Origin: Consotaella salsifontis | GTDB lineage: Bacteria > Pseudomonadota > Alphaproteobacteria > Rhizobiales > Rhizobiaceae | Length of the DNA stretch: 64,000 bases | Reading direction: 5' to 3' | Assembly: GCF_900167365.1 (NCBI RefSeq) | Contig: NZ_FUXL01000008.1 | Coordinates: 124,001-188,000 of the forward strand | Shown: positions 1-64,000 of the stretch, piece by piece | How positions within the stretch are numbered: position 1 is the first letter of the stretch | Layout: the number at the start of each line of letters is the position of its first letter | Translations under genes and position numbers: made by a program | The notes under the pieces: model-generated | Database searches by the model: none | What the model saw: only the letters and a program-made list of their open reading frames with translations | Told to the model about the DNA's origin: nothing

Positions 1-302
1 TTCTGGCTTCCTGCACGACCAACGCCAAGGCTGAGCGCACCATCACCCGCCATGTGTGGACCGAAAGCCGCGAAAGGACCGATGCCCATCGCCTGACACC
101 CTGGGGCAAGGCGATCTACAAGCGGCGCAAGGAGACGGTGGAACGCTCCTTTGCCGATGCAAAGCAGCTCCATGGCCACCGCTACGCCCGGTTCCGAAGT
201 CTGATCCGCGTCTCCAGCCAGTGCCTGCTCGCCGCAGCCGCTCAGAACATCAAGAAGATGGCCATCGCACTCAGCCGGATGCCGGCTCCGAGCCCCGCAT
301 GA
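1..302 (+). CDS. IS1182-family transposase, C-terminal part
   Basis: The reading frame is open from base 3 and ends at the TGA at 300-302. The 5' part lies outside the window. The visible ~99 residues carry the end of the DDE transposase typical of IS1182-like elements: a Cys/Thr-rich stretch (SCTTNAKAERTITRH), then KRRKETVERSFADAKQLHG with the presumed catalytic Glu, then YARFRSL and QCLLAAAAQNIKK. Whether the element is complete cannot be judged, and no terminal inverted repeat was identified downstream. It abuts the transporter operon that starts at 596 but is probably unrelated to it. Confidence 0.8.
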   Translation, partial: LASCTTNAKAERTITRHVWTESRERTDAHRLTPWGKAIYKRRKETVERSFADAKQLHGHRYARFRSLIRVSSQCLLAAAAQNIKKMAIALSRMPAPSPA

Positions 303-410
303 GGGCTCCCAGCATCCGCTCCGACCTAGACAGACAAAATCGAGCAGCGATCCGCATCGCCACAAAAAACAAACCCCGCCAATAATGACGGGGTTCGTCA
401 GCAGTCTGAA

Positions 411-435
411 GGCCGGGCCGACGCCCGGCCTTTTT
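411..435 (+). terminator. Rho-independent terminator
   Basis: An 8-bp perfect stem (GGCCGGGC / GCCCGGCC, four-base loop) is followed by five T residues. A second, weaker hairpin (AACCCCG ... CGGGGTT) lies just upstream at about 372-393. It probably ends transcription from the transposase side before the yej operon. Confidence 0.7.
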
Positions 436-595
436 CGTTCGGCATGGCGTCAAACTGGTCCTGGCGGCGAAGCTCCGCCGAGGAGCGAAGGATTAAACTT
501 TCGTCATTCCGGTTCTGAAGCCTCGGGTCCGCCATAGATTGTGGCATAGTCGCCCCGAATCGGTCATCCGTGCCCATCGAGAACTGGAGGTCAGC

Positions 596-2548
596 TTGAC
601 GCTCACTCGCCGATCCGCCCTTCGCCTTTCCCTTTATGCCGCCGCCCTGGCGGTCAGCGGATCATCGGCGCGAGCGCAGCAGTCCAATCCGTTGACGCCC
701 AGCGATGCCGCGTCCACCGGCGCAGGCGCCTCCGCCGCCACGGGCGCCGACAGCGGCTGGGTGACGTGGGACACGCTGATCCGGCCGTCAAAATATGCCG
801 ACAGCTTTCCGCACTACGACTATGTCAATCCGGACGCGCCGAAGGGCGGAACGCTCAATCAGGTGGCGATCGGCTCTTTCGACAGCTTCAACCCTTTCAT
901 CGTGCGCGGCACGGCCGCGGCGGGCATGTCGGCGGGCAATGGTGGTTTCGGCGGCGGGCTGATCTATGAGACGCTGACCGAACAGTCCACCGACGAGCCG
1001 GGCGTCTCCTACGGGCTCATCGCCGAAGCGATGAAGTTTCCCGAGGACGATTCCTGGGTGAAGTTCCGCATCAATCCCAACGCGCGTTGGCATGACGGCG
1101 AGCCGATCACCGCAGACGATGTGATCTGGAGCTTCGATACGCTGAGGGAACTCCATCCCCAGTGGAACGCCTACTACCGCAACGTGGTGAAGGCGGAGAA
1201 GACGGGCGAGCGCGAGGTGACGTTCACCTTCGACCAGAAGGGCAACCGCGAGCTCCCTCACATCATGGGCGATCTCGTCGTGGTGCCCCGCCACTGGTGG
1301 GAAGGGACGGACGCCTCCGGCAAGAAGCGCGACATCACGCAGCCGACGCTGGAGCCGCCGCTGGGCTCCGCCCTATACAAGATCGACAGTTTCTCGACCG
1401 GCTCGTCCATCATCTGGGCGCGGGTGCCAGACGCATGGTCGAAGGATCTGCCCCAGAATGTCGGTCGCCACAACTTCGACCGGATGAAATTCGTCTACCT
1501 GCGCGATTCCAACGCCTCGTGGGAAGCGTTCAAGAAGGGCGGGCTCGACGATTGGCGTGTAGAGAACATTTCGCGGCGATGGGCCGAGGGCTACGACTTT
1601 CCGGCGGCCCAGAACGGACAGGTGATCAAGAAGGAGATTCACTCTCCCAGCGTCGAATCCATGCAGGCCTATGTCCTCAACAATCGCCTGCCTAAGTTCC
1701 AGGACCGGCGGGTGCGACAGGCGCTGACCCTCGCGTTCAACTTCGAAGAGATGAACCGGACGCTTTTCTACAACTCGTACAAGCGCATCACGAGCTATTT
1801 CGCCAACAGCGAACTTGCCGCGACGGGCCTGCCGAGCGAGGGCGAGCTGAAGTTTCTGGAGCCGCTGCGTGGGCAGATCCCGGACGAGGTCTTCACCAAG
1901 GAATTCACCCTTCCTGTCTATGACGACGCGGCTGCGACGCGCGAGCACCTGCGGCAGGCGCTCGATCTCTTCAAGCAGGCCGGCTACGAGCTGAAGGGAA
2001 CCTCCCTCGTCAACGCCAAGACGGGCGAGCCCTTCACCATCGAATTCCTGGGCGACGACCCCACCGACAGCCGAACGCTGGAGCCTTTCGCCCGCCAGCT
2101 TCAGCGCCTCGGCATCAAGACCAACATTCGCATCATCGACACCAACCAGTATGTCGAGCGGATGACCAATTTCGATTTCGAGGTTATGGCCGCGAAGTAC
2201 TATCCGCAGTCGCTGTCGCCCGGCAACGAGCAGCGAGACTTCTGGAGCTCGAAGGCGGCCGATAGTCCCGGCAGCCGCAACTATGCCGGCATCAAGAGCC
2301 CGGTCATCGACAAGCTGGTGGATACCATCGTCTATGCCGACAACCGCGACGATCTGGTGGCCGCGACGCGCGCGCTCGATCGCGTCATGCTTTGGGAATA
2401 TTACGTCGTGCCGCAGTGGTACAAGGACACCATCTGGCTCGCCTACTGGAACAAGTTCGGCATGCCGGAAACGGCGCCGGAATATGCCGGCATCGACCCC
2501 TATTCCTGGTGGATCAAGGACGCCGCAAGCGGCGGCACGCCGCAATGA
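596..2548 (+). CDS. yejA: Peptide ABC transporter substrate-binding protein (YejA-like, copy 1)
   Basis: This is a periplasmic binding protein of the SBP_bac_5 (peptide/nickel) family and should deliver oligopeptides to the YejBE channel. The frame is open from a TTG at 539, but I chose the TTG at 596 because GGAGG lies five bases upstream. It gives 650 residues beginning with a twin-arginine-like signal (LTRRSALRLSL, cleavage probably near SARA-QQ). The mature part has the family hallmarks: a DYVNPDAPKGGTLNQ start, FRINPNARWHDGEPITADDV, and a C-terminal dipole region ending in YSWWIKD. Its stop overlaps the start of the next gene (ATGA). Substrate is inferred only from the family; YejABEF homologues take up microcin C and other peptides. 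Confidence 0.88.
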   Translation: MTLTRRSALRLSLYAAALAVSGSSARAQQSNPLTPSDAASTGAGASAATGADSGWVTWDTLIRPSKYADSFPHYDYVNPDAPKGGTLNQVAIGSFDSFNPFIVRGTAAAGMSAGNGGFGGGLIYETLTEQSTDEPGVSYGLIAEAMKFPEDDSWVKFRINPNARWHDGEPITADDVIWSFDTLRELHPQWNAYYRNVVKAEKTGEREVTFTFDQKGNRELPHIMGDLVVVPRHWWEGTDASGKKRDITQPTLEPPLGSALYKIDSFSTGSSIIWARVPDAWSKDLPQNVGRHNFDRMKFVYLRDSNASWEAFKKGGLDDWRVENISRRWAEGYDFPAAQNGQVIKKEIHSPSVESMQAYVLNNRLPKFQDRRVRQALTLAFNFEEMNRTLFYNSYKRITSYFANSELAATGLPSEGELKFLEPLRGQIPDEVFTKEFTLPVYDDAAATREHLRQALDLFKQAGYELKGTSLVNAKTGEPFTIEFLGDDPTDSRTLEPFARQLQRLGIKTNIRIIDTNQYVERMTNFDFEVMAAKYYPQSLSPGNEQRDFWSSKAADSPGSRNYAGIKSPVIDKLVDTIVYADNRDDLVAATRALDRVMLWEYYVVPQWYKDTIWLAYWNKFGMPETAPEYAGIDPYSWWIKDAASGGTPQ

Positions 2549-4404
2549 GCCTCATCCTCTCCCGCCGCCGCTTCGGCCAGCTCGCCCTGGGAGCGGGCGC
2601 CGCGGCGATGCTGCCGGGGCGGGCCCTCGCCGCGAATCCGACGGGCGTTCCGCTGCACGGCCTCTCGGTCTTCGGCGAGCTGAAATACGGGCCGGATTAT
2701 ACCGCCTTCGACTATGCCTCGCCGGAAGCGCCGGTCGGCGGCACGTTCCGCATGTCGGTGCCGAACTGGCTCTTCAACCAGTCGCCGCTCACCTTCGACA
2801 CGCTGAACACCTTCGTGCTCAAGGGCAACGCGCCGCCGCGCATGGAGATGTGCTACGATGCGTTGATGACCTCCGCGCTGGACGAGCCCGATTCGATCTA
2901 TTGCGCGCTGGCGCAAAGCGTGACGCTTTCGGCGGATCTCAACACCTTCACCTTCAAGCTGAGGCCCGAGGCGCGCTTTTCGGACGGCAGTCCGGTGACG
3001 GCGGCCGACGTCGCCTTTTCCTATCTCACCTTGCGCGATCACGGCCATCCCGACCTTGCCCTCGACCTGCGGGAACTGATCGACGCCGTCGCCGAGGATG
3101 AGGCGACCGTGCGGCTGATGTTTTCCGGCCGCCAGAGCTTGCAAACGGCGCTCGGCGTGCTGTCGTCCTATCCCGTTCTGCCGAAGGCTTTCTTCGACGG
3201 CCGCGATTTCGAGACCGCCGACATGACGGTCATTCCCGGCAGCGGCGGCTACCTCGTCGGCGCGTTCGAGCCCGGCCGCTTCATGGAATACGAGCGGCGC
3301 GACGACTATTGGGCACGGGACCTGCCCTTCGCGCGCGGCCTCGGCCACTTCCAAACCATCCGCATTGAGTTCTTCCGAGACCGGCAAATCGCCTTCGAGG
3401 CCTTCAAGAAGGGCGCGCTCTCCTGGCGCGAAGAGTTCACCGCCAAGAACTGGGCGACGGAATACGACTTTCCCGCCATGGTCGACGGACGCGTGAAGCG
3501 CCGCACGTTCCCCGGTGAGCGGCGGCCGAAATTCCAATGCTGGGCGCTCAACCAGCGCCGCGAGCGCTTCGCCGACCGGCGGGTGCGTCAGGCGATCAAT
3601 CTGCTCTTCGACTTCGAGTGGACGAACGCCAACATGTTCTACGGGCTCTATCTGCACTCCGATTCCTGCTTCGAGGGCTCGGATTTCAAGGCCATGGGCG
3701 AGCCTTCGCCGGAGGAACTGGCGCTGCTGGAGCCCCTGCGCGGAGCGGTGCCGGAAGAGGTGTTCGGACCGGCCTGGACCCAGCCGGAATCCGACGGGAC
3801 CGGCAACGACCGTAGACGCCTCAAGGCGGCGTTGGACCTCTTCGCCGCCGCCGGATGGAAATCCGAGGGCGGCGGGCTCAAGAACGCCGCCGGCGAGAGG
3901 TTCGCTCTCGAATTCCTGATCGACGACCAGGGTTTCGAGCGGGTCTATTCGAAGTTCATCGATACCGCCCGGCGCCTGGGGCTCGATGCGCGCTTCCGTC
4001 TGGTGGACGCGGCGCAGTATCAGGACCGCAAGAACCGCTTCGACTACGACATGATCGGCGGCGCCTGGAGCCTTGCGGCGACGCCGACGCGCGACAGCCT
4101 GACCACCTTCTTCGGTTCCGAGACGCGGAACCGCGAAGGCTCGTCAAATCTTCCCGGCATGGGCGATCCGGCCGTCGACGCGCTGATCGGCAATGCGGCT
4201 ACGGCAAAGAGCCGCGAGGAGCTGGTGACGGCGATGCGCGCGCTCGATCGGCTGCTGCGCGTCCGCCTCGACTGGATTCCGAACATCCATTCCGCCGAGC
4301 ATCGCGTCGCCTATTGGGACGAGTTCAGCTTCAGGGAAGACAAGCCGGACTATGGCTGGCCGGTTGAATCGCTCTGGTGGTCGAAGACCGCCGGCCAGAA
4401 TTGA
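2545..4404 (+). CDS. Peptide ABC transporter substrate-binding protein (YejA-like, copy 2)
   Basis: This 619-residue SBP_bac_5 protein is a tandem paralogue of the preceding gene. The frame extends upstream to 2392, but the ATG at 2545 overlaps the previous stop and is followed at once by a good Tat signal (SRRRFGQLALGAGAAA, cleavage near ALA-AN). Family blocks include FDYASPEAPVGGTFRM, LRPEARFSDGSPVTAADVAF and a C-terminal YGWPVESLWW. A 35-bp gap separates it from yejB. The two binding proteins are clearly diverged and may widen the range of peptides imported, which is inference. Confidence 0.87.
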   Translation: MSLILSRRRFGQLALGAGAAAMLPGRALAANPTGVPLHGLSVFGELKYGPDYTAFDYASPEAPVGGTFRMSVPNWLFNQSPLTFDTLNTFVLKGNAPPRMEMCYDALMTSALDEPDSIYCALAQSVTLSADLNTFTFKLRPEARFSDGSPVTAADVAFSYLTLRDHGHPDLALDLRELIDAVAEDEATVRLMFSGRQSLQTALGVLSSYPVLPKAFFDGRDFETADMTVIPGSGGYLVGAFEPGRFMEYERRDDYWARDLPFARGLGHFQTIRIEFFRDRQIAFEAFKKGALSWREEFTAKNWATEYDFPAMVDGRVKRRTFPGERRPKFQCWALNQRRERFADRRVRQAINLLFDFEWTNANMFYGLYLHSDSCFEGSDFKAMGEPSPEELALLEPLRGAVPEEVFGPAWTQPESDGTGNDRRRLKAALDLFAAAGWKSEGGGLKNAAGERFALEFLIDDQGFERVYSKFIDTARRLGLDARFRLVDAAQYQDRKNRFDYDMIGGAWSLAATPTRDSLTTFFGSETRNREGSSNLPGMGDPAVDALIGNAATAKSREELVTAMRALDRLLRVRLDWIPNIHSAEHRVAYWDEFSFREDKPDYGWPVESLWWSKTAGQN

Positions 4405-4439
4405 TCCATCGTTTCGCTCAAGAGGTTTGATCAGGTCTC

Positions 4440-5582
4440 ATGGGAGCCTACCTCATCCGCCGCCTGCTTTTGATGATCCCGACGCTGATCGGGATCATGG
4501 CGGTGTCGTTCCTGGTGGTCCAGTTCGCGCCGGGCGGGCCGGTGGAGCAGGTCATCGCCGAGCTTCAGGGCCAGGGCGGCGGCGCCACCGAGCGCGTCTC
4601 CGGCGGGGGCGGCGACTTCGGCGCGGGAGCGGCGACCTCCGATTCTCTCGGCTCCAGCTCCGGCTATCGCGGCGCGCAGGGGCTCGATCCGGAGTTCATC
4701 AAGCGGCTTGAAAAGCAGTTCGGCTTCGACAAGCCGCCGCTCCAGCGCTTCGGCTTGATGCTGTGGAACTACACCCGCTTCGACTTCGGCGAGAGCTATT
4801 TCCGCTCCATCTCGGTGATCGACCTGATCCTCGAGAAGATGCCGGTGTCGATCTCGCTCGGCCTGTGGATCACGCTCATTTCCTACCTCATTTCGATCCC
4901 GCTGGGCATTCGAAAAGCGCTGAAGGACGGCTCCACCTTCGACGTTTGGACCAGCGGCGTCATCATCGTCGCCTATGCCATTCCCGGCTTTCTTTTCGCG
5001 GTGCTGCTCATCGTGCTCTTCGCCGGCGGCTCGTTCTGGGACATCTTTCCCCTGCGCGGCCTCCTTTCGGATAGCGTCAAGGGCGCCTGGTGCGCGCCCT
5101 GGTCCAGCTCCTTCGACATCCCGGATTGCGTGACGCGCACCATTCCCGACTATTTCTGGCATCTAACGCTACCGCTGATCGCCTTGTCGCTGTCGGCCTT
5201 TGCAACGACGACGCTGCTGACGAAGAACTCCTTCCTCGACGAGATCAGGAAGCAGTATGTCGTCACCGCCCGCGCCAAGGGTCTTTCCGACCGCCGCGTG
5301 CTCTACGGTCACGTCTTCCGCAACGCGATGCTGATCATCATAGCCGGCTTTCCCGGCGCCTTCATTTCGTCCTTCTTCGCCGGCTCGCTGCTCATCGAAA
5401 CCATCTTCTCGCTCGACGGGCTGGGACTTCTTGGCTTCGAATCGATCTACAAGCGCGACTATCCGGTGGTCTTCGGAACGCTCTACATCTTTTCGCTCAT
5501 GGGCCTCGTCACCACGCTGATTTCCGATCTCACCTACACCTGGATCGATCCGCGCATCGATTTCGAGAAGCGGGAGGTGTGA
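4440..5582 (+). CDS. yejB: Peptide ABC transporter permease YejB
   Basis: This inner-membrane permease of the oligopeptide type (DppB/OppB-like) has 380 residues. It starts with the characteristic cytoplasmic [19 protein letters not shown] and first transmembrane helix. A Gly-rich periplasmic loop (about 40-80) follows, as is usual for YejB, then about five more helices. The ATPase-contacting EAA-type loop is visible at [20 protein letters not shown], and the protein ends [13 protein letters not shown]. It lies two bases before yejE, so the two channel subunits are translated together. Confidence 0.92.
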
Positions 5583-5584
5583 CC

Positions 5585-6790
5585 ATGGATCGGCCCGACG
5601 AAAAGGACTTTCCGCAGGAGATCGACGCGGCGGCAACAGCCGGCGAGCAGACCAGCGGCATCGCCCAGCAGGCGCCCGAGATGCGCTTCAAGCGCTCGCG
5701 CCTCTCCCCTCTCAACCAGCGCCGCTGGAAGACCTTCAAGGCGCACCGGCGCGGCTACTGGTCGCTCTGGATCTTCGCGATCCTGTTCGTGCTGGCGATG
5801 TGCGCCGAATTGATCGCCAACGACCGGCCGCTCCTCGTCGAATACAAGGGCGAGTTCTACTATCCGATCCTCGTTGATTACCCGGAAGAGACCTTCGGCG
5901 GTTTCCTGCCCGTCACGAACTACCGCGATCCCTTCGTCCAGGAGGAGATTACGGCCAATGGCTGGATGATCTGGCCGCCGATCCGCTATTCCTACGACAC
6001 GGTCAACAACGAGGTGCCGACGCCGGCCCCTTCCGCCCCCTCCTGGACCTTCTCCAAGGAGGATCTGTGCAAGCAGTATCCGCAAGGGGTGGACGATCCC
6101 AACTGCACGTTCGGCAACCGCAACTGGCTCGGCACAGACGATCAGGCGCGCGACGTCTTCGCCCGCCTGATCTACGGCTTCCGCATCTCAGTGCTCTTCG
6201 GCCTGATCCTCACCGCCGCCTCGGCTGTCATCGGCGTTGGCGCCGGGGCGATCCAAGGCTATTTCGGCGGCTGGGTAGACCTTCTCTTCCAGCGCTTCAT
6301 CGAGATCTGGTCGTCGATCCCGGTGCTTTATCTGCTCCTCATCATCGCCGCGATCCTGCCCCCTGGTTTCTGGGTTCTGCTTGGCATCATGCTGCTGTTT
6401 TCCTGGGTCGCCTTTGTCGGCGTCGTCCGGGCGGAGTTCCTGCGGGCGCGCAATTTCGAATACGTCAACGCAGCGCGCGCGCTCGGCGTCGGCGACTGGA
6501 CGATCATGTTCCGCCATCTCCTGCCCAATGCCATGGTGGCGACGCTGACCTTCCTGCCCTTCATCCTGAACGGGTCGATCACAACCCTGACCTCCCTCGA
6601 CTTCCTTGGCTTCGGCCTGCCGCCGGGGTCGCCGTCGCTGGGCGAGCTTCTGGCCCAGGGCAAGAACAACCTTCAGGCGCCCTGGCTCGGCATTTCCGGC
6701 TTCGTGACGATCTCGATCATGCTGTCGCTGCTTATCTTCATCGGCGAGGCGGTGCGCGACGCTTTCGACCCCAGAAAGAGCTTCGGGTGA
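5585..6790 (+). CDS. yejE: Peptide ABC transporter permease YejE
   Basis: This is the second channel subunit, 401 residues of the DppC/OppC type. I chose the ATG at 5585, two bases after the yejB stop, although the frame is open much further upstream. The N-terminal ~55 residues are charged and cytoplasmic (SRLSPLNQRRWKTFKAHRRG). The first helix and a large periplasmic loop containing WLGTDDQARDVFARLIYGFR follow, then the helices around the EAA loop (NAARALGVGDWTIMFRHLLP). The C-terminus EAVRDAFDPRKSFG is typical of the family. The CDF gene follows after four bases. Confidence 0.92.
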   Translation: MDRPDEKDFPQEIDAAATAGEQTSGIAQQAPEMRFKRSRLSPLNQRRWKTFKAHRRGYWSLWIFAILFVLAMCAELIANDRPLLVEYKGEFYYPILVDYPEETFGGFLPVTNYRDPFVQEEITANGWMIWPPIRYSYDTVNNEVPTPAPSAPSWTFSKEDLCKQYPQGVDDPNCTFGNRNWLGTDDQARDVFARLIYGFRISVLFGLILTAASAVIGVGAGAIQGYFGGWVDLLFQRFIEIWSSIPVLYLLLIIAAILPPGFWVLLGIMLLFSWVAFVGVVRAEFLRARNFEYVNAARALGVGDWTIMFRHLLPNAMVATLTFLPFILNGSITTLTSLDFLGFGLPPGSPSLGELLAQGKNNLQAPWLGISGFVTISIMLSLLIFIGEAVRDAFDPRKSFG

Positions 6791-6794
6791 GATC

Positions 6795-7796
6795 ATGAGT
6801 GCTCATCGTCACGACCACCACGACCATGATCACGGCGGGCACGATCATGGGCATTCCCATGCGCTGGGCGGCCACGCTCACGGCGCCAATCAGAGCCGCA
6901 TGGCGATTGCCGCGCTCCTCACCGGAGCCTTCATGCTGGCCGAGGTGGTGGGCGGCCTTCTGTCCGGCTCGCTGGCGCTGCTCGCCGATGCCGGGCACAT
7001 GCTCACCGACTTTGCCTCGCTGGGGCTCGGCTGGTTCGCCTTCCGCCTCTCGACCCGGCCAAGCGACGACAAGCGCACCTATGGCTACGACCGCTTTCAG
7101 GTGCTGGTCGCCTTCGTCAACGGTCTCGCCCTCTTCGTCATCGCCGCCTTCATCGTCTACGAGGCCTATGAGAGGCTGATGCAGCCGATCGAGGTGCTGG
7201 GTGGAGCGATGCTGGTGATCGCGCTCGCCGGCCTTCTCGTGAATGTCGCGGTCTTCTTCGTCCTTCACGGCGCCGACAGGGAAAACCTCAATGTCCGGGG
7301 CGCCGTGCTCCACGTGATCGGCGACCTTCTAGGCTCGGTGGCCGCGCTTGCCGCAGCCCTGGTGATCATGGCGACGGGCTGGACGCCCATCGACCCGATC
7401 CTGTCGGTCCTCGTCGCGCTGATCCTCCTCGTCTCGGCCTGGCGCCTGGTCCGCGACGCCGGCCATGTCCTTCTCGAAGGCGCGCCGAACGATCTCGAAC
7501 TCGCCGCCATCGGGCCGCATCTCATCGAGAACGTGCCCGCGGTTCGCAGCATCCACCATGTCCACGCCTGGGCGATCACGCCTGAAAGGAAGATGGTAAC
7601 GCTTCACGCGGCCATCGCGGACGCCGCCGACGGCCCGGCGGTGACGCGGGCGATCAAGGCTGAGCTGCGGCAGCGCTTCTCGGTCGATCACGCGACCGTC
7701 GAGGTCGAGCATCGCCTCTGCGCCGATGCCGACGCGAAGAATCCTTGCACATCCGGCTCGGGCGCGCCCGTCGCCGGCCACCACGCCCATCACTGA
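6795..7796 (+). CDS. Cation diffusion facilitator (Zn/Co/Cd efflux), ZitB/CzcD type
   Basis: This 333-residue CDF exporter swaps cytoplasmic divalent cations, most likely Zn2+, for protons. The N-terminus is a His-rich metal-binding stretch (residues 4-29). The two intramembrane metal-site motifs are HMLTD (68-72) and HVIGD (173-177), and a C-terminal cytoplasmic domain runs from about residue 225. It is placed four bases after yejE and eight before yejF, so it is co-transcribed with the peptide transporter. A metal exporter inside a yej operon is unusual. Confidence 0.9.
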   Translation: MSAHRHDHHDHDHGGHDHGHSHALGGHAHGANQSRMAIAALLTGAFMLAEVVGGLLSGSLALLADAGHMLTDFASLGLGWFAFRLSTRPSDDKRTYGYDRFQVLVAFVNGLALFVIAAFIVYEAYERLMQPIEVLGGAMLVIALAGLLVNVAVFFVLHGADRENLNVRGAVLHVIGDLLGSVAALAAALVIMATGWTPIDPILSVLVALILLVSAWRLVRDAGHVLLEGAPNDLELAAIGPHLIENVPAVRSIHHVHAWAITPERKMVTLHAAIADAADGPAVTRAIKAELRQRFSVDHATVEVEHRLCADADAKNPCTSGSGAPVAGHHAHH

Positions 7797-7804
7797 GGAG
7801 CGCC

Positions 7805-9438
<1,634 letters not shown>

Positions 9439-9442
<4 letters not shown>

Positions 9443-10089
9443 CCACGCCCGACACCGCCCGCTTTGCCGACCATGCTTTCCCCTTCGACCAGATCGAACG
9501 CCAGCGGGTTTATGACGGGTTTCGCCCCGTCGACGAGGTGACGCTGACGCACCGTTCTCTTTCGGACGGCGGTGTTCTCGGGCCGATGAACCGTCAGATC
9601 ATGCATGTCGGCCAGGTGGCGGCCATCATCGCCTTCGATCCATGGCGCGAAGTCATGGTGGTGATCCGCCAGTTTCGGCTCGGTGCCGAGCTCGCGCTCG
9701 GTCTCGGCGCGGCTGTCGAATTGCCGGCGGGCGTCGTCGATCCGGGGGAAACGCTGGATGAAGCGGCCCGACGCGAGCTCCGGGAGGAAACCGGGCTGGA
9801 GGCTTTGGCATTGGCTCCCGCCTACGCCATCATGCCGACACCGGCCCTCACAGACGAGGTGGCTTATATCTTTCTTGCCCTGGTCGATTCATCGAGGCTT
9901 GCCGAATCCGCCGGCAACAGCCATGAACACGAGGATATTCGTCCCATGGTCGGCACGCTCGACGATCTCGTCGCCGCCGCCGACGCGGGTCGGATCGTGA
10001 ACGGGAATCTCGTCGGTGCCCTCAATTGGTTCGCCCGCAAGGGTCGGTCTGTCGCGGCGGCGTTGGCGAAGAGCCTCGACGAGGAGTGA
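9439..10089 (+). CDS. Nudix hydrolase, ADP-ribose pyrophosphatase-like
   Basis: The protein has 216 residues. A complete Nudix box spans residues 98-120 (GVVDPGE, seven residues, REXREETGL), which places the Mg2+-binding glutamates correctly. The N-terminal strands and the IRQFRLGAE stretch before the box resemble NudF-type ADP-ribose or nucleotide-sugar pyrophosphatases. It overlaps yejF by four bases, so it belongs to the same transcript. The substrate is not determinable from sequence, and the link with peptide import is unexplained. Confidence 0.85.
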
Positions 10090-10092
10090 CAC

Positions 10093-11037
10093 TTGACGAT
10101 TCTTCTGTCCATCACCGGTTTCGAGCCGACGCGCTGGCTCAAGGCGCTGACCGATCATGCGCCGCAGCGCTCGATCCTGCTCCACCCGGAGAACGCCCAC
10201 GACCCCTCGATCGAATATGCCGTCGTTTGGCACCAGCCGACGGGGTTGCTCGCCGGTCTGCCAAACCTCAAGGCGATCTTCTCCATCGGCGCCGGCGTCG
10301 ACCATGTTCTCAAGGATAAGCGCCTGCCCGACGTGCCGATCGTGCGCATCGTCGCCGACGACCTGACGACGCGCATGAGCGAATACGTCGTCTGGCGGGT
10401 GCTCGACCATATGCGCCGGGGCCTCGCGTATCATGCCCAGCAGGACGCGGTGCATTGGCGTCCGCGCCGCCGCCAGCCAAAGGCCAGCGAAGTCACCGTC
10501 GGCATCATGGGCTTCGGCGAACTTGGCCGTGACGCGGCCGGCAAGCTCGCAGGGCTCGGCTTTTCCATCGCCGGCTGGAGCCGCTCAGAGAAACACATCG
10601 AGGGTGTCCAGCATTTCTCCGGCGAGGCAGGATTGGACGCCTTCCTCAGCGTCAGCGACATCGTCGTCTGCCTTCTGCCGTTGACGGCGGAAACGCGCGG
10701 CATTCTCAACTACGGCCTCTTCACCCGGATGAAGAAGCAGACGCCCATGGGCGGCCCTGTCCTCATCAACGCCGGGCGCGGCAGGCTCCATGTCGAAGCC
10801 GATATCGTCAGGGCGCTCGACGAGAAGGTGCTGTTCGAGGTGTCCCTAGACGTCTTCGAGCACGAGCCCCTGCCCCCGGCGAGCCCCTTGTGGAAGAACA
10901 CGCGGGCTTTCCTGACGCCTCATATCGCCGCCGTTTCGGAACCCGAGGCGCTGGCACCGCTGATCATCCAGCAGATCAACGCGTTCGAGCGCGGCGAGCC
11001 GCTGAAGCACATTGTAAACCGCACGACCGGCTACTGA
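10093..11037 (+). CDS. D-2-hydroxyacid dehydrogenase (glyoxylate/hydroxypyruvate reductase A-like)
   Basis: This 314-residue NAD(P)-dependent oxidoreductase resembles GhrA. The dinucleotide fold has GFGELG at residues 140-145. The catalytic residues are Arg229 (NAGRGR), Glu258 (DVFEHEP) and His277 (TPHIAA). The N-terminal substrate domain carries SIGAGVDH near residue 65. The start is a TTG three bases after the Nudix stop, with GAGGAG in the Nudix C-terminus as ribosome-binding site. It is the last gene before a strong terminator. It probably reduces glyoxylate, hydroxypyruvate or another 2-oxoacid. Confidence 0.87.
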   Translation: MTILLSITGFEPTRWLKALTDHAPQRSILLHPENAHDPSIEYAVVWHQPTGLLAGLPNLKAIFSIGAGVDHVLKDKRLPDVPIVRIVADDLTTRMSEYVVWRVLDHMRRGLAYHAQQDAVHWRPRRRQPKASEVTVGIMGFGELGRDAAGKLAGLGFSIAGWSRSEKHIEGVQHFSGEAGLDAFLSVSDIVVCLLPLTAETRGILNYGLFTRMKKQTPMGGPVLINAGRGRLHVEADIVRALDEKVLFEVSLDVFEHEPLPPASPLWKNTRAFLTPHIAAVSEPEALAPLIIQQINAFERGEPLKHIVNRTTGY

Positions 11038-11065
11038 GGAAGTTCCTGTCTTTCTCGATCCTATG

Positions 11066-11104
11066 AAAAAGGCGAAGCTCCGGCCGCGCTTCGCCTTTTT
11101 CTTT
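11066..11104 (+). terminator. Rho-independent terminator of the yej operon
   Basis: A 13-bp stem AAAAAGGCGAAGC / GCTTCGCCTTTTT with a nine-base loop continues into a T-rich run. It lies between the dehydrogenase and the convergent DUF1127 gene and can work in both directions. Confidence 0.85.
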
Positions 11105-11121
11105 TCCGCGTCCCTCTCTTC

Positions 11122-11319
11122 TCAGAGGAAACGGCCGATCTCGTCGTGGCCTCCAAGCGGGCGTTCCCGGCCGTCGAGGAGACCGAGATCGCGCAGCCGG
11201 CTCGCGGAGAGAGCTTCAACGTCGAGTGAAATGGCGCGCCGCTTGCTCCAGCCAAGGCGCGGCAGGGCTTCGAGCCAGGAAGCCAGCAAGCCCTGCGCGG
11301 GGTTATCCACGATGCTCAT
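11122..11319 (-). CDS. Small DUF1127-type protein
   Basis: This 65-residue protein starts at the ATG ending at 11319, with GGAGG eight bases upstream; the longer frame has no better start. The C-terminal half shows the DUF1127 pattern, in which a basic WSKRR segment is followed by an LSASRLRDLGLLDGR helix. DUF1127 proteins are small, alphaproteobacteria-enriched and in some species act in phosphate or RNA-linked regulation. The gene diverges from a LysR regulator across a 140-bp spacer with a large palindrome, so it is the likely target of that regulator. Confidence 0.6.
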   Translation of the reverse strand: MSIVDNPAQGLLASWLEALPRLGWSKRRAISLDVEALSASRLRDLGLLDGRERPLGGHDEIGRFL

Positions 11320-11410
11320 GATGGTTGCCTCCGGGTCATTGGACCCACCTCTATTGATCGTCAGAACCGATAGAGCACCCTGGAGGGCTTGATTTCCAAC
11401 AGAACGAGCG

Positions 11411-11443
11411 GGATCATGCATAAGCTGAACTTATTCATGATCC
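11411..11443. promoter_or_regulatory. Palindromic operator between DUF1127 gene and LysR gene
   Basis: There are two 14-bp arms, GGATCATGCATAAG and CTTATTCATGATCC, with a five-base spacer. The arms are complementary except for one base. It ends 16 bases before the LysR start codon and lies about 92 bases upstream of the divergent DUF1127 start. This is the classical layout of a LysR-type autoregulatory and activation site. Confidence 0.6.
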
Positions 11444-11459
11444 CTGACCCCGAGCGTCC

Positions 11460-12377
11460 ATGACCGATCGCCGCGACCTGCCGCCGCTTGCCGCCATCCG
11501 CGCCTTCGAGACGGCTGCCCGCCATCTCTCGTTCACCAGGGCGGGGGAGGAATTGGGCATGACGCAAGCGGCGGTGAGCTATCAGATCAAGCTTCTGGAG
11601 GAGCGGGTGGGAGCGGCCCTCTTCGTCCGCCAGGCCCGCGCCGTATCGCTCACCTCCGTCGGCGAGGAGCTGGCCAGGGTCAGCAGCGAGGCGCTCGATC
11701 GTCTCAGCACAGCCTATTCCGCCGCGCGCGGCCACGCCGGCGGTGTTCTCTCGATCAGCGTCTTCCCAAGCTTTGCCGCGATGTGGCTCGCGCCCCGTAT
11801 CGGCGCCTTCCAGATGGCGCATTCGGACCTTGCCGTCCGGGTGGACGCGACGCGCGCCATGGTCGATCTCACCCGCGACGACATCGACTGCGTCATTCGC
11901 GGCGGCTCGGGCCACTGGCCCGGCTTGAAGGCCCATTTCATCTGGCCGATGGACTGCGCCCCGATGGCAAGCCCCGCCTTCATCGAACGCTTCGGTCCCT
12001 TCAGAAGGCCTGAGGACCTCATCGGCGTTCCAATGGTGGCGCCGGGCGACCCGTGGTGGACGTTCTGGTTTGAGCACTGGAAGGTCGCCTATGACCCCGG
12101 CGCGAAGGCGCTCGCGGGCATGGGCGACGGCCATCTCGAAGCGCGCTCCGCCATGGCCGGCCACGGCGTCTCCATCCTGTCGCCCCGCCTCGTCAGGGAA
12201 ACGCTTGCCTCAGGCCAGCTGGTGCAGCTGTTCGAGACCCTGATCCTGACCGGCCGCAGCTATTGGCTGTGCTATCTGGAAAGCCGCCGCAACCTGCCGA
12301 AGATCCGCGCCTTCCGCGACTGGCTCATGGCCGAGATCGCCGAGGAGGAAACGCAAATCAGCGCGCCATCCGCCTGA
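11460..12377 (+). CDS. LysR-family transcriptional regulator (GcvA-like)
   Basis: This 305-residue regulator has an N-terminal winged helix-turn-helix (about 8-65: LAAIRAFETAARHLSFTRAGEELGMTQAAVSYQIK). The opening PPLAAIRAFE and the GMTQAAVS recognition helix resemble the GcvA subgroup. The effector-binding domain covers about residue 90 to the end. It probably controls the divergent DUF1127 gene and itself through the palindrome at 11411-11443. Its last 20 bases overlap the convergent NlpC/P60 gene. The effector is unknown. Confidence 0.88.
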   Translation: MTDRRDLPPLAAIRAFETAARHLSFTRAGEELGMTQAAVSYQIKLLEERVGAALFVRQARAVSLTSVGEELARVSSEALDRLSTAYSAARGHAGGVLSISVFPSFAAMWLAPRIGAFQMAHSDLAVRVDATRAMVDLTRDDIDCVIRGGSGHWPGLKAHFIWPMDCAPMASPAFIERFGPFRRPEDLIGVPMVAPGDPWWTFWFEHWKVAYDPGAKALAGMGDGHLEARSAMAGHGVSILSPRLVRETLASGQLVQLFETLILTGRSYWLCYLESRRNLPKIRAFRDWLMAEIAEEETQISAPSA

Positions 12378-13221
12378 CGCTGGTGACAGGCAGCCCCTTT
12401 TCCTCGGTTCGGGCCAAGGTTTCCGCCAGCGGCTCGATCGCCGTCATCATGTGATGGGCGTTGGCATGAAGAAGGTTCGCGCCATCGACCATGATGCCGA
12501 CATGACCCTTCCAGAAGACGAGATCACCGCGCTCAAGCCCTTCGACGCCGGCAAGACGGGTGCCGAGGCTTCGTTCCTGCATGTCGGTGTCGCGCGGCGC
12601 GGTGATGCCCGCCATGCGGCACGCGACCTGGACCAGACCGGAACAATCGATCCCCATGAAGGTCTTGCCGCCCCACAGATAGGGAGCGCCGAGAAAGCGC
12701 TCGGCCACGGAGACGAAATCGTCCGCCGCCTCATTGGGCGCGCCAAGATGCTGCGTGACGATCGCTCCCGCCGGCCGGATCAGGCCATAGCGGGCGTTAT
12801 GGTCTACGGCCTCTGCTGCCACCGTGACTCTTGCTCCCATGGGGAGGGCGAAGAGCGGCGGCAGCTTGATGTCCGGCCCAGGGAAGACCAGCGTTCGCGG
12901 CGCGATGATGCGATGGGTCGGCGCCGCGTCCCGCTCACCCAGCGCGTCGGACGACATCCAGCCGACATAGGAATCGTCCTCGAGCTGCACCCAGGCCCAG
13001 CCTTCGGGCGTCGTCTCGAACACCAGGATATCCTCGCCGAACAGCGCCTCGGTCTCGGCCATGGCGTCAGGGCGCGGGAAACGCTTCAGCGGTGTAACAG
13101 GCGCGCTCACCCTGGCCGGCATGCCCTCGACGAAGCGGTCCGCCTCCACCCTCCCCTTCAAGCGCGCATCCGCCAAGTCCGGCCGGAATGCGTTGAGGCG
13201 ATGGTCCAGGGCATCGGTCAT
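12358..13221 (-). CDS. NlpC/P60 family cell-wall peptidase with SH3-like domains
   Basis: This is a 287-residue C40 peptidase that should cleave peptidoglycan stem peptides. Bacterial SH3-type segments occupy about residues 35-155 (a GWAWVQLEDDSYVGWM block is visible). The catalytic domain follows with Cys193 (IDCSGLVQVAC), His240 (KGHVGIMVD) and His252 (LLHANAHH). No signal peptide is apparent, as in many dipeptidyl-peptidase VI-like relatives that recycle muropeptides in the cytoplasm. Its start overlaps the MarR stop by four bases, so the two are coupled. Confidence 0.85.
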   Translation of the reverse strand: MTDALDHRLNAFRPDLADARLKGRVEADRFVEGMPARVSAPVTPLKRFPRPDAMAETEALFGEDILVFETTPEGWAWVQLEDDSYVGWMSSDALGERDAAPTHRIIAPRTLVFPGPDIKLPPLFALPMGARVTVAAEAVDHNARYGLIRPAGAIVTQHLGAPNEAADDFVSVAERFLGAPYLWGGKTFMGIDCSGLVQVACRMAGITAPRDTDMQERSLGTRLAGVEGLERGDLVFWKGHVGIMVDGANLLHANAHHMMTAIEPLAETLARTEEKGLPVTSVRRMAR

Positions 13222-13568
13222 GGGGCAAGGGTTCCTGCAAGGACGACGAAGCGGTCGGCGAGCTTTGAGACGTAGAGACTGCCGGCGACGGTCCGGCGAA
13301 CGAGAACATTGCGCTTGTCTTGCGGATCGCGCCGACGCTCCAAGAGCCCTAGAGTGCCGAGGCTATCCAGCGCGCGGGTGATCACCGGTTTGGTGACGGC
13401 GAGCTTGGCGGCAAGCCCGCGCACGGTGTGGGGTGGCGGCTCGAGATAGACCGTCAGGAGGATCGCCGTCTGCCTCAGCGAAAGATCGGGCTCCGCCGCC
13501 CGCGCCTGGGCGAGCGCGGACTGATGCAGGAGCCTCAAGGCCTGCGCCGGCCGCAACTCGATCCCCAT
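13218..13568 (-). CDS. MarR-family transcriptional regulator
   Basis: This 116-residue protein is a winged-helix DNA-binding protein. Helices at LSLRQTAILLTVY and TVRGLAAKLAVTKPVITRALDSL form the recognition module, and the wing is RRRDPQDKRNVLVRRT. It is shorter than typical MarR proteins (~140), with little left of the dimerisation helices at the ends. It overlaps the downstream peptidase gene by four bases. Its ligand and targets are not evident. Confidence 0.75.
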   Translation of the reverse strand: MGIELRPAQALRLLHQSALAQARAAEPDLSLRQTAILLTVYLEPPPHTVRGLAAKLAVTKPVITRALDSLGTLGLLERRRDPQDKRNVLVRRTVAGSLYVSKLADRFVVLAGTLAP

Positions 13569-13640
13569 CGGCGAAACTCGTTTCGGTCCCGTTCCGACGA
13601 AGATAGGACAAGCCAGACGTCCGGCGCAAGGTCAAACATG

Positions 13641-13670
13641 ATCGCCTCGAAACCGGAGCTCCGAGGCGAT
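13641..13670 (-). terminator. Hairpin after the aminopeptidase gene
   Basis: Perfect 9-bp arms ATCGCCTCG / CGAGGCGAT lie directly after the aminopeptidase stop. The following T-run is weak, so it may be a stabilising hairpin or a poor terminator. Confidence 0.4.
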
Positions 13671-13674
13671 TTGC

Positions 13675-15075
13675 CTATCGGCCGTAGCGCTCCTCCAGCA
13701 CTCGGGCGATGGCGCGGATGGCCTGCGCCTCACCGCCGACATCGCCGATGGGCGACGCCTTCGGCCGCCAGCCATAGATGTCGAAATGCGACCAGACCTT
13801 CGCCTTCTCCACGAAGCCTTCAAGGAAGAGCGCCGCGGTGATGGAGCCGGCGAAGCCGTCCGAGGTGACGTTGTTGGTGTCGGCGACCTTGGAGGCGAGG
13901 TTGGCCGCGTAGGGCTGCCACAGCGGCATGCGCCAAACCGGATCGACGACCGCGCCGCCGGCGGCGGCAAGTGCCCCGGCAAAAGCGTCGTCCGCCGTGT
14001 AGAAGGGTACGACCTCCGGCCCTAGGGCGACGCGCGCCGCCCCCGTCAGCGTCGCCATGTCGACGATGATCTCCGGGGCCTCCTCGTCGGCGAGCGCCAG
14101 GGCATCGGCGAGAACGAGGCGCCCCTCGGCATCGGTGTTGCCGATCTCGACCGTCTTGCCCTTGCGGCTGCGCAGAATGTCCGACGGGCGGAAAGCGGAG
14201 GCGGAGATCGAGTTTTCCACCGCCGGGATGAGAACGCGCAGGCGCACGTCCAGCTTTTTCGTCATTACGAGGCGAGCGAGGCCCAGAACGTTTGCCGCGC
14301 CGCCCATGTCCTTCTTCATGAGAAGCATGGACGAGCTTGGCTTGATGTCGAGGCCGCCCGTATCGAAGCAGACGCCCTTGCCGACCAGCGTCACCTTGGG
14401 CGCGTCCTCGCGGCCCCAGGAAAAGTCGATGAGACGCGGAGCGACCGCGCCGGCGCGGCCGACAGCATGGATCATCGGGAAGTTGCCATCGAGCAGCGCG
14501 TCACCGACGATCGAGCGCCCCTCGGCGCCAAACTCCTTCGCCAGGCTCAGCGCGGCCGCCTCGAGCGTGTCGGGCTGCATGTCGTTGGTCGGCGTGTTGA
14601 TGAGGTCGCGCACCATGGCGACGGCAGCGGCGATCTCCTGCGCGCGGGCGCCATCGACACCGTCGGCCACGGCGAGCCTCGCGCCGCTCTTTTCCTTCGG
14701 CTGCGCCTTGTAGCGCTCGAAGCGGTAGGCGCCAAGGAGGAAGAACAGCGCGGCGAGATCGCCGTCGAGCGGGCTTGCGCCGGAAAAGGCGAAGGCGCCT
14801 GCCGGCAGTTCGCGCGCGAGATGCCCCGCCAGGAGCGCGAGCCGTGTCGCATCCTTCGGCGCCGTCTCGCCGAGACCGAGGAGCGCGCACCTGATGGCCT
14901 GCCCCGCCTCGCCCGGCACGAGCAGAACGCGGCCCGCCTCTGCCTTGAACCCGGTGGCCTTTGCCCAGGCCTTCGCCGCGTCAGGCAGGGCGTCGATCCC
15001 CCGCCCATCCACCGCGAAGATCGGGGTGGCGTTTTCGCTCGCGTTCTGAAGCAAGCCGTCTTCCATCATTGTCAT
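13675..15075 (-). CDS. Leucyl aminopeptidase family M17
   Basis: This 466-residue di-zinc aminopeptidase removes N-terminal residues from peptides in the cytoplasm. All seven metal and catalytic positions of the family can be read: Lys233, Asp238 (CFDTGG), Lys245, Asp256 (KKDMGG), and Asp315, Glu317 and Arg319 (NTDAEGRL). It is shorter than E. coli PepA (~503) and nearer to the PepB-like branch. It may finish breakdown of imported peptides, although the Yej operon is 3 kb away. It is divergent from tadD. Confidence 0.92.
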   Translation of the reverse strand: MTMMEDGLLQNASENATPIFAVDGRGIDALPDAAKAWAKATGFKAEAGRVLLVPGEAGQAIRCALLGLGETAPKDATRLALLAGHLARELPAGAFAFSGASPLDGDLAALFFLLGAYRFERYKAQPKEKSGARLAVADGVDGARAQEIAAAVAMVRDLINTPTNDMQPDTLEAAALSLAKEFGAEGRSIVGDALLDGNFPMIHAVGRAGAVAPRLIDFSWGREDAPKVTLVGKGVCFDTGGLDIKPSSSMLLMKKDMGGAANVLGLARLVMTKKLDVRLRVLIPAVENSISASAFRPSDILRSRKGKTVEIGNTDAEGRLVLADALALADEEAPEIIVDMATLTGAARVALGPEVVPFYTADDAFAGALAAAGGAVVDPVWRMPLWQPYAANLASKVADTNNVTSDGFAGSITAALFLEGFVEKAKVWSHFDIYGWRPKASPIGDVGGEAQAIRAIARVLEERYGR

Positions 15076-15102
15076 CCTCTGTCCCCTGTGGCCGGCCCGG
15101 CA

Positions 15103-15117
15103 TTAACGGGTCGTTAG
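15103..15117. promoter_or_regulatory. CtrA-like box upstream of tadD
   Basis: TTAA, seven bases, TTAG matches the alphaproteobacterial CtrA consensus TTAA-N7-TTAA with one mismatch. A further GGTTAACG lies directly after it. It is 84 bases before the tadD start. In Caulobacter, pilus assembly genes belong to the CtrA regulon, so the match is biologically plausible but not proven. Confidence 0.4.
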
Positions 15118-15200
15118 GGTTAACGAAATACTGTCGCCTCCGACTCCCCCCTTCATCCCGTGGGCGCTTCGCCCCCTCCGGGACCAGGAGATTCGCCGAG

Positions 15201-16013
15201 ATGACGCACCATAATCGCCCTGGCCGGGCCATGCGACAGGCAATTCTGGCAGCAGGCGCCGCCTTCCTGCTCATGTCCGGGGGGTGCGCCTCGGTTTCCC
15301 GCGAAACCACGGGCTCCGTCGCTCCGGCACTCTCCCGCCCCGTCAGCCAAATGAGCGTCTCCGAGCTCAACCAGACGGTGCGCGTCTATGGCGCGGCCTA
15401 TCAGAAGAACCCGAAGGACAAGAGGACCGGCCTCACCTACGCCTCGATCCTCCAGATGACCGGACGCAACGACCAGTCGCTCGCCGTCATGCAGCAGGTG
15501 GCGATCGCCCATCCCAAGGATCGCGATGTGCTCTCGGCCTACGGCAAGGCGTTGGCGGCGGCGGGCGACCTCAACAAGGCGCTGGAAACCGTACGCCGGG
15601 CGCAGACGCCCGATTCGCCGGACTGGCGGCTGTTCTCGGCGGAAGGCGCGATCCTCGACCAGCTCGGCCAGTCCGACAGTGCCCGTGTGCTTTACCGCAA
15701 GGCGCTCGACATCGCGCCGAACGAGCCATCCGTGCTGTCCAATCTGGGCATGTCCTATCTTCTCGCCAACGATCTGCCGAATGCCGAGACCTATCTTCGT
15801 CAGGCGGTGCGCCAGCCCGGCGCCGACAGCCGCGTCAGGCAGAATCTCGCCCTCGTCGTCGGGCTTCAGGGGCGCTTCGAGGAGGCGGAGAAGATCGCCT
15901 CGGCCGAACTCTCCCCTGACGAGGCCGAGGCCAACGTCGCCTACCTCAAGCAGATGCTCGCCCAGCAGAACACTTGGTCGATGCTGAAGGACGCCGACAA
16001 GAAGAAGGGTTGA
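15201..16013 (+). CDS. tadD: TPR lipoprotein of the Tad pilus system (TadD)
   Basis: This 270-residue protein has a lipoprotein signal (AAFLLMSGGC, acylated Cys near residue 29). Tetratricopeptide repeats follow, visible as LTYASILQMTGRNDQSLAVM, LSAYGKALAAAGDLNKALET and VLSNLGMSYLLANDLPNAET. TadD acts at the outer membrane as a pilotin-like factor for the secretin. I chose the ATG at 15201 behind an AGGAG site because it gives the signal peptide; the frame is open further upstream. It lies 2 kb from the tadC end of the main locus, on the opposite strand. Confidence 0.82.
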   Translation: MTHHNRPGRAMRQAILAAGAAFLLMSGGCASVSRETTGSVAPALSRPVSQMSVSELNQTVRVYGAAYQKNPKDKRTGLTYASILQMTGRNDQSLAVMQQVAIAHPKDRDVLSAYGKALAAAGDLNKALETVRRAQTPDSPDWRLFSAEGAILDQLGQSDSARVLYRKALDIAPNEPSVLSNLGMSYLLANDLPNAETYLRQAVRQPGADSRVRQNLALVVGLQGRFEEAEKIASAELSPDEAEANVAYLKQMLAQQNTWSMLKDADKKKG

Positions 16014-16027
16014 TCCCCGCGCGGGGC

Positions 16028-16888
16028 TTAGCCTTCGGCGATAAAGGCGAGCAGCGAGCGCGCCAATTCCTCTGGCGCCTCCTCGGCCATGTGGTGGCCG
16101 CTGTCGATTCCGTGTCCGCAGAGACGGGTCGTCCAGGGCCGCCAGACGTTCAGAACGTCGCCATAGAGCTCCACGAGGTCGTCCTTGAGCGACCACAGCA
16201 CGAGAGTCGGACAGGAGATGCGTCGCCCGGCGCGCCGGTCTTCCTCGTCATGGCGCCGATCGATCGCAAGGCCGGCGCGATAATCCTCGACCATGCCATG
16301 GACAGTCTCGGGATCGTGGATCGCCGCGCGGAAATCCTCGTAGGCTTCCGCTCCCATCTTTTCGGGTGAGCCGCCGTACCACGCGTCGGGATCGGCGAGG
16401 ATGGCGCGCTCCGGCTTTTCCTCCACCGCGAAGAAGAACCAGTGCCACCATGCCCTGGCGAAGCGCGCATCGCAGCGCTCGATCGCTTCGAGAATGGGGA
16501 CGCCGTCCAGAATGGCAAGGTGGGTGACGGAATCAGGATGGTCCATTGCCGCCCGAAAGGCGGTGTAGCTGCCGCGATCATGGCCGACGATAGCGAAATG
16601 TTCGTGCCCCAGCGCGCGCATCAGGGCGACACAGTCGCCAGCCTTCGCCCGCTTCGACGAACCGGCATGGTCGGGCGCGTCGCCGGGCTTGGACGATTGG
16701 CCAAAGCCGCGAAGATCTGGACAGACGACGGTATGGTGCTCGGCCAGCAGCGGCGCCACCCGATGCCATGTGGCGTGGGTGCGGGGATGGCCGTGGAGAA
16801 GCAACACCGGGCTGCCTTTTCCGCCATATCGCACCCGAAGTCGCGCCTCCGGCACGTCGATCATCGTCAGCTCGAAGCCCTCGAACAT
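16028..16888 (-). CDS. Alpha/beta hydrolase, haloacetate dehalogenase-like
   Basis: The protein has 286 residues. I chose the ATG at 16888, with GGGGAGG ten bases upstream, over a longer unsupported frame. The fold is clear: HGHPRTHATW (31-41), nucleophile Asp104 in GHDRG, a second acid Asp128, His149-Trp150 in WWHWFF, and the catalytic His at 265 in SGHHMAEEAP. Spacings match fluoroacetate dehalogenases (Asp to Asp 24 residues; His-Trp pair for halide binding). However, the arginine normally three residues after the nucleophile-Arg pair is not present, so activity on haloacetate is uncertain; epoxide hydrolase is an alternative. Confidence 0.75.
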   Translation of the reverse strand: MFEGFELTMIDVPEARLRVRYGGKGSPVLLLHGHPRTHATWHRVAPLLAEHHTVVCPDLRGFGQSSKPGDAPDHAGSSKRAKAGDCVALMRALGHEHFAIVGHDRGSYTAFRAAMDHPDSVTHLAILDGVPILEAIERCDARFARAWWHWFFFAVEEKPERAILADPDAWYGGSPEKMGAEAYEDFRAAIHDPETVHGMVEDYRAGLAIDRRHDEEDRRAGRRISCPTLVLWSLKDDLVELYGDVLNVWRPWTTRLCGHGIDSGHHMAEEAPEELARSLLAFIAEG

Positions 16889-16995
16889 CCGCAATGGGCC
16901 TCCCCTTCCAGACTTCTTCGCCCCACCGCTCCTCGGGCGCACGACCAAGAATGGCGCGATCGATGCCGGCGCCAAGGCCCGGTGCCGATCGAAGA

Positions 16996-17025
16996 TTGAC
17001 TTAAGGATTTTAGGTTGATATCAAC
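16996..17025 (+). promoter_or_regulatory. Promoter with palindromic operator for the DUF1428 gene
   Basis: A -35-like TTGACT (16996-17001) is followed, after 17 bases, by TATCAA (17019-17024). The -10 is embedded in the perfect palindrome GTTGATATCAAC (17014-17025). A repressor of MarR/ArsR type bound there would block transcription; this regulator was not identified. Confidence 0.45.
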
Positions 17026-17058
17026 TTATATCGCTGATCCCCAGGGAGGAGATTTCAC

Positions 17059-17409
17059 ATGGCCTATGTCGACGGATTTGTCCTGGCGGTGCCGACCGCC
17101 AACAAGGAAGCCTACACCGCCTTCGCCAAGAAGGCCCTGCCGCTATTCAGGGAATATGGCGCGACCCGGTTGATGGAGTGCTGGGGCAACGACGTTCCAC
17201 GCGGCAAGACCACCGATTTCTACGGCGCGGTCAAGGCCGAGGAAAGCGAGAGCGTCGTCTTCAGCTGGCTGGAATGGCCGTCCAAGGAGGTTCGCGACGC
17301 AGGCATGAAGAAGATGATGGAAGACCCCCGCATGAAGGAGATGGGCGAAATGCCCTTCGACGGCCAGCGCATGATCTTCGGCGGTTTCGAGCCCATCGTC
17401 GAGGGGTAG
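17059..17409 (+). CDS. DUF1428 family protein
   Basis: This 116-residue protein matches the DUF1428 family throughout: MAYVDGFVLAVPTANKEAY at the start, YGATRLMECWGNDVP in the middle, and a Met-rich MKKMMEDPRMKEMGEMPFDG helix before GGFEPI. The family has a ferredoxin-like (dimeric alpha-beta barrel) fold and no established function. An AGGGAGGAG site precedes the ATG. Its own promoter with a palindrome suggests induction by an unknown signal. Confidence 0.85.
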   Translation: MAYVDGFVLAVPTANKEAYTAFAKKALPLFREYGATRLMECWGNDVPRGKTTDFYGAVKAEESESVVFSWLEWPSKEVRDAGMKKMMEDPRMKEMGEMPFDGQRMIFGGFEPIVEG

Positions 17410-17488
17410 CGGCCCCTTTTGTGCGGGATCATTCCCGGTTCAGGGACGTCATAGGACGGACGTCCGGCTGGACATCCAAGGTGCACTC

Positions 17489-18145
17489 ATGATCGAGCTT
17501 TACGGCCATCCTTTCGCGGCCTTCGTCTGGAAGGCGCTCATCGCGCTTTACGAGCGCGACATTGCCTTCGCATTCCGCGTGCTCGGCCCGGATCATCCCG
17601 AAAACGTCGCCCGTTTCGCAGGATTGTCGCCAACCGGCCAGTTCCCGGTGTTGGTGGAAGGCGGGCGCAGCGTCGTCGAATCCGCGGCGATCATCGAGTA
17701 TCTCGACCTCCATCATGGCGATGCCGAGCCTATGGTCCCGCGCGACCCCAAAGCGGCGATCGAGGCGCGTCAGATGGACGGCATCTTCGACGACTATGTG
17801 GCCGTGCCCATGCAGGCGATCGTCGCTGACGCCCTGCGCGGCGGCGCCGATCGCGATCCTTTCGGCTTGGCGGCCGCCCATCGCACTCTGGACAAGAGCT
17901 ATTGCTGGCTGGAGGGCTGGCTCACCGGGCGGACCTGGGCGGCCGGCGAGCGCTTTGGCATAGCCGATTGCGCGGCCGCGCCGGCTCTCTTCTACAGCCA
18001 CTGGGTCCACCCGATCCCGGATGAACTGGCGGCCCTCGGCACCTATCGCGCGCGCCTCCTTGCTCGACCCTCGATCCGGCGCGTCATCGACGAGGCAAGG
18101 CCCTTCAGAGCATTCTTTCCCCTGCCGATCCCCGACCGCGACTGA
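17489..18145 (+). CDS. Glutathione S-transferase family protein
   Basis: This 218-residue protein has an N-terminal thioredoxin-like domain (about 1-78). SPTGQFPVLVEGG gives the cis-Pro segment and ESAAIIEYLD the glutathione-contacting Glu-Ser. An all-helical C-terminal domain includes FGIADCAAAPALFY with the conserved N-capping Asp. The substrate is unknown. It lies 79 bases after the DUF1428 gene and may share its transcript. It converges on tadC with a 15-bp gap. Confidence 0.85.
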   Translation: MIELYGHPFAAFVWKALIALYERDIAFAFRVLGPDHPENVARFAGLSPTGQFPVLVEGGRSVVESAAIIEYLDLHHGDAEPMVPRDPKAAIEARQMDGIFDDYVAVPMQAIVADALRGGADRDPFGLAAAHRTLDKSYCWLEGWLTGRTWAAGERFGIADCAAAPALFYSHWVHPIPDELAALGTYRARLLARPSIRRVIDEARPFRAFFPLPIPDRD

Positions 18146-18160
18146 TCCGCCTGAAGGCTC

Positions 18161-19150
18161 CTATCCCAGATGCATGATCTGGATGAGAGCGGGCCCGATG
18201 ATGACGGCGAAGAGCACCGGCAGGAAGAACACGATCATCGGCACGGTCAATTTCGGCGGAAGGCTCGCCGCCTTCTTCTCCGCCGCGTTCATGCGCATGT
18301 CGCGGTTCTCCTGGGCAAGGACGCGGATCGCCTGGGAGAGAGGTGTGCCGTACTTCTCCGCCTGGATAAGCGCCGTCGTTACGGCCTGAATGCCTTCCTG
18401 ATCGGTGCGCTCGGAAAGGTTGGTGAAGGCCGCGCGCCGATCCGACAAAAAGGACAGCTCCGCGCAGAGAAGCGCGAGTTCCTCGGCGAGCGGAACCGAC
18501 TGTATGCCGATCTCGTCTGCGACCCGGCGAAACGCCGCCTCAATGGAGACGCCCGATTCGACGCAGATCAGCAGCAGGTCGAGCGCATCCGGCCAAGCCC
18601 GCTGGATCGACTGGCGCCGCTTCTGGGCGAGGTTGCTCACGTAGATGTTGGGCAGATAGAAGCCGAAAAGAGCGGCGCCGAGGCAGATGAGCAGACGCAG
18701 CGACAAGGGCTTATCCGCCAAAAAGCCGAGGCCGAGAAGGTAAAGCAGGGTGACGGCGAAGAGCACGCCAGGCAACGCCGCGCGCAGAAACAGGAAGATA
18801 GTGAGCTGGCGCTGGCCGCGCAGACCCGCAACCTTCAGCTTGCGCACCGTCTTGTCGTCCGCCAGCAGATGACGAAGGTTCAGCTTGTTGACGACGGTGA
18901 CGGCGAGGCCTTTGCCTGCATCCTGACGCAGACCGCCACGACTCCGCTCCCGCTCGATGGAGAGCCTCGCCCGCTCGCGCGCGCGCATCTGGTCTCGCTC
19001 CAGTGCGACCGCTTTCATCCGGTTCTTGAACTCGTTGCCCGAGAGGATCGGCAGCGCGATGGTCATGAATGTCGTAAACACGGCCACGGCCACCAGAATG
19101 CTGAGCAGCAGCGACTGCGACAATCCCAACCATTCCAGGAAGTTGTTCAT
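18161..19150 (-). CDS. tadC: Tad pilus inner-membrane platform protein TadC
   Basis: This 329-residue T2SF-domain (GspF-like) membrane protein, with TadB, forms the platform on which TadA acts to assemble Flp pili. Hydrophobic segments lie near the N-terminus (LLLSILVAVAVFTTFMTIAL), in the middle (LFGFYLP) and at the C-terminus (FFLPVLFAVIIGPALIQIM). The T2SF core begins around residue 180 (QRAWPDALDLLLICVESGVS). It is separated from tadB by 144 bp with no clear feature. Confidence 0.9.
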   Translation of the reverse strand: MNNFLEWLGLSQSLLLSILVAVAVFTTFMTIALPILSGNEFKNRMKAVALERDQMRARERARLSIERERSRGGLRQDAGKGLAVTVVNKLNLRHLLADDKTVRKLKVAGLRGQRQLTIFLFLRAALPGVLFAVTLLYLLGLGFLADKPLSLRLLICLGAALFGFYLPNIYVSNLAQKRRQSIQRAWPDALDLLLICVESGVSIEAAFRRVADEIGIQSVPLAEELALLCAELSFLSDRRAAFTNLSERTDQEGIQAVTTALIQAEKYGTPLSQAIRVLAQENRDMRMNAAEKKAASLPPKLTVPMIVFFLPVLFAVIIGPALIQIMHLG

Positions 19151-19294
19151 GGGCGTCTCCGCTCTGGCGCCTGGTTCAGCGCGCTTTCCATGGCCATCGA
19201 ACCCAACCGAACATTGCCCGATTTCGGCATTCGCTCTCGACCGATCAGCCGATCATGCTTCGCCAGGCATCCGCCTTCCAAACCCGCCCGCATC

Positions 19295-20308
19295 TTAGAA
19301 GTCGAAATTGATCATCTTGCGCATGATGAAGACGCCAAGCGACATCCAGACCAAGGCGGCTAAGATAATTAGTTTTCCTGTATTTGTATCGAACAGTATA
19401 AGCATGTAGTCCGGAGTCGTTAGATAGACGAGACCCGCAACAATCATTGGAAGAGACCCGATAATGATGCCCGAGGATTTTGCCTCCATCGACATCGATT
19501 GGATCTTCCCCTTCATTTTCTTACGGTCGCGCAAGACTCGCGAGAGATTATTGAGCGCTTCGGACAGGTTGCCGCCAGCCTGAGACTGGATGGCCAGCAC
19601 GATGGAGAAGAAGTTGGCCTCCGCCAGTGGCATGTCGTGGTAGAGCCGCTCCACCGCGTCGGCGGTCGACAGGCCCATCTGCTGCGCCTCGACGATCTTG
19701 CGAAACTCCGAGCGCACGGGCTCGGGCGCGTCGCTGGCGATCATTCGCAGACAGTCGTTGAGCGGCAGACCGGAGCGGACGCCGCGCACGATGACGTCGA
19801 CGGCGTTGGCGAATTCGTTGAGGAACTGCTTTTGGCGACGCTTGCGCAGCATCTGGATGGTCCAGCGCGGCAACCCCAGTCCGACGATAATCGCGAGACA
19901 AAGGACCACCGGCAGCGACCCGATGAAGAGCACGCCGATAAACGCCGTGGCGAGCCCAGAGACGACGCTGAAGAGAATGAAGTCGCGCCGCGAGAAGTTG
20001 AGGCCGGCCTGGGCGAGCAGGCGCTCGATCGGCAGTTTCGTCGTGTGCCGGTCGCGCTCCTTTTGCTTGGCCTCGATTTCCTTCAGCGAGCTCTGGATCG
20101 TGCGCCGCCGCTTGGCGGCCTCCTGAACGCGATCGCGCGCCGCGCGCTTGGCCTGGGCGTCGGTCTCGGCGCGCTTATAATGGCTGAGCCGGCTTTCGGC
20201 ATTGCGCTCCGCGTCGATGCGCGAATAGAGCAAGGCATAGGCCAGCCCTCCCGCCGCAACAGACGACAGAACCATGAGCAGCACGATGTTCAAGAGTGAT
20301 CCGGTCAC
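19295..20308 (-). CDS. tadB: Tad pilus inner-membrane platform protein TadB
   Basis: This 337-residue T2SF protein is paired with TadC. The start is a GTG at 20308 that overlaps the tadA stop (GTGA); the longer frame upstream lies within tadA and is rejected. It has an N-terminal helix, a highly charged cytoplasmic stretch (about 35-95, rich in Arg, Lys and Glu), membrane helices, and the T2SF core with FANAVDVIVRGVRSGLPLND. The final ~30 codons are strikingly AT-richer than the rest. Confidence 0.92.
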   Translation of the reverse strand: MTGSLLNIVLLMVLSSVAAGGLAYALLYSRIDAERNAESRLSHYKRAETDAQAKRAARDRVQEAAKRRRTIQSSLKEIEAKQKERDRHTTKLPIERLLAQAGLNFSRRDFILFSVVSGLATAFIGVLFIGSLPVVLCLAIIVGLGLPRWTIQMLRKRRQKQFLNEFANAVDVIVRGVRSGLPLNDCLRMIASDAPEPVRSEFRKIVEAQQMGLSTADAVERLYHDMPLAEANFFSIVLAIQSQAGGNLSEALNNLSRVLRDRKKMKGKIQSMSMEAKSSGIIIGSLPMIVAGLVYLTTPDYMLILFDTNTGKLIILAALVWMSLGVFIMRKMINFDF

Positions 20309-21798
20309 GGAAGGGTGACCTCCTGCGCGGCCGCGTCGAGGGCGGCGGCAAGGCGCTGATCCTCGCCGAAATAGCGCGCGCGGTCCCAGAAGGCCGGGCG
20401 GCCGATGCCGGTGGAGCGGTGCTGGCCGATGATCTTGCCGCCCGCATCCTCGCCGAGAATGTCGTAGATGAAGAGATCCTGTGTGGTGATGACGTCGCCT
20501 TCCATGCCCACGACCTCGGTGATGTGGGTGATGCGGCGCGAGCCGTCGCGAAGACGCGCCGCCTGGATGATCACGTCCACCGAGCCGACGATGATCTCCC
20601 GCACGGTGCGCGGCGGCAGCGAATAGCCACCCATGGCGATCATCGATTCCATGCGGTTCAGGCACTCGCGCGGACTGTTGGCGTGGATGGTGCCCATCGA
20701 GCCGTCGTGGCCGGTGTTCATCGCCTGGAGAAGGTCGAAGACCTCCGGTCCGCGCACCTCGCCCACGATGATGCGCTCGGGCCGCATGCGCAGACAGTTC
20801 TTGACGAGGTCGCGCATGGTGATCTCGCCTTCGCCCTCGATGTTGGGCGGGCGGGTTTCGAGGCGCACCACGTGGGGCTGCTGGAGCTGAAGCTCGGCCG
20901 AGTCCTCGCAGGTGACGATGCGCTCGTCGGCGTCGATATAGCGGGTCAGGCAGTTGAGCAGCGTCGTCTTGCCCGAGCCGGTGCCGCCGGAGATGACGAC
21001 GTTGCAGCGCACCCGGCCGATGATCTGGAGGATGGCCGCCCCCTCGGGCGAGATCGAGCCGAAGCGCACGAGCTGGTCGAGGGTGAGCTTGTCCCTCTTG
21101 AACTTTCGGATGGTGAGAGCCGGGCCGTCGATGGCGAGCGGCGGGGCGATGACGTTGACGCGTGATCCGTCGGGCAGGCGCGCGTCGCAGATGGGCGAGG
21201 ACTCGTCGACACGCCGGCCGACCTGGCTGACGATGCGCTGGCAGATGTTGAGGAGCTGCTGGTTGTCTCGAAAACGGATATTGGTCGACTGAACCTTGCC
21301 GTTCACCTCGATGAAGGTCTGGCGGGCGCCGTTGACCATGATGTCGGCGATGTCGTCGCGGGCGAGCAGCGGCTCCAGAGGTCCGTAGCCGAGAACGTCG
21401 TTGCAGATGTCGGCAAGGAGCTGTTCCTGCTCCGAGATCGACATCGCGAAGCTCTTGATCGCGATGATGTCGTTGACAATGTCGCGGATTTCCTCGCGCG
21501 CGCTTTCCGCGTCGAGGCGGGCAAGCTGGGAAAGATCGATGGTGTCGATCAGAGCGGCGAAGACCTGCGCCTTGGTCGTATAATAGCTTTCCGAGCGCTC
21601 GCGCACCTGCTCGGGCTCGGGAGCCGCTGCAGCGGGGGCCACCGAGGATGGCGGAATGAGCGCCGAAGAGGCGGCCGAGCGCGATGGGGAAAAGCCCGGC
21701 TCCGGAACAGCGGCAACGGGAGCGCGTGCCGGCACTGCCGGCTCGGCTGCCGCCGGCCTGGTGGTCTTGGGTCCTTCGTTGCCGCGCTTTCCGAACAT
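20305..21798 (-). CDS. cpaF: Tad pilus assembly ATPase TadA/CpaF
   Basis: This 497-residue hexameric secretion ATPase powers Flp pilus extension (and retraction in some species). The N-terminal ~80 residues are Ala/Pro-rich and low complexity. The core follows, with Walker [13 protein letters not shown], an acidic [10 protein letters not shown] box, Walker B-like IVGEVRGPE and a [10 protein letters not shown] His box. I chose the ATG at 21798 (MFGKRGNEG) because the extra upstream frame lies in cpaE. It is followed by tadB with a four-base overlap. Confidence 0.94.
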
Positions 21799-21808
21799 GG
21801 CCGAGTGT

Positions 21809-23095
21809 CTATCCGTTCTTGGCAGCGAGGGCCGGCTGGCGGCGCCGCAGGCGGGTGAAAAGGTCAAACGGCGAGGCACGCTTCGCCCGCTTGGCTTCCC
21901 CACGTCCCGTTATGGCATGGGCCACGCGGTGGAAGGCCTCGACAGCGGAATGCTTGGGGTCCGTCTCGCCGATCATCCGGCCGTTGTTGGCAGCCGCGCC
22001 GAAAACAGCGGGATCGAAGGCGATTTCCGCAAGCGGTTCCATCTCCAGCGGCTCAGCGAACTCGAAGGACGAGATTTCCGGCCGCTTGGGGATGGCGAGC
22101 TGGTTGAGGATAAGACGCGGCGAGCGGTCGTTGGGCCTCATCCGCTTCAGCATCTCCACCAGATTCTTGGCGTTGCGCAGATTGGGCAGATCGGGGGTCG
22201 CGGTGATGACGATCTCGTCCGAGAGGGCGAGCACGGTCTTCGTCCATTCGTTCCAAGTGTGCGGAACGTCGAGCACCACGATTGGCGCGCCGCGCTGGGC
22301 GGTTTCGATCAGCGGATTAAATGCGTCGGCCGAGAAATCGTAGGTCCGATCGAGAATAGACGGTGCGGCGAGCAGCGACAGGTGATCGGTGCACTTGGTC
22401 AAAAGGCGGTCCAGGAAGACGTCGTCCATGCGATCCGCCGAAAAAATCGCTTCGGCGATGCCCTGCGGCGGGTCCTGATCAAAGTTGATGTTGGCGGTGC
22501 CGAAGGGCAGATCGAGGTCGGCGAGAACGACGTCGGTCGAGAACAGCTGCGAGATCGACCAGGCCACATTGTGGGCGATCGTCGAGGAGCCGACGCCGCC
22601 CTTGGCGCCGACGAAGGCAAGGGTGCGGCCCAGCGGCTCCGCGTCCGGCGCGACGAAGAGATTGGCGATGACCGACAGGATGTCGCCCATGGACACCGGC
22701 GAGACGAGATATTCCGAGATGCCGCGACGGATCAGTTCGCGATAGAGGGTGACGTCGTTGGTATGGCCAATGATGACGACCTTGGAGCCAGGGTCGCAGA
22801 CGTCGGCCAAGGCTTCCAGATCCTCCAGAAGCTGCGGTGCGCCGACGCGCGATTCGAGCATGACCAGATTGGGGGTTGGCGCGCTGGCGTAATGTTCCGC
22901 CGCGGCGCGGATGCCGCCCATGTGGACGCGGAGATGCGCCTTGACCATGCGCCGATCGGCCGCCGCCTGCTCCACCGCTTCGGCCACCGCCTCGGTTTCG
23001 CAGAAGGCCTGAATGGAGATGCGCGGGATCGGGCGCACCCGCTCGAGCTCGCCATCCATCGCGGCGTCCTCCCCGGTTCCGTTGACGTCGACCAT
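21809..23095 (-). CDS. cpaE: Tad pilus localisation ATPase CpaE/TadZ
   Basis: This 428-residue protein of the ParA/MinD superfamily places the pilus machine. An N-terminal receiver-like domain (about 30-155: NLVMLESRVGAPQLLEDLEAL ... IRRGISEYLVSP) precedes the ATPase fold. Its P-loop reads AKGGVGSST, so the usual GK[ST] lysine is replaced by Ser, a degeneracy also known in CpaE relatives. The start at 23095 follows GGGAGGGA. It sits between cpaD and cpaF in the standard order. Confidence 0.9.
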   Translation of the reverse strand: MVDVNGTGEDAAMDGELERVRPIPRISIQAFCETEAVAEAVEQAAADRRMVKAHLRVHMGGIRAAAEHYASAPTPNLVMLESRVGAPQLLEDLEALADVCDPGSKVVIIGHTNDVTLYRELIRRGISEYLVSPVSMGDILSVIANLFVAPDAEPLGRTLAFVGAKGGVGSSTIAHNVAWSISQLFSTDVVLADLDLPFGTANINFDQDPPQGIAEAIFSADRMDDVFLDRLLTKCTDHLSLLAAPSILDRTYDFSADAFNPLIETAQRGAPIVVLDVPHTWNEWTKTVLALSDEIVITATPDLPNLRNAKNLVEMLKRMRPNDRSPRLILNQLAIPKRPEISSFEFAEPLEMEPLAEIAFDPAVFGAAANNGRMIGETDPKHSAVEAFHRVAHAITGRGEAKRAKRASPFDLFTRLRRRQPALAAKNG

Positions 23096-23109
23096 TGCTT
23101 CCCTCCCGC

Positions 23110-23838
23110 TCACCAGTCGTAGTCCACGTTGGAACTGGGCGTTACCGCCCCTGTCGGATTGCCGGTGCGATAGTCGCCGATCACCTGCGTGCGGCGCTCG
23201 GCGTCGATCTCGCCCAGGCCGCGCGGGCTCAGCAGGTCGCGCGGATCGGCGATCTGGGCAGCGAGGTTCTGCTGACTGGCGCAACCGAAGTTGAAGTAGT
23301 TGCGGTTGTCGGAGGTGTTGGCCAAGTCCTCGGGCCAACGGCCACACGGGTCTGTCTTGGCGGCAAGTGTCACGTAGGCGAGATGGATCGGTGCCGGCCC
23401 GCCGAGATCCGCCGCCGGATAGGGCTGGACCAGGATGCGGTTGCTGCCGACGCCATTGGCCTTCAGCGCGGCGACGACGTCCCGCGTCACCAGATCGGCG
23501 GCCAGCGCATTGCCCGAGCCGCTGGGCTGGAGCACGCGGATGGTTGTGGCTCGGGCCGTCTTGAACCGCCCGGCAAAATCGCGGACCCGCTCGCGGTCGG
23601 CGGAGGAAAGCCGGCCTTCGGTCGAAACAACCGGTATATCGAGCCCCACCTCGGCCTCGGAGACGACAATCGGGTGGCGGGTGCGGTAGTCGTCCGGGAT
23701 CGCACCGACCTCTACATGGTTGCGGTCGGCACACGCCGAAAGCGCCATGGCAAGACCAAGAGCGAGAGCCGCGGGGCGGGAAACGGCACGAGTCAGGGAT
23801 GAAGGCGTGAACACTGTGGCTCTCCTCATGCCGATCAC
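23110..23838 (-). CDS. cpaD: Tad pilus lipoprotein CpaD
   Basis: This protein of about 242 residues has a lipoprotein signal (ALGLAMALSAC). The CpaD domain follows, with VSEAEVGLDIPV, RVRDFAGRFK and the closing NYFNFGCASQQNLAAQIADPRDL. It assists the secretin CpaC in the outer membrane. The start may be the GTG at 23838, which overlaps the cpaC stop (GTGA), or the ATG three codons later at 23829. Both give a full signal peptide. Confidence 0.88.
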   Translation of the reverse strand: MIGMRRATVFTPSSLTRAVSRPAALALGLAMALSACADRNHVEVGAIPDDYRTRHPIVVSEAEVGLDIPVVSTEGRLSSADRERVRDFAGRFKTARATTIRVLQPSGSGNALAADLVTRDVVAALKANGVGSNRILVQPYPAADLGGPAPIHLAYVTLAAKTDPCGRWPEDLANTSDNRNYFNFGCASQQNLAAQIADPRDLLSPRGLGEIDAERRTQVIGDYRTGNPTGAVTPSSNVDYDW

Positions 23839-25430
23839 TTGTAGATGTAGCCGACGATGCCGTGGTACCGGCCCGGAGGCAGATCGGTCTTCATGGCGCC
23901 GTAGATGCGGTTGACGCGACCGAGGAAATTGGCCGAGCCGTCGCTGGAGAAAGACAGGCCGTCGTCGGGCCGCGCCAGCGCCTGGCGCGCCACCGGACGA
24001 ACCAGATAGGGCGTGACGATCACCACCAGTTCGGTTTCGTAGCGCTGAAAGTCGCGGCTGCGGAACAACGTACCGAGGATCGGCAGCTTCGACATGCCAG
24101 GCAGCCCCGAGACGACCTGGCGAACCTCGTCGCGCACCAGGCCGGCGATGACCAGCGATCCGCCGGACGGCAGCTCGACGGTCGTGTCCGCGAGGCGCTT
24201 CCTGAGGCCGATGAGGCCAACGCCGGAGGAATAGGCGTCGCCCGGAATGTTGTAGGGCGTCTCGAAGGTTGGCTCGGAGACCGAGGTGCGGATCTTGAGC
24301 GAGATGCGCCCCGGCGAGAGCACCACGGGGGTGAAGTCCAGGCCGATGCCGTAATCGATCGTCTTGTGCTCGTAGCTCACCTTGGCCGGATTGACGACCT
24401 GCTTGGTGACGCCGTTGACGTCGACATATTCCACCGAGGGCGGCGTCGTGTCCTTGCCGCTGGGGACCTGGAACTCGCCGCCGACCTTGAAGCTCGCGGT
24501 CTCGCCGGAGATGGCGGTGAGGCTGGGTTCGGCGAGGGTGCGCATCACGCCGGCCTGCTCCATCGCACTGATCTGCGAATCGATGACCGATGAGCCGACC
24601 GTGCCGGATAGGGAGGCGCCCGAAGCGGAAATCGCCTTGCCGAGGCCAAAGGGACTGTCGCTGACCGCGCCGAAGGCAATGCCGTCGATGACGCTGTCGA
24701 TGGTGCCGTTGAAGCCGAGCTGCTTGACCACCGAGCGCTGCACCTCGGCGACAGTCACCTTGAGCGTGACCTGATCCTCGCCGGCAATCTGAAGCAGGTT
24801 GACGATCTGGCTAGCCTGACGGTCTTCGCTGCCGATTGCAGCGTCGCCGCCATTACCGCCCACCGTCTTGAGGTATTGGCCGGTGGTCGCCTCGCCGCCG
24901 GTGACATAGATCCGGGCGAGTTGAACGGCGCGATCGGCCTGCTGCGGGGTCTCCACCGTGCCAGTCAGCACGACGTTGTCGTTCAGCATCTCGGCCTTGA
25001 CGTCGGAGCCGGGAATGTACTTCGCGATGGTCCTCTCGAGACCTGAAATGTCCCGCTCGATCCGAAGGTCGAGAACGGCAACCTCGCGACCGGCTGCGTC
25101 GAAGACGAAAACGTTGGTCTGGCCGACCTGCTTGCCGAAGATATAGATGCGCCGCGCCGTGCGCGTCACGGCGTCCGCCACCTCGGGATTGGCGACCAGG
25201 ATGTCATGCGCGTCGCGCGGCAGATCGATCACCTTGGACTTGTCGAGACCGAGGCTGATGGTCTGGTGCGGGCGGCTGATGGCCATCACCGAGCTTTCGG
25301 CGAACGCCGGAGCAGTTCCCACCAGCATCGCGACAAAGGCGATCACGGCCATCGCACCCGCCAAGCTGAGCCGTGCCGAGGGAACCGTACGAGGAGATGT
25401 TTCGGAGATCCGGTTCATGGCGCTCGTCAC
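23835..25430 (-). CDS. cpaC: Tad pilus outer-membrane secretin CpaC
   Basis: This 531-residue secretin forms the outer-membrane gate for Flp pili. It has a signal peptide (AMAVIAFVAMLVGTAPAFA), a pilus N-terminal domain (about 50-125, LVANPEVADAVTRTARRIYI), and a BON-like middle segment. The secretin domain (from about 240) ends with VELPSGGSLVIAGLVRDEV and LPILGTLFRSRDFQ. The GTG start overlaps the cpaB stop; an ATG four codons in (25418) is an alternative. Confidence 0.93.
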   Translation of the reverse strand: MTSAMNRISETSPRTVPSARLSLAGAMAVIAFVAMLVGTAPAFAESSVMAISRPHQTISLGLDKSKVIDLPRDAHDILVANPEVADAVTRTARRIYIFGKQVGQTNVFVFDAAGREVAVLDLRIERDISGLERTIAKYIPGSDVKAEMLNDNVVLTGTVETPQQADRAVQLARIYVTGGEATTGQYLKTVGGNGGDAAIGSEDRQASQIVNLLQIAGEDQVTLKVTVAEVQRSVVKQLGFNGTIDSVIDGIAFGAVSDSPFGLGKAISASGASLSGTVGSSVIDSQISAMEQAGVMRTLAEPSLTAISGETASFKVGGEFQVPSGKDTTPPSVEYVDVNGVTKQVVNPAKVSYEHKTIDYGIGLDFTPVVLSPGRISLKIRTSVSEPTFETPYNIPGDAYSSGVGLIGLRKRLADTTVELPSGGSLVIAGLVRDEVRQVVSGLPGMSKLPILGTLFRSRDFQRYETELVVIVTPYLVRPVARQALARPDDGLSFSSDGSANFLGRVNRIYGAMKTDLPPGRYHGIVGYIYK

Positions 25431-26245
25431 TTCTTGGTGGTGATGTCGACGGTCTGCCCGTAGCGGACGATACGGACCTTGTTCGGCTCATTGTTCTGCT
25501 GGGCGAGGAGGAAGGCGGCATAGCCCGGCGTGCCGGGCACGGAGTCGGCAAGCGAGCGGAGCGACAGGACGAGCTTGTCGGCGACCTGCTGGGCGACCGT
25601 CAGCGCCTCGGCCTGCTCAGGCGTCACCTCCAGCGTCGCCGTCGAGCCCACCACCACCTTGGTACCGTTCTGCTCCTCAATGGTCTGATCGATGGCAAGA
25701 ACCCTAAGGTTCTTGATGATCGTTTCCGTATCGAACTGGTTGCCGGCGTTCTCGTTCTGATTGCGCCGCGTCATGATGACGTCGACATGGTCATTCGGAA
25801 GGATGAATCCGCCGGCGGACGTATCGGCAGATATCTGAACGGCGACAGCGCGCTTGCCGGAGGGCAGGATGGCCGACATGAAGCCGTGATCAGTCTTGAT
25901 GAGCTTGCTCTCGCGCACCGGCTCGGAAGCGAAGAAGGACTGGCGCGCCACCGCGCCCTTGAGCTCGTCAATGGCGTCGGGGCGTTTGCTCTTCAGGATG
26001 AAATCAGGGCTGACCCCGTCCTCGGGCCATTTCTGCCAGGCGAGCATGCCGTCGACGGTGGACCCCATCGGCATGTCCTTGGACGTGACCAGAACCTCGG
26101 TCAGCTTGATGGGTGGCTCGGCCGGCGCAGCGGTAATGACGACTGGATCGCCCGTGTTGGACGAGGTCATGTTGAGCGCGATGAGCGCCGCCCCTCCAGC
26201 TGCCAGGAGAGCGATTCCCATCACCGCGAGCCGCGCGAGTTTCAT
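25427..26245 (-). CDS. cpaB: Tad pilus assembly protein CpaB/RcpC
   Basis: This 272-residue periplasmic protein is anchored by an N-terminal helix (LAVMGIALLAAGGAALIAL). An SAF-domain region (about 45-115: VLVTSKDMPMGSTVDGMLAW) is followed by the RcpC domain with AVAVQISADTSAGGFILPNDHVDV. I chose the ATG at 26245, seven bases after AGGAG, not the TTG directly before it. It is the first gene of the cpaB-to-tadB run, in which most genes overlap. Confidence 0.92.
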   Translation of the reverse strand: MKLARLAVMGIALLAAGGAALIALNMTSSNTGDPVVITAAPAEPPIKLTEVLVTSKDMPMGSTVDGMLAWQKWPEDGVSPDFILKSKRPDAIDELKGAVARQSFFASEPVRESKLIKTDHGFMSAILPSGKRAVAVQISADTSAGGFILPNDHVDVIMTRRNQNENAGNQFDTETIIKNLRVLAIDQTIEEQNGTKVVVGSTATLEVTPEQAEALTVAQQVADKLVLSLRSLADSVPGTPGYAAFLLAQQNNEPNKVRIVRYGQTVDITTKK

Positions 26246-26392
26246 CAAAAGACTCCTGCGAGACGCCCTCCCATGGAGAGCAGGCAGGAATCGTTATGGC
26301 GCGGAAACCCTCAATGTATGGTTAACAAACCACTATGGATAACGGTTAACATTTGCCTTCCGTGCGCTCGACCTGCGAAATCTTCCTCAACG

Positions 26393-26911
26393 TCAACCGA
26401 GAAGATTGGGCACCATCTGCGCCGCGGGCCCCACCCAGCTCAGCGCAGGAAACGCCATGAGCCCGGCGGCACCCAAAGCGACGCCATAGGGCACACCGAC
26501 ATGGGGCGACAGAAGTCGGTCGATAAAGGCGACCCCCGTGATCGGGGCGATAACACCGCGTGCGGTCAGCAGAAGCAGCGTCAGGGCGCCGCCCAGAAGG
26601 CCGCTGACCAAAAGAAAGATCAGCAGCGCCTCGCTCGGGCCGAACCAAAGCGCCGCGGCGGCGACGAGCTTGGCGTCGCCCCCGCCCATCCAGCCCGCAG
26701 AGAAGAAGCCGATCACGATCACCAGCGCAACGAAACCGACCGCCGCATGGAGCCCGATGGTCGCCAGCGGCATGCCCGCCATGGGCGCGGCGATGAAGAA
26801 GCAAAGCGCAAGGCCAAGCGTCAATTTGTTCGGGATGGTCATCGAAAGAATGTCGGAAATCGCCGCCGCGATCATGGCGAAAGGGAACAAGAGAAGAAGA
26901 AGCACCATCAT
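26393..26911 (-). CDS. cpaA: Prepilin peptidase CpaA/TadV (A24 family)
   Basis: This 172-residue integral membrane aspartyl protease cleaves the leader of Flp prepilin and TadE-type pseudopilins. The two catalytic aspartates are Asp20 (DILSMTIPN) and the Asp of GGGDAKL near residue 78. About five or six membrane helices are visible, and the N-methylation domain of larger enzymes is absent, as in TadV. Two ATG codons stand in tandem at the start. A 147-bp spacer with two GGTTAAC motifs separates it from cpaB. Confidence 0.9.
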   Translation of the reverse strand: MMVLLLLLFPFAMIAAAISDILSMTIPNKLTLGLALCFFIAAPMAGMPLATIGLHAAVGFVALVIVIGFFSAGWMGGGDAKLVAAAALWFGPSEALLIFLLVSGLLGGALTLLLLTARGVIAPITGVAFIDRLLSPHVGVPYGVALGAAGLMAFPALSWVGPAAQMVPNLLG

Positions 26912-26977
26912 CGCTCGATCCCGCCTACCTCGATTCGCGAAGTGTGAAGCACAGCGCCGACGATAGCCGTCTCTGCC

Positions 26978-26992
26978 TTAGGGCAAGGTTAA
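26978..26992. promoter_or_regulatory. CtrA-like box between cpaA and the plus-strand pilus genes
   Basis: TTAG, seven bases, TTAA matches the CtrA consensus with one mismatch. On the minus strand it reads TTAACC-, which fits the commoner half-site. It lies 67 bases before the cpaA start and about 105 bases before the start at 27097, so it could serve both directions. Confidence 0.4.
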
Positions 26993-27096
26993 GAGGTGAT
27001 GGCCGTCCATCCTTGTCGACGCGGAACGCGCGCTTAAAGCTTCATTCACCAAGGCGGCGTTACTTATCGGCGGTCAGCCGAACGGAGTCGACGTCC

Positions 27097-27570
27097 ATGC
27101 CCGTTTTTCCTTCCGCGCGTCTCCTTGCCTCGGCCGCTTTCGCTCTTGCGGCGATCGTCGCGGCACCGGCCGCCAGGGCCGAGACAGACCCAATGCTGGA
27201 GGTCATCGTCGACCACGCGAGGGTTCTCAAGATCGACCGACCGGCCGCGACCGTCATTGTCGGAAATCCAGCCATCGTCGACGTGACGGTCCACGACTCG
27301 GAAACGCTGGTTCTCACCGGCCGGTCCTATGGCATTACCAATCTCATCATCCTCGACGATGCGGGCCAATCCATTATGGACGAGTCCGTTGTGGTCCAGA
27401 CCTTCGAGAACAAGACCGTCCGCATCTATCGGCAGGCGGAACGCGTCACCTATGCCTGCGCGCCCGAATGCGAGCCGACCGTCACCATCGGCGACGAAAC
27501 CTCGGCCTTCGCCCGGGCGACGAGCCAGTTCAAGACACGCCAGGAAATGGCCCTCGGCGCGGCGAAATGA
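27097..27570 (+). CDS. Secretin-like pilus N-terminal domain protein
   Basis: This 157-residue exported protein has a signal peptide (LLASAAFALAAIVAAPAARA). It consists of the pilus-formation N-terminal domain found at the start of CpaC (VIVDHARVLKIDRPAATVIV, GNPAIVDVTVHDSETLVLTG, GITNLIILD) without any secretin barrel. I chose the ATG at 27097 for the signal peptide. It diverges from cpaA and probably helps build or stabilise the CpaC channel. Confidence 0.8.
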   Translation: MPVFPSARLLASAAFALAAIVAAPAARAETDPMLEVIVDHARVLKIDRPAATVIVGNPAIVDVTVHDSETLVLTGRSYGITNLIILDDAGQSIMDESVVVQTFENKTVRIYRQAERVTYACAPECEPTVTIGDETSAFARATSQFKTRQEMALGAAK

Positions 27571-27676
27571 CATCCCTCGCAGGCGCCTCGAAGCAACAGC
27601 GTGGGTGAATCCGTCACCTGATGGTAAGGTTCGCTGGCCTATTCTCCGGCGTATCGACGTGCGGCGGAGACTTCGA

Positions 27677-28252
27677 ATGCGCCCCGCAGAGGCCAAGGAC
27701 ACGCGGACAGAGCCAAAGGGGGCGGCGCCCGGCCGGGTGCCTCGTGGTCTGCGCGCCTTCCTGCCCCACAGCCGAGGTGCGACTGCGATAGAGTTCGCCA
27801 TCCTTGCCGCTCCTTTCTTCGCCCTGGTCTTCGCCATTCTAGAGACATCGACGGTATTTCTCGCCGAGATGACCCTGGACCGCGCCGTCGATCAGGTCGG
27901 GCGGGAGCTGAGGACGGGTGAGGTCCAGAGGGACGGGGACGATGCCGGCAGATTCCGCAGCAGGCTATGCGCGCAAGTCGATTTCCTGATGGATTGCGCC
28001 AAGCTCGCCATCGACGTCAAAGCCTATGGCAAGTTCTCCGACATTCCCTCGACGCCGCCTATCAAGGAGGGCGCTCTCGACACCGCGAACTTCGGTTTCG
28101 CGCCGGCTGGCGAAAAGACCATCATGGCGCTCAGAGTCTATTACCGATGGCCGATCTACACCGACGTGATGCGCAAATATCTGGCCGATCTCAGCGACGG
28201 CTCCTTCCTCGTCGCCAGCGTCGCAGCCTTCCGCACGGAGCCTTTCGAATGA
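27677..28252 (+). CDS. TadE-like pseudopilin
   Basis: This 191-residue protein has a short basic leader and then the TadE signature G-ATAIEFAILAAPFFALVFA, where the residue after Gly-Ala-Thr lies at the prepilin-type cleavage region and Glu is the conserved +5-like position. The rest is periplasmic (DRAVDQVGRELRTGEVQ). CpaA is the expected processing enzyme. Its stop overlaps the start of the next pseudopilin (ATGA). The frame upstream of 27677 is not supported. Confidence 0.82.
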   Translation: MRPAEAKDTRTEPKGAAPGRVPRGLRAFLPHSRGATAIEFAILAAPFFALVFAILETSTVFLAEMTLDRAVDQVGRELRTGEVQRDGDDAGRFRSRLCAQVDFLMDCAKLAIDVKAYGKFSDIPSTPPIKEGALDTANFGFAPAGEKTIMALRVYYRWPIYTDVMRKYLADLSDGSFLVASVAAFRTEPFE

Positions 28253-28866
28253 TCGAAAGGTTCCGCCTGAACGTATTCGGCCTCGTTCGCGCGCGTTTGG
28301 GCCGGCTGCCGGCGCGCTTCGTCGCCGATGTCGCGGCGGTCGGCGCGGTCGAGTTCGCGCTCGTCGCACCGTTTCTCCTGGTGCTCTATCTCGGAGGGGC
28401 GGAAACCGCGATCGCCGTCTCGATCAACCGCAAGGTCCATCACGCCGCCACCGCAGTCAACGATCTCGTCACACAGAGTTCCACCACGCTGACGGCAGCC
28501 GATGTCATGGACATGATGAGCGTCGGCGGCACAACGCTCCAGCCCTACGGCTCGGCACCGTTCGGCATCAAGGTCACGGCCGTCAGCATCAACGCCGCGG
28601 GCGAGGCAACGGCCGCCTGGTCCTGTTCACGCGGCATGGCCAAGGACGCCGCCGGCACGAAGATCACTCTGCCCGCGGAGTTTCGCGCATTGAAGAACAT
28701 GCAGATCGTCGTATCGCAGACCCTCTATCGTTACGTTCCTCTCGGCGGATACGGTCTGAACACTCCCATTGACATGGGCGAGACCGCCTATCTTTACCCT
28801 CGCATCTCATCGACCATCGAATGCGCCGATTGCGCTCCCGCCAGCGCTTGTACCGGCGCGAGCTGA
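28249..28866 (+). CDS. TadE/TadG-like pseudopilin
   Basis: This 205-residue protein begins with a basic leader and a single membrane helix (VGAVEFALVAPFLLVLYLGG) bearing the conserved Glu of TadE/TadF. The periplasmic remainder contains a Cys pair near the end (CADC). It is translationally coupled to the preceding TadE. The two probably act together as minor pilins that prime pilus assembly. Confidence 0.78.
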   Translation: MIERFRLNVFGLVRARLGRLPARFVADVAAVGAVEFALVAPFLLVLYLGGAETAIAVSINRKVHHAATAVNDLVTQSSTTLTAADVMDMMSVGGTTLQPYGSAPFGIKVTAVSINAAGEATAAWSCSRGMAKDAAGTKITLPAEFRALKNMQIVVSQTLYRYVPLGGYGLNTPIDMGETAYLYPRISSTIECADCAPASACTGAS

Positions 28867-29004
28867 CGAGACTTCTCGCGCCTCAAGGTCGACCGGCGCT
28901 GGCCCGGCTGCTATCACGGCGGTTCCAAAGATGATCTGACGCATGATGTTGCCCGAAAGGTCGTGCATCCTTTCCCCATCATGCTCAAGCCACGAGGGTG
29001 CATC

Positions 29005-30183
29005 ATGGGCCGCGCGATTCTAATGGTACTGGATTCCTTCGGCATCGGCGGCGCCCCCGACGCCGAAAAGTTCGGCGACGCCGGCGCCGACACGCTCGGC
29101 CATATTCGCGAAAGGCTACGCTCGGGTGCGGAAGGCGAGGCGCGCGATCTCGCCGTCCCCAACATGGCCGCGCTTGGGCTTTTCCGCGCGGCGGGAGACG
29201 AGGGCGAAGAACCGAAAGGCCTGTGGGGCTCCGCCGAGGAGGTCTCCAACGGCAAGGACACCCCTTCGGGCCATTGGGAGATTGCCGGCGTGCCGGTACG
29301 CTTCGACTGGGGCTATTTCCCGAACGAGATCCCCTGCTTTCCCGCCTCGCTGATCCAGCAGATCATGGACGATACGGACATTCCCGGCGTTCTCGGCCAG
29401 AAGCATGCCTCCGGCACCGACATCATCGACGAACTCGGCGAGGAGAGTCTCGCCACCGGCAAGCCCATCTTCTACACGTCCGCCGACTCCGTGCTCCAAA
29501 TCGCCGCGCATGAGGAACAGTTCGGGCTCGAGCGCCTCTACAACCTCTGCGAGGTCGCGCGGCGCCATGTCGACCCCCTCAATATCGGCCGGGTGATCGC
29601 CCGCCCCTTCGTCGGCAAGGACCGGGCGAGCTTTAAGCGGACAGCGAACCGTCGCGACTATTCCGTGCCGCCGCCGGAGCCGACGCTTCTCGATCGTGCG
29701 GTCGCGGCCGGACGGCGGGTTATCGCCATAGGCAAGATCGGCGACATCTTCGCCCATCAGGGCATCAGCGAGGTCAGGAAAGGCGCCGGCAACATGGCCC
29801 TTTTCGACGCCATGATGAGCGCCATGCCCGACGCCAGGGATGGCGATCTCATCTTCGCGAACTTCGTCGATTTCGACATGATCTACGGCCACCGGCGCGA
29901 TGTGGCGGGCTACGCCGGGGCGTTGGAGGAGTTCGACGCGCGGTTGCCTGAGCTGATGGCCGTGCTGAAGCCGGGCGATCTCGCCATCATCACCGCCGAC
30001 CATGGCTGCGACCCGACCTGGCGCGGCACGGACCATACGCGCGAGGCCGTGCCCGTCCTCGCCTTCGGTCCCGGCATCGCCCCCCGCTTTATCGACCGGC
30101 GCAAGACCTTTGCCGATATCGGAGAATCGGTGGCGGCCCATCTCGGCCTCGCGCCCGGAGAGCATGGTGAGAGCTTCCTGTGA
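29005..30183 (+). CDS. deoB: Phosphopentomutase
   Basis: This 392-residue enzyme interconverts (deoxy)ribose 1-phosphate and 5-phosphate in nucleoside catabolism. Alkaline-phosphatase-fold metal sites can be seen at [12 protein letters not shown], the phosphothreonine segment KDTPSGHWE, and [17 protein letters not shown] chose the ATG at 29005 ([11 protein letters not shown]), preceded by GAGGG, over the in-frame upstream ATG. It is four-base coupled to add, and upp follows, making a nucleoside salvage operon. Confidence 0.94.
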
Positions 30184-31217
30184 ACGCCTCGCGCGTTCCA
30201 GGCCTGACCTCGTCGCCCATCCTGCCGAAGGCAGAGCTTCATTGCCATATCGAGGGCGCGGCGCGGCCCGCCCTGGTGGCGGCGCAGGCGGCGCGATACG
30301 GCGTCGACGTTTCCGGCATCATCGCCGAAGGGCGTTATCTCTGGCACGACTTCACCAGCTTCCTCGCCGCCTATGACCTTGCGGCCAGCGTCTTTCGCAC
30401 CGGGGAAGACTATGCGCTCCTTGCTGAGGACCATCTGACGCGCCTTGCGGCCGACGGCACGATCTACTCGGAGTTCTTCATCTCCCCTGATCATGCCCGC
30501 GCCGCCGGACTTTCGCCAAGGGCCTATGTGGAGGGCCTCGCCGAGGGAATGGCGCGGGCAGAGGCCGCCACCGGGATCGTCGCGCGGATGATCGTCATCG
30601 GCGTCCGCCATCTCGGCGCCGAGGCCGTGGAGGCGGTGGCGCGCTGGGCGGCTGCCCTCGACCATCGGCTGGTCAGCGGCTTCGGGCTTGCCGGCGAAGA
30701 GCGGATGCACCATCCCGCCGATTTTGCCCGCGCCTTCGACATCGCGCGCGACGCCGGCCTCTCCCTCACCGTCCATGCCGGGGAGCTGGCCGGAGCGGAA
30801 AGCGTCGCCGCCGCGCTCGACGCCCTGCACCCGAGCCGCATCGGCCATGGCGTTCGCGCCATCGAGAGCGGGCCGCTGCTCCGCCGCCTGGCCGAGGAGC
30901 AGATCGTTCTCGAGGTGTGTCCGGGCTCGAACCTCGCGCTCGGCATCTTCGATGGAGTCGATACCCACCCCCTGCCCCGGCTGAAGGCCGCTGGCATCCC
31001 CGTCACCGTCAGCGCCGACGACCCGCCCTTCTTCGCCACCACCCTTGCCGAGGAATACGCGATGGCCGGCGCCATGGGCTTTTCGCAGGCCGACCTCGTC
31101 GATCTGACGCGCACGGCCATCGACGCGGCATTCGTGGACGAGGAAAGCCGTGGACGATTAAGGACGAAGCTGGAGGCCGCCGCCATTTCGCTTGGCGCAT
31201 CGGACGTCACCCCGTAG
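30180..31217 (+). CDS. add: Adenosine deaminase
   Basis: This 345-residue zinc enzyme converts (deoxy)adenosine to (deoxy)inosine. Zinc ligands and active-site residues are visible: His21 and His23 in HCHIEG, the VHAGE segment, HGVRAIES with another His, and the SADDPPFF pair of aspartates. The GTG start overlaps the deoB stop (GTGA). Its product feeds the purine nucleoside phosphorylase encoded at 38358-39152. Confidence 0.93.
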
Positions 31218-31257
31218 AGTGCGCGGCGGCAAATTCTGACAGAGAGGTTCATGCGCC

Positions 31258-31887
31258 ATGGACGGTATCACCGTCATCGCTCATCCGCTGGTCCAGCACA
31301 AGCTGACGATCATGCGCGACAAGGAAACCTCCACGGCGAGTTTTCGGCGGCTCCTCAGGGAAATTTCGACCCTGCTCTGCTACGAGGTCACGCGCGATCT
31401 GGACCTGACGACCCGGCCGATCGAGACGCCGATGGGGCCCATGGAGGCCCCGGTCCTTGAAGGCAAGAAGCTGGTCTTCGCCTCGATCCTTCGCGCCGGC
31501 AACGGGCTTCTGGAGGGCATGCTCGACCTCGTGCCCGCGGCGCGTGTCGCCCATATCGGCGTCTACCGCGATCATGAGACGCTCCAGCCCGTGGAGTACT
31601 ATTTCAAGGCGCCGGAGGACCTGGAAAATCGGCTCGTCATCGTGGTCGATCCGATGCTCGCCACCGGCAACTCGGCGATCGCGGCGATCCAGCAGCTGAA
31701 GGCGCGCGGCGCGCGCAACATCCGCTTCCTCTGCCTTCTGGCCGCGCCTGAGGGCATCAGGAACTTCGCGGAGGGCCACCCGGACGTTCCCATGTTCACG
31801 GCGGCCATCGACAGCAAGCTCAACGAAAAAGGCTATATCGTGCCTGGCCTCGGCGACGCTGGCGACCGCATGTACGGTACGAAGTAG
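31258..31887 (+). CDS. upp: Uracil phosphoribosyltransferase
   Basis: This 209-residue enzyme makes UMP from uracil and PRPP. The PRPP loop is [12 protein letters not shown] and the uracil-binding end is [17 protein letters not shown]. The start is the ATG at 31258, after an AGAGAGG site. It completes the deoB-add-upp set and lets uracil released from uridine or deoxyuridine re-enter the nucleotide pool. Confidence 0.95.
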
Positions 31888-31956
31888 GCCAGCAGCCGAC
31901 CGGCCCCGGCCACCGCGCCGCCCTTGGGGCGGCGTTAATCCTTTGCCTCCATGATC

Positions 31957-31982
31957 AAAGGTCGGGCCCGCCCGGCCTTTTT
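31957..31982 (+). terminator. Rho-independent terminator after upp
   Basis: The GC-rich stem AAAGG-CGGGC / GCCCGGCCTTT ends in five T residues, 70 bp after the upp stop. Confidence 0.75.
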
Positions 31983-32028
31983 GCTGCCTGGGCGCTGGGA
32001 AACATGATCGGCAGGAGGTGAAGCGGCG

Positions 32029-32550
32029 ATGGGCAGAGTGATGGTCGTTCTCTTGGGAGCCTCGCTCGTGGCGCTGGCCGCCCCTTCGGTCTTCGAGAGC
32101 TATAAGGGCTCGCTGATGAAGCCCGAGAGCGAGCGCCTCGACCCGCCGCCGGCCGTCGTCGAGGCATCGACGAGGCCCGTTGGCCGCCAGGAAAGGATCA
32201 AGGCCGGTCCCGACGGACATTTCCGCACTGATGCCCGGCTCAACGGCCGCCCTGTGCCGGTGCTGGTGGACACCGGCGCCACCTATCTGGCGATCAGCGA
32301 GGAGACGGCGCGCCGCGTCGGTCTTTTCGTGCGAACCGACGACTACCGCTACACCGCCAACACCGCGAACGGACCGCGCAAGGTGGCGCTCGCCCATCTC
32401 GACCGCGTCGAGATCGGCGACATCCGCGTGCGCGACGTCGACGCGCTGGTGATGAAAGGCGGCCTCTCCGAAACGCTCCTCGGCATGAGCTTTTTGAAGA
32501 AGCTCTCGCGCTATCAGGTCGAGAACGGCACGCTGGAGTTGGCGGAGTAG
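32029..32550 (+). CDS. Retropepsin-like aspartic protease (TIGR02281 type)
   Basis: This 173-residue protein has an N-terminal membrane anchor (MVVLLGASLVALAAPSVF) and a single-lobe aspartic protease domain. Asp81 lies in VLVDTGATYLAIS, and a C-terminal strand LLGMSFLKKLSRYQVENGTL is typical of the clan AA group. Such proteins work as dimers facing the periplasm; related rhizobial and rickettsial enzymes have been studied, but the substrate here is unknown. An AGGAGG site precedes the ATG. A decayed copy of part of this gene lies at 34704-34763. Confidence 0.85.
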   Translation: MGRVMVVLLGASLVALAAPSVFESYKGSLMKPESERLDPPPAVVEASTRPVGRQERIKAGPDGHFRTDARLNGRPVPVLVDTGATYLAISEETARRVGLFVRTDDYRYTANTANGPRKVALAHLDRVEIGDIRVRDVDALVMKGGLSETLLGMSFLKKLSRYQVENGTLELAE

Positions 32551-32601
32551 AGGGAGCTGCCCACCAGCGCCTGATCCTGTCGTTTACGCCGTCCGAATAT
32601 C

Positions 32602-32631
32602 TGGCGGCCGCCGGTTTTGCGGCGGCCGCCA
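32602..32631. terminator. Bidirectional terminator hairpin
   Basis: A perfect 12-bp stem TGGCGGCCGCCG / CGGCGGCCGCCA with a six-base loop lies between the retropepsin gene and the convergent PepSY gene. A short ATTT follows on the plus strand. Confidence 0.65.
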
Positions 32632-32636
32632 TTTCA

Positions 32637-34040
32637 TCACGCCGCCCGCACTCTCTTCGCGACCCCCAGCACCAGCTCGATTATCGCCACGACGATGAGC
32701 GACAAGCCGACCAGCGGAAAGAAGATTCCGCACGCGATCGCGATGACGAAAACCGCGGGCGGAACCCGGAAGTCCGCCGGGACACGCGGCGCCCCGAAGC
32801 CGCCCGCCGGCCGCCGCTTCCACCAGATCACGATCGCCGAGACCGCCATCGTCATGATGGCGATGCAGGCGGCCAGAAGGACGAGCTGGTTCAACAGGCC
32901 GAATTGCTGTCCCATGTGAAGGCTGACGCCCCATTCGGCCGCCGCCCCCAGCGCGCCAAGCTCGGCGAGCCCCATATCGAACAGGATCTTTCCGCTGTAC
33001 TGGTCGAGATGGACGACGCGTTCCTTGCGCACGTCATCGGGATAAACGGAAGCGGTGAAGACGCCGTCCGGGCTGGTGGGAACGGCGATCGCGTAGCCTT
33101 TGGCAATGCCCGCTCCCTCGACCGTAGCAGTGATCTGGTCAAGGCTGGCGGGTTTCACGCCTATGCCGGGCGCGGTCTTCGAGACCGGCATGGGCTGCTG
33201 TTCCATGATCCAGGGCGAACGGTCCAGCGCCTGCGCGACGGGCACCGTAGAGACAGGGAACTTGTCCCAATAGCCATCTGGAATGCCGAGGCCTGCCGCA
33301 TAGGCGAGCTTGTAGAACTGGTCGCCCCATACGCCCGACCAGGGAAGCCCGGTGAAGGCGAAGAACAGGATGAAGACGGAGGTGTAGATGCCGGTGACTG
33401 CATGCAGGTCGCGCCACCAGGGCCGCCCGCTTGTCGCGCTTCTAATTTTGAACCGGCCGACCTTTCGCCCACGCGGCCACCAGAGATAGATGCCGGTGAT
33501 GACGAGCAGCACCGCCCAGCCGGCGACGGCCTCGATGATGCGGTTCGCCCACCAGCCGACATAGTCGAGACTGTGGAGCTTGCGCACGACATACATGACG
33601 GGCGAACCGGCCGCGCCGCCGTCCCACAAGCTTCCGAGCACGGCGCCATCGTAGGGATTGACGTAGATCACGTCGCTCAAGCCATCATCGTCCCGGATGC
33701 TGACCTGCGCGGCCTCGTCCGGCGTGGCGGACGGCCTGAACCCCTTCAGCGTTCCGGGATGCTCGGCGAGTGCTTTCGCGACGATCTGCGTGGGGGCGAG
33801 CATGGGGGCGCCGGTCGCCTCGACGCGCAGGAGGTCGCCATAGACGAGCGTGTTGATCTCGTCCTTGAAGAGATAGAGCGATCCGGTCACAGCCAGCAGG
33901 ACCATGAACGGCAGAACGATCAGCCCGGCATAGAAGTGCCAGCGCCAGACAGAAGAATAGAGTCTGGGAAGAGGCGCGTTGCGCGCGCTCGGCGCCGCTG
34001 TCGTTGGGGTGGATGGAGAGGAAGATGTGATGTCGCTCAT
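32637..34040 (-). CDS. PepSY-associated transmembrane protein (iron/siderophore reductase-like)
   Basis: The protein has 467 residues. The ATG at 34040 fits the domain start; the longer frame is rejected. Helix 1 (YAGLIVLPFMVLLAVTGSLYLF) is followed by a PepSY domain and a His/Trp-rich segment (RKLHSLDYVGWWANRIIEAVAG), then more helices, including FILFFAFTGLPWSGVWG and a C-terminal pair. PepSY_TM proteins are often found with siderophore receptors and some act as ferric-siderophore reductases; there is no receptor gene here. A hairpin overlaps its ribosome-binding site. Confidence 0.85.
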   Translation of the reverse strand: MSDITSSSPSTPTTAAPSARNAPLPRLYSSVWRWHFYAGLIVLPFMVLLAVTGSLYLFKDEINTLVYGDLLRVEATGAPMLAPTQIVAKALAEHPGTLKGFRPSATPDEAAQVSIRDDDGLSDVIYVNPYDGAVLGSLWDGGAAGSPVMYVVRKLHSLDYVGWWANRIIEAVAGWAVLLVITGIYLWWPRGRKVGRFKIRSATSGRPWWRDLHAVTGIYTSVFILFFAFTGLPWSGVWGDQFYKLAYAAGLGIPDGYWDKFPVSTVPVAQALDRSPWIMEQQPMPVSKTAPGIGVKPASLDQITATVEGAGIAKGYAIAVPTSPDGVFTASVYPDDVRKERVVHLDQYSGKILFDMGLAELGALGAAAEWGVSLHMGQQFGLLNQLVLLAACIAIMTMAVSAIVIWWKRRPAGGFGAPRVPADFRVPPAVFVIAIACGIFFPLVGLSLIVVAIIELVLGVAKRVRAA

Positions 34041-34172
34041 CGGGCGCCCTTCCAAAAAGGGCGTACGGCCGGAGCGATCGCGGCACACAGCCGCGTCGGC
34101 AAAGACGTCATGGATACGATACTCCGAATGAAGAGAATGCGGCCGGCAACGATCTTGCCGGCATGAGATCAT

Positions 34173-34583
34173 TCAAACGAAGATGGCGGGTGGGGCGCGC
34201 GGGGACGGAATCAGGCCGGGCGGAGGGCGCGGCGACACGGTCCGCGCCTGAGGCAAGCGCGGCAAGCCTGCGACGTCGATCGCCTCGACCAGGCCTATCG
34301 AGTTCAATGGTGGGATGGCCGCGAGAAGATTCTGCATGCCGCCACAGGCCGTGGCACAGGGGCAGTCAAGGCAGCACCCAGAAGGCAGCGCCGGCTTTTC
34401 CGGTGTGCTCTGAGCCGCATCGGCGCTCTGACACAGAACGGTGGCGCCAGCGGTTCCTGGAAGCGCCATGGAGGCGCACGCAAGACCCGATAGAAAAAGC
34501 TGCGCAAACAGGAGCTGAACGAGAAAAAGGGTGAACGGCAACACCGTCCCCCTATCCCGCGTCCACCCCCGCAGCCGTCGCAT
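34173..34583 (-). CDS. Small Cys-rich membrane protein (DUF2946-like)
   Basis: This 136-residue protein starts at the ATG at 34583. It has one N-terminal helix (VLPFTLFLVQLLFAQLFLSG), then a periplasmic or lumenal part with a Cys cluster GCCLDCPCATACGG, and a Pro-rich tail. The arrangement (one helix plus a C-terminal Cys/His metal-like cluster, next to a PepSY_TM gene) resembles DUF2946 proteins of metal-uptake clusters. The sequence match is loose, and the true start could be further upstream. Confidence 0.5.
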   Translation of the reverse strand: MRRLRGWTRDRGTVLPFTLFLVQLLFAQLFLSGLACASMALPGTAGATVLCQSADAAQSTPEKPALPSGCCLDCPCATACGGMQNLLAAIPPLNSIGLVEAIDVAGLPRLPQARTVSPRPPPGLIPSPRAPPAIFV

Positions 34584-34703
34584 GCACCGCTCCACATTCG
34601 AGCTACGTCGGGCGGAAGCCGCCGCGGACCAATTGGCGTTCGTATAGTAGAGTGGTCTATTCAGAAAATGCAATCGGGCGCATCGAGTGGCGAATGGGGG
34701 GGG

Positions 34704-34763
34704 CGCAAGGTCGCGCTTGCCCATCCCGACAGCGTCGATACCGGCACGCTGGAGTTGGCGGAG
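34704..34763 (+). pseudogene. Remnant of the retropepsin-like protease gene
   Basis: About 60 bases encode RKVALAHPDSVDTGTLELAE. This matches two separated pieces of the intact gene at 32029-32550 ([14 protein letters not shown] and NGTLELAE), with the DNA between them missing. The last 22 bases, CGGCACGCTGG through GGCGGAG, are identical to the intact gene's 3' end. It looks like a decayed, internally deleted duplicate. Confidence 0.5.
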
Positions 34764-34819
34764 CAGGCCGTCAATCGCCAGGCTCGAACGGGTGCAGCCA
34801 GGCTCCCGACGCTTGGCCT

Positions 34820-35782
34820 CTACGGCCTCGAAAAATAACGCGACAGGTTCTGGCGCACGCGCGCGAGCGGCGTCTCGCCGGAAAGGTCCAGCTCGAAAAT
34901 CTGGCCGGTGATCCTCTCGAAGGCATCGACATAGGTCTTCGACGCCGCCTCGATCAGATCATCCGGAATTTCCGGAATCGGATCATGATAGGGATCGCAG
35001 CGCGCGTCGACCCAGGCGCGCACGACGTCCTTGTCGAGCGAAGGCGGGCGCGTGCCGGCCTCGAACGCGCTTTGATAGCCATCGGCCAGCCAGAAGCGAG
35101 AGCTGTCGGGCGTGTGGATTTCGTCGGCGAGGATGATTTTGCCCGTCTCGTCGGTGCCGAACTCATACTTCGTGTCGACGAGGATCAGCCCGCGTTTCGC
35201 GGCCATTTCCTGGCCGCGCCTGAAGAGGGCAAGGGCGTAGGACGACAGCGCCTGCCATTGCTCTTCACGCAAGATGCCACGCGCGACGATCTCGTCGACG
35301 GCCAGCGGCTCGTCATGGCCGCCGTCGAAGGCCTTGGTGGTCGGCGTGATGATGGGCTCGCCGAGCTTCTCGTTGTCGCGTAGGCCATCGGCGAAATGGT
35401 GGCCGTACATCGCCCGCTCGCCCTTCTTGTAGCGCGTCAGGATCGATGTGCCGGTGGTCCCGGCGAGATAGCCGCGCACGACGATCTCGACGGGCAGCAC
35501 CGTCAGCGTCCTGCCGATCACCACATTGGGGTCCGGGTAGTCGAGGACATGGTTCGGGCAGATGTCGGCCGTCGCCTCAAACCAGTATCGCGCGATTTGC
35601 GTCAACACCTGCCCCTTGAACGGGATAGCGGCGAGGATGCGGTCGAAGGCCGAAATTCTGTCCGTGGCGATGAGGATGCGCCTTTTGTCCGGCAGGTCGT
35701 AGCAGTCCCGCACCTTGCCGTAATAGGGGTTGGGCAGCTCGGGGATGCGGGCGTGGTCGAGGACGCGATGGGTCGGGGTCAT
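34820..35782 (-). CDS. purC: Phosphoribosylaminoimidazole-succinocarboxamide synthase
   Basis: This 320-residue SAICAR synthetase catalyses the eighth step of purine synthesis, joining aspartate to CAIR with ATP. It belongs to the longer (~300-residue) branch. Visible blocks are [54 protein letters not shown] and [18 protein letters not shown]. It is a single gene, apparently not in an operon. A 508-bp repeat-bearing spacer lies upstream. Confidence 0.95.
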
Positions 35783-35906
35783 GAACGCTGGCCAGATGAT
35801 CCGAAGAGGTTCCGATCAGCTAGCACACTCTCTCGTCGGTGTCCGCCCTTCGCTGAACGGCTTCCCGCCAGTGAGACACCGGCCGAGGCCGCTCGCGCCG
35901 CCAGCG

Positions 35907-36003
35907 CATAATCCCGAAAAGTGGGAACCGGCCTTCGGAAAAGGTCATGCGCAAAGAACAAGATAGAGCGGGATGATGAGCGAAGCTCAACTCATCCCGC
36001 TTA
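35907..36003. repeat. Dispersed Rhizobiales-type intergenic repeat
   Basis: The stretch starts ATAATCCCGAAAAGTGGG and continues GGTCATGCGCAAAG, ending in a hairpin with arms AGCGGGATGATGAGC (35968-35982) and GCTCAACTCATCCCGCT (35986-36002). It resembles the mobile REP-like sequence found in many copies in Mesorhizobium and relatives. It sits in the purC upstream region. The rest of the 508-bp gap (35783-36290) holds only this and the next repeat. Confidence 0.6.
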
Positions 36004-36063
36004 AGGCCAGCCGTTCCGCCCCCAGCGACAGCGTCCTCGGCCAAACGCTGGCCGTCTCAGTCG

Positions 36064-36187
36064 CCCGTCATCCTCGGCCGAAGGCCGGGATCCATGCCGA
36101 AGCCGCCCGACCTGCTGGTTCGTCAACGAACTGCGGCACCATCGCCGAGGCATGGATCCCCGCGCTATCGCGCGAGGATGACGCGGG
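36064..36187. repeat. Large inverted-repeat intergenic element
   Basis: Two arms face each other. The left is CCCGTCATCCTCGGCCG ... CCGGGATCCATGCC and the right is GGCATGGATCCCCGCG ... CGCGAGGATGACGCGGG. They could fold into a long stem. Such GTCATCCTCG/GGATCCATGCC units are common dispersed repeats in alphaproteobacterial intergenic DNA. No gene lies inside. Confidence 0.65.
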
Positions 36188-36290
36188 AGAGAAGCTGTGA
36201 TGGGACTCCCTCCCTTGGCCGGGGTGGGGGCTGCCCCATTGAACGTTCAAATGTTACTGGATGAACAATCCGAATAGAAACCTCATTGAG

Positions 36291-36818
36291 TCAGATATTG
36301 AGAGAGTTCCGGAGTGTCATGACTGCATCGGCTGGACGGCCAATAATGGGGCTTCCAATTATGCCGGGCACCTGGCAGTTCTTATTAAACCACGTCTTCT
36401 TCGAGTTCCTCACGTGGGGGTTCGCCCGTAGGGCCATGCCGATCATCACTGTCTCAAGTTCATCTATCTCGCGTCCCGAGCGCCCGGAGGCGCGACAAAA
36501 GTTACCGCGGGTGGGCTCGACCTTGGCAACAAGGTGGATGGCGGGATAGCCATTCTTCCTTTGGTTTGCGCCGATGTAGTGATTGAGCTTGTGTTCCTGA
36601 AATATCTCGCCCCGGAAGCCAGTCTTGGCGTTCGTCTTGCCGACATACCAAGGAGTGTAGTTTGTTCCATGACAGGTCGAAAAGACATATATGCCTATGG
36701 CCCTAGGCAAGTCGGGAACCATGTTGTCGATAGCATCCCAGAACGCACGTAATGCCTCACCGGAAGCTTCACTTTCAGCTCTCGGCGCCCAAAATGGCCC
36801 GTAGACTTCGTACTTCAT
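36291..36818 (-). CDS. GIY-YIG-like domain protein of unknown function
   Basis: The protein has 175 residues from the ATG at 36818 (MKYEVYGPFWAPR), which I prefer to a longer frame with a less family-like start. It contains a GIY-YIG-like pattern: IGIYVF (41-46), WYVGKT (57-62), EIFQEHKLNHY, and a candidate catalytic Glu122 in ELETVMIGMA. The second YIG is degenerate (YVG). The gene is visibly less GC-rich than its neighbours, suggesting transfer. It may be a nuclease or a catalytically modified relative; there is no partner gene. Confidence 0.6.
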   Translation of the reverse strand: MKYEVYGPFWAPRAESEASGEALRAFWDAIDNMVPDLPRAIGIYVFSTCHGTNYTPWYVGKTNAKTGFRGEIFQEHKLNHYIGANQRKNGYPAIHLVAKVEPTRGNFCRASGRSGREIDELETVMIGMALRANPHVRNSKKTWFNKNCQVPGIIGSPIIGRPADAVMTLRNSLNI

Positions 36819-37010
36819 TTTATCTTGCGCCCCGCATAACCAGTACGCTTTATTTATAACAAAATTACCAAAGCGATCAATCAGGAGCCTCGATAGGATA
36901 TTATCTATTTTCTGATCTTGCGTCACTACGACACGACTGGCGTTCACCGGGATAACGCACGGCATCGCCCGCCCTTCTCGCAGCAGGGCATACCGGCTCC
37001 GGCCGCCCCC

Positions 37011-38327
37011 TCATCCAAACCGGTCGATGACCGCCGGGCCGACATTCACCGCTCCCTCGCCGAGCGAATAGGCGGCCTCGACCATGCGGGCCGCCTCTTC
37101 CGCTGCCGCCTCGCTGCGGGCGTGGACGAGGCAGAGGGGATCGCCGGCACCGAGCTTCATCCCAAGCCCGACCAGATCGGTGAGGCCGACGGCGTGGTCC
37201 ACCGGGTCCTGGGGTCGCGTGCGCCCGCCGCCGAGCGCCACCACGGCAAGGCCGAGGCCGCGCGTGTCGACGGCCGCCACCGTACCCGCCGCCCTCGCCT
37301 TCACCGGCACAATAACCGGCGAGGGTTCGAGATAGGCGTCCATCCTCTCGACGAAATCCACCGGCCCGCCAAGCGCCGTCACCATGCGGCCGAAGATCTC
37401 CGCCGCCTTGCCGCTCGCCAGCGCATCCTCCGCAGCCTTTCGGCCGGCGGCGCTATCCGGCGCGAGCTGGGCCAGCGCCAGCATCTCGGCGGAGAGCGCC
37501 AGCGTCACGTCGAGAAGACGCGGGTCCTGGCGCTTGCCGGTCAGAAAATCAACGGCATTGCGCACCTCGACGGCGTTGCCGGCGGCGCTCGCCAGTGCCT
37601 CGTTCATGTCGGTGAGGAGCGCCGAGGTCTTCAGCCCCGCCCCGTTCGCCACCTCGACGAGGCTTTTCGCAAGGGCGCGCGCATCCTCCTCCTTCGCCAT
37701 GAAGGCGCCGGTGCCGCTCTTGACGTCGAGAACGAGGCCCTGGAGCCCGGCGGCGAGCTTCTTCGACAGGATCGAGGCGGTGATGAGGGGGATCGATTCC
37801 ACCGTCGCCGTCACGTCGCGAATGCCATAGAAGCGCTTGTCGGCGGGCGCGAGCCGCCCGGTCTGGCCGATGACGGCGCAGCCCACCTCCCTCACCGTCC
37901 TGCGAAAGGTGGCATTGTCGGGCGTCACGCTGTAGCCGGGGATCGACTCCATCTTGTCGAGCGTGCCGCCGGTGTGGCCGAGGCCGCGCCCCGAGATCAT
38001 CGGCACCGCCCCGCCGCAGGCGGCGACGATGGGCGCGAGCATCAAGGAGACGTTGTCGCCGACCCCGCCCGTCGAATGCTTGTCCACCACCGGCCGGTCG
38101 ATGTCCGACCAGTCGAGCACATCGCCGGAATCGCGCATCGCCTCGGTGAGGGCAACGGTCTCGGTCCGGCTCATGCCGTTGAAGAAGACGGCCATGGCGA
38201 GCGCCGCCACCTGGCCTTCCGTCACCTTCTCGCCCTCGAAGCCGGCGATGAATGCCTTGATTTCCTCGCCCGTCAGCGTGCCCCCGTCGCGCTTCTTGCG
38301 CACCGTCTCCTGCGGCAGGATCGCCAT
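37011..38327 (-). CDS. deoA: Thymidine phosphorylase
   Basis: This 438-residue enzyme splits thymidine or deoxyuridine into base plus deoxyribose 1-phosphate, which DeoB then isomerises. The phosphate-binding [15 protein letters not shown] and the family signature [17 protein letters not shown] are both visible. It is the last gene of a minus-strand salvage operon after cdd and punA; the gap to punA is 30 bp. Confidence 0.95.
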
Positions 38328-38357
38328 GGTCTTATCCCCTTCCCGTCTCCGCCGCGC

Positions 38358-39152
38358 TCAGAAGCGCGACACGGCGGCGCCGAGAACGCGGGCGAGCTTC
38401 TGCCCGCCGAGCGGCGCCATGGTCTTCGTTTCCTCGTGGGAGAGTTCGGCCCCCGTCATGCCGGCGCCGAAATTGGTGATGACCGAGGCGCCGACGACCT
38501 TCATCCCGTAGAAGCGGGCAAGGATCGTCTCCGGCACGGTCGACATGCCGACAGCATCGGCGCCGAGGGTGCGCGCCATGCGGATTTCGGCGGGCGTCTC
38601 GAAGGACGGTCCGGAAAACCACATGTAGACGCCCTCGGCCACCTCGACGCCCACTTCCCGCGCCGCCTCGCGCATGGCGATGCGAAGGCCGCGGTCATAG
38701 GCCGCCGTCATGCCGACGAAGCGCGAGTCCGAGGGCTCGCCGATCAAAGGGTTCTTGCCCGAAAAGGCGATGTGGTCGGAAATCAGCATCACCGAGCCGG
38801 GCGCCATGGTCGGGTTGACCGAACCCGCCGAGTTGGTGAGGCAGAGCGTCTCGACGCCGAGGTCGCGAAGCGCCTCGATGGCGGGCCGCATCACCGAGGG
38901 ATCGCCCGCCTCGTAATAGTGGACGCGTCCCGACAGAACGAGCACGGGAACGCCGCCGAGGGAGCCGGAGACGAATTCGCCGGCATGGCCCGAGACGCCG
39001 CTCACCGGCATCCCCTCGATTTCGCCATAGGGCACGCGGATCGCGTGGGAGAGGCTCTCCACCAGGGAGCCCAGCCCCGATCCAAGGATGAGGGCGATCT
39101 TCGGATGACGCCCCTCGATGCGTTCGGCCAGTGTCGCCGCGATCTTGTTCAT
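38358..39152 (-). CDS. punA: Purine nucleoside phosphorylase (trimeric, class I)
   Basis: This 264-residue enzyme phosphorolyses inosine and guanosine nucleosides. Phosphate-site and nucleoside-site blocks of the trimeric PNP family are present: ILGSGLGSL, LSGRVHYYEAG, LTNSAGSVNP, YMWFSGPSFETPAEIRM and ADAVGMSTVPE. Its start overlaps the cdd stop (ATGA), and deoA follows. Confidence 0.92.
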   Translation of the reverse strand: MNKIAATLAERIEGRHPKIALILGSGLGSLVESLSHAIRVPYGEIEGMPVSGVSGHAGEFVSGSLGGVPVLVLSGRVHYYEAGDPSVMRPAIEALRDLGVETLCLTNSAGSVNPTMAPGSVMLISDHIAFSGKNPLIGEPSDSRFVGMTAAYDRGLRIAMREAAREVGVEVAEGVYMWFSGPSFETPAEIRMARTLGADAVGMSTVPETILARFYGMKVVGASVITNFGAGMTGAELSHEETKTMAPLGGQKLARVLGAAVSRF

Positions 39153-39544
39153 GACAGCTCCTCCGCCTTGAAGCCGCGCGGGAAAATGTCCTCGAGCAGC
39201 ACGGTTTCGACGACGCCCGTCTCGGCGTCGCAGAGATGGACACGGGTTTCAGGCGAGCCGAACTCGGCGATCCGCTGGCGGCAACCGCCGCAGGGCGGGC
39301 ACGCCACCAGCCTTTCGGCCACCACGGCGATTTCGGCGATTTCGCCGCCGCCGTCCATGACCATGTGCGAGATGGCGGTCGTCTCGGCGCACCAGCCTTC
39401 GGGAAAGCTCACCACCTCGATGTTGCAGCCGGCATAGATGCGCCCGTCGCGCGTGCGCAGCGCCGCGCCCACCGGAAAGCGGGAATAGGGCGCGTGGCAC
39501 TTTCGCATGGCGGATTTGGCTCGGACGAAGAGATCATCGGCCAT
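39149..39544 (-). CDS. cdd: Cytidine deaminase
   Basis: This 131-residue tetramer-type enzyme deaminates (deoxy)cytidine to (deoxy)uridine. The zinc and proton-shuttle motif is CAETTAI, and the second zinc motif is CPPCGGCRQRI. The substrate segment FPVGAALRTRDGRIYAGCNIE is also clear. It lies 47 bp downstream of the transporter permease gene and overlaps punA by four bases, so import and breakdown of nucleosides are probably co-expressed. Confidence 0.94.
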   Translation of the reverse strand: MADDLFVRAKSAMRKCHAPYSRFPVGAALRTRDGRIYAGCNIEVVSFPEGWCAETTAISHMVMDGGGEIAEIAVVAERLVACPPCGGCRQRIAEFGSPETRVHLCDAETGVVETVLLEDIFPRGFKAEELS

Positions 39545-39591
39545 AGGGCATGGCTCCCGGATTTGCTGTTACGCTCTGGCGGCCTCGGCCG

Positions 39592-40566
39592 TCACCGCTC
39601 CTTCACGTAGGGCACGCCGCCCGCCTTGGGCGGCGAGGGCCGGCCGACGAAACCGGCGAGCAGGATCACCGTCAAAATATAGGGCAACGCCTGGATGAAC
39701 TGTACCGAAACCGTGCCGACGATGGGAAGGCTCGCCCCCTGAAGGCGGATGGCCAGCGCGTCGAGAATGCCGAAGAGAAGGCAGGCGAACATCACCGGCA
39801 CCGGCTTCCAGTTGGCGAAGATCAGCGCGGCGAGCGCGATGTAGCCGCGCCCGGCAGTCATGTCCCGGTTGAAGCCGGCGGACTGTGCCACCGACATATA
39901 GGTGCCGGCAAAGCCCGTGAGGACGCCGCAGATAATCACGGCGCGGTAGCGCAGCCACGGCACGGAAACGCCGGCCGTGTCTACTGCCGCCGGGTTCTCG
40001 CCCACCGCCCGAAGCCTGAGGCCGAAGCGGGTGCGAAAGAGAATCCACCAGGTGAGAGGCACCATCAGGAAGGCGACATAGACGAGGAGGCTCTGGCCCG
40101 AGAGGACGTTGGCATAGAGCGGCCCGATCACGGGCACGCCCGCGACCTCTTGGGCAAATGGCAGATCGATGGTGCCGAAACGCGCCGCGCCGGAAAGGAA
40201 GGGCGTTCGCCCGCCCTGCCCGTACCAGGCCTGACCGAGGATGACCGTCAGCCCCGCCGCGACGAAGTTCAGCGCCGTGCCGGAGACGATCTGGTTGCCG
40301 CGATAGGTGATCGAGGCGAGGCCGTGAACCAAGCCGAAGAGGATGGTCGAGACGATGCCCGCCAGAAGGCCGATCCACGCCGAGCCGCTAGCGCTCGCGG
40401 CAACGGCAGAGAAGAACGCGCCGATCAGCATCTTGCCTTCGAGCGAGATGTCGAAAATGCCCGAGCGCTCGGAATAGAGGCCCGCCAGAGCGGCGAAGAT
40501 CAGCGGCGTCGACAGACGCAGCGTCAGGGCGAGGATGGAGGTAAGGGCGGCGAAATCGAAATCCAT
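39592..40566 (-). CDS. Nucleoside ABC transporter permease (second subunit)
   Basis: This 324-residue BPD_transp_2 permease resembles YufQ/NupQ-type subunits. About eight to ten helices are present; LRLSTPLIFAALAGLYSERSG at the start, a central GLRLRAVGENPAAVDTAGVS ATPase-contact loop and AGRGYIALAALIFANWKP are hallmarks. Its ATG overlaps the stop of the preceding permease by one base. With 40566-41702 it forms the channel for nucleosides. Confidence 0.88.
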   Translation of the reverse strand: MDFDFAALTSILALTLRLSTPLIFAALAGLYSERSGIFDISLEGKMLIGAFFSAVAASASGSAWIGLLAGIVSTILFGLVHGLASITYRGNQIVSGTALNFVAAGLTVILGQAWYGQGGRTPFLSGAARFGTIDLPFAQEVAGVPVIGPLYANVLSGQSLLVYVAFLMVPLTWWILFRTRFGLRLRAVGENPAAVDTAGVSVPWLRYRAVIICGVLTGFAGTYMSVAQSAGFNRDMTAGRGYIALAALIFANWKPVPVMFACLLFGILDALAIRLQGASLPIVGTVSVQFIQALPYILTVILLAGFVGRPSPPKAGGVPYVKER

Positions 40567-41702
40567 CAGCGCGGCTCCTCCGCCTGGACGTCCTTCGATG
40601 GCCGGAACCGCACGAACTGAAAGGCTGCCCCGATGCCCGGCCGCAGCATATTCTCCATCGCGCCGGCGAAGAGGATGACGAGGCCCTGGATGATGACGAT
40701 CATGTCGCGTGAGATATTCGGCATGTCGAAGGCGAGTTCCGCCCCGCCCTGGTAGAGCATGCCGAAAAGGAGAGCCGCCGGGATGATGCCGGCCGGATGC
40801 CCCCGCCCCATCAGCGCCACCGCGATGCCGACGAAGCCCGCGCCGGCAGGAAAATCGATCTGGACGCGAGCCTGGTCGCCCATCACCGGATTGAGCGCCA
40901 TGAGCCCGGCAAGCCCGCCCGAGATCATCATGGTGATGACGACGACCTTGGTCTGCGACATGCCGGCATAGCGCGCCGCCGAGGGCGAGAAGCCGAGCGT
41001 GCGGATCTCATAGCCGAGGCGCGTGCGCCAGATCAGCACCCAGACCAGGAAAGCGGCGAGAAGCGCCAGGAAGAAGGAGACGTTGAGCGGTGCTCCGCCG
41101 AGGCTCGAGCCGAAAAGAGTGAACAGCCAGTCGAGCTTGGGCAACTGCCCTCCCGCCTGGAAGGTGCGGGTCTCCGGCGCCATGGAGCCCATGGGCTTCA
41201 GCATGCCGACGAGGAGATAGACCATCAGCGCCGAGGCGATGAAGTTGAACATGATCGTGGTGATGACCACGTGGCTGCCGCGACGGGCCTGAAGCCAACC
41301 GGGGATGAAGGCCCAGGCCGCGCCGAAGACGAAGCTCGCGATCACTGCCAGCGGAAAATTGACCCACCACGGCAGAACCGTATCCAGATTGAGCGCCACC
41401 AGCGCGCAGCCAAGGCCGCCGATATAGGCCTGCCCCTCCGAGCCGATGTTGAAGAGCCCGCCATGGAAGGCGACGGCGACGGAAAGCCCGGTGAGGATGA
41501 AGTTCGTCGTGTAGTAGAGGGTGAAGGCGATGCCGCCACCATAGCCGAAGGCACCGTAGAGCATCAGCTTGGCGGCCTCGACAGGGCTCTCGCCCACCAG
41601 GAGCACCACCAGACCAGCGACGATGAAGGCCACCGCCACATTGGCGATGGGAATGAGCCCGTACTCGATCCAGGCGGGCAGCTTGACGTAGGGACGGCTC
41701 AT
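40566..41702 (-). CDS. Nucleoside ABC transporter permease (first subunit)
   Basis: This 378-residue BPD_transp_2 permease resembles YufP/NupP-type subunits. Visible blocks are FNIGSEGQAYIGGLG, the ATPase-contact loop RTLGFSPSAARYAGMSQ, and the helix-rich C-terminus with GRGHPAGIIPAALLFGMLYQGG. Its start overlaps the VOC gene stop (ATGA). The substrate is inferred from the neighbouring deoA, punA, cdd and BMP-type binding protein. Confidence 0.88.
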   Translation of the reverse strand: MSRPYVKLPAWIEYGLIPIANVAVAFIVAGLVVLLVGESPVEAAKLMLYGAFGYGGGIAFTLYYTTNFILTGLSVAVAFHGGLFNIGSEGQAYIGGLGCALVALNLDTVLPWWVNFPLAVIASFVFGAAWAFIPGWLQARRGSHVVITTIMFNFIASALMVYLLVGMLKPMGSMAPETRTFQAGGQLPKLDWLFTLFGSSLGGAPLNVSFFLALLAAFLVWVLIWRTRLGYEIRTLGFSPSAARYAGMSQTKVVVITMMISGGLAGLMALNPVMGDQARVQIDFPAGAGFVGIAVALMGRGHPAGIIPAALLFGMLYQGGAELAFDMPNISRDMIVIIQGLVILFAGAMENMLRPGIGAAFQFVRFRPSKDVQAEEPR

Positions 41703-42148
41703 GCGGCTCCTTCGCCTTCATGTTTCGCGAGATCGAGATGCCCCTCGTCATCCAGCGCAAAGAACGGATTGAAGGCCAGCTCCCATAGGTGATCGTCAGG
41801 ATCGGCGAAATAGCCCGAATAGCCACCCCAGAAAACCTTCTGCGGTCTTTTCACGGGCGCGGCGCCCGCGGCGAGCGCCAGCGCGAAGAGGCGGTCGACC
41901 TCGGCCTCGCTGGTCATGTTGATGGCGAGGGTGATGGGCGAATGCCCTCGCCCCGCAAAAGACGTTCCCGCGTCCTTGGCGAGATCGTCGCGACCGAAGA
42001 GAGACAGAACGAGGCGTGCCCCTTGCAGGAAGGCGACGCTGTCGTTGCCCGCCGCCGTCCGCTTCCAGCCCAGCGCCTCGTAGAAGGCCGCCGAACGCGC
42101 AAGGTCGGAAACACCGAGCGTAACGAGGGAAACGCGGGCATCGATCAT
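41699..42148 (-). CDS. VOC family (glyoxalase/bleomycin-resistance fold) protein
   Basis: This 149-residue protein has two beta-alpha-beta-beta-beta modules. The first is LVTLGVSDLARSAAFYEALGW and the second contains KVFWGGYSGYFADPDDHLWELAFNP, with a conserved Glu in the last strand. It could be a metal-dependent lyase, dioxygenase or binding protein. It is embedded in the ABC operon with ATGA overlaps on both sides (ATPase upstream, permease downstream), so its expression is tied to nucleoside import. Its role there is unknown. Confidence 0.82.
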   Translation of the reverse strand: MIDARVSLVTLGVSDLARSAAFYEALGWKRTAAGNDSVAFLQGARLVLSLFGRDDLAKDAGTSFAGRGHSPITLAINMTSEAEVDRLFALALAAGAAPVKRPQKVFWGGYSGYFADPDDHLWELAFNPFFALDDEGHLDLAKHEGEGAA

Positions 42149-43677
42149 TCCGCCGCCTCCTGGCTGGTGACGCCGGCCATGAGAAGGCCGAGCTCGTTCT
42201 CGCTCGTCTCCGGGCCACGCTCGCCGACGATGCGCCCGGCGAACATCACCAGGATGCGGTCGGAGAGGGAGCGGATTTCATCGAGCTCCACCGAGACGAG
42301 AAGGATCGCCTTGCCGGCATCGCGCATGGCGACAATCCGCCGGTGGATGAACTCGATGGCCCCGACGTCGACACCACGCGTCGGCTGGCCGATGAGCAGT
42401 ACCTCCGGATCGCGCTCCATCTCGCGGGCGAGAACGATCTTCTGCTGATTGCCGCCGGAAAAGTTCGACGTCTTGAGGCGGCAGTCGGGTGGGCGGATAT
42501 CGAAATCCTCGATCTCCCGCGCCGCGCGCCGGCGCACGGCGGCAGGATCGAGAAAGACGCCACGGCCGAGATCGGCGTCGCGATGATAGCCGAGGATGGC
42601 GTTCTCGCTCTCCGAAAACGGCAGCACGAGGCCCATATGGTGCCGATCCTCCGGCACGTGCGCCAGCCCCATGGCGCGAAGGGCGCCCGGGTCCGCACCC
42701 TTGATGGGATCGATCTCTCGGTCGAGCAGGCGAACGCTGCCGGCCTCCGCCCGGCGGATGCCGGACAATGCCTCGAGCAGCTCCGATTGGCCGTTGCCGG
42801 CGACGCCCGCGATGCCGACGATCTCGCCGGCCCTCACCTCGAAGGACACGTCGTCCACCATCTTGACGCGCCGCGCATCCCGCACGGACAGATGTTCGAC
42901 CTTGAGCTTAACCGCGCCGGGCTCGGCCGGTCCTTTGTCGACATGCAGCAGCACACGGCGGCCGACCATCAGCTCGGCGAGCGCGCCGGCATTGGTTTCC
43001 GCCGTTTTCACCGTGGCGACGATCTCGCCACGCCGCATCACCGACACCGCGTCGGTGATCGCCATGATCTCCCGCAGCTTATGGGTGATGAGAATGATGG
43101 TTTTGCCCTCGGCGCGAAGCTGCTTCAACACCTCGAAGAGATGATCGGCCTCGGCCGGCGTCAAGACGCCGGTTGGCTCGTCGAGGATCAGGATGTCGGC
43201 CCCACGATACAGCGCCTTCAGGATCTCGACGCGCTGCTGAAGCCCGACAGGCAGCTCCTCGACCACCGCATCGGGATCGACCTCGAGATTGTGTTCGCGC
43301 TCCAGGCGCTTCAATTCGTCGCGCACCCGCTGGATGCCGGCGGCTAGCAGGGGCGACTGCTCGGCGCCCAGCATGACATTCTCAATGACGGTGAAGTTGT
43401 CCACCAGCATGAAATGCTGATGGACCATTCCGATGCCCGAGGAGATTGCAACGTTGGGGTCGGAAATGGAGACTTTCCTGCCCCCCACCCGGATTTCGCC
43501 GGCATCAGCCTGGTAGAAACCGTAGATGATCGACATCAGCGTCGATTTGCCAGCGCCGTTTTCGCCGACAATGCCGTGGATCGTGCCCTTGTCGACCCTG
43601 AGGTTGATGGACTTGTTGGCCCGAACGGCGCCGAAGCTCTTGTCGATGTTGATCAGTTCGATCGCCGGGTCCGCCAT
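42145..43677 (-). CDS. Nucleoside ABC transporter double ATPase
   Basis: This 510-residue protein has two ABC domains of the sugar/nucleoside (RbsA/YufO) type. Domain 1 has GENGAGKST, LPVGLQQRVEILKAL and LILDEPTGVLTP. Domain 2 has GVAGNGQSELLEAL, a degenerate P-loop usual in this family, then FSGGNQQKIVLAREME and LLIGQPTRGVDVGA. I chose the ATG at 43677 (MADPAIELINIDKSFG). It is the first gene of the minus-strand operon that runs through the VOC gene and both permeases to cdd, punA and deoA. Confidence 0.92.
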   Translation of the reverse strand: MADPAIELINIDKSFGAVRANKSINLRVDKGTIHGIVGENGAGKSTLMSIIYGFYQADAGEIRVGGRKVSISDPNVAISSGIGMVHQHFMLVDNFTVIENVMLGAEQSPLLAAGIQRVRDELKRLEREHNLEVDPDAVVEELPVGLQQRVEILKALYRGADILILDEPTGVLTPAEADHLFEVLKQLRAEGKTIILITHKLREIMAITDAVSVMRRGEIVATVKTAETNAGALAELMVGRRVLLHVDKGPAEPGAVKLKVEHLSVRDARRVKMVDDVSFEVRAGEIVGIAGVAGNGQSELLEALSGIRRAEAGSVRLLDREIDPIKGADPGALRAMGLAHVPEDRHHMGLVLPFSESENAILGYHRDADLGRGVFLDPAAVRRRAAREIEDFDIRPPDCRLKTSNFSGGNQQKIVLAREMERDPEVLLIGQPTRGVDVGAIEFIHRRIVAMRDAGKAILLVSVELDEIRSLSDRILVMFAGRIVGERGPETSENELGLLMAGVTSQEAAE

Positions 43678-43749
43678 GGCACGCTCTGGACAAAGAGGAA
43701 TGGTTTTTCGAAGACTGACCGCCCCACACCGACCCGGAGAGCGACGACC

Positions 43750-43953
43750 ATGAGTGAAACGCCGATCGAACGCCTCGAAATGCAGATAGCCCACCAGGGC
43801 CGGACGATCGACGAACTGTCGGAGCAGCTGCTCAAGCAGTGGGCGGAGATCGACCGGCTGTCGAAGACCGTCGCGGCCCTCGTCGGCCGCCTGGTCGAGC
43901 TGGAAGACATGGCGGCACCTCGGCCCGAGGTCACCAAACCTCCCCATTGGTAG
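43750..43953 (+). CDS. slyX: SlyX family protein
   Basis: This 67-residue protein is almost entirely a coiled-coil-forming helix (IERLEMQIAHQGRTIDELSE ... DRLSKTVAALVGRLVELED) with a C-terminal basic and aromatic PPHW ending, matching SlyX. The ATG at 43750 is preceded by GGAGAG. It is divergent from the ABC ATPase gene. The function of SlyX proteins is not established. Confidence 0.8.
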   Translation: MSETPIERLEMQIAHQGRTIDELSEQLLKQWAEIDRLSKTVAALVGRLVELEDMAAPRPEVTKPPHW

Positions 43954-43954
43954 G

Positions 43955-44007
43955 CCGCCGCGAGACGATCCGCAAAGGCCCTCGCCGCATGGCGCGTCTC
44001 GCGGCGG
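43955..44007. terminator. Inverted repeat between slyX and the BMP gene
   Basis: Perfect 13-bp arms CCGCCGCGAGACG (43955-43967) and CGTCTCGCGGCGG (43995-44007) enclose a 27-base loop. It lies between convergent genes and starts two bases after the slyX stop. There is no T-run, so termination is likely but not certain. Confidence 0.5.
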
Positions 44008-44059
44008 TCATCGCGTAATCCGGGCCGCCAGAAGCAGCCCGGTCACGCTCAGTGCCTGC

Positions 44060-45055
44060 TCAGTAGGGGCACTTCGAATCGGTGGAGTAGTCGTGGACCT
44101 CCACCTTGCCGGCGATGATGTCCTGCTTGGCCTTTTCGGCCGCCGCCTTCATCTCGTCGGTGATCAGGTCCTTGTTGTTCTCGTCCAGGGCATAATCGAC
44201 GCCGTTCTCCTTGAGGCCGAGATCCACCGTCCCGCCCTTCAGCTCGCCAGCAGCCGCCTCCTTGAAGACGTTGTAGACGGCCACGTCGACGCCCTTGACC
44301 ATGGAGGTCAGGACATGGCCGGGGAAAAGGCCGTTCTGGTTGGAATCGACGCCGATGCCGTACTTGCCAGCATCCGCCGCAGCCTGAAGAACGCCGATGC
44401 CGGTGCCGCCGGCCGCGTGGAAGACGACGTCGGCGCCCTGGTCGATCTGGCTCTTGGTGAGTTCGCCGCCGCGAACCGGATCGTTCCAGGCCGCGCCCGT
44501 GGTGCCGGTCATGTTCTCCAGTACCTTCATGTCGGGCTTCACCGACTTCACGCCGCCGATATAGCCGCAAGAGAACTTATGGATCAGCGGGATATCCATT
44601 CCGCCGACGAAGCCGACAGTGCCCGTCTCGGACTTCATCGCCGCCAGAATGCCGACGAGATAGGAGCCCTCCTGCTCCTTGAAGACGATGGAGCGCACGT
44701 TCGGCGCATCGACCACCGCGTCGATGATGGCGAACTTGATATCGGGGAATTCCTTGGCGACCTTCTCCATCGCGGCGGCGGCCGAGAAGCCGGTTGCCAC
44801 GATCGGGCTGTTGCCGCGCTGGGCGAAACGGCGCATCGCCTGTTCGCGCTGGGCTTCGTTCTGAATTTCGAACTCGCGATAGGACTGGCCGGTTTCCTTC
44901 TTGAACTTCTCGGCGCCGTGATAGGCGGCCTCGTTGAAGGATTTGTCGAACTTTCCGCCAAGATCGAAGATCAGCGCAGGCTCGGCCGCGCTCGCGCCCG
45001 ATACCGAAAGAAGCGTTGCCGCGGCGAGCCCCACCAGGATTCGTTTCATGTTCAT
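44060..45055 (-). CDS. BMP-family nucleoside ABC transporter substrate-binding protein
   Basis: This protein of about 331 residues has a signal peptide ([18 protein letters not shown]). The BMP/PnrA domain follows, with [57 protein letters not shown] and [17 protein letters not shown]. These proteins bind purine or other nucleosides. An AGGGA precedes two close in-frame ATGs (45055 and 45049). It lies downstream of slyX, separate from its permease operon but on the same strand, and completes the transporter. Confidence 0.9.
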
Positions 45056-45197
45056 TCGTTCCCTGTTGACCAAAACCGCCGCCCTCGCCCACCGGACGGA
45101 GCGGCGGAACATGCATGCGAAACAGCACGTCCCAAGGACCTTGCATCCTTCGGCAGACTGGCACGACGGGAGCAGGAAATCACCCTGATTCTTCGTC

Positions 45198-45860
45198 TCA
45201 TGCCGCCGAAATGCCCACCGGGCAGGAGACTCCGGTGCCGCCGAGGCCGCAATAGCCGTTCGGATTCTTGGCGAGATACTGCTGGTGATAGTCCTCGGCG
45301 AAGTAGAAGGTCGGGGCCGGAGCGATCTCGGTGGTGATCGCGGCTGGGTGGCCGGCGGCCGTCAGCGCCTCCTGATAGCGCGCCTTCGCCTCCTCGGCAG
45401 CGCGGCGCTGCGCCTCATCGAAGGCATAGATCGCCGAGCGGTATTGGGTCCCGACGTCGTTGCCCTGGCGCATCCCTTGCGTCGGATCATGGCTCTCGAA
45501 GAAGAGCTTGAGCAGGTCCTCGTAGGAGACGACGCGAGGATCGAACACCACGAGCACCACTTCGGCATGGCCTGTTCGGCCGGAGCAGACTTCCTCATAG
45601 GTGGGATTGGGCGTTTGCCCGCCGGCGTAGCCGACTGCCGTCACATACACCCCCTCGCGCTTCCAGAAGACGCGCTCTGCGCCCCAGAAGCAGCCGAGGC
45701 CGAACATCGCGCTTTCCATCCCCCCCGGATAAGGCCCCTTGAGAGCGTGGCCGGATACGAAATGGTTCGCGGCGGTCGGCAAGGGAGTGTCGCGCCCCGG
45801 CAGCGCCTCGCCGGCCTCCGGCATTTCGCTTTTCTTGGAAAAGAGATCGAAGAGGGTCAT
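45198..45860 (-). CDS. msrA: Peptide methionine sulfoxide reductase MsrA
   Basis: This 220-residue enzyme reduces methionine-S-sulfoxide in proteins. The catalytic Cys lies in [14 protein letters not shown]; other family blocks are [26 protein letters not shown] and [19 protein letters not shown]. The ~45-residue N-terminal lead ([20 protein letters not shown]) is usual for E. coli-type MsrA. The resolving Cys is probably in the C-terminal [14 protein letters not shown] stretch. Confidence 0.95.
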
Positions 45861-45905
45861 GTCGTCGGTCCTTCGGATGGGTCGGCGGCCAAGTCGCGAC
45901 CTAGA

Positions 45906-46217
45906 TCAGGAAAGTGCCCGTTCCGGTGGGCGGCGCCCAAGGCCGGCGAGCAACAGAAGCAGCAGGGAGAGGCCGAGAAAGACGCCCGAGGCCGGCCATG
46001 GCCCGACCACGGCGAGGAGGCTGGCTAGGCTCTCGGCGAATGCATCATCCGCCCCCGAGACCGGAGGAGCGGCCACCCCCACCAGCGCCAGAGCGTCGGA
46101 CAAGGACATAAGGCGCGCGCTATTTTCGGCGATCGAGCGCGCGATGTCGCCGACCGCGAAGACGGCGGCGATCGCAAGGAAAATGAGACCTATCAAGCGC
46201 GCAAGAAATCTCAGCAT
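45906..46217 (-). CDS. Small membrane protein, function unknown
   Basis: This 103-residue protein has two hydrophobic helices (LIGLIFLAIAAVFAVGDIA near the start and VFLGLSLLLLLLAGLG near the end), joined by a ~45-residue loop, and a basic C-terminus. It has no motif I recognise. GGGATGGGGAGAAAG upstream of the ATG at 46217 gives a plausible ribosome-binding site, and it lies 45 bp before msrA on the same strand, so it may be the first gene of that transcript. Confidence 0.6.
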   Translation of the reverse strand: MLRFLARLIGLIFLAIAAVFAVGDIARSIAENSARLMSLSDALALVGVAAPPVSGADDAFAESLASLLAVVGPWPASGVFLGLSLLLLLLAGLGRRPPERALS

Positions 46218-46551
46218 CGCTTTCTCCCCATCCCGCCGAGGGCGGCCACCCGCGCCATTTCAGAACGAATCGCGAATACGCCGTCCGCTTTCGGTATGTG
46301 GGACGAGCAGGGGCAACAAGCAATCCCACGCACGTGCTGATCAGACCTCCAGGGTCCGCGATTAGGCGCGGAAGCGCCACCCTCCGCCCGCCAACAGTGC
46401 CTGGACGAGTGGTTGAGACCGACAGAAGGGCTTTCTCGCGATTCGACGCTTGAACGTCGCGCGGTTCTGGCTTAAGTGCGCGCCAGTCGGTTCGCGGTCG
46501 GCTGCTTCGCTTGACGAGCATCGCCACGGACCTGTCGGGGAAACCCGACCC
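46218..46551. other. Intergenic region before tRNA-Ser
   Basis: I found no convincing gene in these 334 bases. An interrupted GC-rich palindrome (CGACG ... CGTCG) around 46436-46463 overlaps TTGAAC (46450-46455) and a TTAAGT about 16 bases on. This could be the tRNA promoter, although it is some 75 bases from the tRNA 5' end. Confidence 0.3.
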
Positions 46552-46641
<90 letters not shown>

Positions 46642-46733
46642 TGCCTAAGTCATTGATTTCCTGCGATCCGAACGCCTGATTCCCAGATCATCCTGTCACA
46701 GCGCCCTGTCACACTGTTTCGGGCGTTTGTTTC

Positions 46734-48440
46734 TTGCATGCTCTGCTCGCACCCTTCGTCACGAGGCGCGGACTCCTCTTCTGGTTCCGCAGGCCGGTTC
46801 CGGTGGACCTGGTCTCCTGCCTCGGCAAGTCGGATATCCGGCGTTCGCTGCGCACCAGCGACGCTCGGGCCGCCAGACGAAGGGCATGGACGCTGTTGCG
46901 CGCGGTCGAGGAAGCATTCGAGACGTTGAGGAGGGCCGGACTCAGTTCCGACGCCCGCTCGGCGTTCGGTGCGATCCTCGATCACGTCATCGACGAGTTC
47001 GATGGCGGCCAATCTCGCTGGGCTGAGAGGGCCAAATACCGATACCTGATCGAGCGACTGGTCGCCGACGAGCCGTTGATGCCCGCCTTCGATAGGGAAG
47101 CAGCGGAAGCGCCTCGGTCGACATATCCGAACATTCGCCCTCACCCGGAAGCGGGGCCGCGCGTCACCGCCGATGTCGCGATGCGAACGGCCGCCTCCCG
47201 CGGCGGCGCCATGGCCACAGTCCCATCTGCCGCGCAGCCCACCGCCGGGGCTTCGATGTCCGCGGCGGACATCGCGGCCATGATCGACAAGGGGATTGGT
47301 GCCGCTATCAAGCGCGCCATGGCCCGTCCGGGCTCGGACGATCTTCTCTCATCGCGTGTGCCCGCCTTCCTCCAAAGGAAGACCGAAGAGTTGGGCCCCA
47401 AGGCGAAGCACCTGGCGGACTATTCGGGCCGCATCGCGGTCTTCATTGCGATCGTTGGCGACAAGCCCATCGGCGCCTACACCATCGAGGACATGCACCG
47501 GTTCCGCGACATCCTCGACCAGATCCCCGTCAAAGGCCGGCAGCGCTTCAAGACGGCTGATCCGTTACTACAGATCAGGATGAATCGGGAACTTGCCATC
47601 CCCTTCCCCCCGATCGACCCGGTCACGGTCGATGCCAAATACCTCAGCCCGATCAAGACACTGTTCAGCCATCTCGAAGGCCTTGGCGTCATCGAGAAGA
47701 GTCCGCTCGACGGCATCACGTCGAAGCGCATGAAAGGCGAGGACGGCATCGCGATCGGCCCCTCCGAGGAACGTCTGCCCTTTGAACCGGACCATCTAGC
47801 GAAGCTTCGGAAGATTGCCGACCAAAAGCCACAGTCCTCACCCGATCGCTGGTGGATACGGGTGTTGCCGCGAACCGGCTTGCGTCTCGACGAGTTCGCG
47901 GTCTTGTCCGTGTTTGACATCCGTCAGATTCATGGACGCTGGTGCGTCGATCTCCTCCATCTCGACAATGGCGACCCCGCTCACCGGGAACGCCGCAAGG
48001 AGCTCGACGTCAAAACCTCCAACTCCCGCCGCGTTGTTCCAATCCACCGCGCACTGATCGAGGACGGGTTCCTCGACCTCGTCGAAGCGCGGAGGAAGCG
48101 GAGCGGCGAAAGGGCACCCCTATTTCCGCAGTGCAAGCCCGACCGATATGGTTGCTACTCCTCCGCGCTGTCGAAGCGCCTGACCCGACAGATCGACGAG
48201 GTGACACCTGACCGCCGACACGTCACCCACTCGACCCGGCATAACTTCGCGGCGGCATGTGACGCCGCCGGGGTGCCGGATTCGGTGAGAGAGCGCTTCC
48301 TGGGCCACGCCGTCGATGAGACTGCCGTCCAGGATGGCCGTGCTCGACCGCGAGGATCGCGCGCCAAGCTGAGACGCCGATACGGCTCGCCAATACCGTC
48401 GCGCGAGGAGATGGACTGGATTGATCGGTTGCAGGTCTAG
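46734..48440 (+). CDS. Tyrosine recombinase / integrase of the island
   Basis: This 568-residue protein probably catalyses island integration at tRNA-Ser. The N-terminus (LLFWFRRPVPVDL ... SDIRRSLRTSDARAARRRA) is the DUF6538-like arm found in many proteobacterial integrases, and a SAM-like domain occupies about 210-320. The catalytic set is Arg in TGLRLDEF, Lys/Arg in KTSNSRRVVP, HSTRH, GH in FLGHAVDE and Tyr in RRRYGSP. The GH-to-Tyr distance (about 26 residues) is longer than usual. The start is a TTG at 46734 without a strong ribosome-binding site. Confidence 0.85.
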   Translation: MHALLAPFVTRRGLLFWFRRPVPVDLVSCLGKSDIRRSLRTSDARAARRRAWTLLRAVEEAFETLRRAGLSSDARSAFGAILDHVIDEFDGGQSRWAERAKYRYLIERLVADEPLMPAFDREAAEAPRSTYPNIRPHPEAGPRVTADVAMRTAASRGGAMATVPSAAQPTAGASMSAADIAAMIDKGIGAAIKRAMARPGSDDLLSSRVPAFLQRKTEELGPKAKHLADYSGRIAVFIAIVGDKPIGAYTIEDMHRFRDILDQIPVKGRQRFKTADPLLQIRMNRELAIPFPPIDPVTVDAKYLSPIKTLFSHLEGLGVIEKSPLDGITSKRMKGEDGIAIGPSEERLPFEPDHLAKLRKIADQKPQSSPDRWWIRVLPRTGLRLDEFAVLSVFDIRQIHGRWCVDLLHLDNGDPAHRERRKELDVKTSNSRRVVPIHRALIEDGFLDLVEARRKRSGERAPLFPQCKPDRYGCYSSALSKRLTRQIDEVTPDRRHVTHSTRHNFAAACDAAGVPDSVRERFLGHAVDETAVQDGRARPRGSRAKLRRRYGSPIPSREEMDWIDRLQV

Positions 48441-48769
48441 CGGGCGAAGGATTAAGCGCCGCGGCTGGAGGTTTTAGCCGCAAGCATGTTCGCAACCGAG
48501 CCTGGTCTACAGAGAAGTTATTGGTCGAATTGCTTTGCTGCGGATTGAGCTTGAGCATCCGAAGGCTAATCGTTAACCAAAGAGACGGAGTTCCTGCCCG
48601 TTCAGCTGGATTCGACAGTCCTTCAGCTCCATGTTGTCCTTGCGAGCCCAGCTCGTGTTTCACCCGGTCGGGTGGTCCAATCGGCGTCTGTCTTGCAGGG
48701 CGGCCGCCGACGGAGTTGCAGCTCCGCGACGGCCTGACCATGACAGAGCTCTGGATTGGAGAGTCCATC
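48441..48769. other. Intergenic region after the integrase
   Basis: I see no supported gene in these 329 bases. A frame open from 48521 leads into the small gene at 48770 but has unusual Cys- and Pro-rich composition and no ribosome-binding site. The region probably holds the promoter of the 48770-52305 gene group. Confidence 0.35.
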
Positions 48770-49090
48770 ATGGCTGACGCCATCTACGCCGCACATCTGT
48801 GCGGGTTCAAGCCCGTTTCCCATTCCACCATTCCGACGCCTCCCGTCACGATGGATGATTCCGTCGATCGCGTTGCCGTCACCCGCGAAGCCGACATCGC
48901 CGCCACCGCGGCCTCGATCCTCGCCGCGCTGCCCGAGGATGGGTCCCGCATGACGCTGGACGAGGTGGCGCAAAGTTTCTCGCTCGACGCGCCGGTGCTG
49001 TCGGCGATGATGTTGCTGGTCGACCGTGGGCTGATCGCAGCCGACTGCACCCTTCCCTTCTCGCGCGACCTTCCGCTTCGCCGACTCTGA
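48770..49090 (+). CDS. Small protein of unknown function (winged-helix-like)
   Basis: The protein has 106 residues from the ATG at 48770, preceded by GGAGAG; an ATG at 48740 is an alternative. The C-terminal half reads ILAALPEDGSRMTLDEVAQSFSLDAPVLSAMMLLVDRGLI. This looks like a helix-turn-helix of the winged type, with a short linker and a hydrophobic last helix. It could regulate the group of genes that follows 104 bp downstream. I do not recognise the family. Confidence 0.45.
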   Translation: MADAIYAAHLCGFKPVSHSTIPTPPVTMDDSVDRVAVTREADIAATAASILAALPEDGSRMTLDEVAQSFSLDAPVLSAMMLLVDRGLIAADCTLPFSRDLPLRRL

Positions 49091-49194
49091 CAGACGGCAG
49101 GCCCTTGAATCCTCGCCCCTGTGCGCTGCAGGGGGACTTTATTCCATCGCGATGAAAAGGCGGTGCGCACGGTTTGCGCGACCGAGGGTGAACT

Positions 49195-50076
49195 ATGTCC
49201 AAATTCAGTGAGAGACTGTTCGACCAGAAACAGCCCGCAGACGAGGCCGACAGTCGGCTCGACGCGGCCTTCACGCAACTCGCAGCTCGCGTGATCCGCG
49301 AAGCGGACGACCTTGCTCGGGGTCAGGACCCGGTGCTTCAGGAGTTTGCCGGGCTGACCAGCCTCGCTCACTCCATCGTGCTGCGACACGGGCAGGCCGC
49401 GGCAACCGCACTCGCCCGGATCATCGAGGTGTCGGGACCGCATTTCCAAGTGTTGACAGAGGAGAAGATCCCGCTGACGGCAGCGGCCGAAGCCGCCGTT
49501 ATCGCTAATGCACCCCACCGACTGCACCAGGTTGATCTCCCACACGACCAGGGTGTCCGTGGTAGCTATCGATGCGATATCGTCCTGCTCTGCGAGAAGG
49601 TCGGCTATGGGGTGCTGATCGAAGTGAAACGCGGCGCCTCGAGCCGGTCGCACAAGGCAATGCTGCGCCGTCTCGAGATCGCCCGTCTCGCCGCCCGTTT
49701 TCATCTGCAGCAGAAGAGCCGGATCTCGCGCGTCGAGGCGGTCATCATCGATCTCCACGGCACGGAATCTGCGCCCGGCGTGATCCTGCGCGACCAGATC
49801 GACGATTTCTTTGGGCTGCCGATCACTCGTCAGCTCGACAGGTTCGACGCGATCTATCGAGCTCGGGCTCGCTCCGCCTTGGTCCGCCGGTACGAAAACC
49901 TCTCCCAGGCGCTCACCCCCGCCAGCGTGAACATCTCTGGGGACGGGCAGAGTCAGGCAGCGGCTTCAGCCGTCGGCGATGAAGACGCTGGCGACAACCC
50001 CATTGGGCCGGCGCGCATCCTCGCCGCCCGGCAAAGGCAATCCGGAGGTCTGCACGTCGTCGGAGGTGCCCAATGA
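49195..50076 (+). CDS. Putative PD-(D/E)XK-type nuclease-like protein
   Basis: This 293-residue protein does not belong to a family I can name. Residues 127-147 read as a restriction-endonuclease-like core. Asp128 (CDIVLL) is followed by a turn (EKVGYG), then Glu143 and Lys145 in LIEVKRG, giving the D-x14-E-x-K pattern. A helical N-terminal half precedes it, and an Arg-rich helix (RSHKAMLRRLEIARLAARFH) follows. Its last four bases overlap the next gene (ATGA). It could be the nuclease or DNA-recognition subunit of a system with the AAA+ protease at 50350. Confidence 0.5.
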   Translation: MSKFSERLFDQKQPADEADSRLDAAFTQLAARVIREADDLARGQDPVLQEFAGLTSLAHSIVLRHGQAAATALARIIEVSGPHFQVLTEEKIPLTAAAEAAVIANAPHRLHQVDLPHDQGVRGSYRCDIVLLCEKVGYGVLIEVKRGASSRSHKAMLRRLEIARLAARFHLQQKSRISRVEAVIIDLHGTESAPGVILRDQIDDFFGLPITRQLDRFDAIYRARARSALVRRYENLSQALTPASVNISGDGQSQAAASAVGDEDAGDNPIGPARILAARQRQSGGLHVVGGAQ

Positions 50077-50363
50077 GCCGGGATAGAACGTGCACGCGAG
50101 CGGATGGCAAGATGGATGACGGGAACCCCGATAACACCAATGCTCCCACGGTCGTCAAACTTCCGTCGTTCATCGCGATCGGCGCGCTGCTGCGGCTTCA
50201 TCGAGCCGGAGCTGCCGCGCCACACGTCGAGGCGGAGGTTCGCCATCGGGCAGTTCAGGGCGATCCGGCGGCCCAACTCGTCGTGAGCTGGCTGGATCGA
50301 CTCGTGGCGAAGCCGGTTGATCGGGCGGGCGTCGACAGGGGAGGCTGCGATGGCGCTCGCTGA
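50073..50363 (+). CDS. Small protein of unknown function
   Basis: This 96-residue frame overlaps the previous gene by four bases (ATGA) and the next by 14, so coupling supports it as real. The middle shows a helical segment (LPSFIAIGALLRLHRAGAAAP) and then VQGDPAAQLVVSWLDRLV; the ends are charged and low complexity. There is no recognised domain. It may be an adaptor or inhibitor for one of its neighbours. Confidence 0.45.
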   Translation: MSRDRTCTRADGKMDDGNPDNTNAPTVVKLPSFIAIGALLRLHRAGAAAPHVEAEVRHRAVQGDPAAQLVVSWLDRLVAKPVDRAGVDRGGCDGAR

Positions 50364-52305
50364 CCTACCGAAGACAGTCGATAGGGACTTCGACCTTGCT
50401 CTCGACGAGTTCGACGCTGCAGTCGGCGACGACGCCCCGCAATCTGCTGACCATCGGCACCGTCGGTTTGCCCGTCTCTTGCCTGCGGAGCGCCTGCTTG
50501 CCGACCGGATACGATGCGAGGTCTTTCCACTGCGCCGCAGGGTTGCGCGCGGCAGCAATCTGCTGATTCTGCTCCGGGTTCCATCCGCCGATTGGCTCCT
50601 ATCGGCGGTCCCGGCCGCAGAAGCGGCAATGGCAGATCTTGCCGCGCGAGCAGGATGCGAGGAGAGACGATGCGGGCGGGTAATCTTCGAGCCCTCTTCT
50701 CGCCGGAAGTCGATCGACGTCGACGAGGTTCGAGGGCACCTTCTATCGGGGCATTGCATTCTCTCGATGCCGCAGGGGTGCAAGATGCCACCGGTGCTCG
50801 CCGCCTTGGCCGATCTCGACATGACGATCTCCCCGTTCGCGGTCGACGAGGTCACCAGGGCACTTCGTCGCAGCTATGCGGGATCTCGCATTCGCCTTGG
50901 GCACGAGGCAGGTCTCTCTGCCTTGACCCCAGTCGATCTCAACCTGGCTTGCAGAAAGTCCGGCAGGCCGCGCGAAGCCATCGGCCTTTTGGCCAAGCTC
51001 GCCGGTTCCTCAGCCACAAGCGGTGACAGTTCGGTTCCGGCGTTCGAGAAGCTGGAAGGCTATGGGGACGCCAAAGCCTGGGGCTTGCAGATGATCGCCG
51101 ACAACGCCGCATACAGACGCGGTGAGATTGCGGGCAGCGACATCGGTCCGGGAGCGCTGCTGGTTGGTCCGCCTGGGACCGGCAAGACGCTGTTCGCAAA
51201 TTCCCTCGCGAAAGCAGCCGGAACGGCCTTCTTTCCGGCCTCGTATTCGGCGTGGCAGGGCCAGCGGGAAGGGCATTTGGGCGATGTAACCAAATCAATC
51301 CAGCGCACGTTTTCTGATGCACGCGCGGCGTCTCCGGCAATTGTCTTCCTCGATGAACTCGATGCGATTCCGGCTCGGAATGCCGGAGCACGGCATGACG
51401 ACTGGTGGGGTGCCATTGTGGCGACCCTGCTCGAAGAATTGGACGGTACGGACCGGCGCCAAGGAGTCGTCGTGGTCGGCGCTTGCAACGACGATCGCGG
51501 ACTGGATCGAGCGCTCGTCCGCGCTGGTCGGCTTGACCGAATCATTCGGATAGACTTGCCGGACGAAGCCGCCCTAACGAAGATCCTGGCACATCATCTT
51601 CCCAACCTGCCACTCGATCAACTCGAGCCAATCGCCATTACCCACGCCGGGACGATGTCCGGCGCCGACGTAGCTCGCCTCGCGCGTGATGCCCGCGCAA
51701 GAGCGAGAAGTCGGGGAAGAGCAATGGAGCCCAGCGACGTGCTCGCCACAGCGTTGCCCGTCGATGAGCGTCCCGAATCCCTCCGCCGGCGGATCGCCAT
51801 TCATGAAGCGGGGCACGCCGTTGTCGGTATGGTTCAAGGCGCCGTGCCTCGGTCAGTATCGATCGTCGGTGACCATAGCAGTGGCGGTCGAGTCATCACG
51901 CCGGCAGTGGGCGGCGAAGGCGTCCTTCCCGACATTGAAAAAACGGTCATCCGGACCTTGGCCGGGCGGGCGGCCGAGGAGATCATCCTCGGCAATGTCT
52001 CTGCCGGCGCCTCCAATGACCTTGAGCGAGCGACGACGCTCGTCGCCCAGGTCGAGGCCTATCTGGGGCTGGGGTCGCATCTCGCTGCCGTGACAGGTGC
52101 CGAGCACGCTCCGACGGAACGGCGTCTGCGACGGCTTTACGGCGAAGCGGCGATCCTCATCCTCACCCACAAGAGCGACGTGGTCGCCTTGGCCGATCGT
52201 CTCATGAAAGAGCGGGTCATGGGCCAGCAAGCACTGAAGGATTTTGCATGTGAAAGGTGTTGGCAGACTCTCACGATTCAGCCGGTCGAGAGACCGCCGG
52301 ACTGA
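50350..52305 (+). CDS. Soluble FtsH-like AAA+ zinc protease
   Basis: The protein has 651 residues from the ATG at 50350 behind GGGGAGG. The AAA+ module has Walker A GPPGTGKT (273-280), Walker B IVFLDELDAI (331-340), and arginine fingers in RAGRLDR. The M41 peptidase module has HEAGH (485-489), and a third zinc ligand Asp557 in GASNDLERAT is as in FtsH. Unlike housekeeping FtsH there are no N-terminal membrane helices; a ~230-residue soluble domain precedes the ATPase. So it is an unanchored AAA+ protease with an unknown substrate-recognition domain, coupled to the two genes upstream. Confidence 0.88.
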   Translation: MALADLPKTVDRDFDLALDEFDAAVGDDAPQSADHRHRRFARLLPAERLLADRIRCEVFPLRRRVARGSNLLILLRVPSADWLLSAVPAAEAAMADLAARAGCEERRCGRVIFEPSSRRKSIDVDEVRGHLLSGHCILSMPQGCKMPPVLAALADLDMTISPFAVDEVTRALRRSYAGSRIRLGHEAGLSALTPVDLNLACRKSGRPREAIGLLAKLAGSSATSGDSSVPAFEKLEGYGDAKAWGLQMIADNAAYRRGEIAGSDIGPGALLVGPPGTGKTLFANSLAKAAGTAFFPASYSAWQGQREGHLGDVTKSIQRTFSDARAASPAIVFLDELDAIPARNAGARHDDWWGAIVATLLEELDGTDRRQGVVVVGACNDDRGLDRALVRAGRLDRIIRIDLPDEAALTKILAHHLPNLPLDQLEPIAITHAGTMSGADVARLARDARARARSRGRAMEPSDVLATALPVDERPESLRRRIAIHEAGHAVVGMVQGAVPRSVSIVGDHSSGGRVITPAVGGEGVLPDIEKTVIRTLAGRAAEEIILGNVSAGASNDLERATTLVAQVEAYLGLGSHLAAVTGAEHAPTERRLRRLYGEAAILILTHKSDVVALADRLMKERVMGQQALKDFACERCWQTLTIQPVERPPD

Positions 52306-52423
52306 CTGGCTGCGGCAAATTGCCGGGCGGCCCGGCGTGGTGCCGGGCCAGAAAGAATCGCTTCTCTCATGCTGCGAATCACTTTTTATTGTCGAGTAAC
52401 GAAGGGAGTCGGGGCCGAGATTT

Positions 52424-53419
52424 ATGATCGACTGTACAAGGACCGAGGTGACCAGGACGCCCGAGACACAACACCGCTATCGAAAGCGATGCCTTGATCT
52501 GAAGGACCAGGCATATCGGGAGACCAACCGCCCAATGCCAATCATGGACCTCATCCGGTGGTTCACAGGACAAGATCGGCGGTGGGCGCCATCAACCGTC
52601 AGGCAGTATCGGGCGGCGCTGACGTGCATGATCGAGGCGGCAGCGGCCGCACGTAGGATCTCCGCGGAGGGGCAGGAGACCTTGATCGCACATCTAAAAT
52701 CCGGCCCTGCCCCGCGTGATCGTCATGAGGAGCCGCGACGGACCTCTGCCAAGAAGAGGAAATCCGTTCCCATCAAGGAATGGGGGCGCCTGATCGGAGC
52801 ACTCATCAATGGTGACGAACGCGACAAGCTGGCCGCATCCTTCATTTCATGCAACCTGCCGCTCGGGCTGAGGCCCGTCGAGTATCAGGACGCCTGCTCG
52901 GACGGGCGGACGTTGAAAGTCATCAATGCGAAAGCGACAAACGGCCGAAGCTTCGGTATGACCCGAGACATCGATCTTGCTCCGGTAACAGATCAAAATC
53001 CGTCATTTCCGGCGTTTCTTCTCCGGTTCCTGCAACGCTTGCGAGAAGCTGCTGCGGAAGCCGGCGGTTGGGCGCGCCTCTGGAGCCGAATCGCCGCGCG
53101 AATAGCACGTGCGTGTAAACGATGCGCGATCCGCCGAGTCTCGCTCTACTCGACCCGCCATGCGGCGCTTGCGACTGCGAAACAGCTGCTTTCGATGGAA
53201 GAGGTCGCGGCGCTGGCGGGGCACAAGACGACGCGCACGGCGACGGTGCATTACGCCAAGCGTCGTTCTGGCCTCTCTGCTAGGCTTCGATGCGGGGCGC
53301 CAACGCCAGAAACGACTTCGCAAGTCAAACCATCTCGGAAGGCCGAACGACAGACAAACATCGAATACCATGAGGCTGCCGCAAGAACTCCGTCATCGAT
53401 TAGAGCATTTCCGGCTTAA
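52424..53419 (+). CDS. Second tyrosine recombinase (C-terminus replaced by IS sequence)
   Basis: This 331-residue recombinase-like protein has an N-terminal SAM-like domain (MDLIRWFTGQDRRWAPSTVRQY). The catalytic region has Arg in PLGLRPVEY, an SLYSTRHAALA box, GHKTTRT and Tyr in VHYAKRR. The final residues (about SIRAFPA) are encoded by the end of an IS630 remnant, so the natural C-terminus is probably lost, although the catalytic core is complete. A role in mobility of a sub-element is inferred. Confidence 0.72.
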   Translation: MIDCTRTEVTRTPETQHRYRKRCLDLKDQAYRETNRPMPIMDLIRWFTGQDRRWAPSTVRQYRAALTCMIEAAAAARRISAEGQETLIAHLKSGPAPRDRHEEPRRTSAKKRKSVPIKEWGRLIGALINGDERDKLAASFISCNLPLGLRPVEYQDACSDGRTLKVINAKATNGRSFGMTRDIDLAPVTDQNPSFPAFLLRFLQRLREAAAEAGGWARLWSRIAARIARACKRCAIRRVSLYSTRHAALATAKQLLSMEEVAALAGHKTTRTATVHYAKRRSGLSARLRCGAPTPETTSQVKPSRKAERQTNIEYHEAAARTPSSIRAFPA

Positions 53420-53841
53420 TCCGGCTCATAGCCAGCGGCGGCGAAGTAGTTGGCGCACTCGTCAGGCTTGAAGAGTGGGAGGACCGCGCCGACGGCGTCC
53501 CAGAGGCCATCGACCGATCGCTCGGCTCTCGCCCGCAGCAGCGACTTGAGCTTGGAGAAGGCCATCTCGATCGGGTTGAAATCGGGACTGTAGGGCGGGA
53601 GGTAGTGCAACTCCGCGCCAGCCCCCTCGATCGCCGAGCGAACGCCTTCGGTCTTGTGCGCCGGTAGATTGTCCATGACCACGATGTCGCCTGGCGCGAG
53701 CGTCGGGACGAGCACCTGCTCGACATAGGCTCGGAAGGCGATGGCGTTCATCGCCCCGTCCAGCACCATTGGCGCGGTCATCCCCGTCAGTCGTAACGCG
53801 CCGGTGAAGGTTGTCGTCTTCCAGTGACCGTGAGGGACCCC
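53416..53841 (-). pseudogene. IS630-family transposase, C-terminal remnant
   Basis: The frame is open from the junction at 53841 to the stop at 53416, about 141 residues. It starts in the middle of the protein ([12 protein letters not shown]), has the catalytic DNLPAHK and [11 protein letters not shown] (DDE motif) and ends GYEPD. The N-terminal ~200 residues are missing: the copy is cut by an IS3-family element, and the expected other half is not on its far side. It is inactive on its own. Confidence 0.88.
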
Positions 53842-53868
53842 TGAACCGCACCGGATTTGCCGGAGGCT
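53842..53868. repeat. Left terminal inverted repeat of the IS3-family element
   Basis: These 27 bases start TGAACCGCACCGGATTTGCC. They pair with 55136-55162 except for one base. Confidence 0.9.
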
Positions 53869-53894
53869 CCCACTCCTGAGAGGATGGAGCCACG

Positions 53895-54221
53895 ATGAGC
53901 AAGACGACGAACAAATTCTCGCCGGAAGTGCGCGAGCGAGCGGTGCGGATGGTGCTGGACCATGAAGGCGAGCACGTCTCGCGCTGGGCCGCCATTCTTT
54001 CGATTGCCCCGAAGATCGGCTGCGCGGCGCAGACGCTGAACGAATGGGTCAAGAAGGCCGAGGTCGACAGCGGCAAGCGGGCGGGCATCACCACCGAGAT
54101 GGCCGAGAAGATGAAGGCGCTGGAGCGGGAGAACCGGGAGCTTCGTCAGGCCAATGAGATCCTGCGCAAGGCCTCGGCGTATTTTGCGATGGCGGAGCTC
54201 GACCGCCGGTCGAAGTCATGA
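53895..54221 (+). CDS. IS3-family transposase OrfA
   Basis: This 108-residue DNA-binding subunit has a helix-turn-helix ([19 protein letters not shown] ... [16 protein letters not shown]) and a leucine-zipper-like C-terminal coiled coil ([21 protein letters not shown]). It overlaps orfB by four bases (ATGA). OrfAB fusion could also arise by a -1 frameshift, but no obvious slippery run was seen. Confidence 0.93.
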
Positions 54222-55123
54222 TCGCCTTCATCGACGATCATCGCGGGGAACACGGGGTCGAGCCGATCTGCCAGGTGCTGCCGATCGCCCCGTCGACCTA
54301 TTACGACCATGTGGCCAAGCGCGCCGATCCCTCTCGCCTTCCACCTCGCACCAAACGCGATGCGGAACTGCGGCCCGAGATTGAGCGTGTCTTCGACGAC
54401 AATTTCGGCGTCTATGGCGTGCGCAAGGTCTGGCGGCAGATGCGCCGGGAAGGGTTCGACATCGCCCGATGTACGGTGGCTCGCCTGATGAAGACAATGG
54501 GCATCAAAGGCGCGGTGCGCGGCAAGCGCGTGAAGACGACGATCAGCGACAAGGCAGTGCCGTGCCCGCTGGACCGGGTGAACCGCCAGTTCCAGGCCCC
54601 GGCGCCGAATGTCTTATGGGTGAGCGATTTCACCTATGTTGCGACCTGGCAGGGGTTCGTCTACGTCGCCTTCGTCATCGACGCCTATGCCCGCCGCATC
54701 GTCGGTTGGCGTGTCAGCCGCACGGCCCGTGCCGGGTTTGTTCTCGATGCCTTGGAGCAGGCAGTTCATCAACGCCGCCCCGCCAAAGGCATCGGGCTCG
54801 TGCACCATAGCGATCGAGGATCCCAATATCTGTCGATCAAATATACCGAGCGACTCGCCGAAGCGGGGATCGAGCCGTCCGTCGGCAGTGTCGGTGACAG
54901 CTATGAGAATGCCCTCGCCGAGACGATCAACGGGCTGTTCAAAGCCGAGGTCATTCATCGCCGAGGGCCATGGCGCCACGTCGAAGCCGTCGAATTCGCG
55001 ACACTCGAATGGGTGGATTGGTTCAACAACCGCCGTCTGCTCGAGCCGATCAGCAACATTCCGCCCGCGGAAGCTGAAGCCAACTATTACGCCGCCCTGG
55101 ACCAAACCGACATGGCCGCATAG
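54218..55123 (+). CDS. IS3-family transposase OrfB (integrase core)
   Basis: This 301-residue catalytic subunit has an HTH-21-type region ([20 protein letters not shown]), then the rve core. The DDE triad falls in [10 protein letters not shown] (first Asp), HHSDRGSQY (second Asp) and [14 protein letters not shown] (Glu). The C-terminus has [21 protein letters not shown], usual for IS3. It looks intact, so the element may be active. Confidence 0.95.
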
Positions 55124-55135
55124 CTAAGATCAATC

Positions 55136-55162
55136 AGCCTCCGGCAAATCCGGCGCGGTTCA
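55136..55162. repeat. Right terminal inverted repeat of the IS3-family element
   Basis: These 27 bases end AATCCGGCGCGGTTCA and are complementary to 53842-53868, with one mismatch. Confidence 0.9.
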
Positions 55163-55306
55163 AAGCCCTGTTTTGAAGCTATCAGAACAGAGTCGATTCC
55201 ATATCTTAGCATACTGAATGGCTTGCTATGCGGCCCTCCGAGGAGCGGTCGTGCCCTAGCCAGAATGGGCAATTGATGCAGATATGTGAGGCGCCCGCCT
55301 TGCCAG

Positions 55307-57457
55307 ATGTCGGATGTTCTTCATGCCGAAGAAGTACTCAGCAAACGTTGGAAGCAGTGGCAAGTTGACATGATCCCGAGGAAATCTGACGCAGATGTTG
55401 CAGCAGCCAGGCTCGACGCATTCCAGCGCCGCTTCGTCGAGGCGGAAGATACGAACGTGCGGCTGTTGGCGCCGGCAGGCAGTGGCAAGACGCACTCGCT
55501 GCTCTGGCGCTGCGCTGAGATCCTTCATCGGAGCGAAGGCCAAGCGCGTTTTCTCATCGTGACCTTCACCCGCGCCGCCCGCGACGAATTGCGGGCACGG
55601 CTGTTCACACCACAGTTCGGATCGCTGTCCACCAACGCTGACGTCGTCACTCTGAACGGCTGGGGACACCGCATCATTCGCGGCAACTTTCTCAATCCCC
55701 GGCTGATGACCAGCGAGAACGACCGGAACCTTCTGATCAGGAACACGCTGCAGGCGTCCTGGGCGGAGGAACCGGCGATTGCGGAAGCAATGAGGGACCA
55801 TCCCTATCAGCTGCCCAAGATCCTCGCGGAGGTCCTCGACATCCTGAAGGCGCTGGGATTCGACCATGAAGACGGCTCCATGCGCCATGCCAACGCCCGG
55901 CTCGATGCGCTGGAGGATCTCGGCCTTTCGCGCCATATCGATCAGCTGATCGAGAAGCTCCAGGAGCACGGCGTGCTGGCCAACCGAAGGCTCGAGACCT
56001 TTGTCGAGACAGTGATGCCGTTCTGGGTCAAAGCGTGCGATCTCCAGGTGGCCCAGTCGACGTTCACGCTGGAAGACCAGAAATATGTCGCCTTTCTCGA
56101 CACGCGCCGACGCGTCAGGGAGGGCAGCCGCCCCACCGCGGATGCTCGGACCACCCACATCCTCGTTGACGAGTTCCAGGACATCAATCCGCTCGATCTT
56201 GCCTTGGTGCGCGAGATCGCGGTGCTGAACGACGCCAAGATCACCATTGTCGGCGACGACGACCAGGCGATCTTCGAGTGGCGGGGCGCGACACCCGACT
56301 ACATTCTGGAACCCCAGGCGCATTTCGGCCAGCCATTCGCCACTCATATCCTGGAACGCAACTACCGTTGTCCGCGAAACCTGGTCGAAAAGTCGGCCCG
56401 ACTCATCGAACACAATCAGCACCGCGAGGCGAAGACGATGTCGCCGGTTCTGGAGCGGGATGCCGAAATCGAGCGGCTGGAGCATGCGAGCTTCGTCGCC
56501 GCGACCGACGCGGTGATGAAAGAGGTTCGCGCCTTCCTCGCCCGGGATGTTCCCGGCGAAAAGCTCGCGGTGCTGTCGCGGAAGCGGGCACAGTTGATCC
56601 CCTATCAGATCATCATGGCACGCGAGGGCCTCTCTTTTTGCGCGGCCGAGGATCTGCACGTCTTCCTATCGGAGACGTTCGACCGTCTGCTGCATGCGAT
56701 TCGCACACGGGCAATGGCGACGCTCGGCGTGCGCCTGCCGACCATGGTCGAGGATGTCGTGACCCTCTGCAACTCGGTGCGACGTTTCCCGCTGAAACGG
56801 GCCGAGGCCGACGCGCTTGCCAGGCATCTGCGCAACGGCCGGCCCAAAAGCTACGATGAGGTGATCGATGCCCTTGAGGCCTATCGTGGACCGCTGAAGG
56901 GCAAGAACGAGGACGGCAAGATCAGCGCCGCCTTCGCCCAGGCGCTCCGCAAGCTCGTTCATGCGCCGACCGTGCGAGCGGCGATTGAGGCGATGCAGGA
57001 CCTCTTCGGCGGCTTCCAGCAGGACTATGGCCGCGCTCAGGAAGACATCTTCCTGGTCGATCCTCCCTTCCTCTACCTGACCGAATTCGCCGAAGCCTAC
57101 GGCGACGACTTTCAGCGCTTCCTCGACGATCTCGAGACGGCCAAGGACACGCTGGTGCGGCTGCCAGGAGAGGACAAGGAGGACGATGCCAACAGCCTTT
57201 GGCGCCGGCCGGTCCACTTGATGACCGCACTGCGGGCGAAGGGCAAGGAGTTCGACACCGTGGTCATGCTCGACGTCGTCGACGGAATCTGGCCGTTGCG
57301 CCGTGCCAAAAGCGAACGTGAGATCGAGGCTGAACGACGGTTGTTCTACGTGGCGATGACCCGAGCCAAGCGCCGCCTGATCCTGACGCTGTCTGGCCGG
57401 ATCGGCGACCAAGTGGCGAGTGCATCGCCGTTCCTGGAGGAGGCCAAGCTGACATAG
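55307..57457 (+). CDS. UvrD/Rep-like superfamily 1 DNA helicase
   Basis: The protein has about 716 residues from the ATG at 55307; starts at 55286 (GTG) and 55370 (ATG) are possible. It has SF1A helicase motifs: Walker A APAGSGKT (residues ~55-62), FTRAARDELRARL, Walker B VDEFQDINPLDL (~284), GDDDQAIFEWRGA, YRCPRNLV, TALRAKGKEFDTVVMLDVVDG and RRLFYVAMTRAKRRL. No nuclease domain is seen at either end. It converges on zorD with a 7-bp gap. It could be an independent defence gene or an accessory to Zorya; no Gabija partner (GajA) is nearby. Confidence 0.88.
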   Translation: MSDVLHAEEVLSKRWKQWQVDMIPRKSDADVAAARLDAFQRRFVEAEDTNVRLLAPAGSGKTHSLLWRCAEILHRSEGQARFLIVTFTRAARDELRARLFTPQFGSLSTNADVVTLNGWGHRIIRGNFLNPRLMTSENDRNLLIRNTLQASWAEEPAIAEAMRDHPYQLPKILAEVLDILKALGFDHEDGSMRHANARLDALEDLGLSRHIDQLIEKLQEHGVLANRRLETFVETVMPFWVKACDLQVAQSTFTLEDQKYVAFLDTRRRVREGSRPTADARTTHILVDEFQDINPLDLALVREIAVLNDAKITIVGDDDQAIFEWRGATPDYILEPQAHFGQPFATHILERNYRCPRNLVEKSARLIEHNQHREAKTMSPVLERDAEIERLEHASFVAATDAVMKEVRAFLARDVPGEKLAVLSRKRAQLIPYQIIMAREGLSFCAAEDLHVFLSETFDRLLHAIRTRAMATLGVRLPTMVEDVVTLCNSVRRFPLKRAEADALARHLRNGRPKSYDEVIDALEAYRGPLKGKNEDGKISAAFAQALRKLVHAPTVRAAIEAMQDLFGGFQQDYGRAQEDIFLVDPPFLYLTEFAEAYGDDFQRFLDDLETAKDTLVRLPGEDKEDDANSLWRRPVHLMTALRAKGKEFDTVVMLDVVDGIWPLRRAKSEREIEAERRLFYVAMTRAKRRLILTLSGRIGDQVASASPFLEEAKLT

Positions 57458-57464
57458 GCGCCAT

Positions 57465-60400
57465 TCACGCGGCCAGCGGCTGCCCATCCACTGCGCTGCC
57501 GAACAGCGCGTCGATATCGCCATCCTCGACCGGCGGCATCAGCATGTGTTGCGAGAGGCGACGCTTCTTCTCCAGAAGCTTGTCGAGCGTGACATCGAAC
57601 GTTGCCTCACGGAACGTGGGGTGCACCGCGATCGGCACGTGGATCGTCACCGGCTTGTCCTGCCCGATGCGATAGACGCGGTCGTTGCATTGATCCTCGA
57701 CGGCAGGGTTCCACCAGCGCGACAGGTGGATGACGTGGTTGGCCGCGGTGATGGTCAGTCCGACGCCTGCCGCCTTGGGTGACAGGACGAGGATATCGAA
57801 GCCCGGTCCTCTCGCTTGAAAGCGGTCGACGATCTCCAGCCGCCTGTCGCCGGGGACAGAGCCATTGATGATCTCCGGCTCCGACGAAAGCCCAAGATGC
57901 GTTGCAATCGCGCTGGCGAAGGCCGATTGGACGGATCGATCCTCAAGGAAGACAAGGGCCTTTTCCTTGGCTGCGGCAATCGCCTCGAGGCAGCCGACGG
58001 CGTGCGTCATCCGTGCGGAGCGGGCGATCCAGGCAGCGACCGAACGCGGATTCAACGGGTCGAGCCCCTCCGATCCGTCAGGATGCAACGAAATGCCCCG
58101 AAAGGCATGGATCGCCCGCAGCATGTCGCTCTGTCGCCGCTGGCCGAGACGCGCGGCGGCCACGGCCTTGTCATAGGCCTCGGCCTGGGCCGGTGGCATC
58201 ACGATGCGTTCGGTTTTGACCTCCTTCTTTGGCAGGCCCGTCAAGATATCCGCCTTCATCCGTCGCAGAAGAACGGCAGGAGTTTGCAGATCGGGTCGAT
58301 CGAGACGTGCCTTGAGTTCCTCGAGTTCGGCCGGCCCGCCTTCCTCGTACATCTTGGCGAAAACCTTGAGCTCGCCGAGATAGCCCGGAACCACGCGATC
58401 CATGATGCACCAGAGATCGGTCAGTCGGTTCTCGATCGGCGTGCCCGTGAGCGCCAACACGAAGTCGGCGTTCATCGCCTTGGCCGACTGGGTGTTGATC
58501 GCACCGGGCGCCTTGATCTTCTGCGCCTCGTCGAAGACTGCGACCGAAAAGGCCACGCGGGCGAAGACGCGGTGATAGTTCGCCAGCGTTTCATAGGTGG
58601 TCAGCACCCAATCAGCCTCATGGATGCGCCTGATATCGAGGGCATCCTCGGGTGTGACGTCCACTCCCTTTTCGGCCTTCAAGCTGCGCAAACCGGAGCC
58701 GAAAGCATCGACGCGCGTTCCGAGCGCGCCCGGCAGGAGATGCCGCTCGCTCTCCTCCACCCAGTTGCGCAGCAGCGCGGTCGGCGCGACGATCAGGATC
58801 GGCTCTCGCGCAGCCCCCTGGTTTCGCCCGAGCCGCGCCCGGTTCTTGCGCACCCAGGTGAGGAAGGCGAGTGCCTGGAACGTCTTGCCGAGACCCATGT
58901 CGTCGGCAAGAAGAACGCCCGGCCAGCCAGCCTTCCATGCGTCGACCAGCCAGCCGAAGCCCTCTTCCTGATGCGGCTTCGGCTCCGTTCGCGCCAGTTC
59001 GCCGCGCGGAAACGTCTCGGCGATCGTTGCCGTGCGCTTCGGCCATGCGACCTCGTAGTCGACGCCTTCGAAGTTCTGCGCGATCAGCAGGACCTCGCGG
59101 TCGCTCGGTCGATCTGGCGCGGCTGGCTCGGCGGCGCCGTCGTCAGGGCCCGATTGCTCAACTGGGCCGTTTTCTGACGCCGCTTCGGGCTGGACAGGCT
59201 CGCCGCCCGGCAGCTGAAATTCGGCGAACGCTTCTTCGACGTGCAAGACTGGCGTCGGGACATTCTCGATCAGGATCTCGTCGCGATCCGCTGCCTTCGC
59301 CTCTGCAAGTTTCCTCGTAATCTCGTCGTAGCGGTCGCTGTTCATCTCGACGAGACGATCGCCGATCTTCAAGGGGAAGCTCTCCGGCAGCCACTGCCCG
59401 GCCTTGTTCTTCAGCCAAGGAAGCACGGGCGGCCGCCAGATTCCGAGGCCGAGGACCCGTTCGGAATACTGCGCCGTTTCGACGAACAGGACGGCCGCGG
59501 CAGCATCGCGCCCCTCGCCCAGAGCCTCGGCGATCGCCGGCCGCGGATTGCGGATGAAGGCGCGCCGCTCGGCCGTCGGCGCGCGGCGTTTCTCGCGCAC
59601 CACATCCAGTGCCGTCTTCAGATCCTTGTCGACGACAAGAAAAGTGTTGCGAGCCAGAACATAGCCGTCGCGCGTCTGCGCTTCCCGCGAGAAGACGTCG
59701 GCGACGAAATGCGTCTGCAGGTCCGGCGGCAACAGCGCGTCCTCGACCTGATCCCGATGAACGCCGGGCACGGCATCATCGTCGCCCTCGCCGATCGGAG
59801 CATCGTCCGCCTCGAGAACCGCCTTTTCACGCCCCATGACGATCGGCACGAAATCCGGGCCGTCTGCGGTTTCGCGAATGTCCAAGGCGAACGATCCCGC
59901 CTGGTAGACCGTGAGGCTCTTCAAGTAGCCGTCGTCGGAACTGATCGTCTGGCCGGTGGTGCGCTTGAGCGCGTCCTGCACCGGTCCCCAGGCCGCAATC
60001 CGTGCCTCCGATGAGCTCCCGGCAGAGGCGTTATAGGCGTCGATCGCCTCCAGCAGTTCAAAGACGCTAGCGACGAGCCGAGCGCTGTTCTCACCCCAGG
60101 TCACGAAGCACCCGTGCCGCGCGACCCTGATCGTGGAGAAATTGTCGTCGTACCAGCGCACCCGGATGCGAGCATCACTATCCGTCATCTTGCCTTCGAA
60201 GGAGAGCGTCGCCGACAGGTTCGTCAGCGCAGGCAGTCCCAGCGCGTCGGCCACTGACGCCGCGAGCTGTGAAGCGACCGGAAAGGGCAACAGGATGCCA
60301 TCGCCCTCAATCGCCGCCTCTCCCTCCGCGATCAGCCGGTGAAGCGTCTTGGCCGCATTGCCAAGCGGTGCGGGCAGAGCCATCCACTGGCCTGGCGGAA

Positions 60401-60482
60401 CGAACCTACGGCTGAGCAAGCGCCGCTCTTTGGCCTGGAGATAGGCGCCGTCTGGTCGGAGGTCGTGGGAAAACTTGACCAT
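57465..60482 (-). CDS. zorD: Zorya type I effector helicase ZorD
   Basis: This 1005-residue SNF2/SWI2-type ATPase has Walker A ADDMGLGKTFQA (about residue 527), DEAQ box DEAQKIK (~650), LTGTPIENRLTDLW, and the C-terminal helicase lobe with HLSRWWNPAVEDQCNDRVYR and IGQDKPV. The ~500-residue N-terminal part is family-specific. It follows zorC after three bases and is the last gene of the operon. In studied Zorya systems ZorD is a DNA translocase or nuclease-associated effector recruited after phage DNA injection. Type I is assigned because zorC and zorD are present rather than the HNH gene zorE of type II. Confidence 0.92.
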   Translation of the reverse strand: MVKFSHDLRPDGAYLQAKERRLLSRRFVPPGQWMALPAPLGNAAKTLHRLIAEGEAAIEGDGILLPFPVASQLAASVADALGLPALTNLSATLSFEGKMTDSDARIRVRWYDDNFSTIRVARHGCFVTWGENSARLVASVFELLEAIDAYNASAGSSSEARIAAWGPVQDALKRTTGQTISSDDGYLKSLTVYQAGSFALDIRETADGPDFVPIVMGREKAVLEADDAPIGEGDDDAVPGVHRDQVEDALLPPDLQTHFVADVFSREAQTRDGYVLARNTFLVVDKDLKTALDVVREKRRAPTAERRAFIRNPRPAIAEALGEGRDAAAAVLFVETAQYSERVLGLGIWRPPVLPWLKNKAGQWLPESFPLKIGDRLVEMNSDRYDEITRKLAEAKAADRDEILIENVPTPVLHVEEAFAEFQLPGGEPVQPEAASENGPVEQSGPDDGAAEPAAPDRPSDREVLLIAQNFEGVDYEVAWPKRTATIAETFPRGELARTEPKPHQEEGFGWLVDAWKAGWPGVLLADDMGLGKTFQALAFLTWVRKNRARLGRNQGAAREPILIVAPTALLRNWVEESERHLLPGALGTRVDAFGSGLRSLKAEKGVDVTPEDALDIRRIHEADWVLTTYETLANYHRVFARVAFSVAVFDEAQKIKAPGAINTQSAKAMNADFVLALTGTPIENRLTDLWCIMDRVVPGYLGELKVFAKMYEEGGPAELEELKARLDRPDLQTPAVLLRRMKADILTGLPKKEVKTERIVMPPAQAEAYDKAVAAARLGQRRQSDMLRAIHAFRGISLHPDGSEGLDPLNPRSVAAWIARSARMTHAVGCLEAIAAAKEKALVFLEDRSVQSAFASAIATHLGLSSEPEIINGSVPGDRRLEIVDRFQARGPGFDILVLSPKAAGVGLTITAANHVIHLSRWWNPAVEDQCNDRVYRIGQDKPVTIHVPIAVHPTFREATFDVTLDKLLEKKRRLSQHMLMPPVEDGDIDALFGSAVDGQPLAA

Positions 60483-60485
60483 CGG

Positions 60486-61862
60486 TCAGCGCGCACTGAG
60501 ATGATATTCGGGCGGCTGAATACGCGCCCCCGTCATCCGATAGATCTTCTCGGCAACCACTCCTTGCCAAGAATAAGTCTCAGCGTGGTTGTGCGACTTC
60601 GTCAATTCGGGAGCATAGCCTTTGCCATCTTTCAGTTCGTAAGCATCATAGAATTGCTTGTACAGAGCTGGCGCTCCCGTTCGATCCCATTCGTTCCAGA
60701 TACGGCAAGAACCGTTGTGGCTCCATTCTGCGACCACGCCCCTACCAACTCGCAGGAGCAAAACGGACTGTCCCGACTGGACGCCGCCGCCCTTGTGGAA
60801 GCGGCCGAACGAGACCTTGCTTCCAAAGCGCCGCTGAGCGGCTCTGACCCCGGCAGGATCGAAGACCACCCATGCCGTCTGAATGAGCTTTCGTTTGTAG
60901 ACAGCCTCCCAGAATGCGCGTCGGTATCGCCACATGTGGGCGTCGGCCACTTCGCCGACCACGTCCAGGAACTGCCGCAACGCCTGCCGCGTGAGCCAGC
61001 GGCGGGCGATCTCGGCGGCCTCCGGCATGTTGACCCAGCGCCCCTCCTGCGTCCGGGGATCGCCGAAGAGACCGATCAGGACGTCGAGATATCGGTCGCA
61101 GATATCTTCCGGAGGCTGCATCTGTTCGAAGGGGAGCAGCAGGGCGTTGGCGACGTCTGGACCTTGTGCCGGGAAATAGAGTTGGCCCACTTCATCGACC
61201 GCGATTTCCTTAACGAAGGCGAGCCGATCCAGCGCATCTAGGCGCCGATCGCCGGCCAGAAGCCGCAGCGCCTCACGGGCACAGATCTCCGCAAAGCCGG
61301 CCCGGATCACCGATGCCGTTAGCCCCGCCTGCTGCAGGAGAGCGCTGGGGGCGATCCGGCGGTCATGCGCCCGCCTCGCCACCTTCTGGGGACCAATGGA
61401 CGGATCGAAGATTGCGAACTCGCGATGCAGCGCGTCGAACGGCTTGCCGGCCGTCTCGGCCAGAGCCGAGAGCACGCGGGCGACGGCGGCAAGGCCCGGA
61501 CGATCCGGTCTGAAGCTGAACAGGAAGGACAGCGCCAACGTGCGGGACGGCGACTTCCGGTCCGCCCGCCGGATCTGGTCGAGAAACGATGCAAGCGTCT
61601 CGTCGGCAGCGGCGAGGCGCGTCGTCGTTTCCCAAAGGCACCAGGCCGCATCGCGCAGCTCGTTGAGCGTGAGTTTCTGGCGGGCTGCCAGGCGCGGGCC
61701 GAGCCGTTCGGCAATGGCGTCGTAGTCCTTTTTCTTGGTCAACCCCCCGTCCACACCCTGAATCTGAGCCGCCGCAACCGCGATGGCCGCATCGCGCGGC
61801 GGCGGAGCTCGGCCGGAATGCCGAAGCGACATCTCCCGAATGGCTTCGCGAAACGTCGTCAC
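60486..61862 (-). CDS. zorC: Zorya type I protein ZorC (EH-signature domain)
   Basis: This 458-residue protein corresponds to ZorC. The C-terminal part shows the EH-signature element, with Glu and His in VAEWSHNGSCRIWNEWDR, preceded by a helical region (MWRYRRAFWEAVYKRKLIQ). The N-terminal half is mostly helical with a KFDALHREFAIFDPS-like stretch. It starts four bases inside the zorB end (ATGA) and is three bases from zorD. ZorC is a DNA-binding partner of the motor in studied systems; that is family knowledge. It is somewhat shorter than the better known E. coli protein. Confidence 0.85.
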   Translation of the reverse strand: MTTFREAIREMSLRHSGRAPPPRDAAIAVAAAQIQGVDGGLTKKKDYDAIAERLGPRLAARQKLTLNELRDAAWCLWETTTRLAAADETLASFLDQIRRADRKSPSRTLALSFLFSFRPDRPGLAAVARVLSALAETAGKPFDALHREFAIFDPSIGPQKVARRAHDRRIAPSALLQQAGLTASVIRAGFAEICAREALRLLAGDRRLDALDRLAFVKEIAVDEVGQLYFPAQGPDVANALLLPFEQMQPPEDICDRYLDVLIGLFGDPRTQEGRWVNMPEAAEIARRWLTRQALRQFLDVVGEVADAHMWRYRRAFWEAVYKRKLIQTAWVVFDPAGVRAAQRRFGSKVSFGRFHKGGGVQSGQSVLLLRVGRGVVAEWSHNGSCRIWNEWDRTGAPALYKQFYDAYELKDGKGYAPELTKSHNHAETYSWQGVVAEKIYRMTGARIQPPEYHLSAR

Positions 61863-62770
61863 AGGCGCGGCCCTCGTCCGGTGCTCGCTTCTGGTGGCGC
61901 AGACTGGAGAAGCTGATCGATCTGCGTCCGCATCTGGCCGAGCAGGTTCGTCACCGCTTCAAGCCGCTTGCGGCGTTCCGTTTCCATGACGAAGCGCAGA
62001 TCGATGCGGCGATTGCGCTCGTAGCCCGCCGAATCCTGCTCGTCCGCGATGGGCCGGGTCGAGGAATAGCCGGACACGGAGAGAACCGCCCGCCCTTCGC
62101 TGTTCTTCATATCCTTGAGCGTCGGGGCCGTCTCGACCAGGCGGCGATAGGTGTTGACGGCGCGTTCGGTCGAGAGCTGCCAATTCCGATCGTCCGAACC
62201 GGTGACGTCGGTGTGGCCTTCGATGAACACCGTCTCAATGCTGAGCCCCAGCGCATTCGAACACGCGGCCACCAGCGGCGCCGAGCAGTCGCTGTAGGCC
62301 GGCAGCGTCGCGGACAGCGCCCGAGCGATCGCGTCGACATTGCTCGCTGCCTGGCTCGTCAGATCGGAGTGGTCGGACGCAAATCGAACGGCGTTTTCGT
62401 CGAGGCGCAGCACCCCGTTGCGCTGATCGATGGTCACCCGGATGTTCTCTTTTTCCAGCCGCTCACGGATGTCGGTCAGGAGCTGTGCCCGAACGCGTTC
62501 CGACTCGCTCAGCGCCTCGATGTCTTCATGGACCTCGGCCTGGAGATGGTCGATCTGCCGGGCGACCTGTTCGACGATCTCGATACGGCGCTTCTGGTCT
62601 TCGGTGATTTCGATCTGCTGGTCGGTCGTCTGCCGGTAGTTCAGGGCGAAGATCATCAGCATGATGATAAAAATGAACAGGATGCCGACCATCATGTCGG
62701 TCATCGAGATGAAGTAGTTCTCCTCGGCTTCCTCGGTGGCCGTGTGGGGAATGTCGGCGTCAACGATCAT
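61859..62770 (-). CDS. zorB: Zorya motor stator-plug protein ZorB (OmpA domain)
   Basis: This 303-residue MotB-like protein has a single N-terminal helix (ISMTDMMVGILFIFIIMLMIFAL) with Asp25 as the presumed ion-carrying residue. A long coiled-coil linker (about 50-110) is followed by an OmpA-type peptidoglycan-binding domain with FIEGHTDVTGSDD and YERNRRIDLRF. The helix residue and domain order match ZorB and distinguish it from TolR or ExbD. With ZorA it forms an inner-membrane ion-driven motor anchored to the cell wall. The gap to zorA is 15 bp. Confidence 0.93.
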   Translation of the reverse strand: MIVDADIPHTATEEAEENYFISMTDMMVGILFIFIIMLMIFALNYRQTTDQQIEITEDQKRRIEIVEQVARQIDHLQAEVHEDIEALSESERVRAQLLTDIRERLEKENIRVTIDQRNGVLRLDENAVRFASDHSDLTSQAASNVDAIARALSATLPAYSDCSAPLVAACSNALGLSIETVFIEGHTDVTGSDDRNWQLSTERAVNTYRRLVETAPTLKDMKNSEGRAVLSVSGYSSTRPIADEQDSAGYERNRRIDLRFVMETERRKRLEAVTNLLGQMRTQIDQLLQSAPPEASTGRGPRL

Positions 62771-62785
62771 TGCGGCGAGCCCGGG

Positions 62786-64000
62786 CTATTGCGCGGCTTG
62801 GAGCGCATTGGCCGATTCCAGTCGGCTCATGCTGTCGGAGATGCTTTGGGCCGCGTCGTTGATCTCGGTCAGAAGCCCGTTCAGCTTGCCGACCGCCTGA
62901 GCGAGCCCGGAATCGACGCCCTGGACATGATGATCCAGGTTTTGCTGTTGTTTGAGTGTGGCCTCCGAGAGGGCGGTCACCGCCTTGCCGAGTTCCTCGT
63001 CGACGCCGCGGAACCTCTCGGCATAGCGCTCCCAGAAAAGCTTCACCTCGCCATGCGCGTCGCGCAGCGCGGCCGCCGTTTCGCTGGAAGCCTGCTGGGC
63101 GGATTGCAGCGCCCCGAGCGTCTCGGCCAGATTGGCGGCCATCGTGTCGGTGGCGTGCGCGAAGCGGTCGCCGACCTGGGCCAGTGGCTGCGAGGCGAGA
63201 CGCACGCTGGCGGCGGTTTCGTGGAAGGCGTCGGCGGTCTTGCGCGTCTCCGACGTGGTGGCGGCGATGGCCGTGGATTGGCCCTGCAGGCTGCTTTCCA
63301 GGGTGCGGATGGTCTGCGTCAGTCGGTCGAACTCGGCCGAGATCGCGCCGACGATCCCTGAGGTGCCAGCCTTCAGGCTTTCCGACAGCTCTCTTGAGAC
63401 CGCCGTCAACGAGTCCGCGGCCTCTTGGCGCGCCGTCGCCAACCGGGCGCCGGTCGCCTCGATGTCGCTGCGCATCTCGCTCTGATAGCGGCCGATGTCG
63501 TTGCTGATGGCGCCAACCTGCGCCTCGAGCTTCTCGAGCACCCGTCCCATGGCAGCTTCGAGCTTGTCCGAGGCGCCGCCGGCCGCTTGGCCCAGCGCGT
63601 GGGCGACCTGAGTGTTCGCCCGCTCCATCGTCTGCCGCAGCGTCTCGGCGACGTCGGCGAAGGCCGCGCGGCTCTGCTCCGAGCTCCGGCCGAAGTTCGA
63701 TCCGGCCTCGGCAACCATCCGGTTGAGGTTCTCGGCGGCTTCTGCCATGCGCCGGCCGAAGTCCTCGCCGGTGCCGCGCAGGCCAGACTGCATTTCCGCC
63801 AGTCCTGCCTGCATCTGGGCCAGAGTTGCGGCCAGCTCGCGCATTTCGGATCCGGCGCTGCCTTGCACGGACCGCGAGAACTCGCCCACGAGCTGGGCGA
63901 TGCCGTCGCTGCTGTTCGCCGCCAGCTTGCCCATGGCCGCGTCGATGCTGGTGCTGACCGGCATCAGGGCACCGCGGAACGACTCGTCGAGGCGCGGCGC
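62786..64000 (-). CDS. zorA: Zorya motor protein ZorA, C-terminal tail (partial)
   Basis: The frame is open to the window edge (about 404 residues seen, with the upstream residues reading APRLDESFRGAL before the first Met). No membrane helix is visible. The whole part is an amphipathic, Ala-, Glu- and Gln-rich helical repeat (RRMAEAAENLNRMVAEAGSN, DSMSRLESANALQAAQ), consistent with the long cytoplasmic tail of ZorA that transmits the phage signal. The MotA/TolQ-like membrane domain should lie just outside the window. Identification rests on this tail plus the zorB, zorC and zorD genes that follow. Confidence 0.85.
   Translation of the reverse strand, partial: APRLDESFRGALMPVSTSIDAAMGKLAANSSDGIAQLVGEFSRSVQGSAGSEMRELAATLAQMQAGLAEMQSGLRGTGEDFGRRMAEAAENLNRMVAEAGSNFGRSSEQSRAAFADVAETLRQTMERANTQVAHALGQAAGGASDKLEAAMGRVLEKLEAQVGAISNDIGRYQSEMRSDIEATGARLATARQEAADSLTAVSRELSESLKAGTSGIVGAISAEFDRLTQTIRTLESSLQGQSTAIAATTSETRKTADAFHETAASVRLASQPLAQVGDRFAHATDTMAANLAETLGALQSAQQASSETAAALRDAHGEVKLFWERYAERFRGVDEELGKAVTALSEATLKQQQNLDHHVQGVDSGLAQAVGKLNGLLTEINDAAQSISDSMSRLESANALQAAQ

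Follow-up and report, generated by a model that had tools for sequence, protein, structure and literature searches.

A conserved gene unit with a predicted cytosolic FtsH-like AAA+ protease, linked to Tn7-like elements and integrases

Downstream of the integrase of a genomic island in Consotaella salsifontis, after a first small gene P1, lies a conserved unit of three genes, P2-P3-P4, the last of which belongs to a family physically linked to Tn7-like operons and integrases. P4 is predicted to be a cytosolic AAA+ zinc protease, and our analysis suggests that the many mobile elements with a relative of it carry their own protein-dismantling machine. All positions below refer to the window, the whole stretch of 64,000 nucleotides that was analysed. 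The initial annotation had described four packed plus-strand genes after the island integrase; their coordinates were confirmed, as were the overlaps of 4 bp between P2 and P3 and 14 bp between P3 and P4. Along the island, the tRNA-Ser gene is followed by the DUF6538/Phage_integrase integrase and then by P1 to P4, all on the plus strand:

46552-46641, + strand, tRNA-Ser (GGA), found by ARAGORN
46734-48440, + strand, DUF6538 tyrosine integrase of the island (Pfam DUF6538 3.3e-17, Phage_integrase 4.5e-10)
48770-49090, + strand, P1 gene, 106 aa
49195-50076, + strand, P2 gene, 293 aa
50073-50363, + strand, P3 gene, 96 aa
50350-52305, + strand, P4 gene, 651 aa
50491-51024, + strand, predicted degenerate AAA-like N-terminal module, P4 residues 48-225, from the structure model
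51802-51816, + strand, HEAGH zinc site of P4, from the sequence
52424-53419, + strand, P5 gene, tyrosine-recombinase-like, 331 aa, directly downstream of P4

An alternative TTG start of P4 at 50317 would give 662 aa. The island was probably inserted at the tRNA-Ser (GGA) gene; the 3' end of this gene has an exact 22-bp copy at G000:C30:1304-1325, and 67 bp are identical when the extensions are included. The island seems to extend onto a further contig of this genome, whose assembly comprises 33. Insertion sequences and an integrase remnant are signs of turnover. P5 has a relative adjoining P4 in locus L077 (43%, E 6e-65, on the opposite strand) and another in L068, a P2 locus without P4 (E 2e-9). 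Four of the eight plasmid matches listed for P5 are annotated as site-specific integrase; Pfam gave no integrase match for it and a PDB search gave no match at all.

The conserved unit became apparent from relatives of P2. Whole-genome search found 36 P2-family places and 32 were analysed; those left out are G158 (E 1.7e-4; judged by eye to be an oxidoreductase and removed as spurious), G667 (on a 3.3-kb contig) and G066 and G683, where the gene finder missed the P2 frame. A weak match in G264 (E 9.4e-4) appeared in the first whole-genome search and was absent from a later one. In 19 of the 32 loci, distributed over 15 genomes, a relative of P4 lies just downstream of P2 on the same strand. 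These 19 are not independent, as they include the close pairs L065/L066, L072/L073 and L085/L087, and in L065 P4 is just a fragment where the contig begins (E 3.9e-4); L082 and L091 touch the P4 profile, carry another AAA+ gene and are not counted. P3 is a real small protein, conserved between P2 and P4: with a profile made from nine other loci without the window (its pieces chosen by eye), the P3 frame ranks first among 855 window ORFs (E 1.6e-4, the next 0.57). Because P2 and P4 are neighbours in 18 loci besides the window and the P3 profile ranks its frame first, these genes stand together by more than chance. On the pairing in 19 of 32 loci, the view that there is no single system was rejected. 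The check on co-occurrence in other genomes, named in the initial annotation, came out in favour, through P2 and P4; no relative of P1 was found beside P2 in the other P2-family loci analysed.

P4 matches Pfam AAA (7e-29) and Peptidase_M41 (1.2e-16; PF01434, 61.6 bits against a cut-off of 29.9). Its Walker A motif GPPGTGKT, Walker B-like motif IVFLDE, zinc motif HEAGH and NDL, which we take to be the motif holding the third zinc ligand of FtsH, are all intact. No transmembrane helix was found in P4, the highest hydropathy over 19 residues being 1.44; the genome also encodes two FtsH-type proteins that reach 2.46 and 2.12 within their first 150 residues. Against the NCBIfam FtsH model TIGR01241, P4 scores 178.5 bits, under the cut-off of 600, and in a tree built without L065, L078, L087, L141 and L148 its family forms a clade separate from membrane FtsH (support 100/100). 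The score, the lack of a transmembrane helix and the separate clade rule out P4 as housekeeping FtsH.

In the structure model, P4 residues 48-470 and 44-471 align with p97 (7lmz) and Rix7 (7t0v), respectively, two of the 50 matches listed, over what are presumably two successive AAA domains. The first module has no Pfam AAA match, and the N-terminus of P4 resembles an additional AAA module that has degenerated. The earlier description of P4 as an FtsH-like protease that is soluble and has gained an N-terminal domain holds. In one clade of eight, the P4 gene is split, with the break inside the AAA+ domain, between the large and small AAA subdomains; to our knowledge, this is an unusual architecture for an AAA+ protease. 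The first 307 residues of P4 match 68 plasmid records, three regions of which were examined, and a scan of viral contigs that reached close relatives only found none.

P2 is, according to its AlphaFold2 model (pLDDT 84.4), a member of the PD-(D/E)xK superfamily and a putative nuclease. The model shows the alpha-beta-beta-beta-alpha-beta core of this fold at residues 84-186, where a restriction-like fold had been expected in residues 100-180, and the proposed residues D128, E143 and K145 are present and in place. Among the 50 PDB matches listed for the model, all have Z below 8 (best 7.8); judging by their titles, we take nearly all 50 to be nucleases of this superfamily. In the family alignment of 32 rows, D is found in 32, D or E at position 143 in 22 and K in 31, position 143 being S in six rows and N in four. 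The row without K is L077; among the P2+P4 loci, this is the one with the P4 closest to that of the window. Searching PDB sequences with the P2 profile yielded ribosomal proteins only, at E of at least 0.037. Profile comparison of P2 with TnsA gave no significant likeness (probability 4%), with an aligned piece that does hold the motif, and the P2 and c426 profiles (c426 being a TnsA-like family) are not alike. No plasmid relatives of P2 were found at 1e-3, nor any relative in a contig scan; those described here came from whole-genome search.

P1, initially labelled a small regulator, resembles instead the C-terminal domain of TnsA, a subunit of Tn7 transposase, as far as profile matches of weak absolute strength can tell. 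With a TnsA profile built without the window, the P1 frame ranks first among 855 window ORFs (E 3.7e-4, the next 0.49), and it is top-ranked in all seven leave-one-out profiles (E 5e-5 to 0.077), the weakest value arising when the row of L129 is removed. The aligned span covers TnsA profile positions 163-215 only. The N-terminal nuclease domain of TnsA has no match in the 106 residues of P1, and no window ORF does better than E 0.49. The c426 profile does not single P1 out: two other window ORFs score better, and the P1 match (E 2.8) falls short of the best one among 500 shuffles. A plain helix-turn-helix regulator was rejected, its matches being weak (0.09-0.16) against that of the TnsA profile.

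The link of the P4 family to recombination is seen in the surrounding genes. In 397 genomes, 48 places with TniA, the Tn7-like transposase, were counted, and 25 of them have a P4 relative no more than 15 kb away; for 20 of these 25, the relative is upstream in the same orientation, the two matches being 1.2-4.1 kb apart. Conversely, TniA is missing within 15 kb of 56 of the 81 P4-like places, and 23 of the 48 TniA places lack a P4 relative, five of these 23 being within 2.5 kb of the contig start on the upstream side. P4-like places were counted at 282.9 bits or more, a line set by us with no wide gap below it (next 279.8), and both counts are lower bounds, since three P4-like and two TniA candidates were scored per genome. 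From the top 21 P4-like places without P2, 20 were taken (G320 was left out); in L141 most of P4 is uncalled. Representatives of TniB and TniQ score above the Pfam cut-offs, whereas for TniA and TnsA the representatives have Mu-transpos_C and TnsA_N matches below cut-off only, the TnsA-type genes being additionally backed by profile and gene order.

The nearest relative of the window's P4, L144 (support 99/97), sits in a Tn7-like element. In seven other loci, c426 stands directly upstream of P4 (six by gene map, L141 by match position); in none of the seven was a lysine read by eye at the usual place after the PD motif. With either P2 or c426 next to P4, this slot is thus taken by two different PD-(D/E)xK-related families. 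Six of the 19 P2+P4 loci contain tyrosine integrases, which belong to two clusters. In the genome of the window, TniA gave no match at 1e-15, and genes of the TniA cluster are absent from the stretches of all 32 P2 loci analysed, so the Tn7 link of the window copy rests on P1 and the P4 tree.

We tentatively propose, at somewhat less than an even chance, that P4 with an adaptor of P1, P2 and P3 forms an element-borne module which unfolds or degrades DNA-bound protein complexes, in a role similar to that of ClpX. P4 would be a cytosolic unfoldase-protease in which a degenerate AAA module precedes an active one and an M41 zinc protease follows. The TnsA C-terminal-like P1, the restriction-fold P2 and probably P3 would face DNA as adaptor or client recognition, and most likely hand DNA-bound protein complexes to P4. 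Presumed clients are recombinase-DNA complexes, either those that the element itself leaves once recombination is over or those of competing elements. P4 would then unfold and degrade what is delivered, as has been proposed for ClpX on Mu and on Tn7-like CRISPR-associated transposition complexes. Our data show the domain content, the intact motifs of P4, the conserved pairing of P2 with P4 and the physical linkage of the P4 family to Tn7-like operons and integrases. We infer the ring assembly of P4, its physical complex with P1/P2/P3, the substrate and the biological role. A broader version, unlikely in our estimate, is that mobile elements of two unrelated recombination classes, Tn7-like and tyrosine-integrase, carry a dedicated cytosolic tandem-AAA M41 protease with a TnsA-derived or other restriction-fold adaptor, dismantling recombinase-DNA complexes as an element-encoded counterpart of ClpX, whose motor is made from two separately encoded halves in one clade.

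Precedent for such a role comes from ClpX. According to PMC12326709, a type I-F CRISPR-associated transposase gives more insertion with ClpX, activity in that assay fell when ClpX was deleted from E. coli, and the protein is hypothesised to take apart the post-transposition complex. In a genome-wide E. coli screen (PMC12757027), ClpX was not among the VchCAST factors, for which the authors suggest redundancy. The words FtsH and protease do not occur in the main text of PMC8649781. In the literature covered, without most subscription papers, we found no paper on TniQ with FtsH or on DUF6634, and among the matches listed, by title and start of abstract, such a system is not described in the FtsH/defence or Tn7 literature.

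A defence or toxin-control role of P1-P4, as initially suggested, is possible. In anti-phage or anti-plasmid defence, which we regard as a doubtful but serious candidate, P2 would be a nuclease or DNA sensor and P4 would remove an inhibitor or remodel P2 on foreign DNA, the mobile elements simply carrying the system as cargo. Defence genes are near eight of 17 P2+P4 loci: Zorya I, type I R-M and PDC-S11 in the window, and HmaA, type IIG R-M, C5 methyltransferase, ZorA, DrmD, type III R-M and LmuA-like with AbiD elsewhere. Four P2 relatives are divergent from a restriction-like operon of GHKL ATPase and Mrr-helicase; two of these operons include a cytosine methyltransferase, and a scan of one showed Vsr. 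The P2 family is patchy (23 of 397 genomes of the order). However, the recombination link, with its 25 of 48 TniA places, is at least as clear, and the position of P4 before TnsA-TniA operons is, in our judgement, fixed, unlike that of variable cargo. PADLOC has no model that fits P1, P2 or P3 (PADLOC-DB 2.0.0, no family at E <= 1 for any of them). The neighbours give no clean enrichment in defence genes: 150 PADLOC models matched among 118 neighbours, versus 67 among 128 control genes of the same genomes, but these are counts of models and not of genes; the control itself has strong matches (LmuB, RmrA, GajB, DpdJ), and one control stretch is 14 kb from that of a second module copy.

Were P2 instead a self-harming nuclease kept low through degradation by P4, the pair would be an addiction module stabilising the island. 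The tight overlapping operon, the adjoining integrase and the D-E-K kept in P2 agree with it, but the P2 family does not keep the catalytic set (S in six and N in four of 32 rows at position 143, K lost in L077), and all seven c426 proteins, by eye, lack the lysine; we consider it improbable. That successive insertions left decayed or unrelated neighbours without joint function might be read from the turnover shown by insertion sequences and an integrase remnant, and from P1 having no found relative beside P2 elsewhere. The co-occurrence of P2 and P4 relatives, in 19 loci of 15 genomes, disfavours this, as do P3, conserved between them, and the intact motifs of the window's P4, so that we give it hardly any credence.

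If the proposed unfoldase role is true, some transposons and islands can finish recombination independently of ClpX-type unfoldases of the host, which bears on their host range and on Tn7-like gene-insertion tools, where ClpX dependence matters (PMC12326709). If the defence reading is true, the genes represent a new protease-nuclease immune module. Under either, an AAA+ protease split between large and small AAA subdomains is a directly testable architecture.

Several known systems share parts of this arrangement. In P4, as in FtsH, an M41 zinc protease comes after the AAA ATPase, and the model of P4 aligns with FtsH 3kds over 391 residues (Z 21.0); unlike the membrane-anchored FtsH, P4 has no transmembrane helices, carries an extra, predicted AAA-like N-terminal module, scores 178.5 bits against the family cut-off of 600 and falls into a separate clade (100/100). 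With the tandem AAA unfoldases Cdc48/p97 it probably shares two successive AAA modules, the active one reaching Z up to 23.0 to p97, whereas P4 is fused to a protease and its first module has no Pfam AAA match. In the IetAS defence system, IetS is an S8 protease. PADLOC models of IetA match the AAA domain of P4 (best 1.7e-18) and only that domain, the protease of P4 being a fused M41 domain. Tn7-like transposons (TnsA, TniA/TnsB, TniB/TnsC, TniQ) are linked to P4 relatives, and P1 resembles the TnsA C-terminal domain; the element of the window differs in having a tyrosine integrase, and TniA has no match in its genome. ClpX belongs to another AAA family and is encoded by the host, whereas the putative unfoldase P4 is encoded on mobile elements. 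What P4 would share with ClpX on Mu or CRISPR-associated transposition complexes is the kind of action, in which an AAA+ unfoldase takes a recombinase-DNA complex apart (PMC12326709).

P1 to P4 follow a tRNA-Ser gene and a DUF6538 tyrosine integrase, on an island with the following features.

48770-49090, plus strand: P1, 106 aa
49195-50076, plus strand: P2, predicted PD-(D/E)xK fold
50073-50363, plus strand: P3
50350-52305, plus strand: P4, FtsH-like AAA+ zinc protease
52424-53419, plus strand: P5, tyrosine-recombinase-like
55307-57457: UvrD-like helicase adjoining Zorya; GajB models matched (1.2e-47)
57465-64000: Zorya type I operon, ZorA-D all present, gene end at 64912 past the window (ZorD 1113 bits, PADLOC)
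Contig C30 of the same genome (L155), 1301-1570: copy of the tRNA-Ser end and integrase remnant (280 bp, 91.8% identical)

The tight plus-strand packing after the island integrase, described in the initial annotation, stands, with overlaps of 4 bp (P2/P3) and 14 bp (P3/P4). P5 starts 118 bp after the end of P4 and by its sequence resembles tyrosine recombinases: four of the eight plasmid matches listed for it are annotated as site-specific integrases, and in locus L077 a relative (43% identical, E 6e-65) lies just past P4 on the opposite strand. The space that separates the helicase from the P2-P4 module holds insertion-sequence-like ORFs on both strands (53416-55123). Past the window's end, PDC-S11 and type I restriction genes come after the Zorya operon; like Zorya and the helicase, they are part of the island's cargo. 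The tRNA-Ser 3´ end on C30 is an exact 22-bp copy (67 bp with extensions), and the integrase remnant comes after it. Given this copy and the remnant, the island seems to cover the rest of contig C10 from the P1-P4 region onwards and to continue on C30; copy and remnant also suggest that this tRNA holds an older island or one in tandem.

P2 matched no family in Pfam, PADLOC or NCBIfam, and four Pfam families each appear in one of 32 members of the P2 family (E 0.014, for AHJR-like REase, to 0.09). The structure model built from the 32-row alignment (pLDDT 84.4, pTM 0.77) predicts a helix at 49-80, strands at 84-95, 121-133 (holding D128) and 138-145 (holding E143 and K145), a helix at 150-172 and a strand at 179-186. 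The three residues for which P2 had been called an ExK nuclease-like protein thus lie inside a modelled restriction-like core. PDB matches listed include R2 retrotransposon endonuclease (Z 7.8), EcoO109I (7.4), PspGI (7.0), Bax1 (6.8), Card1 and Can2 (6.6) and McrBC (6.5), every single Z being under 8, the comparison tool's own caution level. Nearly all of the 50 matches listed we take, going by their titles, to be PD-(D/E)xK nucleases; Foldseek alone gave none at E <= 0.001. We regard the PD-(D/E)xK fold, as modelled, as well supported. D128 is present in 32 of 32 rows, R146 is invariant and K145 is kept in 31 (its equivalent is lost in L077), while position 143 holds D (14), E (8), S (6) or N (4). 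Catalysis across all family members is putative and less supported than the fold.

Within the order the P2 profile matched 23 of 397 genomes, and within the class sample 8 of 387, the window's own included in both. A P4 relative lies directly downstream on the same strand at 19 of 32 analysed P2 places (15 genomes), some of these loci being close relatives of each other and L065 a fragment; the suspected co-occurrence of operon genes elsewhere is borne out by this pair. The window's genome has a second, diverged module copy on contig C11. A P3-type protein, judged by eye, stands between P2 and P4 in ten loci (window, L026, L064, L072-L076, L078, L092) and a DUF6634 protein in four (L063, L077, L089, L090); neither was seen in the gap of five of the 19. 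A P3 profile from the nine other loci places the window P3 first among 855 ORFs (E 1.6e-4, next 0.57). Other P2 relatives, in five loci, occur with a different AAA+ ATPase (cluster c85), in many cases accompanied by DUF2130 or a calcineurin-like phosphoesterase, so that an AAA+ ATPase (P4 or c85) is one recurring P2 partner. Variant arrangements are these.

L067, L068, L069, L071, L091: second module type, P2 relative then another AAA+ ATPase and/or small protein; calcineurin-like phosphoesterase, DUF6634 and DUF2130 genes also occur
L079, L080, L083, L084: short P2 relatives, each oriented divergently to an operon of GHKL ATPase and Mrr-helicase, and each with N where the motif has its acidic residue; L079 and L083 also have a cytosine methyltransferase, and L079 has Vsr (scanned in one locus)
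L076, 11140-14305: split P4 halves, a DUF6634 gene between the AAA half and the lid+M41 half
L018, 5238-7332: P4 relative with frame-shifted protease end, the position matching that in L089

In eight loci (L026, L064, L072-L076, L092), which form a single clade (100/100 support), the P4 relative is encoded by two genes. The first stops after the large AAA subdomain and the second comprises the small (lid) subdomain and M41, limits presumed from alignment and FtsH structure; L074 has its first part called as two ORFs. Because a DUF6634 gene separates the halves in L076, the split there is not a sequencing frameshift. In contrast, the protease end in L089 is out of frame; the shift in L018 may be either decay or assembly error.

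P4 relatives are commoner than P2: at the score line we drew they occupy 81 places, spread over 57 of 397 genomes. Eleven of 20 fetched P4 loci lacking P2 carry a TniA-cluster gene, accompanied, as far as the stretch extends, by genes of TnsA, TniB and TniQ type. For TniB and for TniQ a single representative meets the Pfam cut-off; those of TniA and TnsA fall below it, and the naming therefore rests also on gene order. A TniA query from L144 matched at 48 places, spread over 41 of 397 genomes, and 25 of these places have a P4 relative within 15 kb (chance expectation per TniA place about 0.006 per P4 copy). P4 is upstream on the same strand in 20 of these pairs, with 1.2-4.1 kb between matches, and on the opposite strand in five. 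The window P4 is sister (support 99/97) to that of L144, which lies upstream of TnsA-TniA-TniB-TniQ. On the P4 tree the P2 label changes 5 times against 9.4 in shuffles (as low in 2 of 500), and P2-linked and Tn7-linked proteases are interleaved; the protease has thus moved between element types. In both L144 and L148, beside the P4-linked Tn7-like elements, three genes upstream of P4 (642/754, 439 and 751 aa) form a divergent operon, which by eye looks like a defence operon.

In seven loci lacking P2 (six by gene map, L141 by match position) cluster c426 immediately precedes P4. NCBIfam TnsA-like matches five of its seven members (best 6.4e-9) and profile comparison with TnsA gives 97.7%; judged by these comparisons c426 is a full-length TnsA relative, by eye without the usual lysine. 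With P2 in some loci and c426 in others, a PD-(D/E)xK-related protein thus precedes P4 in two unrelated versions. The TnsA profile puts P1 top among the 855 ORFs of the window (E 3.7e-4, against 0.49 for the runner-up; 17.7 bits, 500 shuffles <= 4.4), and P1 stays first with any one TnsA row omitted (E 5e-5 to 0.077, weakest without L129); the c426 profile alone did not single it out among window ORFs. P1 covers the TnsA C-terminal domain only. P1 and P2 jointly hold both TnsA parts, nuclease fold and C-terminal domain; profile comparison with TnsA gave no support for P2 itself being TnsA.

P4 has the motifs that protein unfolding and cutting require, and as it lacks a membrane anchor its substrates are expected to be cytosolic. 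It recurs next to recombination operons and to proteins that face DNA (TnsA types, P2). Both Mu and Tn7-like elements need to have the completed protein-DNA complex taken apart. For type I-F CRISPR-associated transposases, ClpX is hypothesised to do this (PMC12326709), although an E. coli screen did not identify ClpX for VchCAST (PMC12757027). The most economical reading, which we hold tentatively, is that P4 would be an element-borne unfoldase-protease, with P1, P2, P3 or c426 as possible adaptors; its target might be the element's own recombinase, or competitors, the latter amounting to defence.

That the operon is a defence system in its own right we hold as possible, though somewhat less likely than the element-borne module. 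A strong PADLOC match lies nearby in 8 of 17 P2+P4 loci (16 and the window), namely L026 (HmaA), L064, L075, L089, L090, L092, L093 and the window. One gene each scanned singly in L066, L072 and L077 gave no strong PADLOC match, and L063, L073, L074, L076, L078 and L085 were scanned in bulk only. In bulk, module neighbours matched 150 models versus 67 for control stretches; the controls had strong matches too, and the comparison is suggestive only. Defence cargo is itself typical of Tn7-like elements (PMC8649781).

The individual parts of the element-borne module are of known kinds. At the level of titles and abstract beginnings, its combination was not found described among the open-access matches listed, and we know of no description of a soluble tandem-AAA M41 family, its Tn7-like operon linkage, the two nuclease-fold pairings or the split form. 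The FtsH-like soluble protease of the initial annotation is upheld: P4 consists of AAA and M41 domains (Pfam) and, unlike membrane FtsH, has no transmembrane helix. It scores 178.5 bits against the FtsH family, under the family cut-off of 600, and in the AAA-region tree its family stands apart from two FtsH-type proteins that the window's genome encodes (100/100). In comparisons with its model (pLDDT 77.5, pTM 0.57), two of the 50 matches listed stand out: 7lmz aligns with model residues 48-470 and 7t0v with 44-471, each over a stretch of the matched structure which we take to span two successive AAA domains; on these alignments, with large overall rmsd (15.1, 14.2) and lower pLDDT in this part, the N-terminal region looks like a degenerate AAA module. 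The model matches FtsH 3kds across 391 residues with Z 21.0, and p97 with Z up to 23.0.
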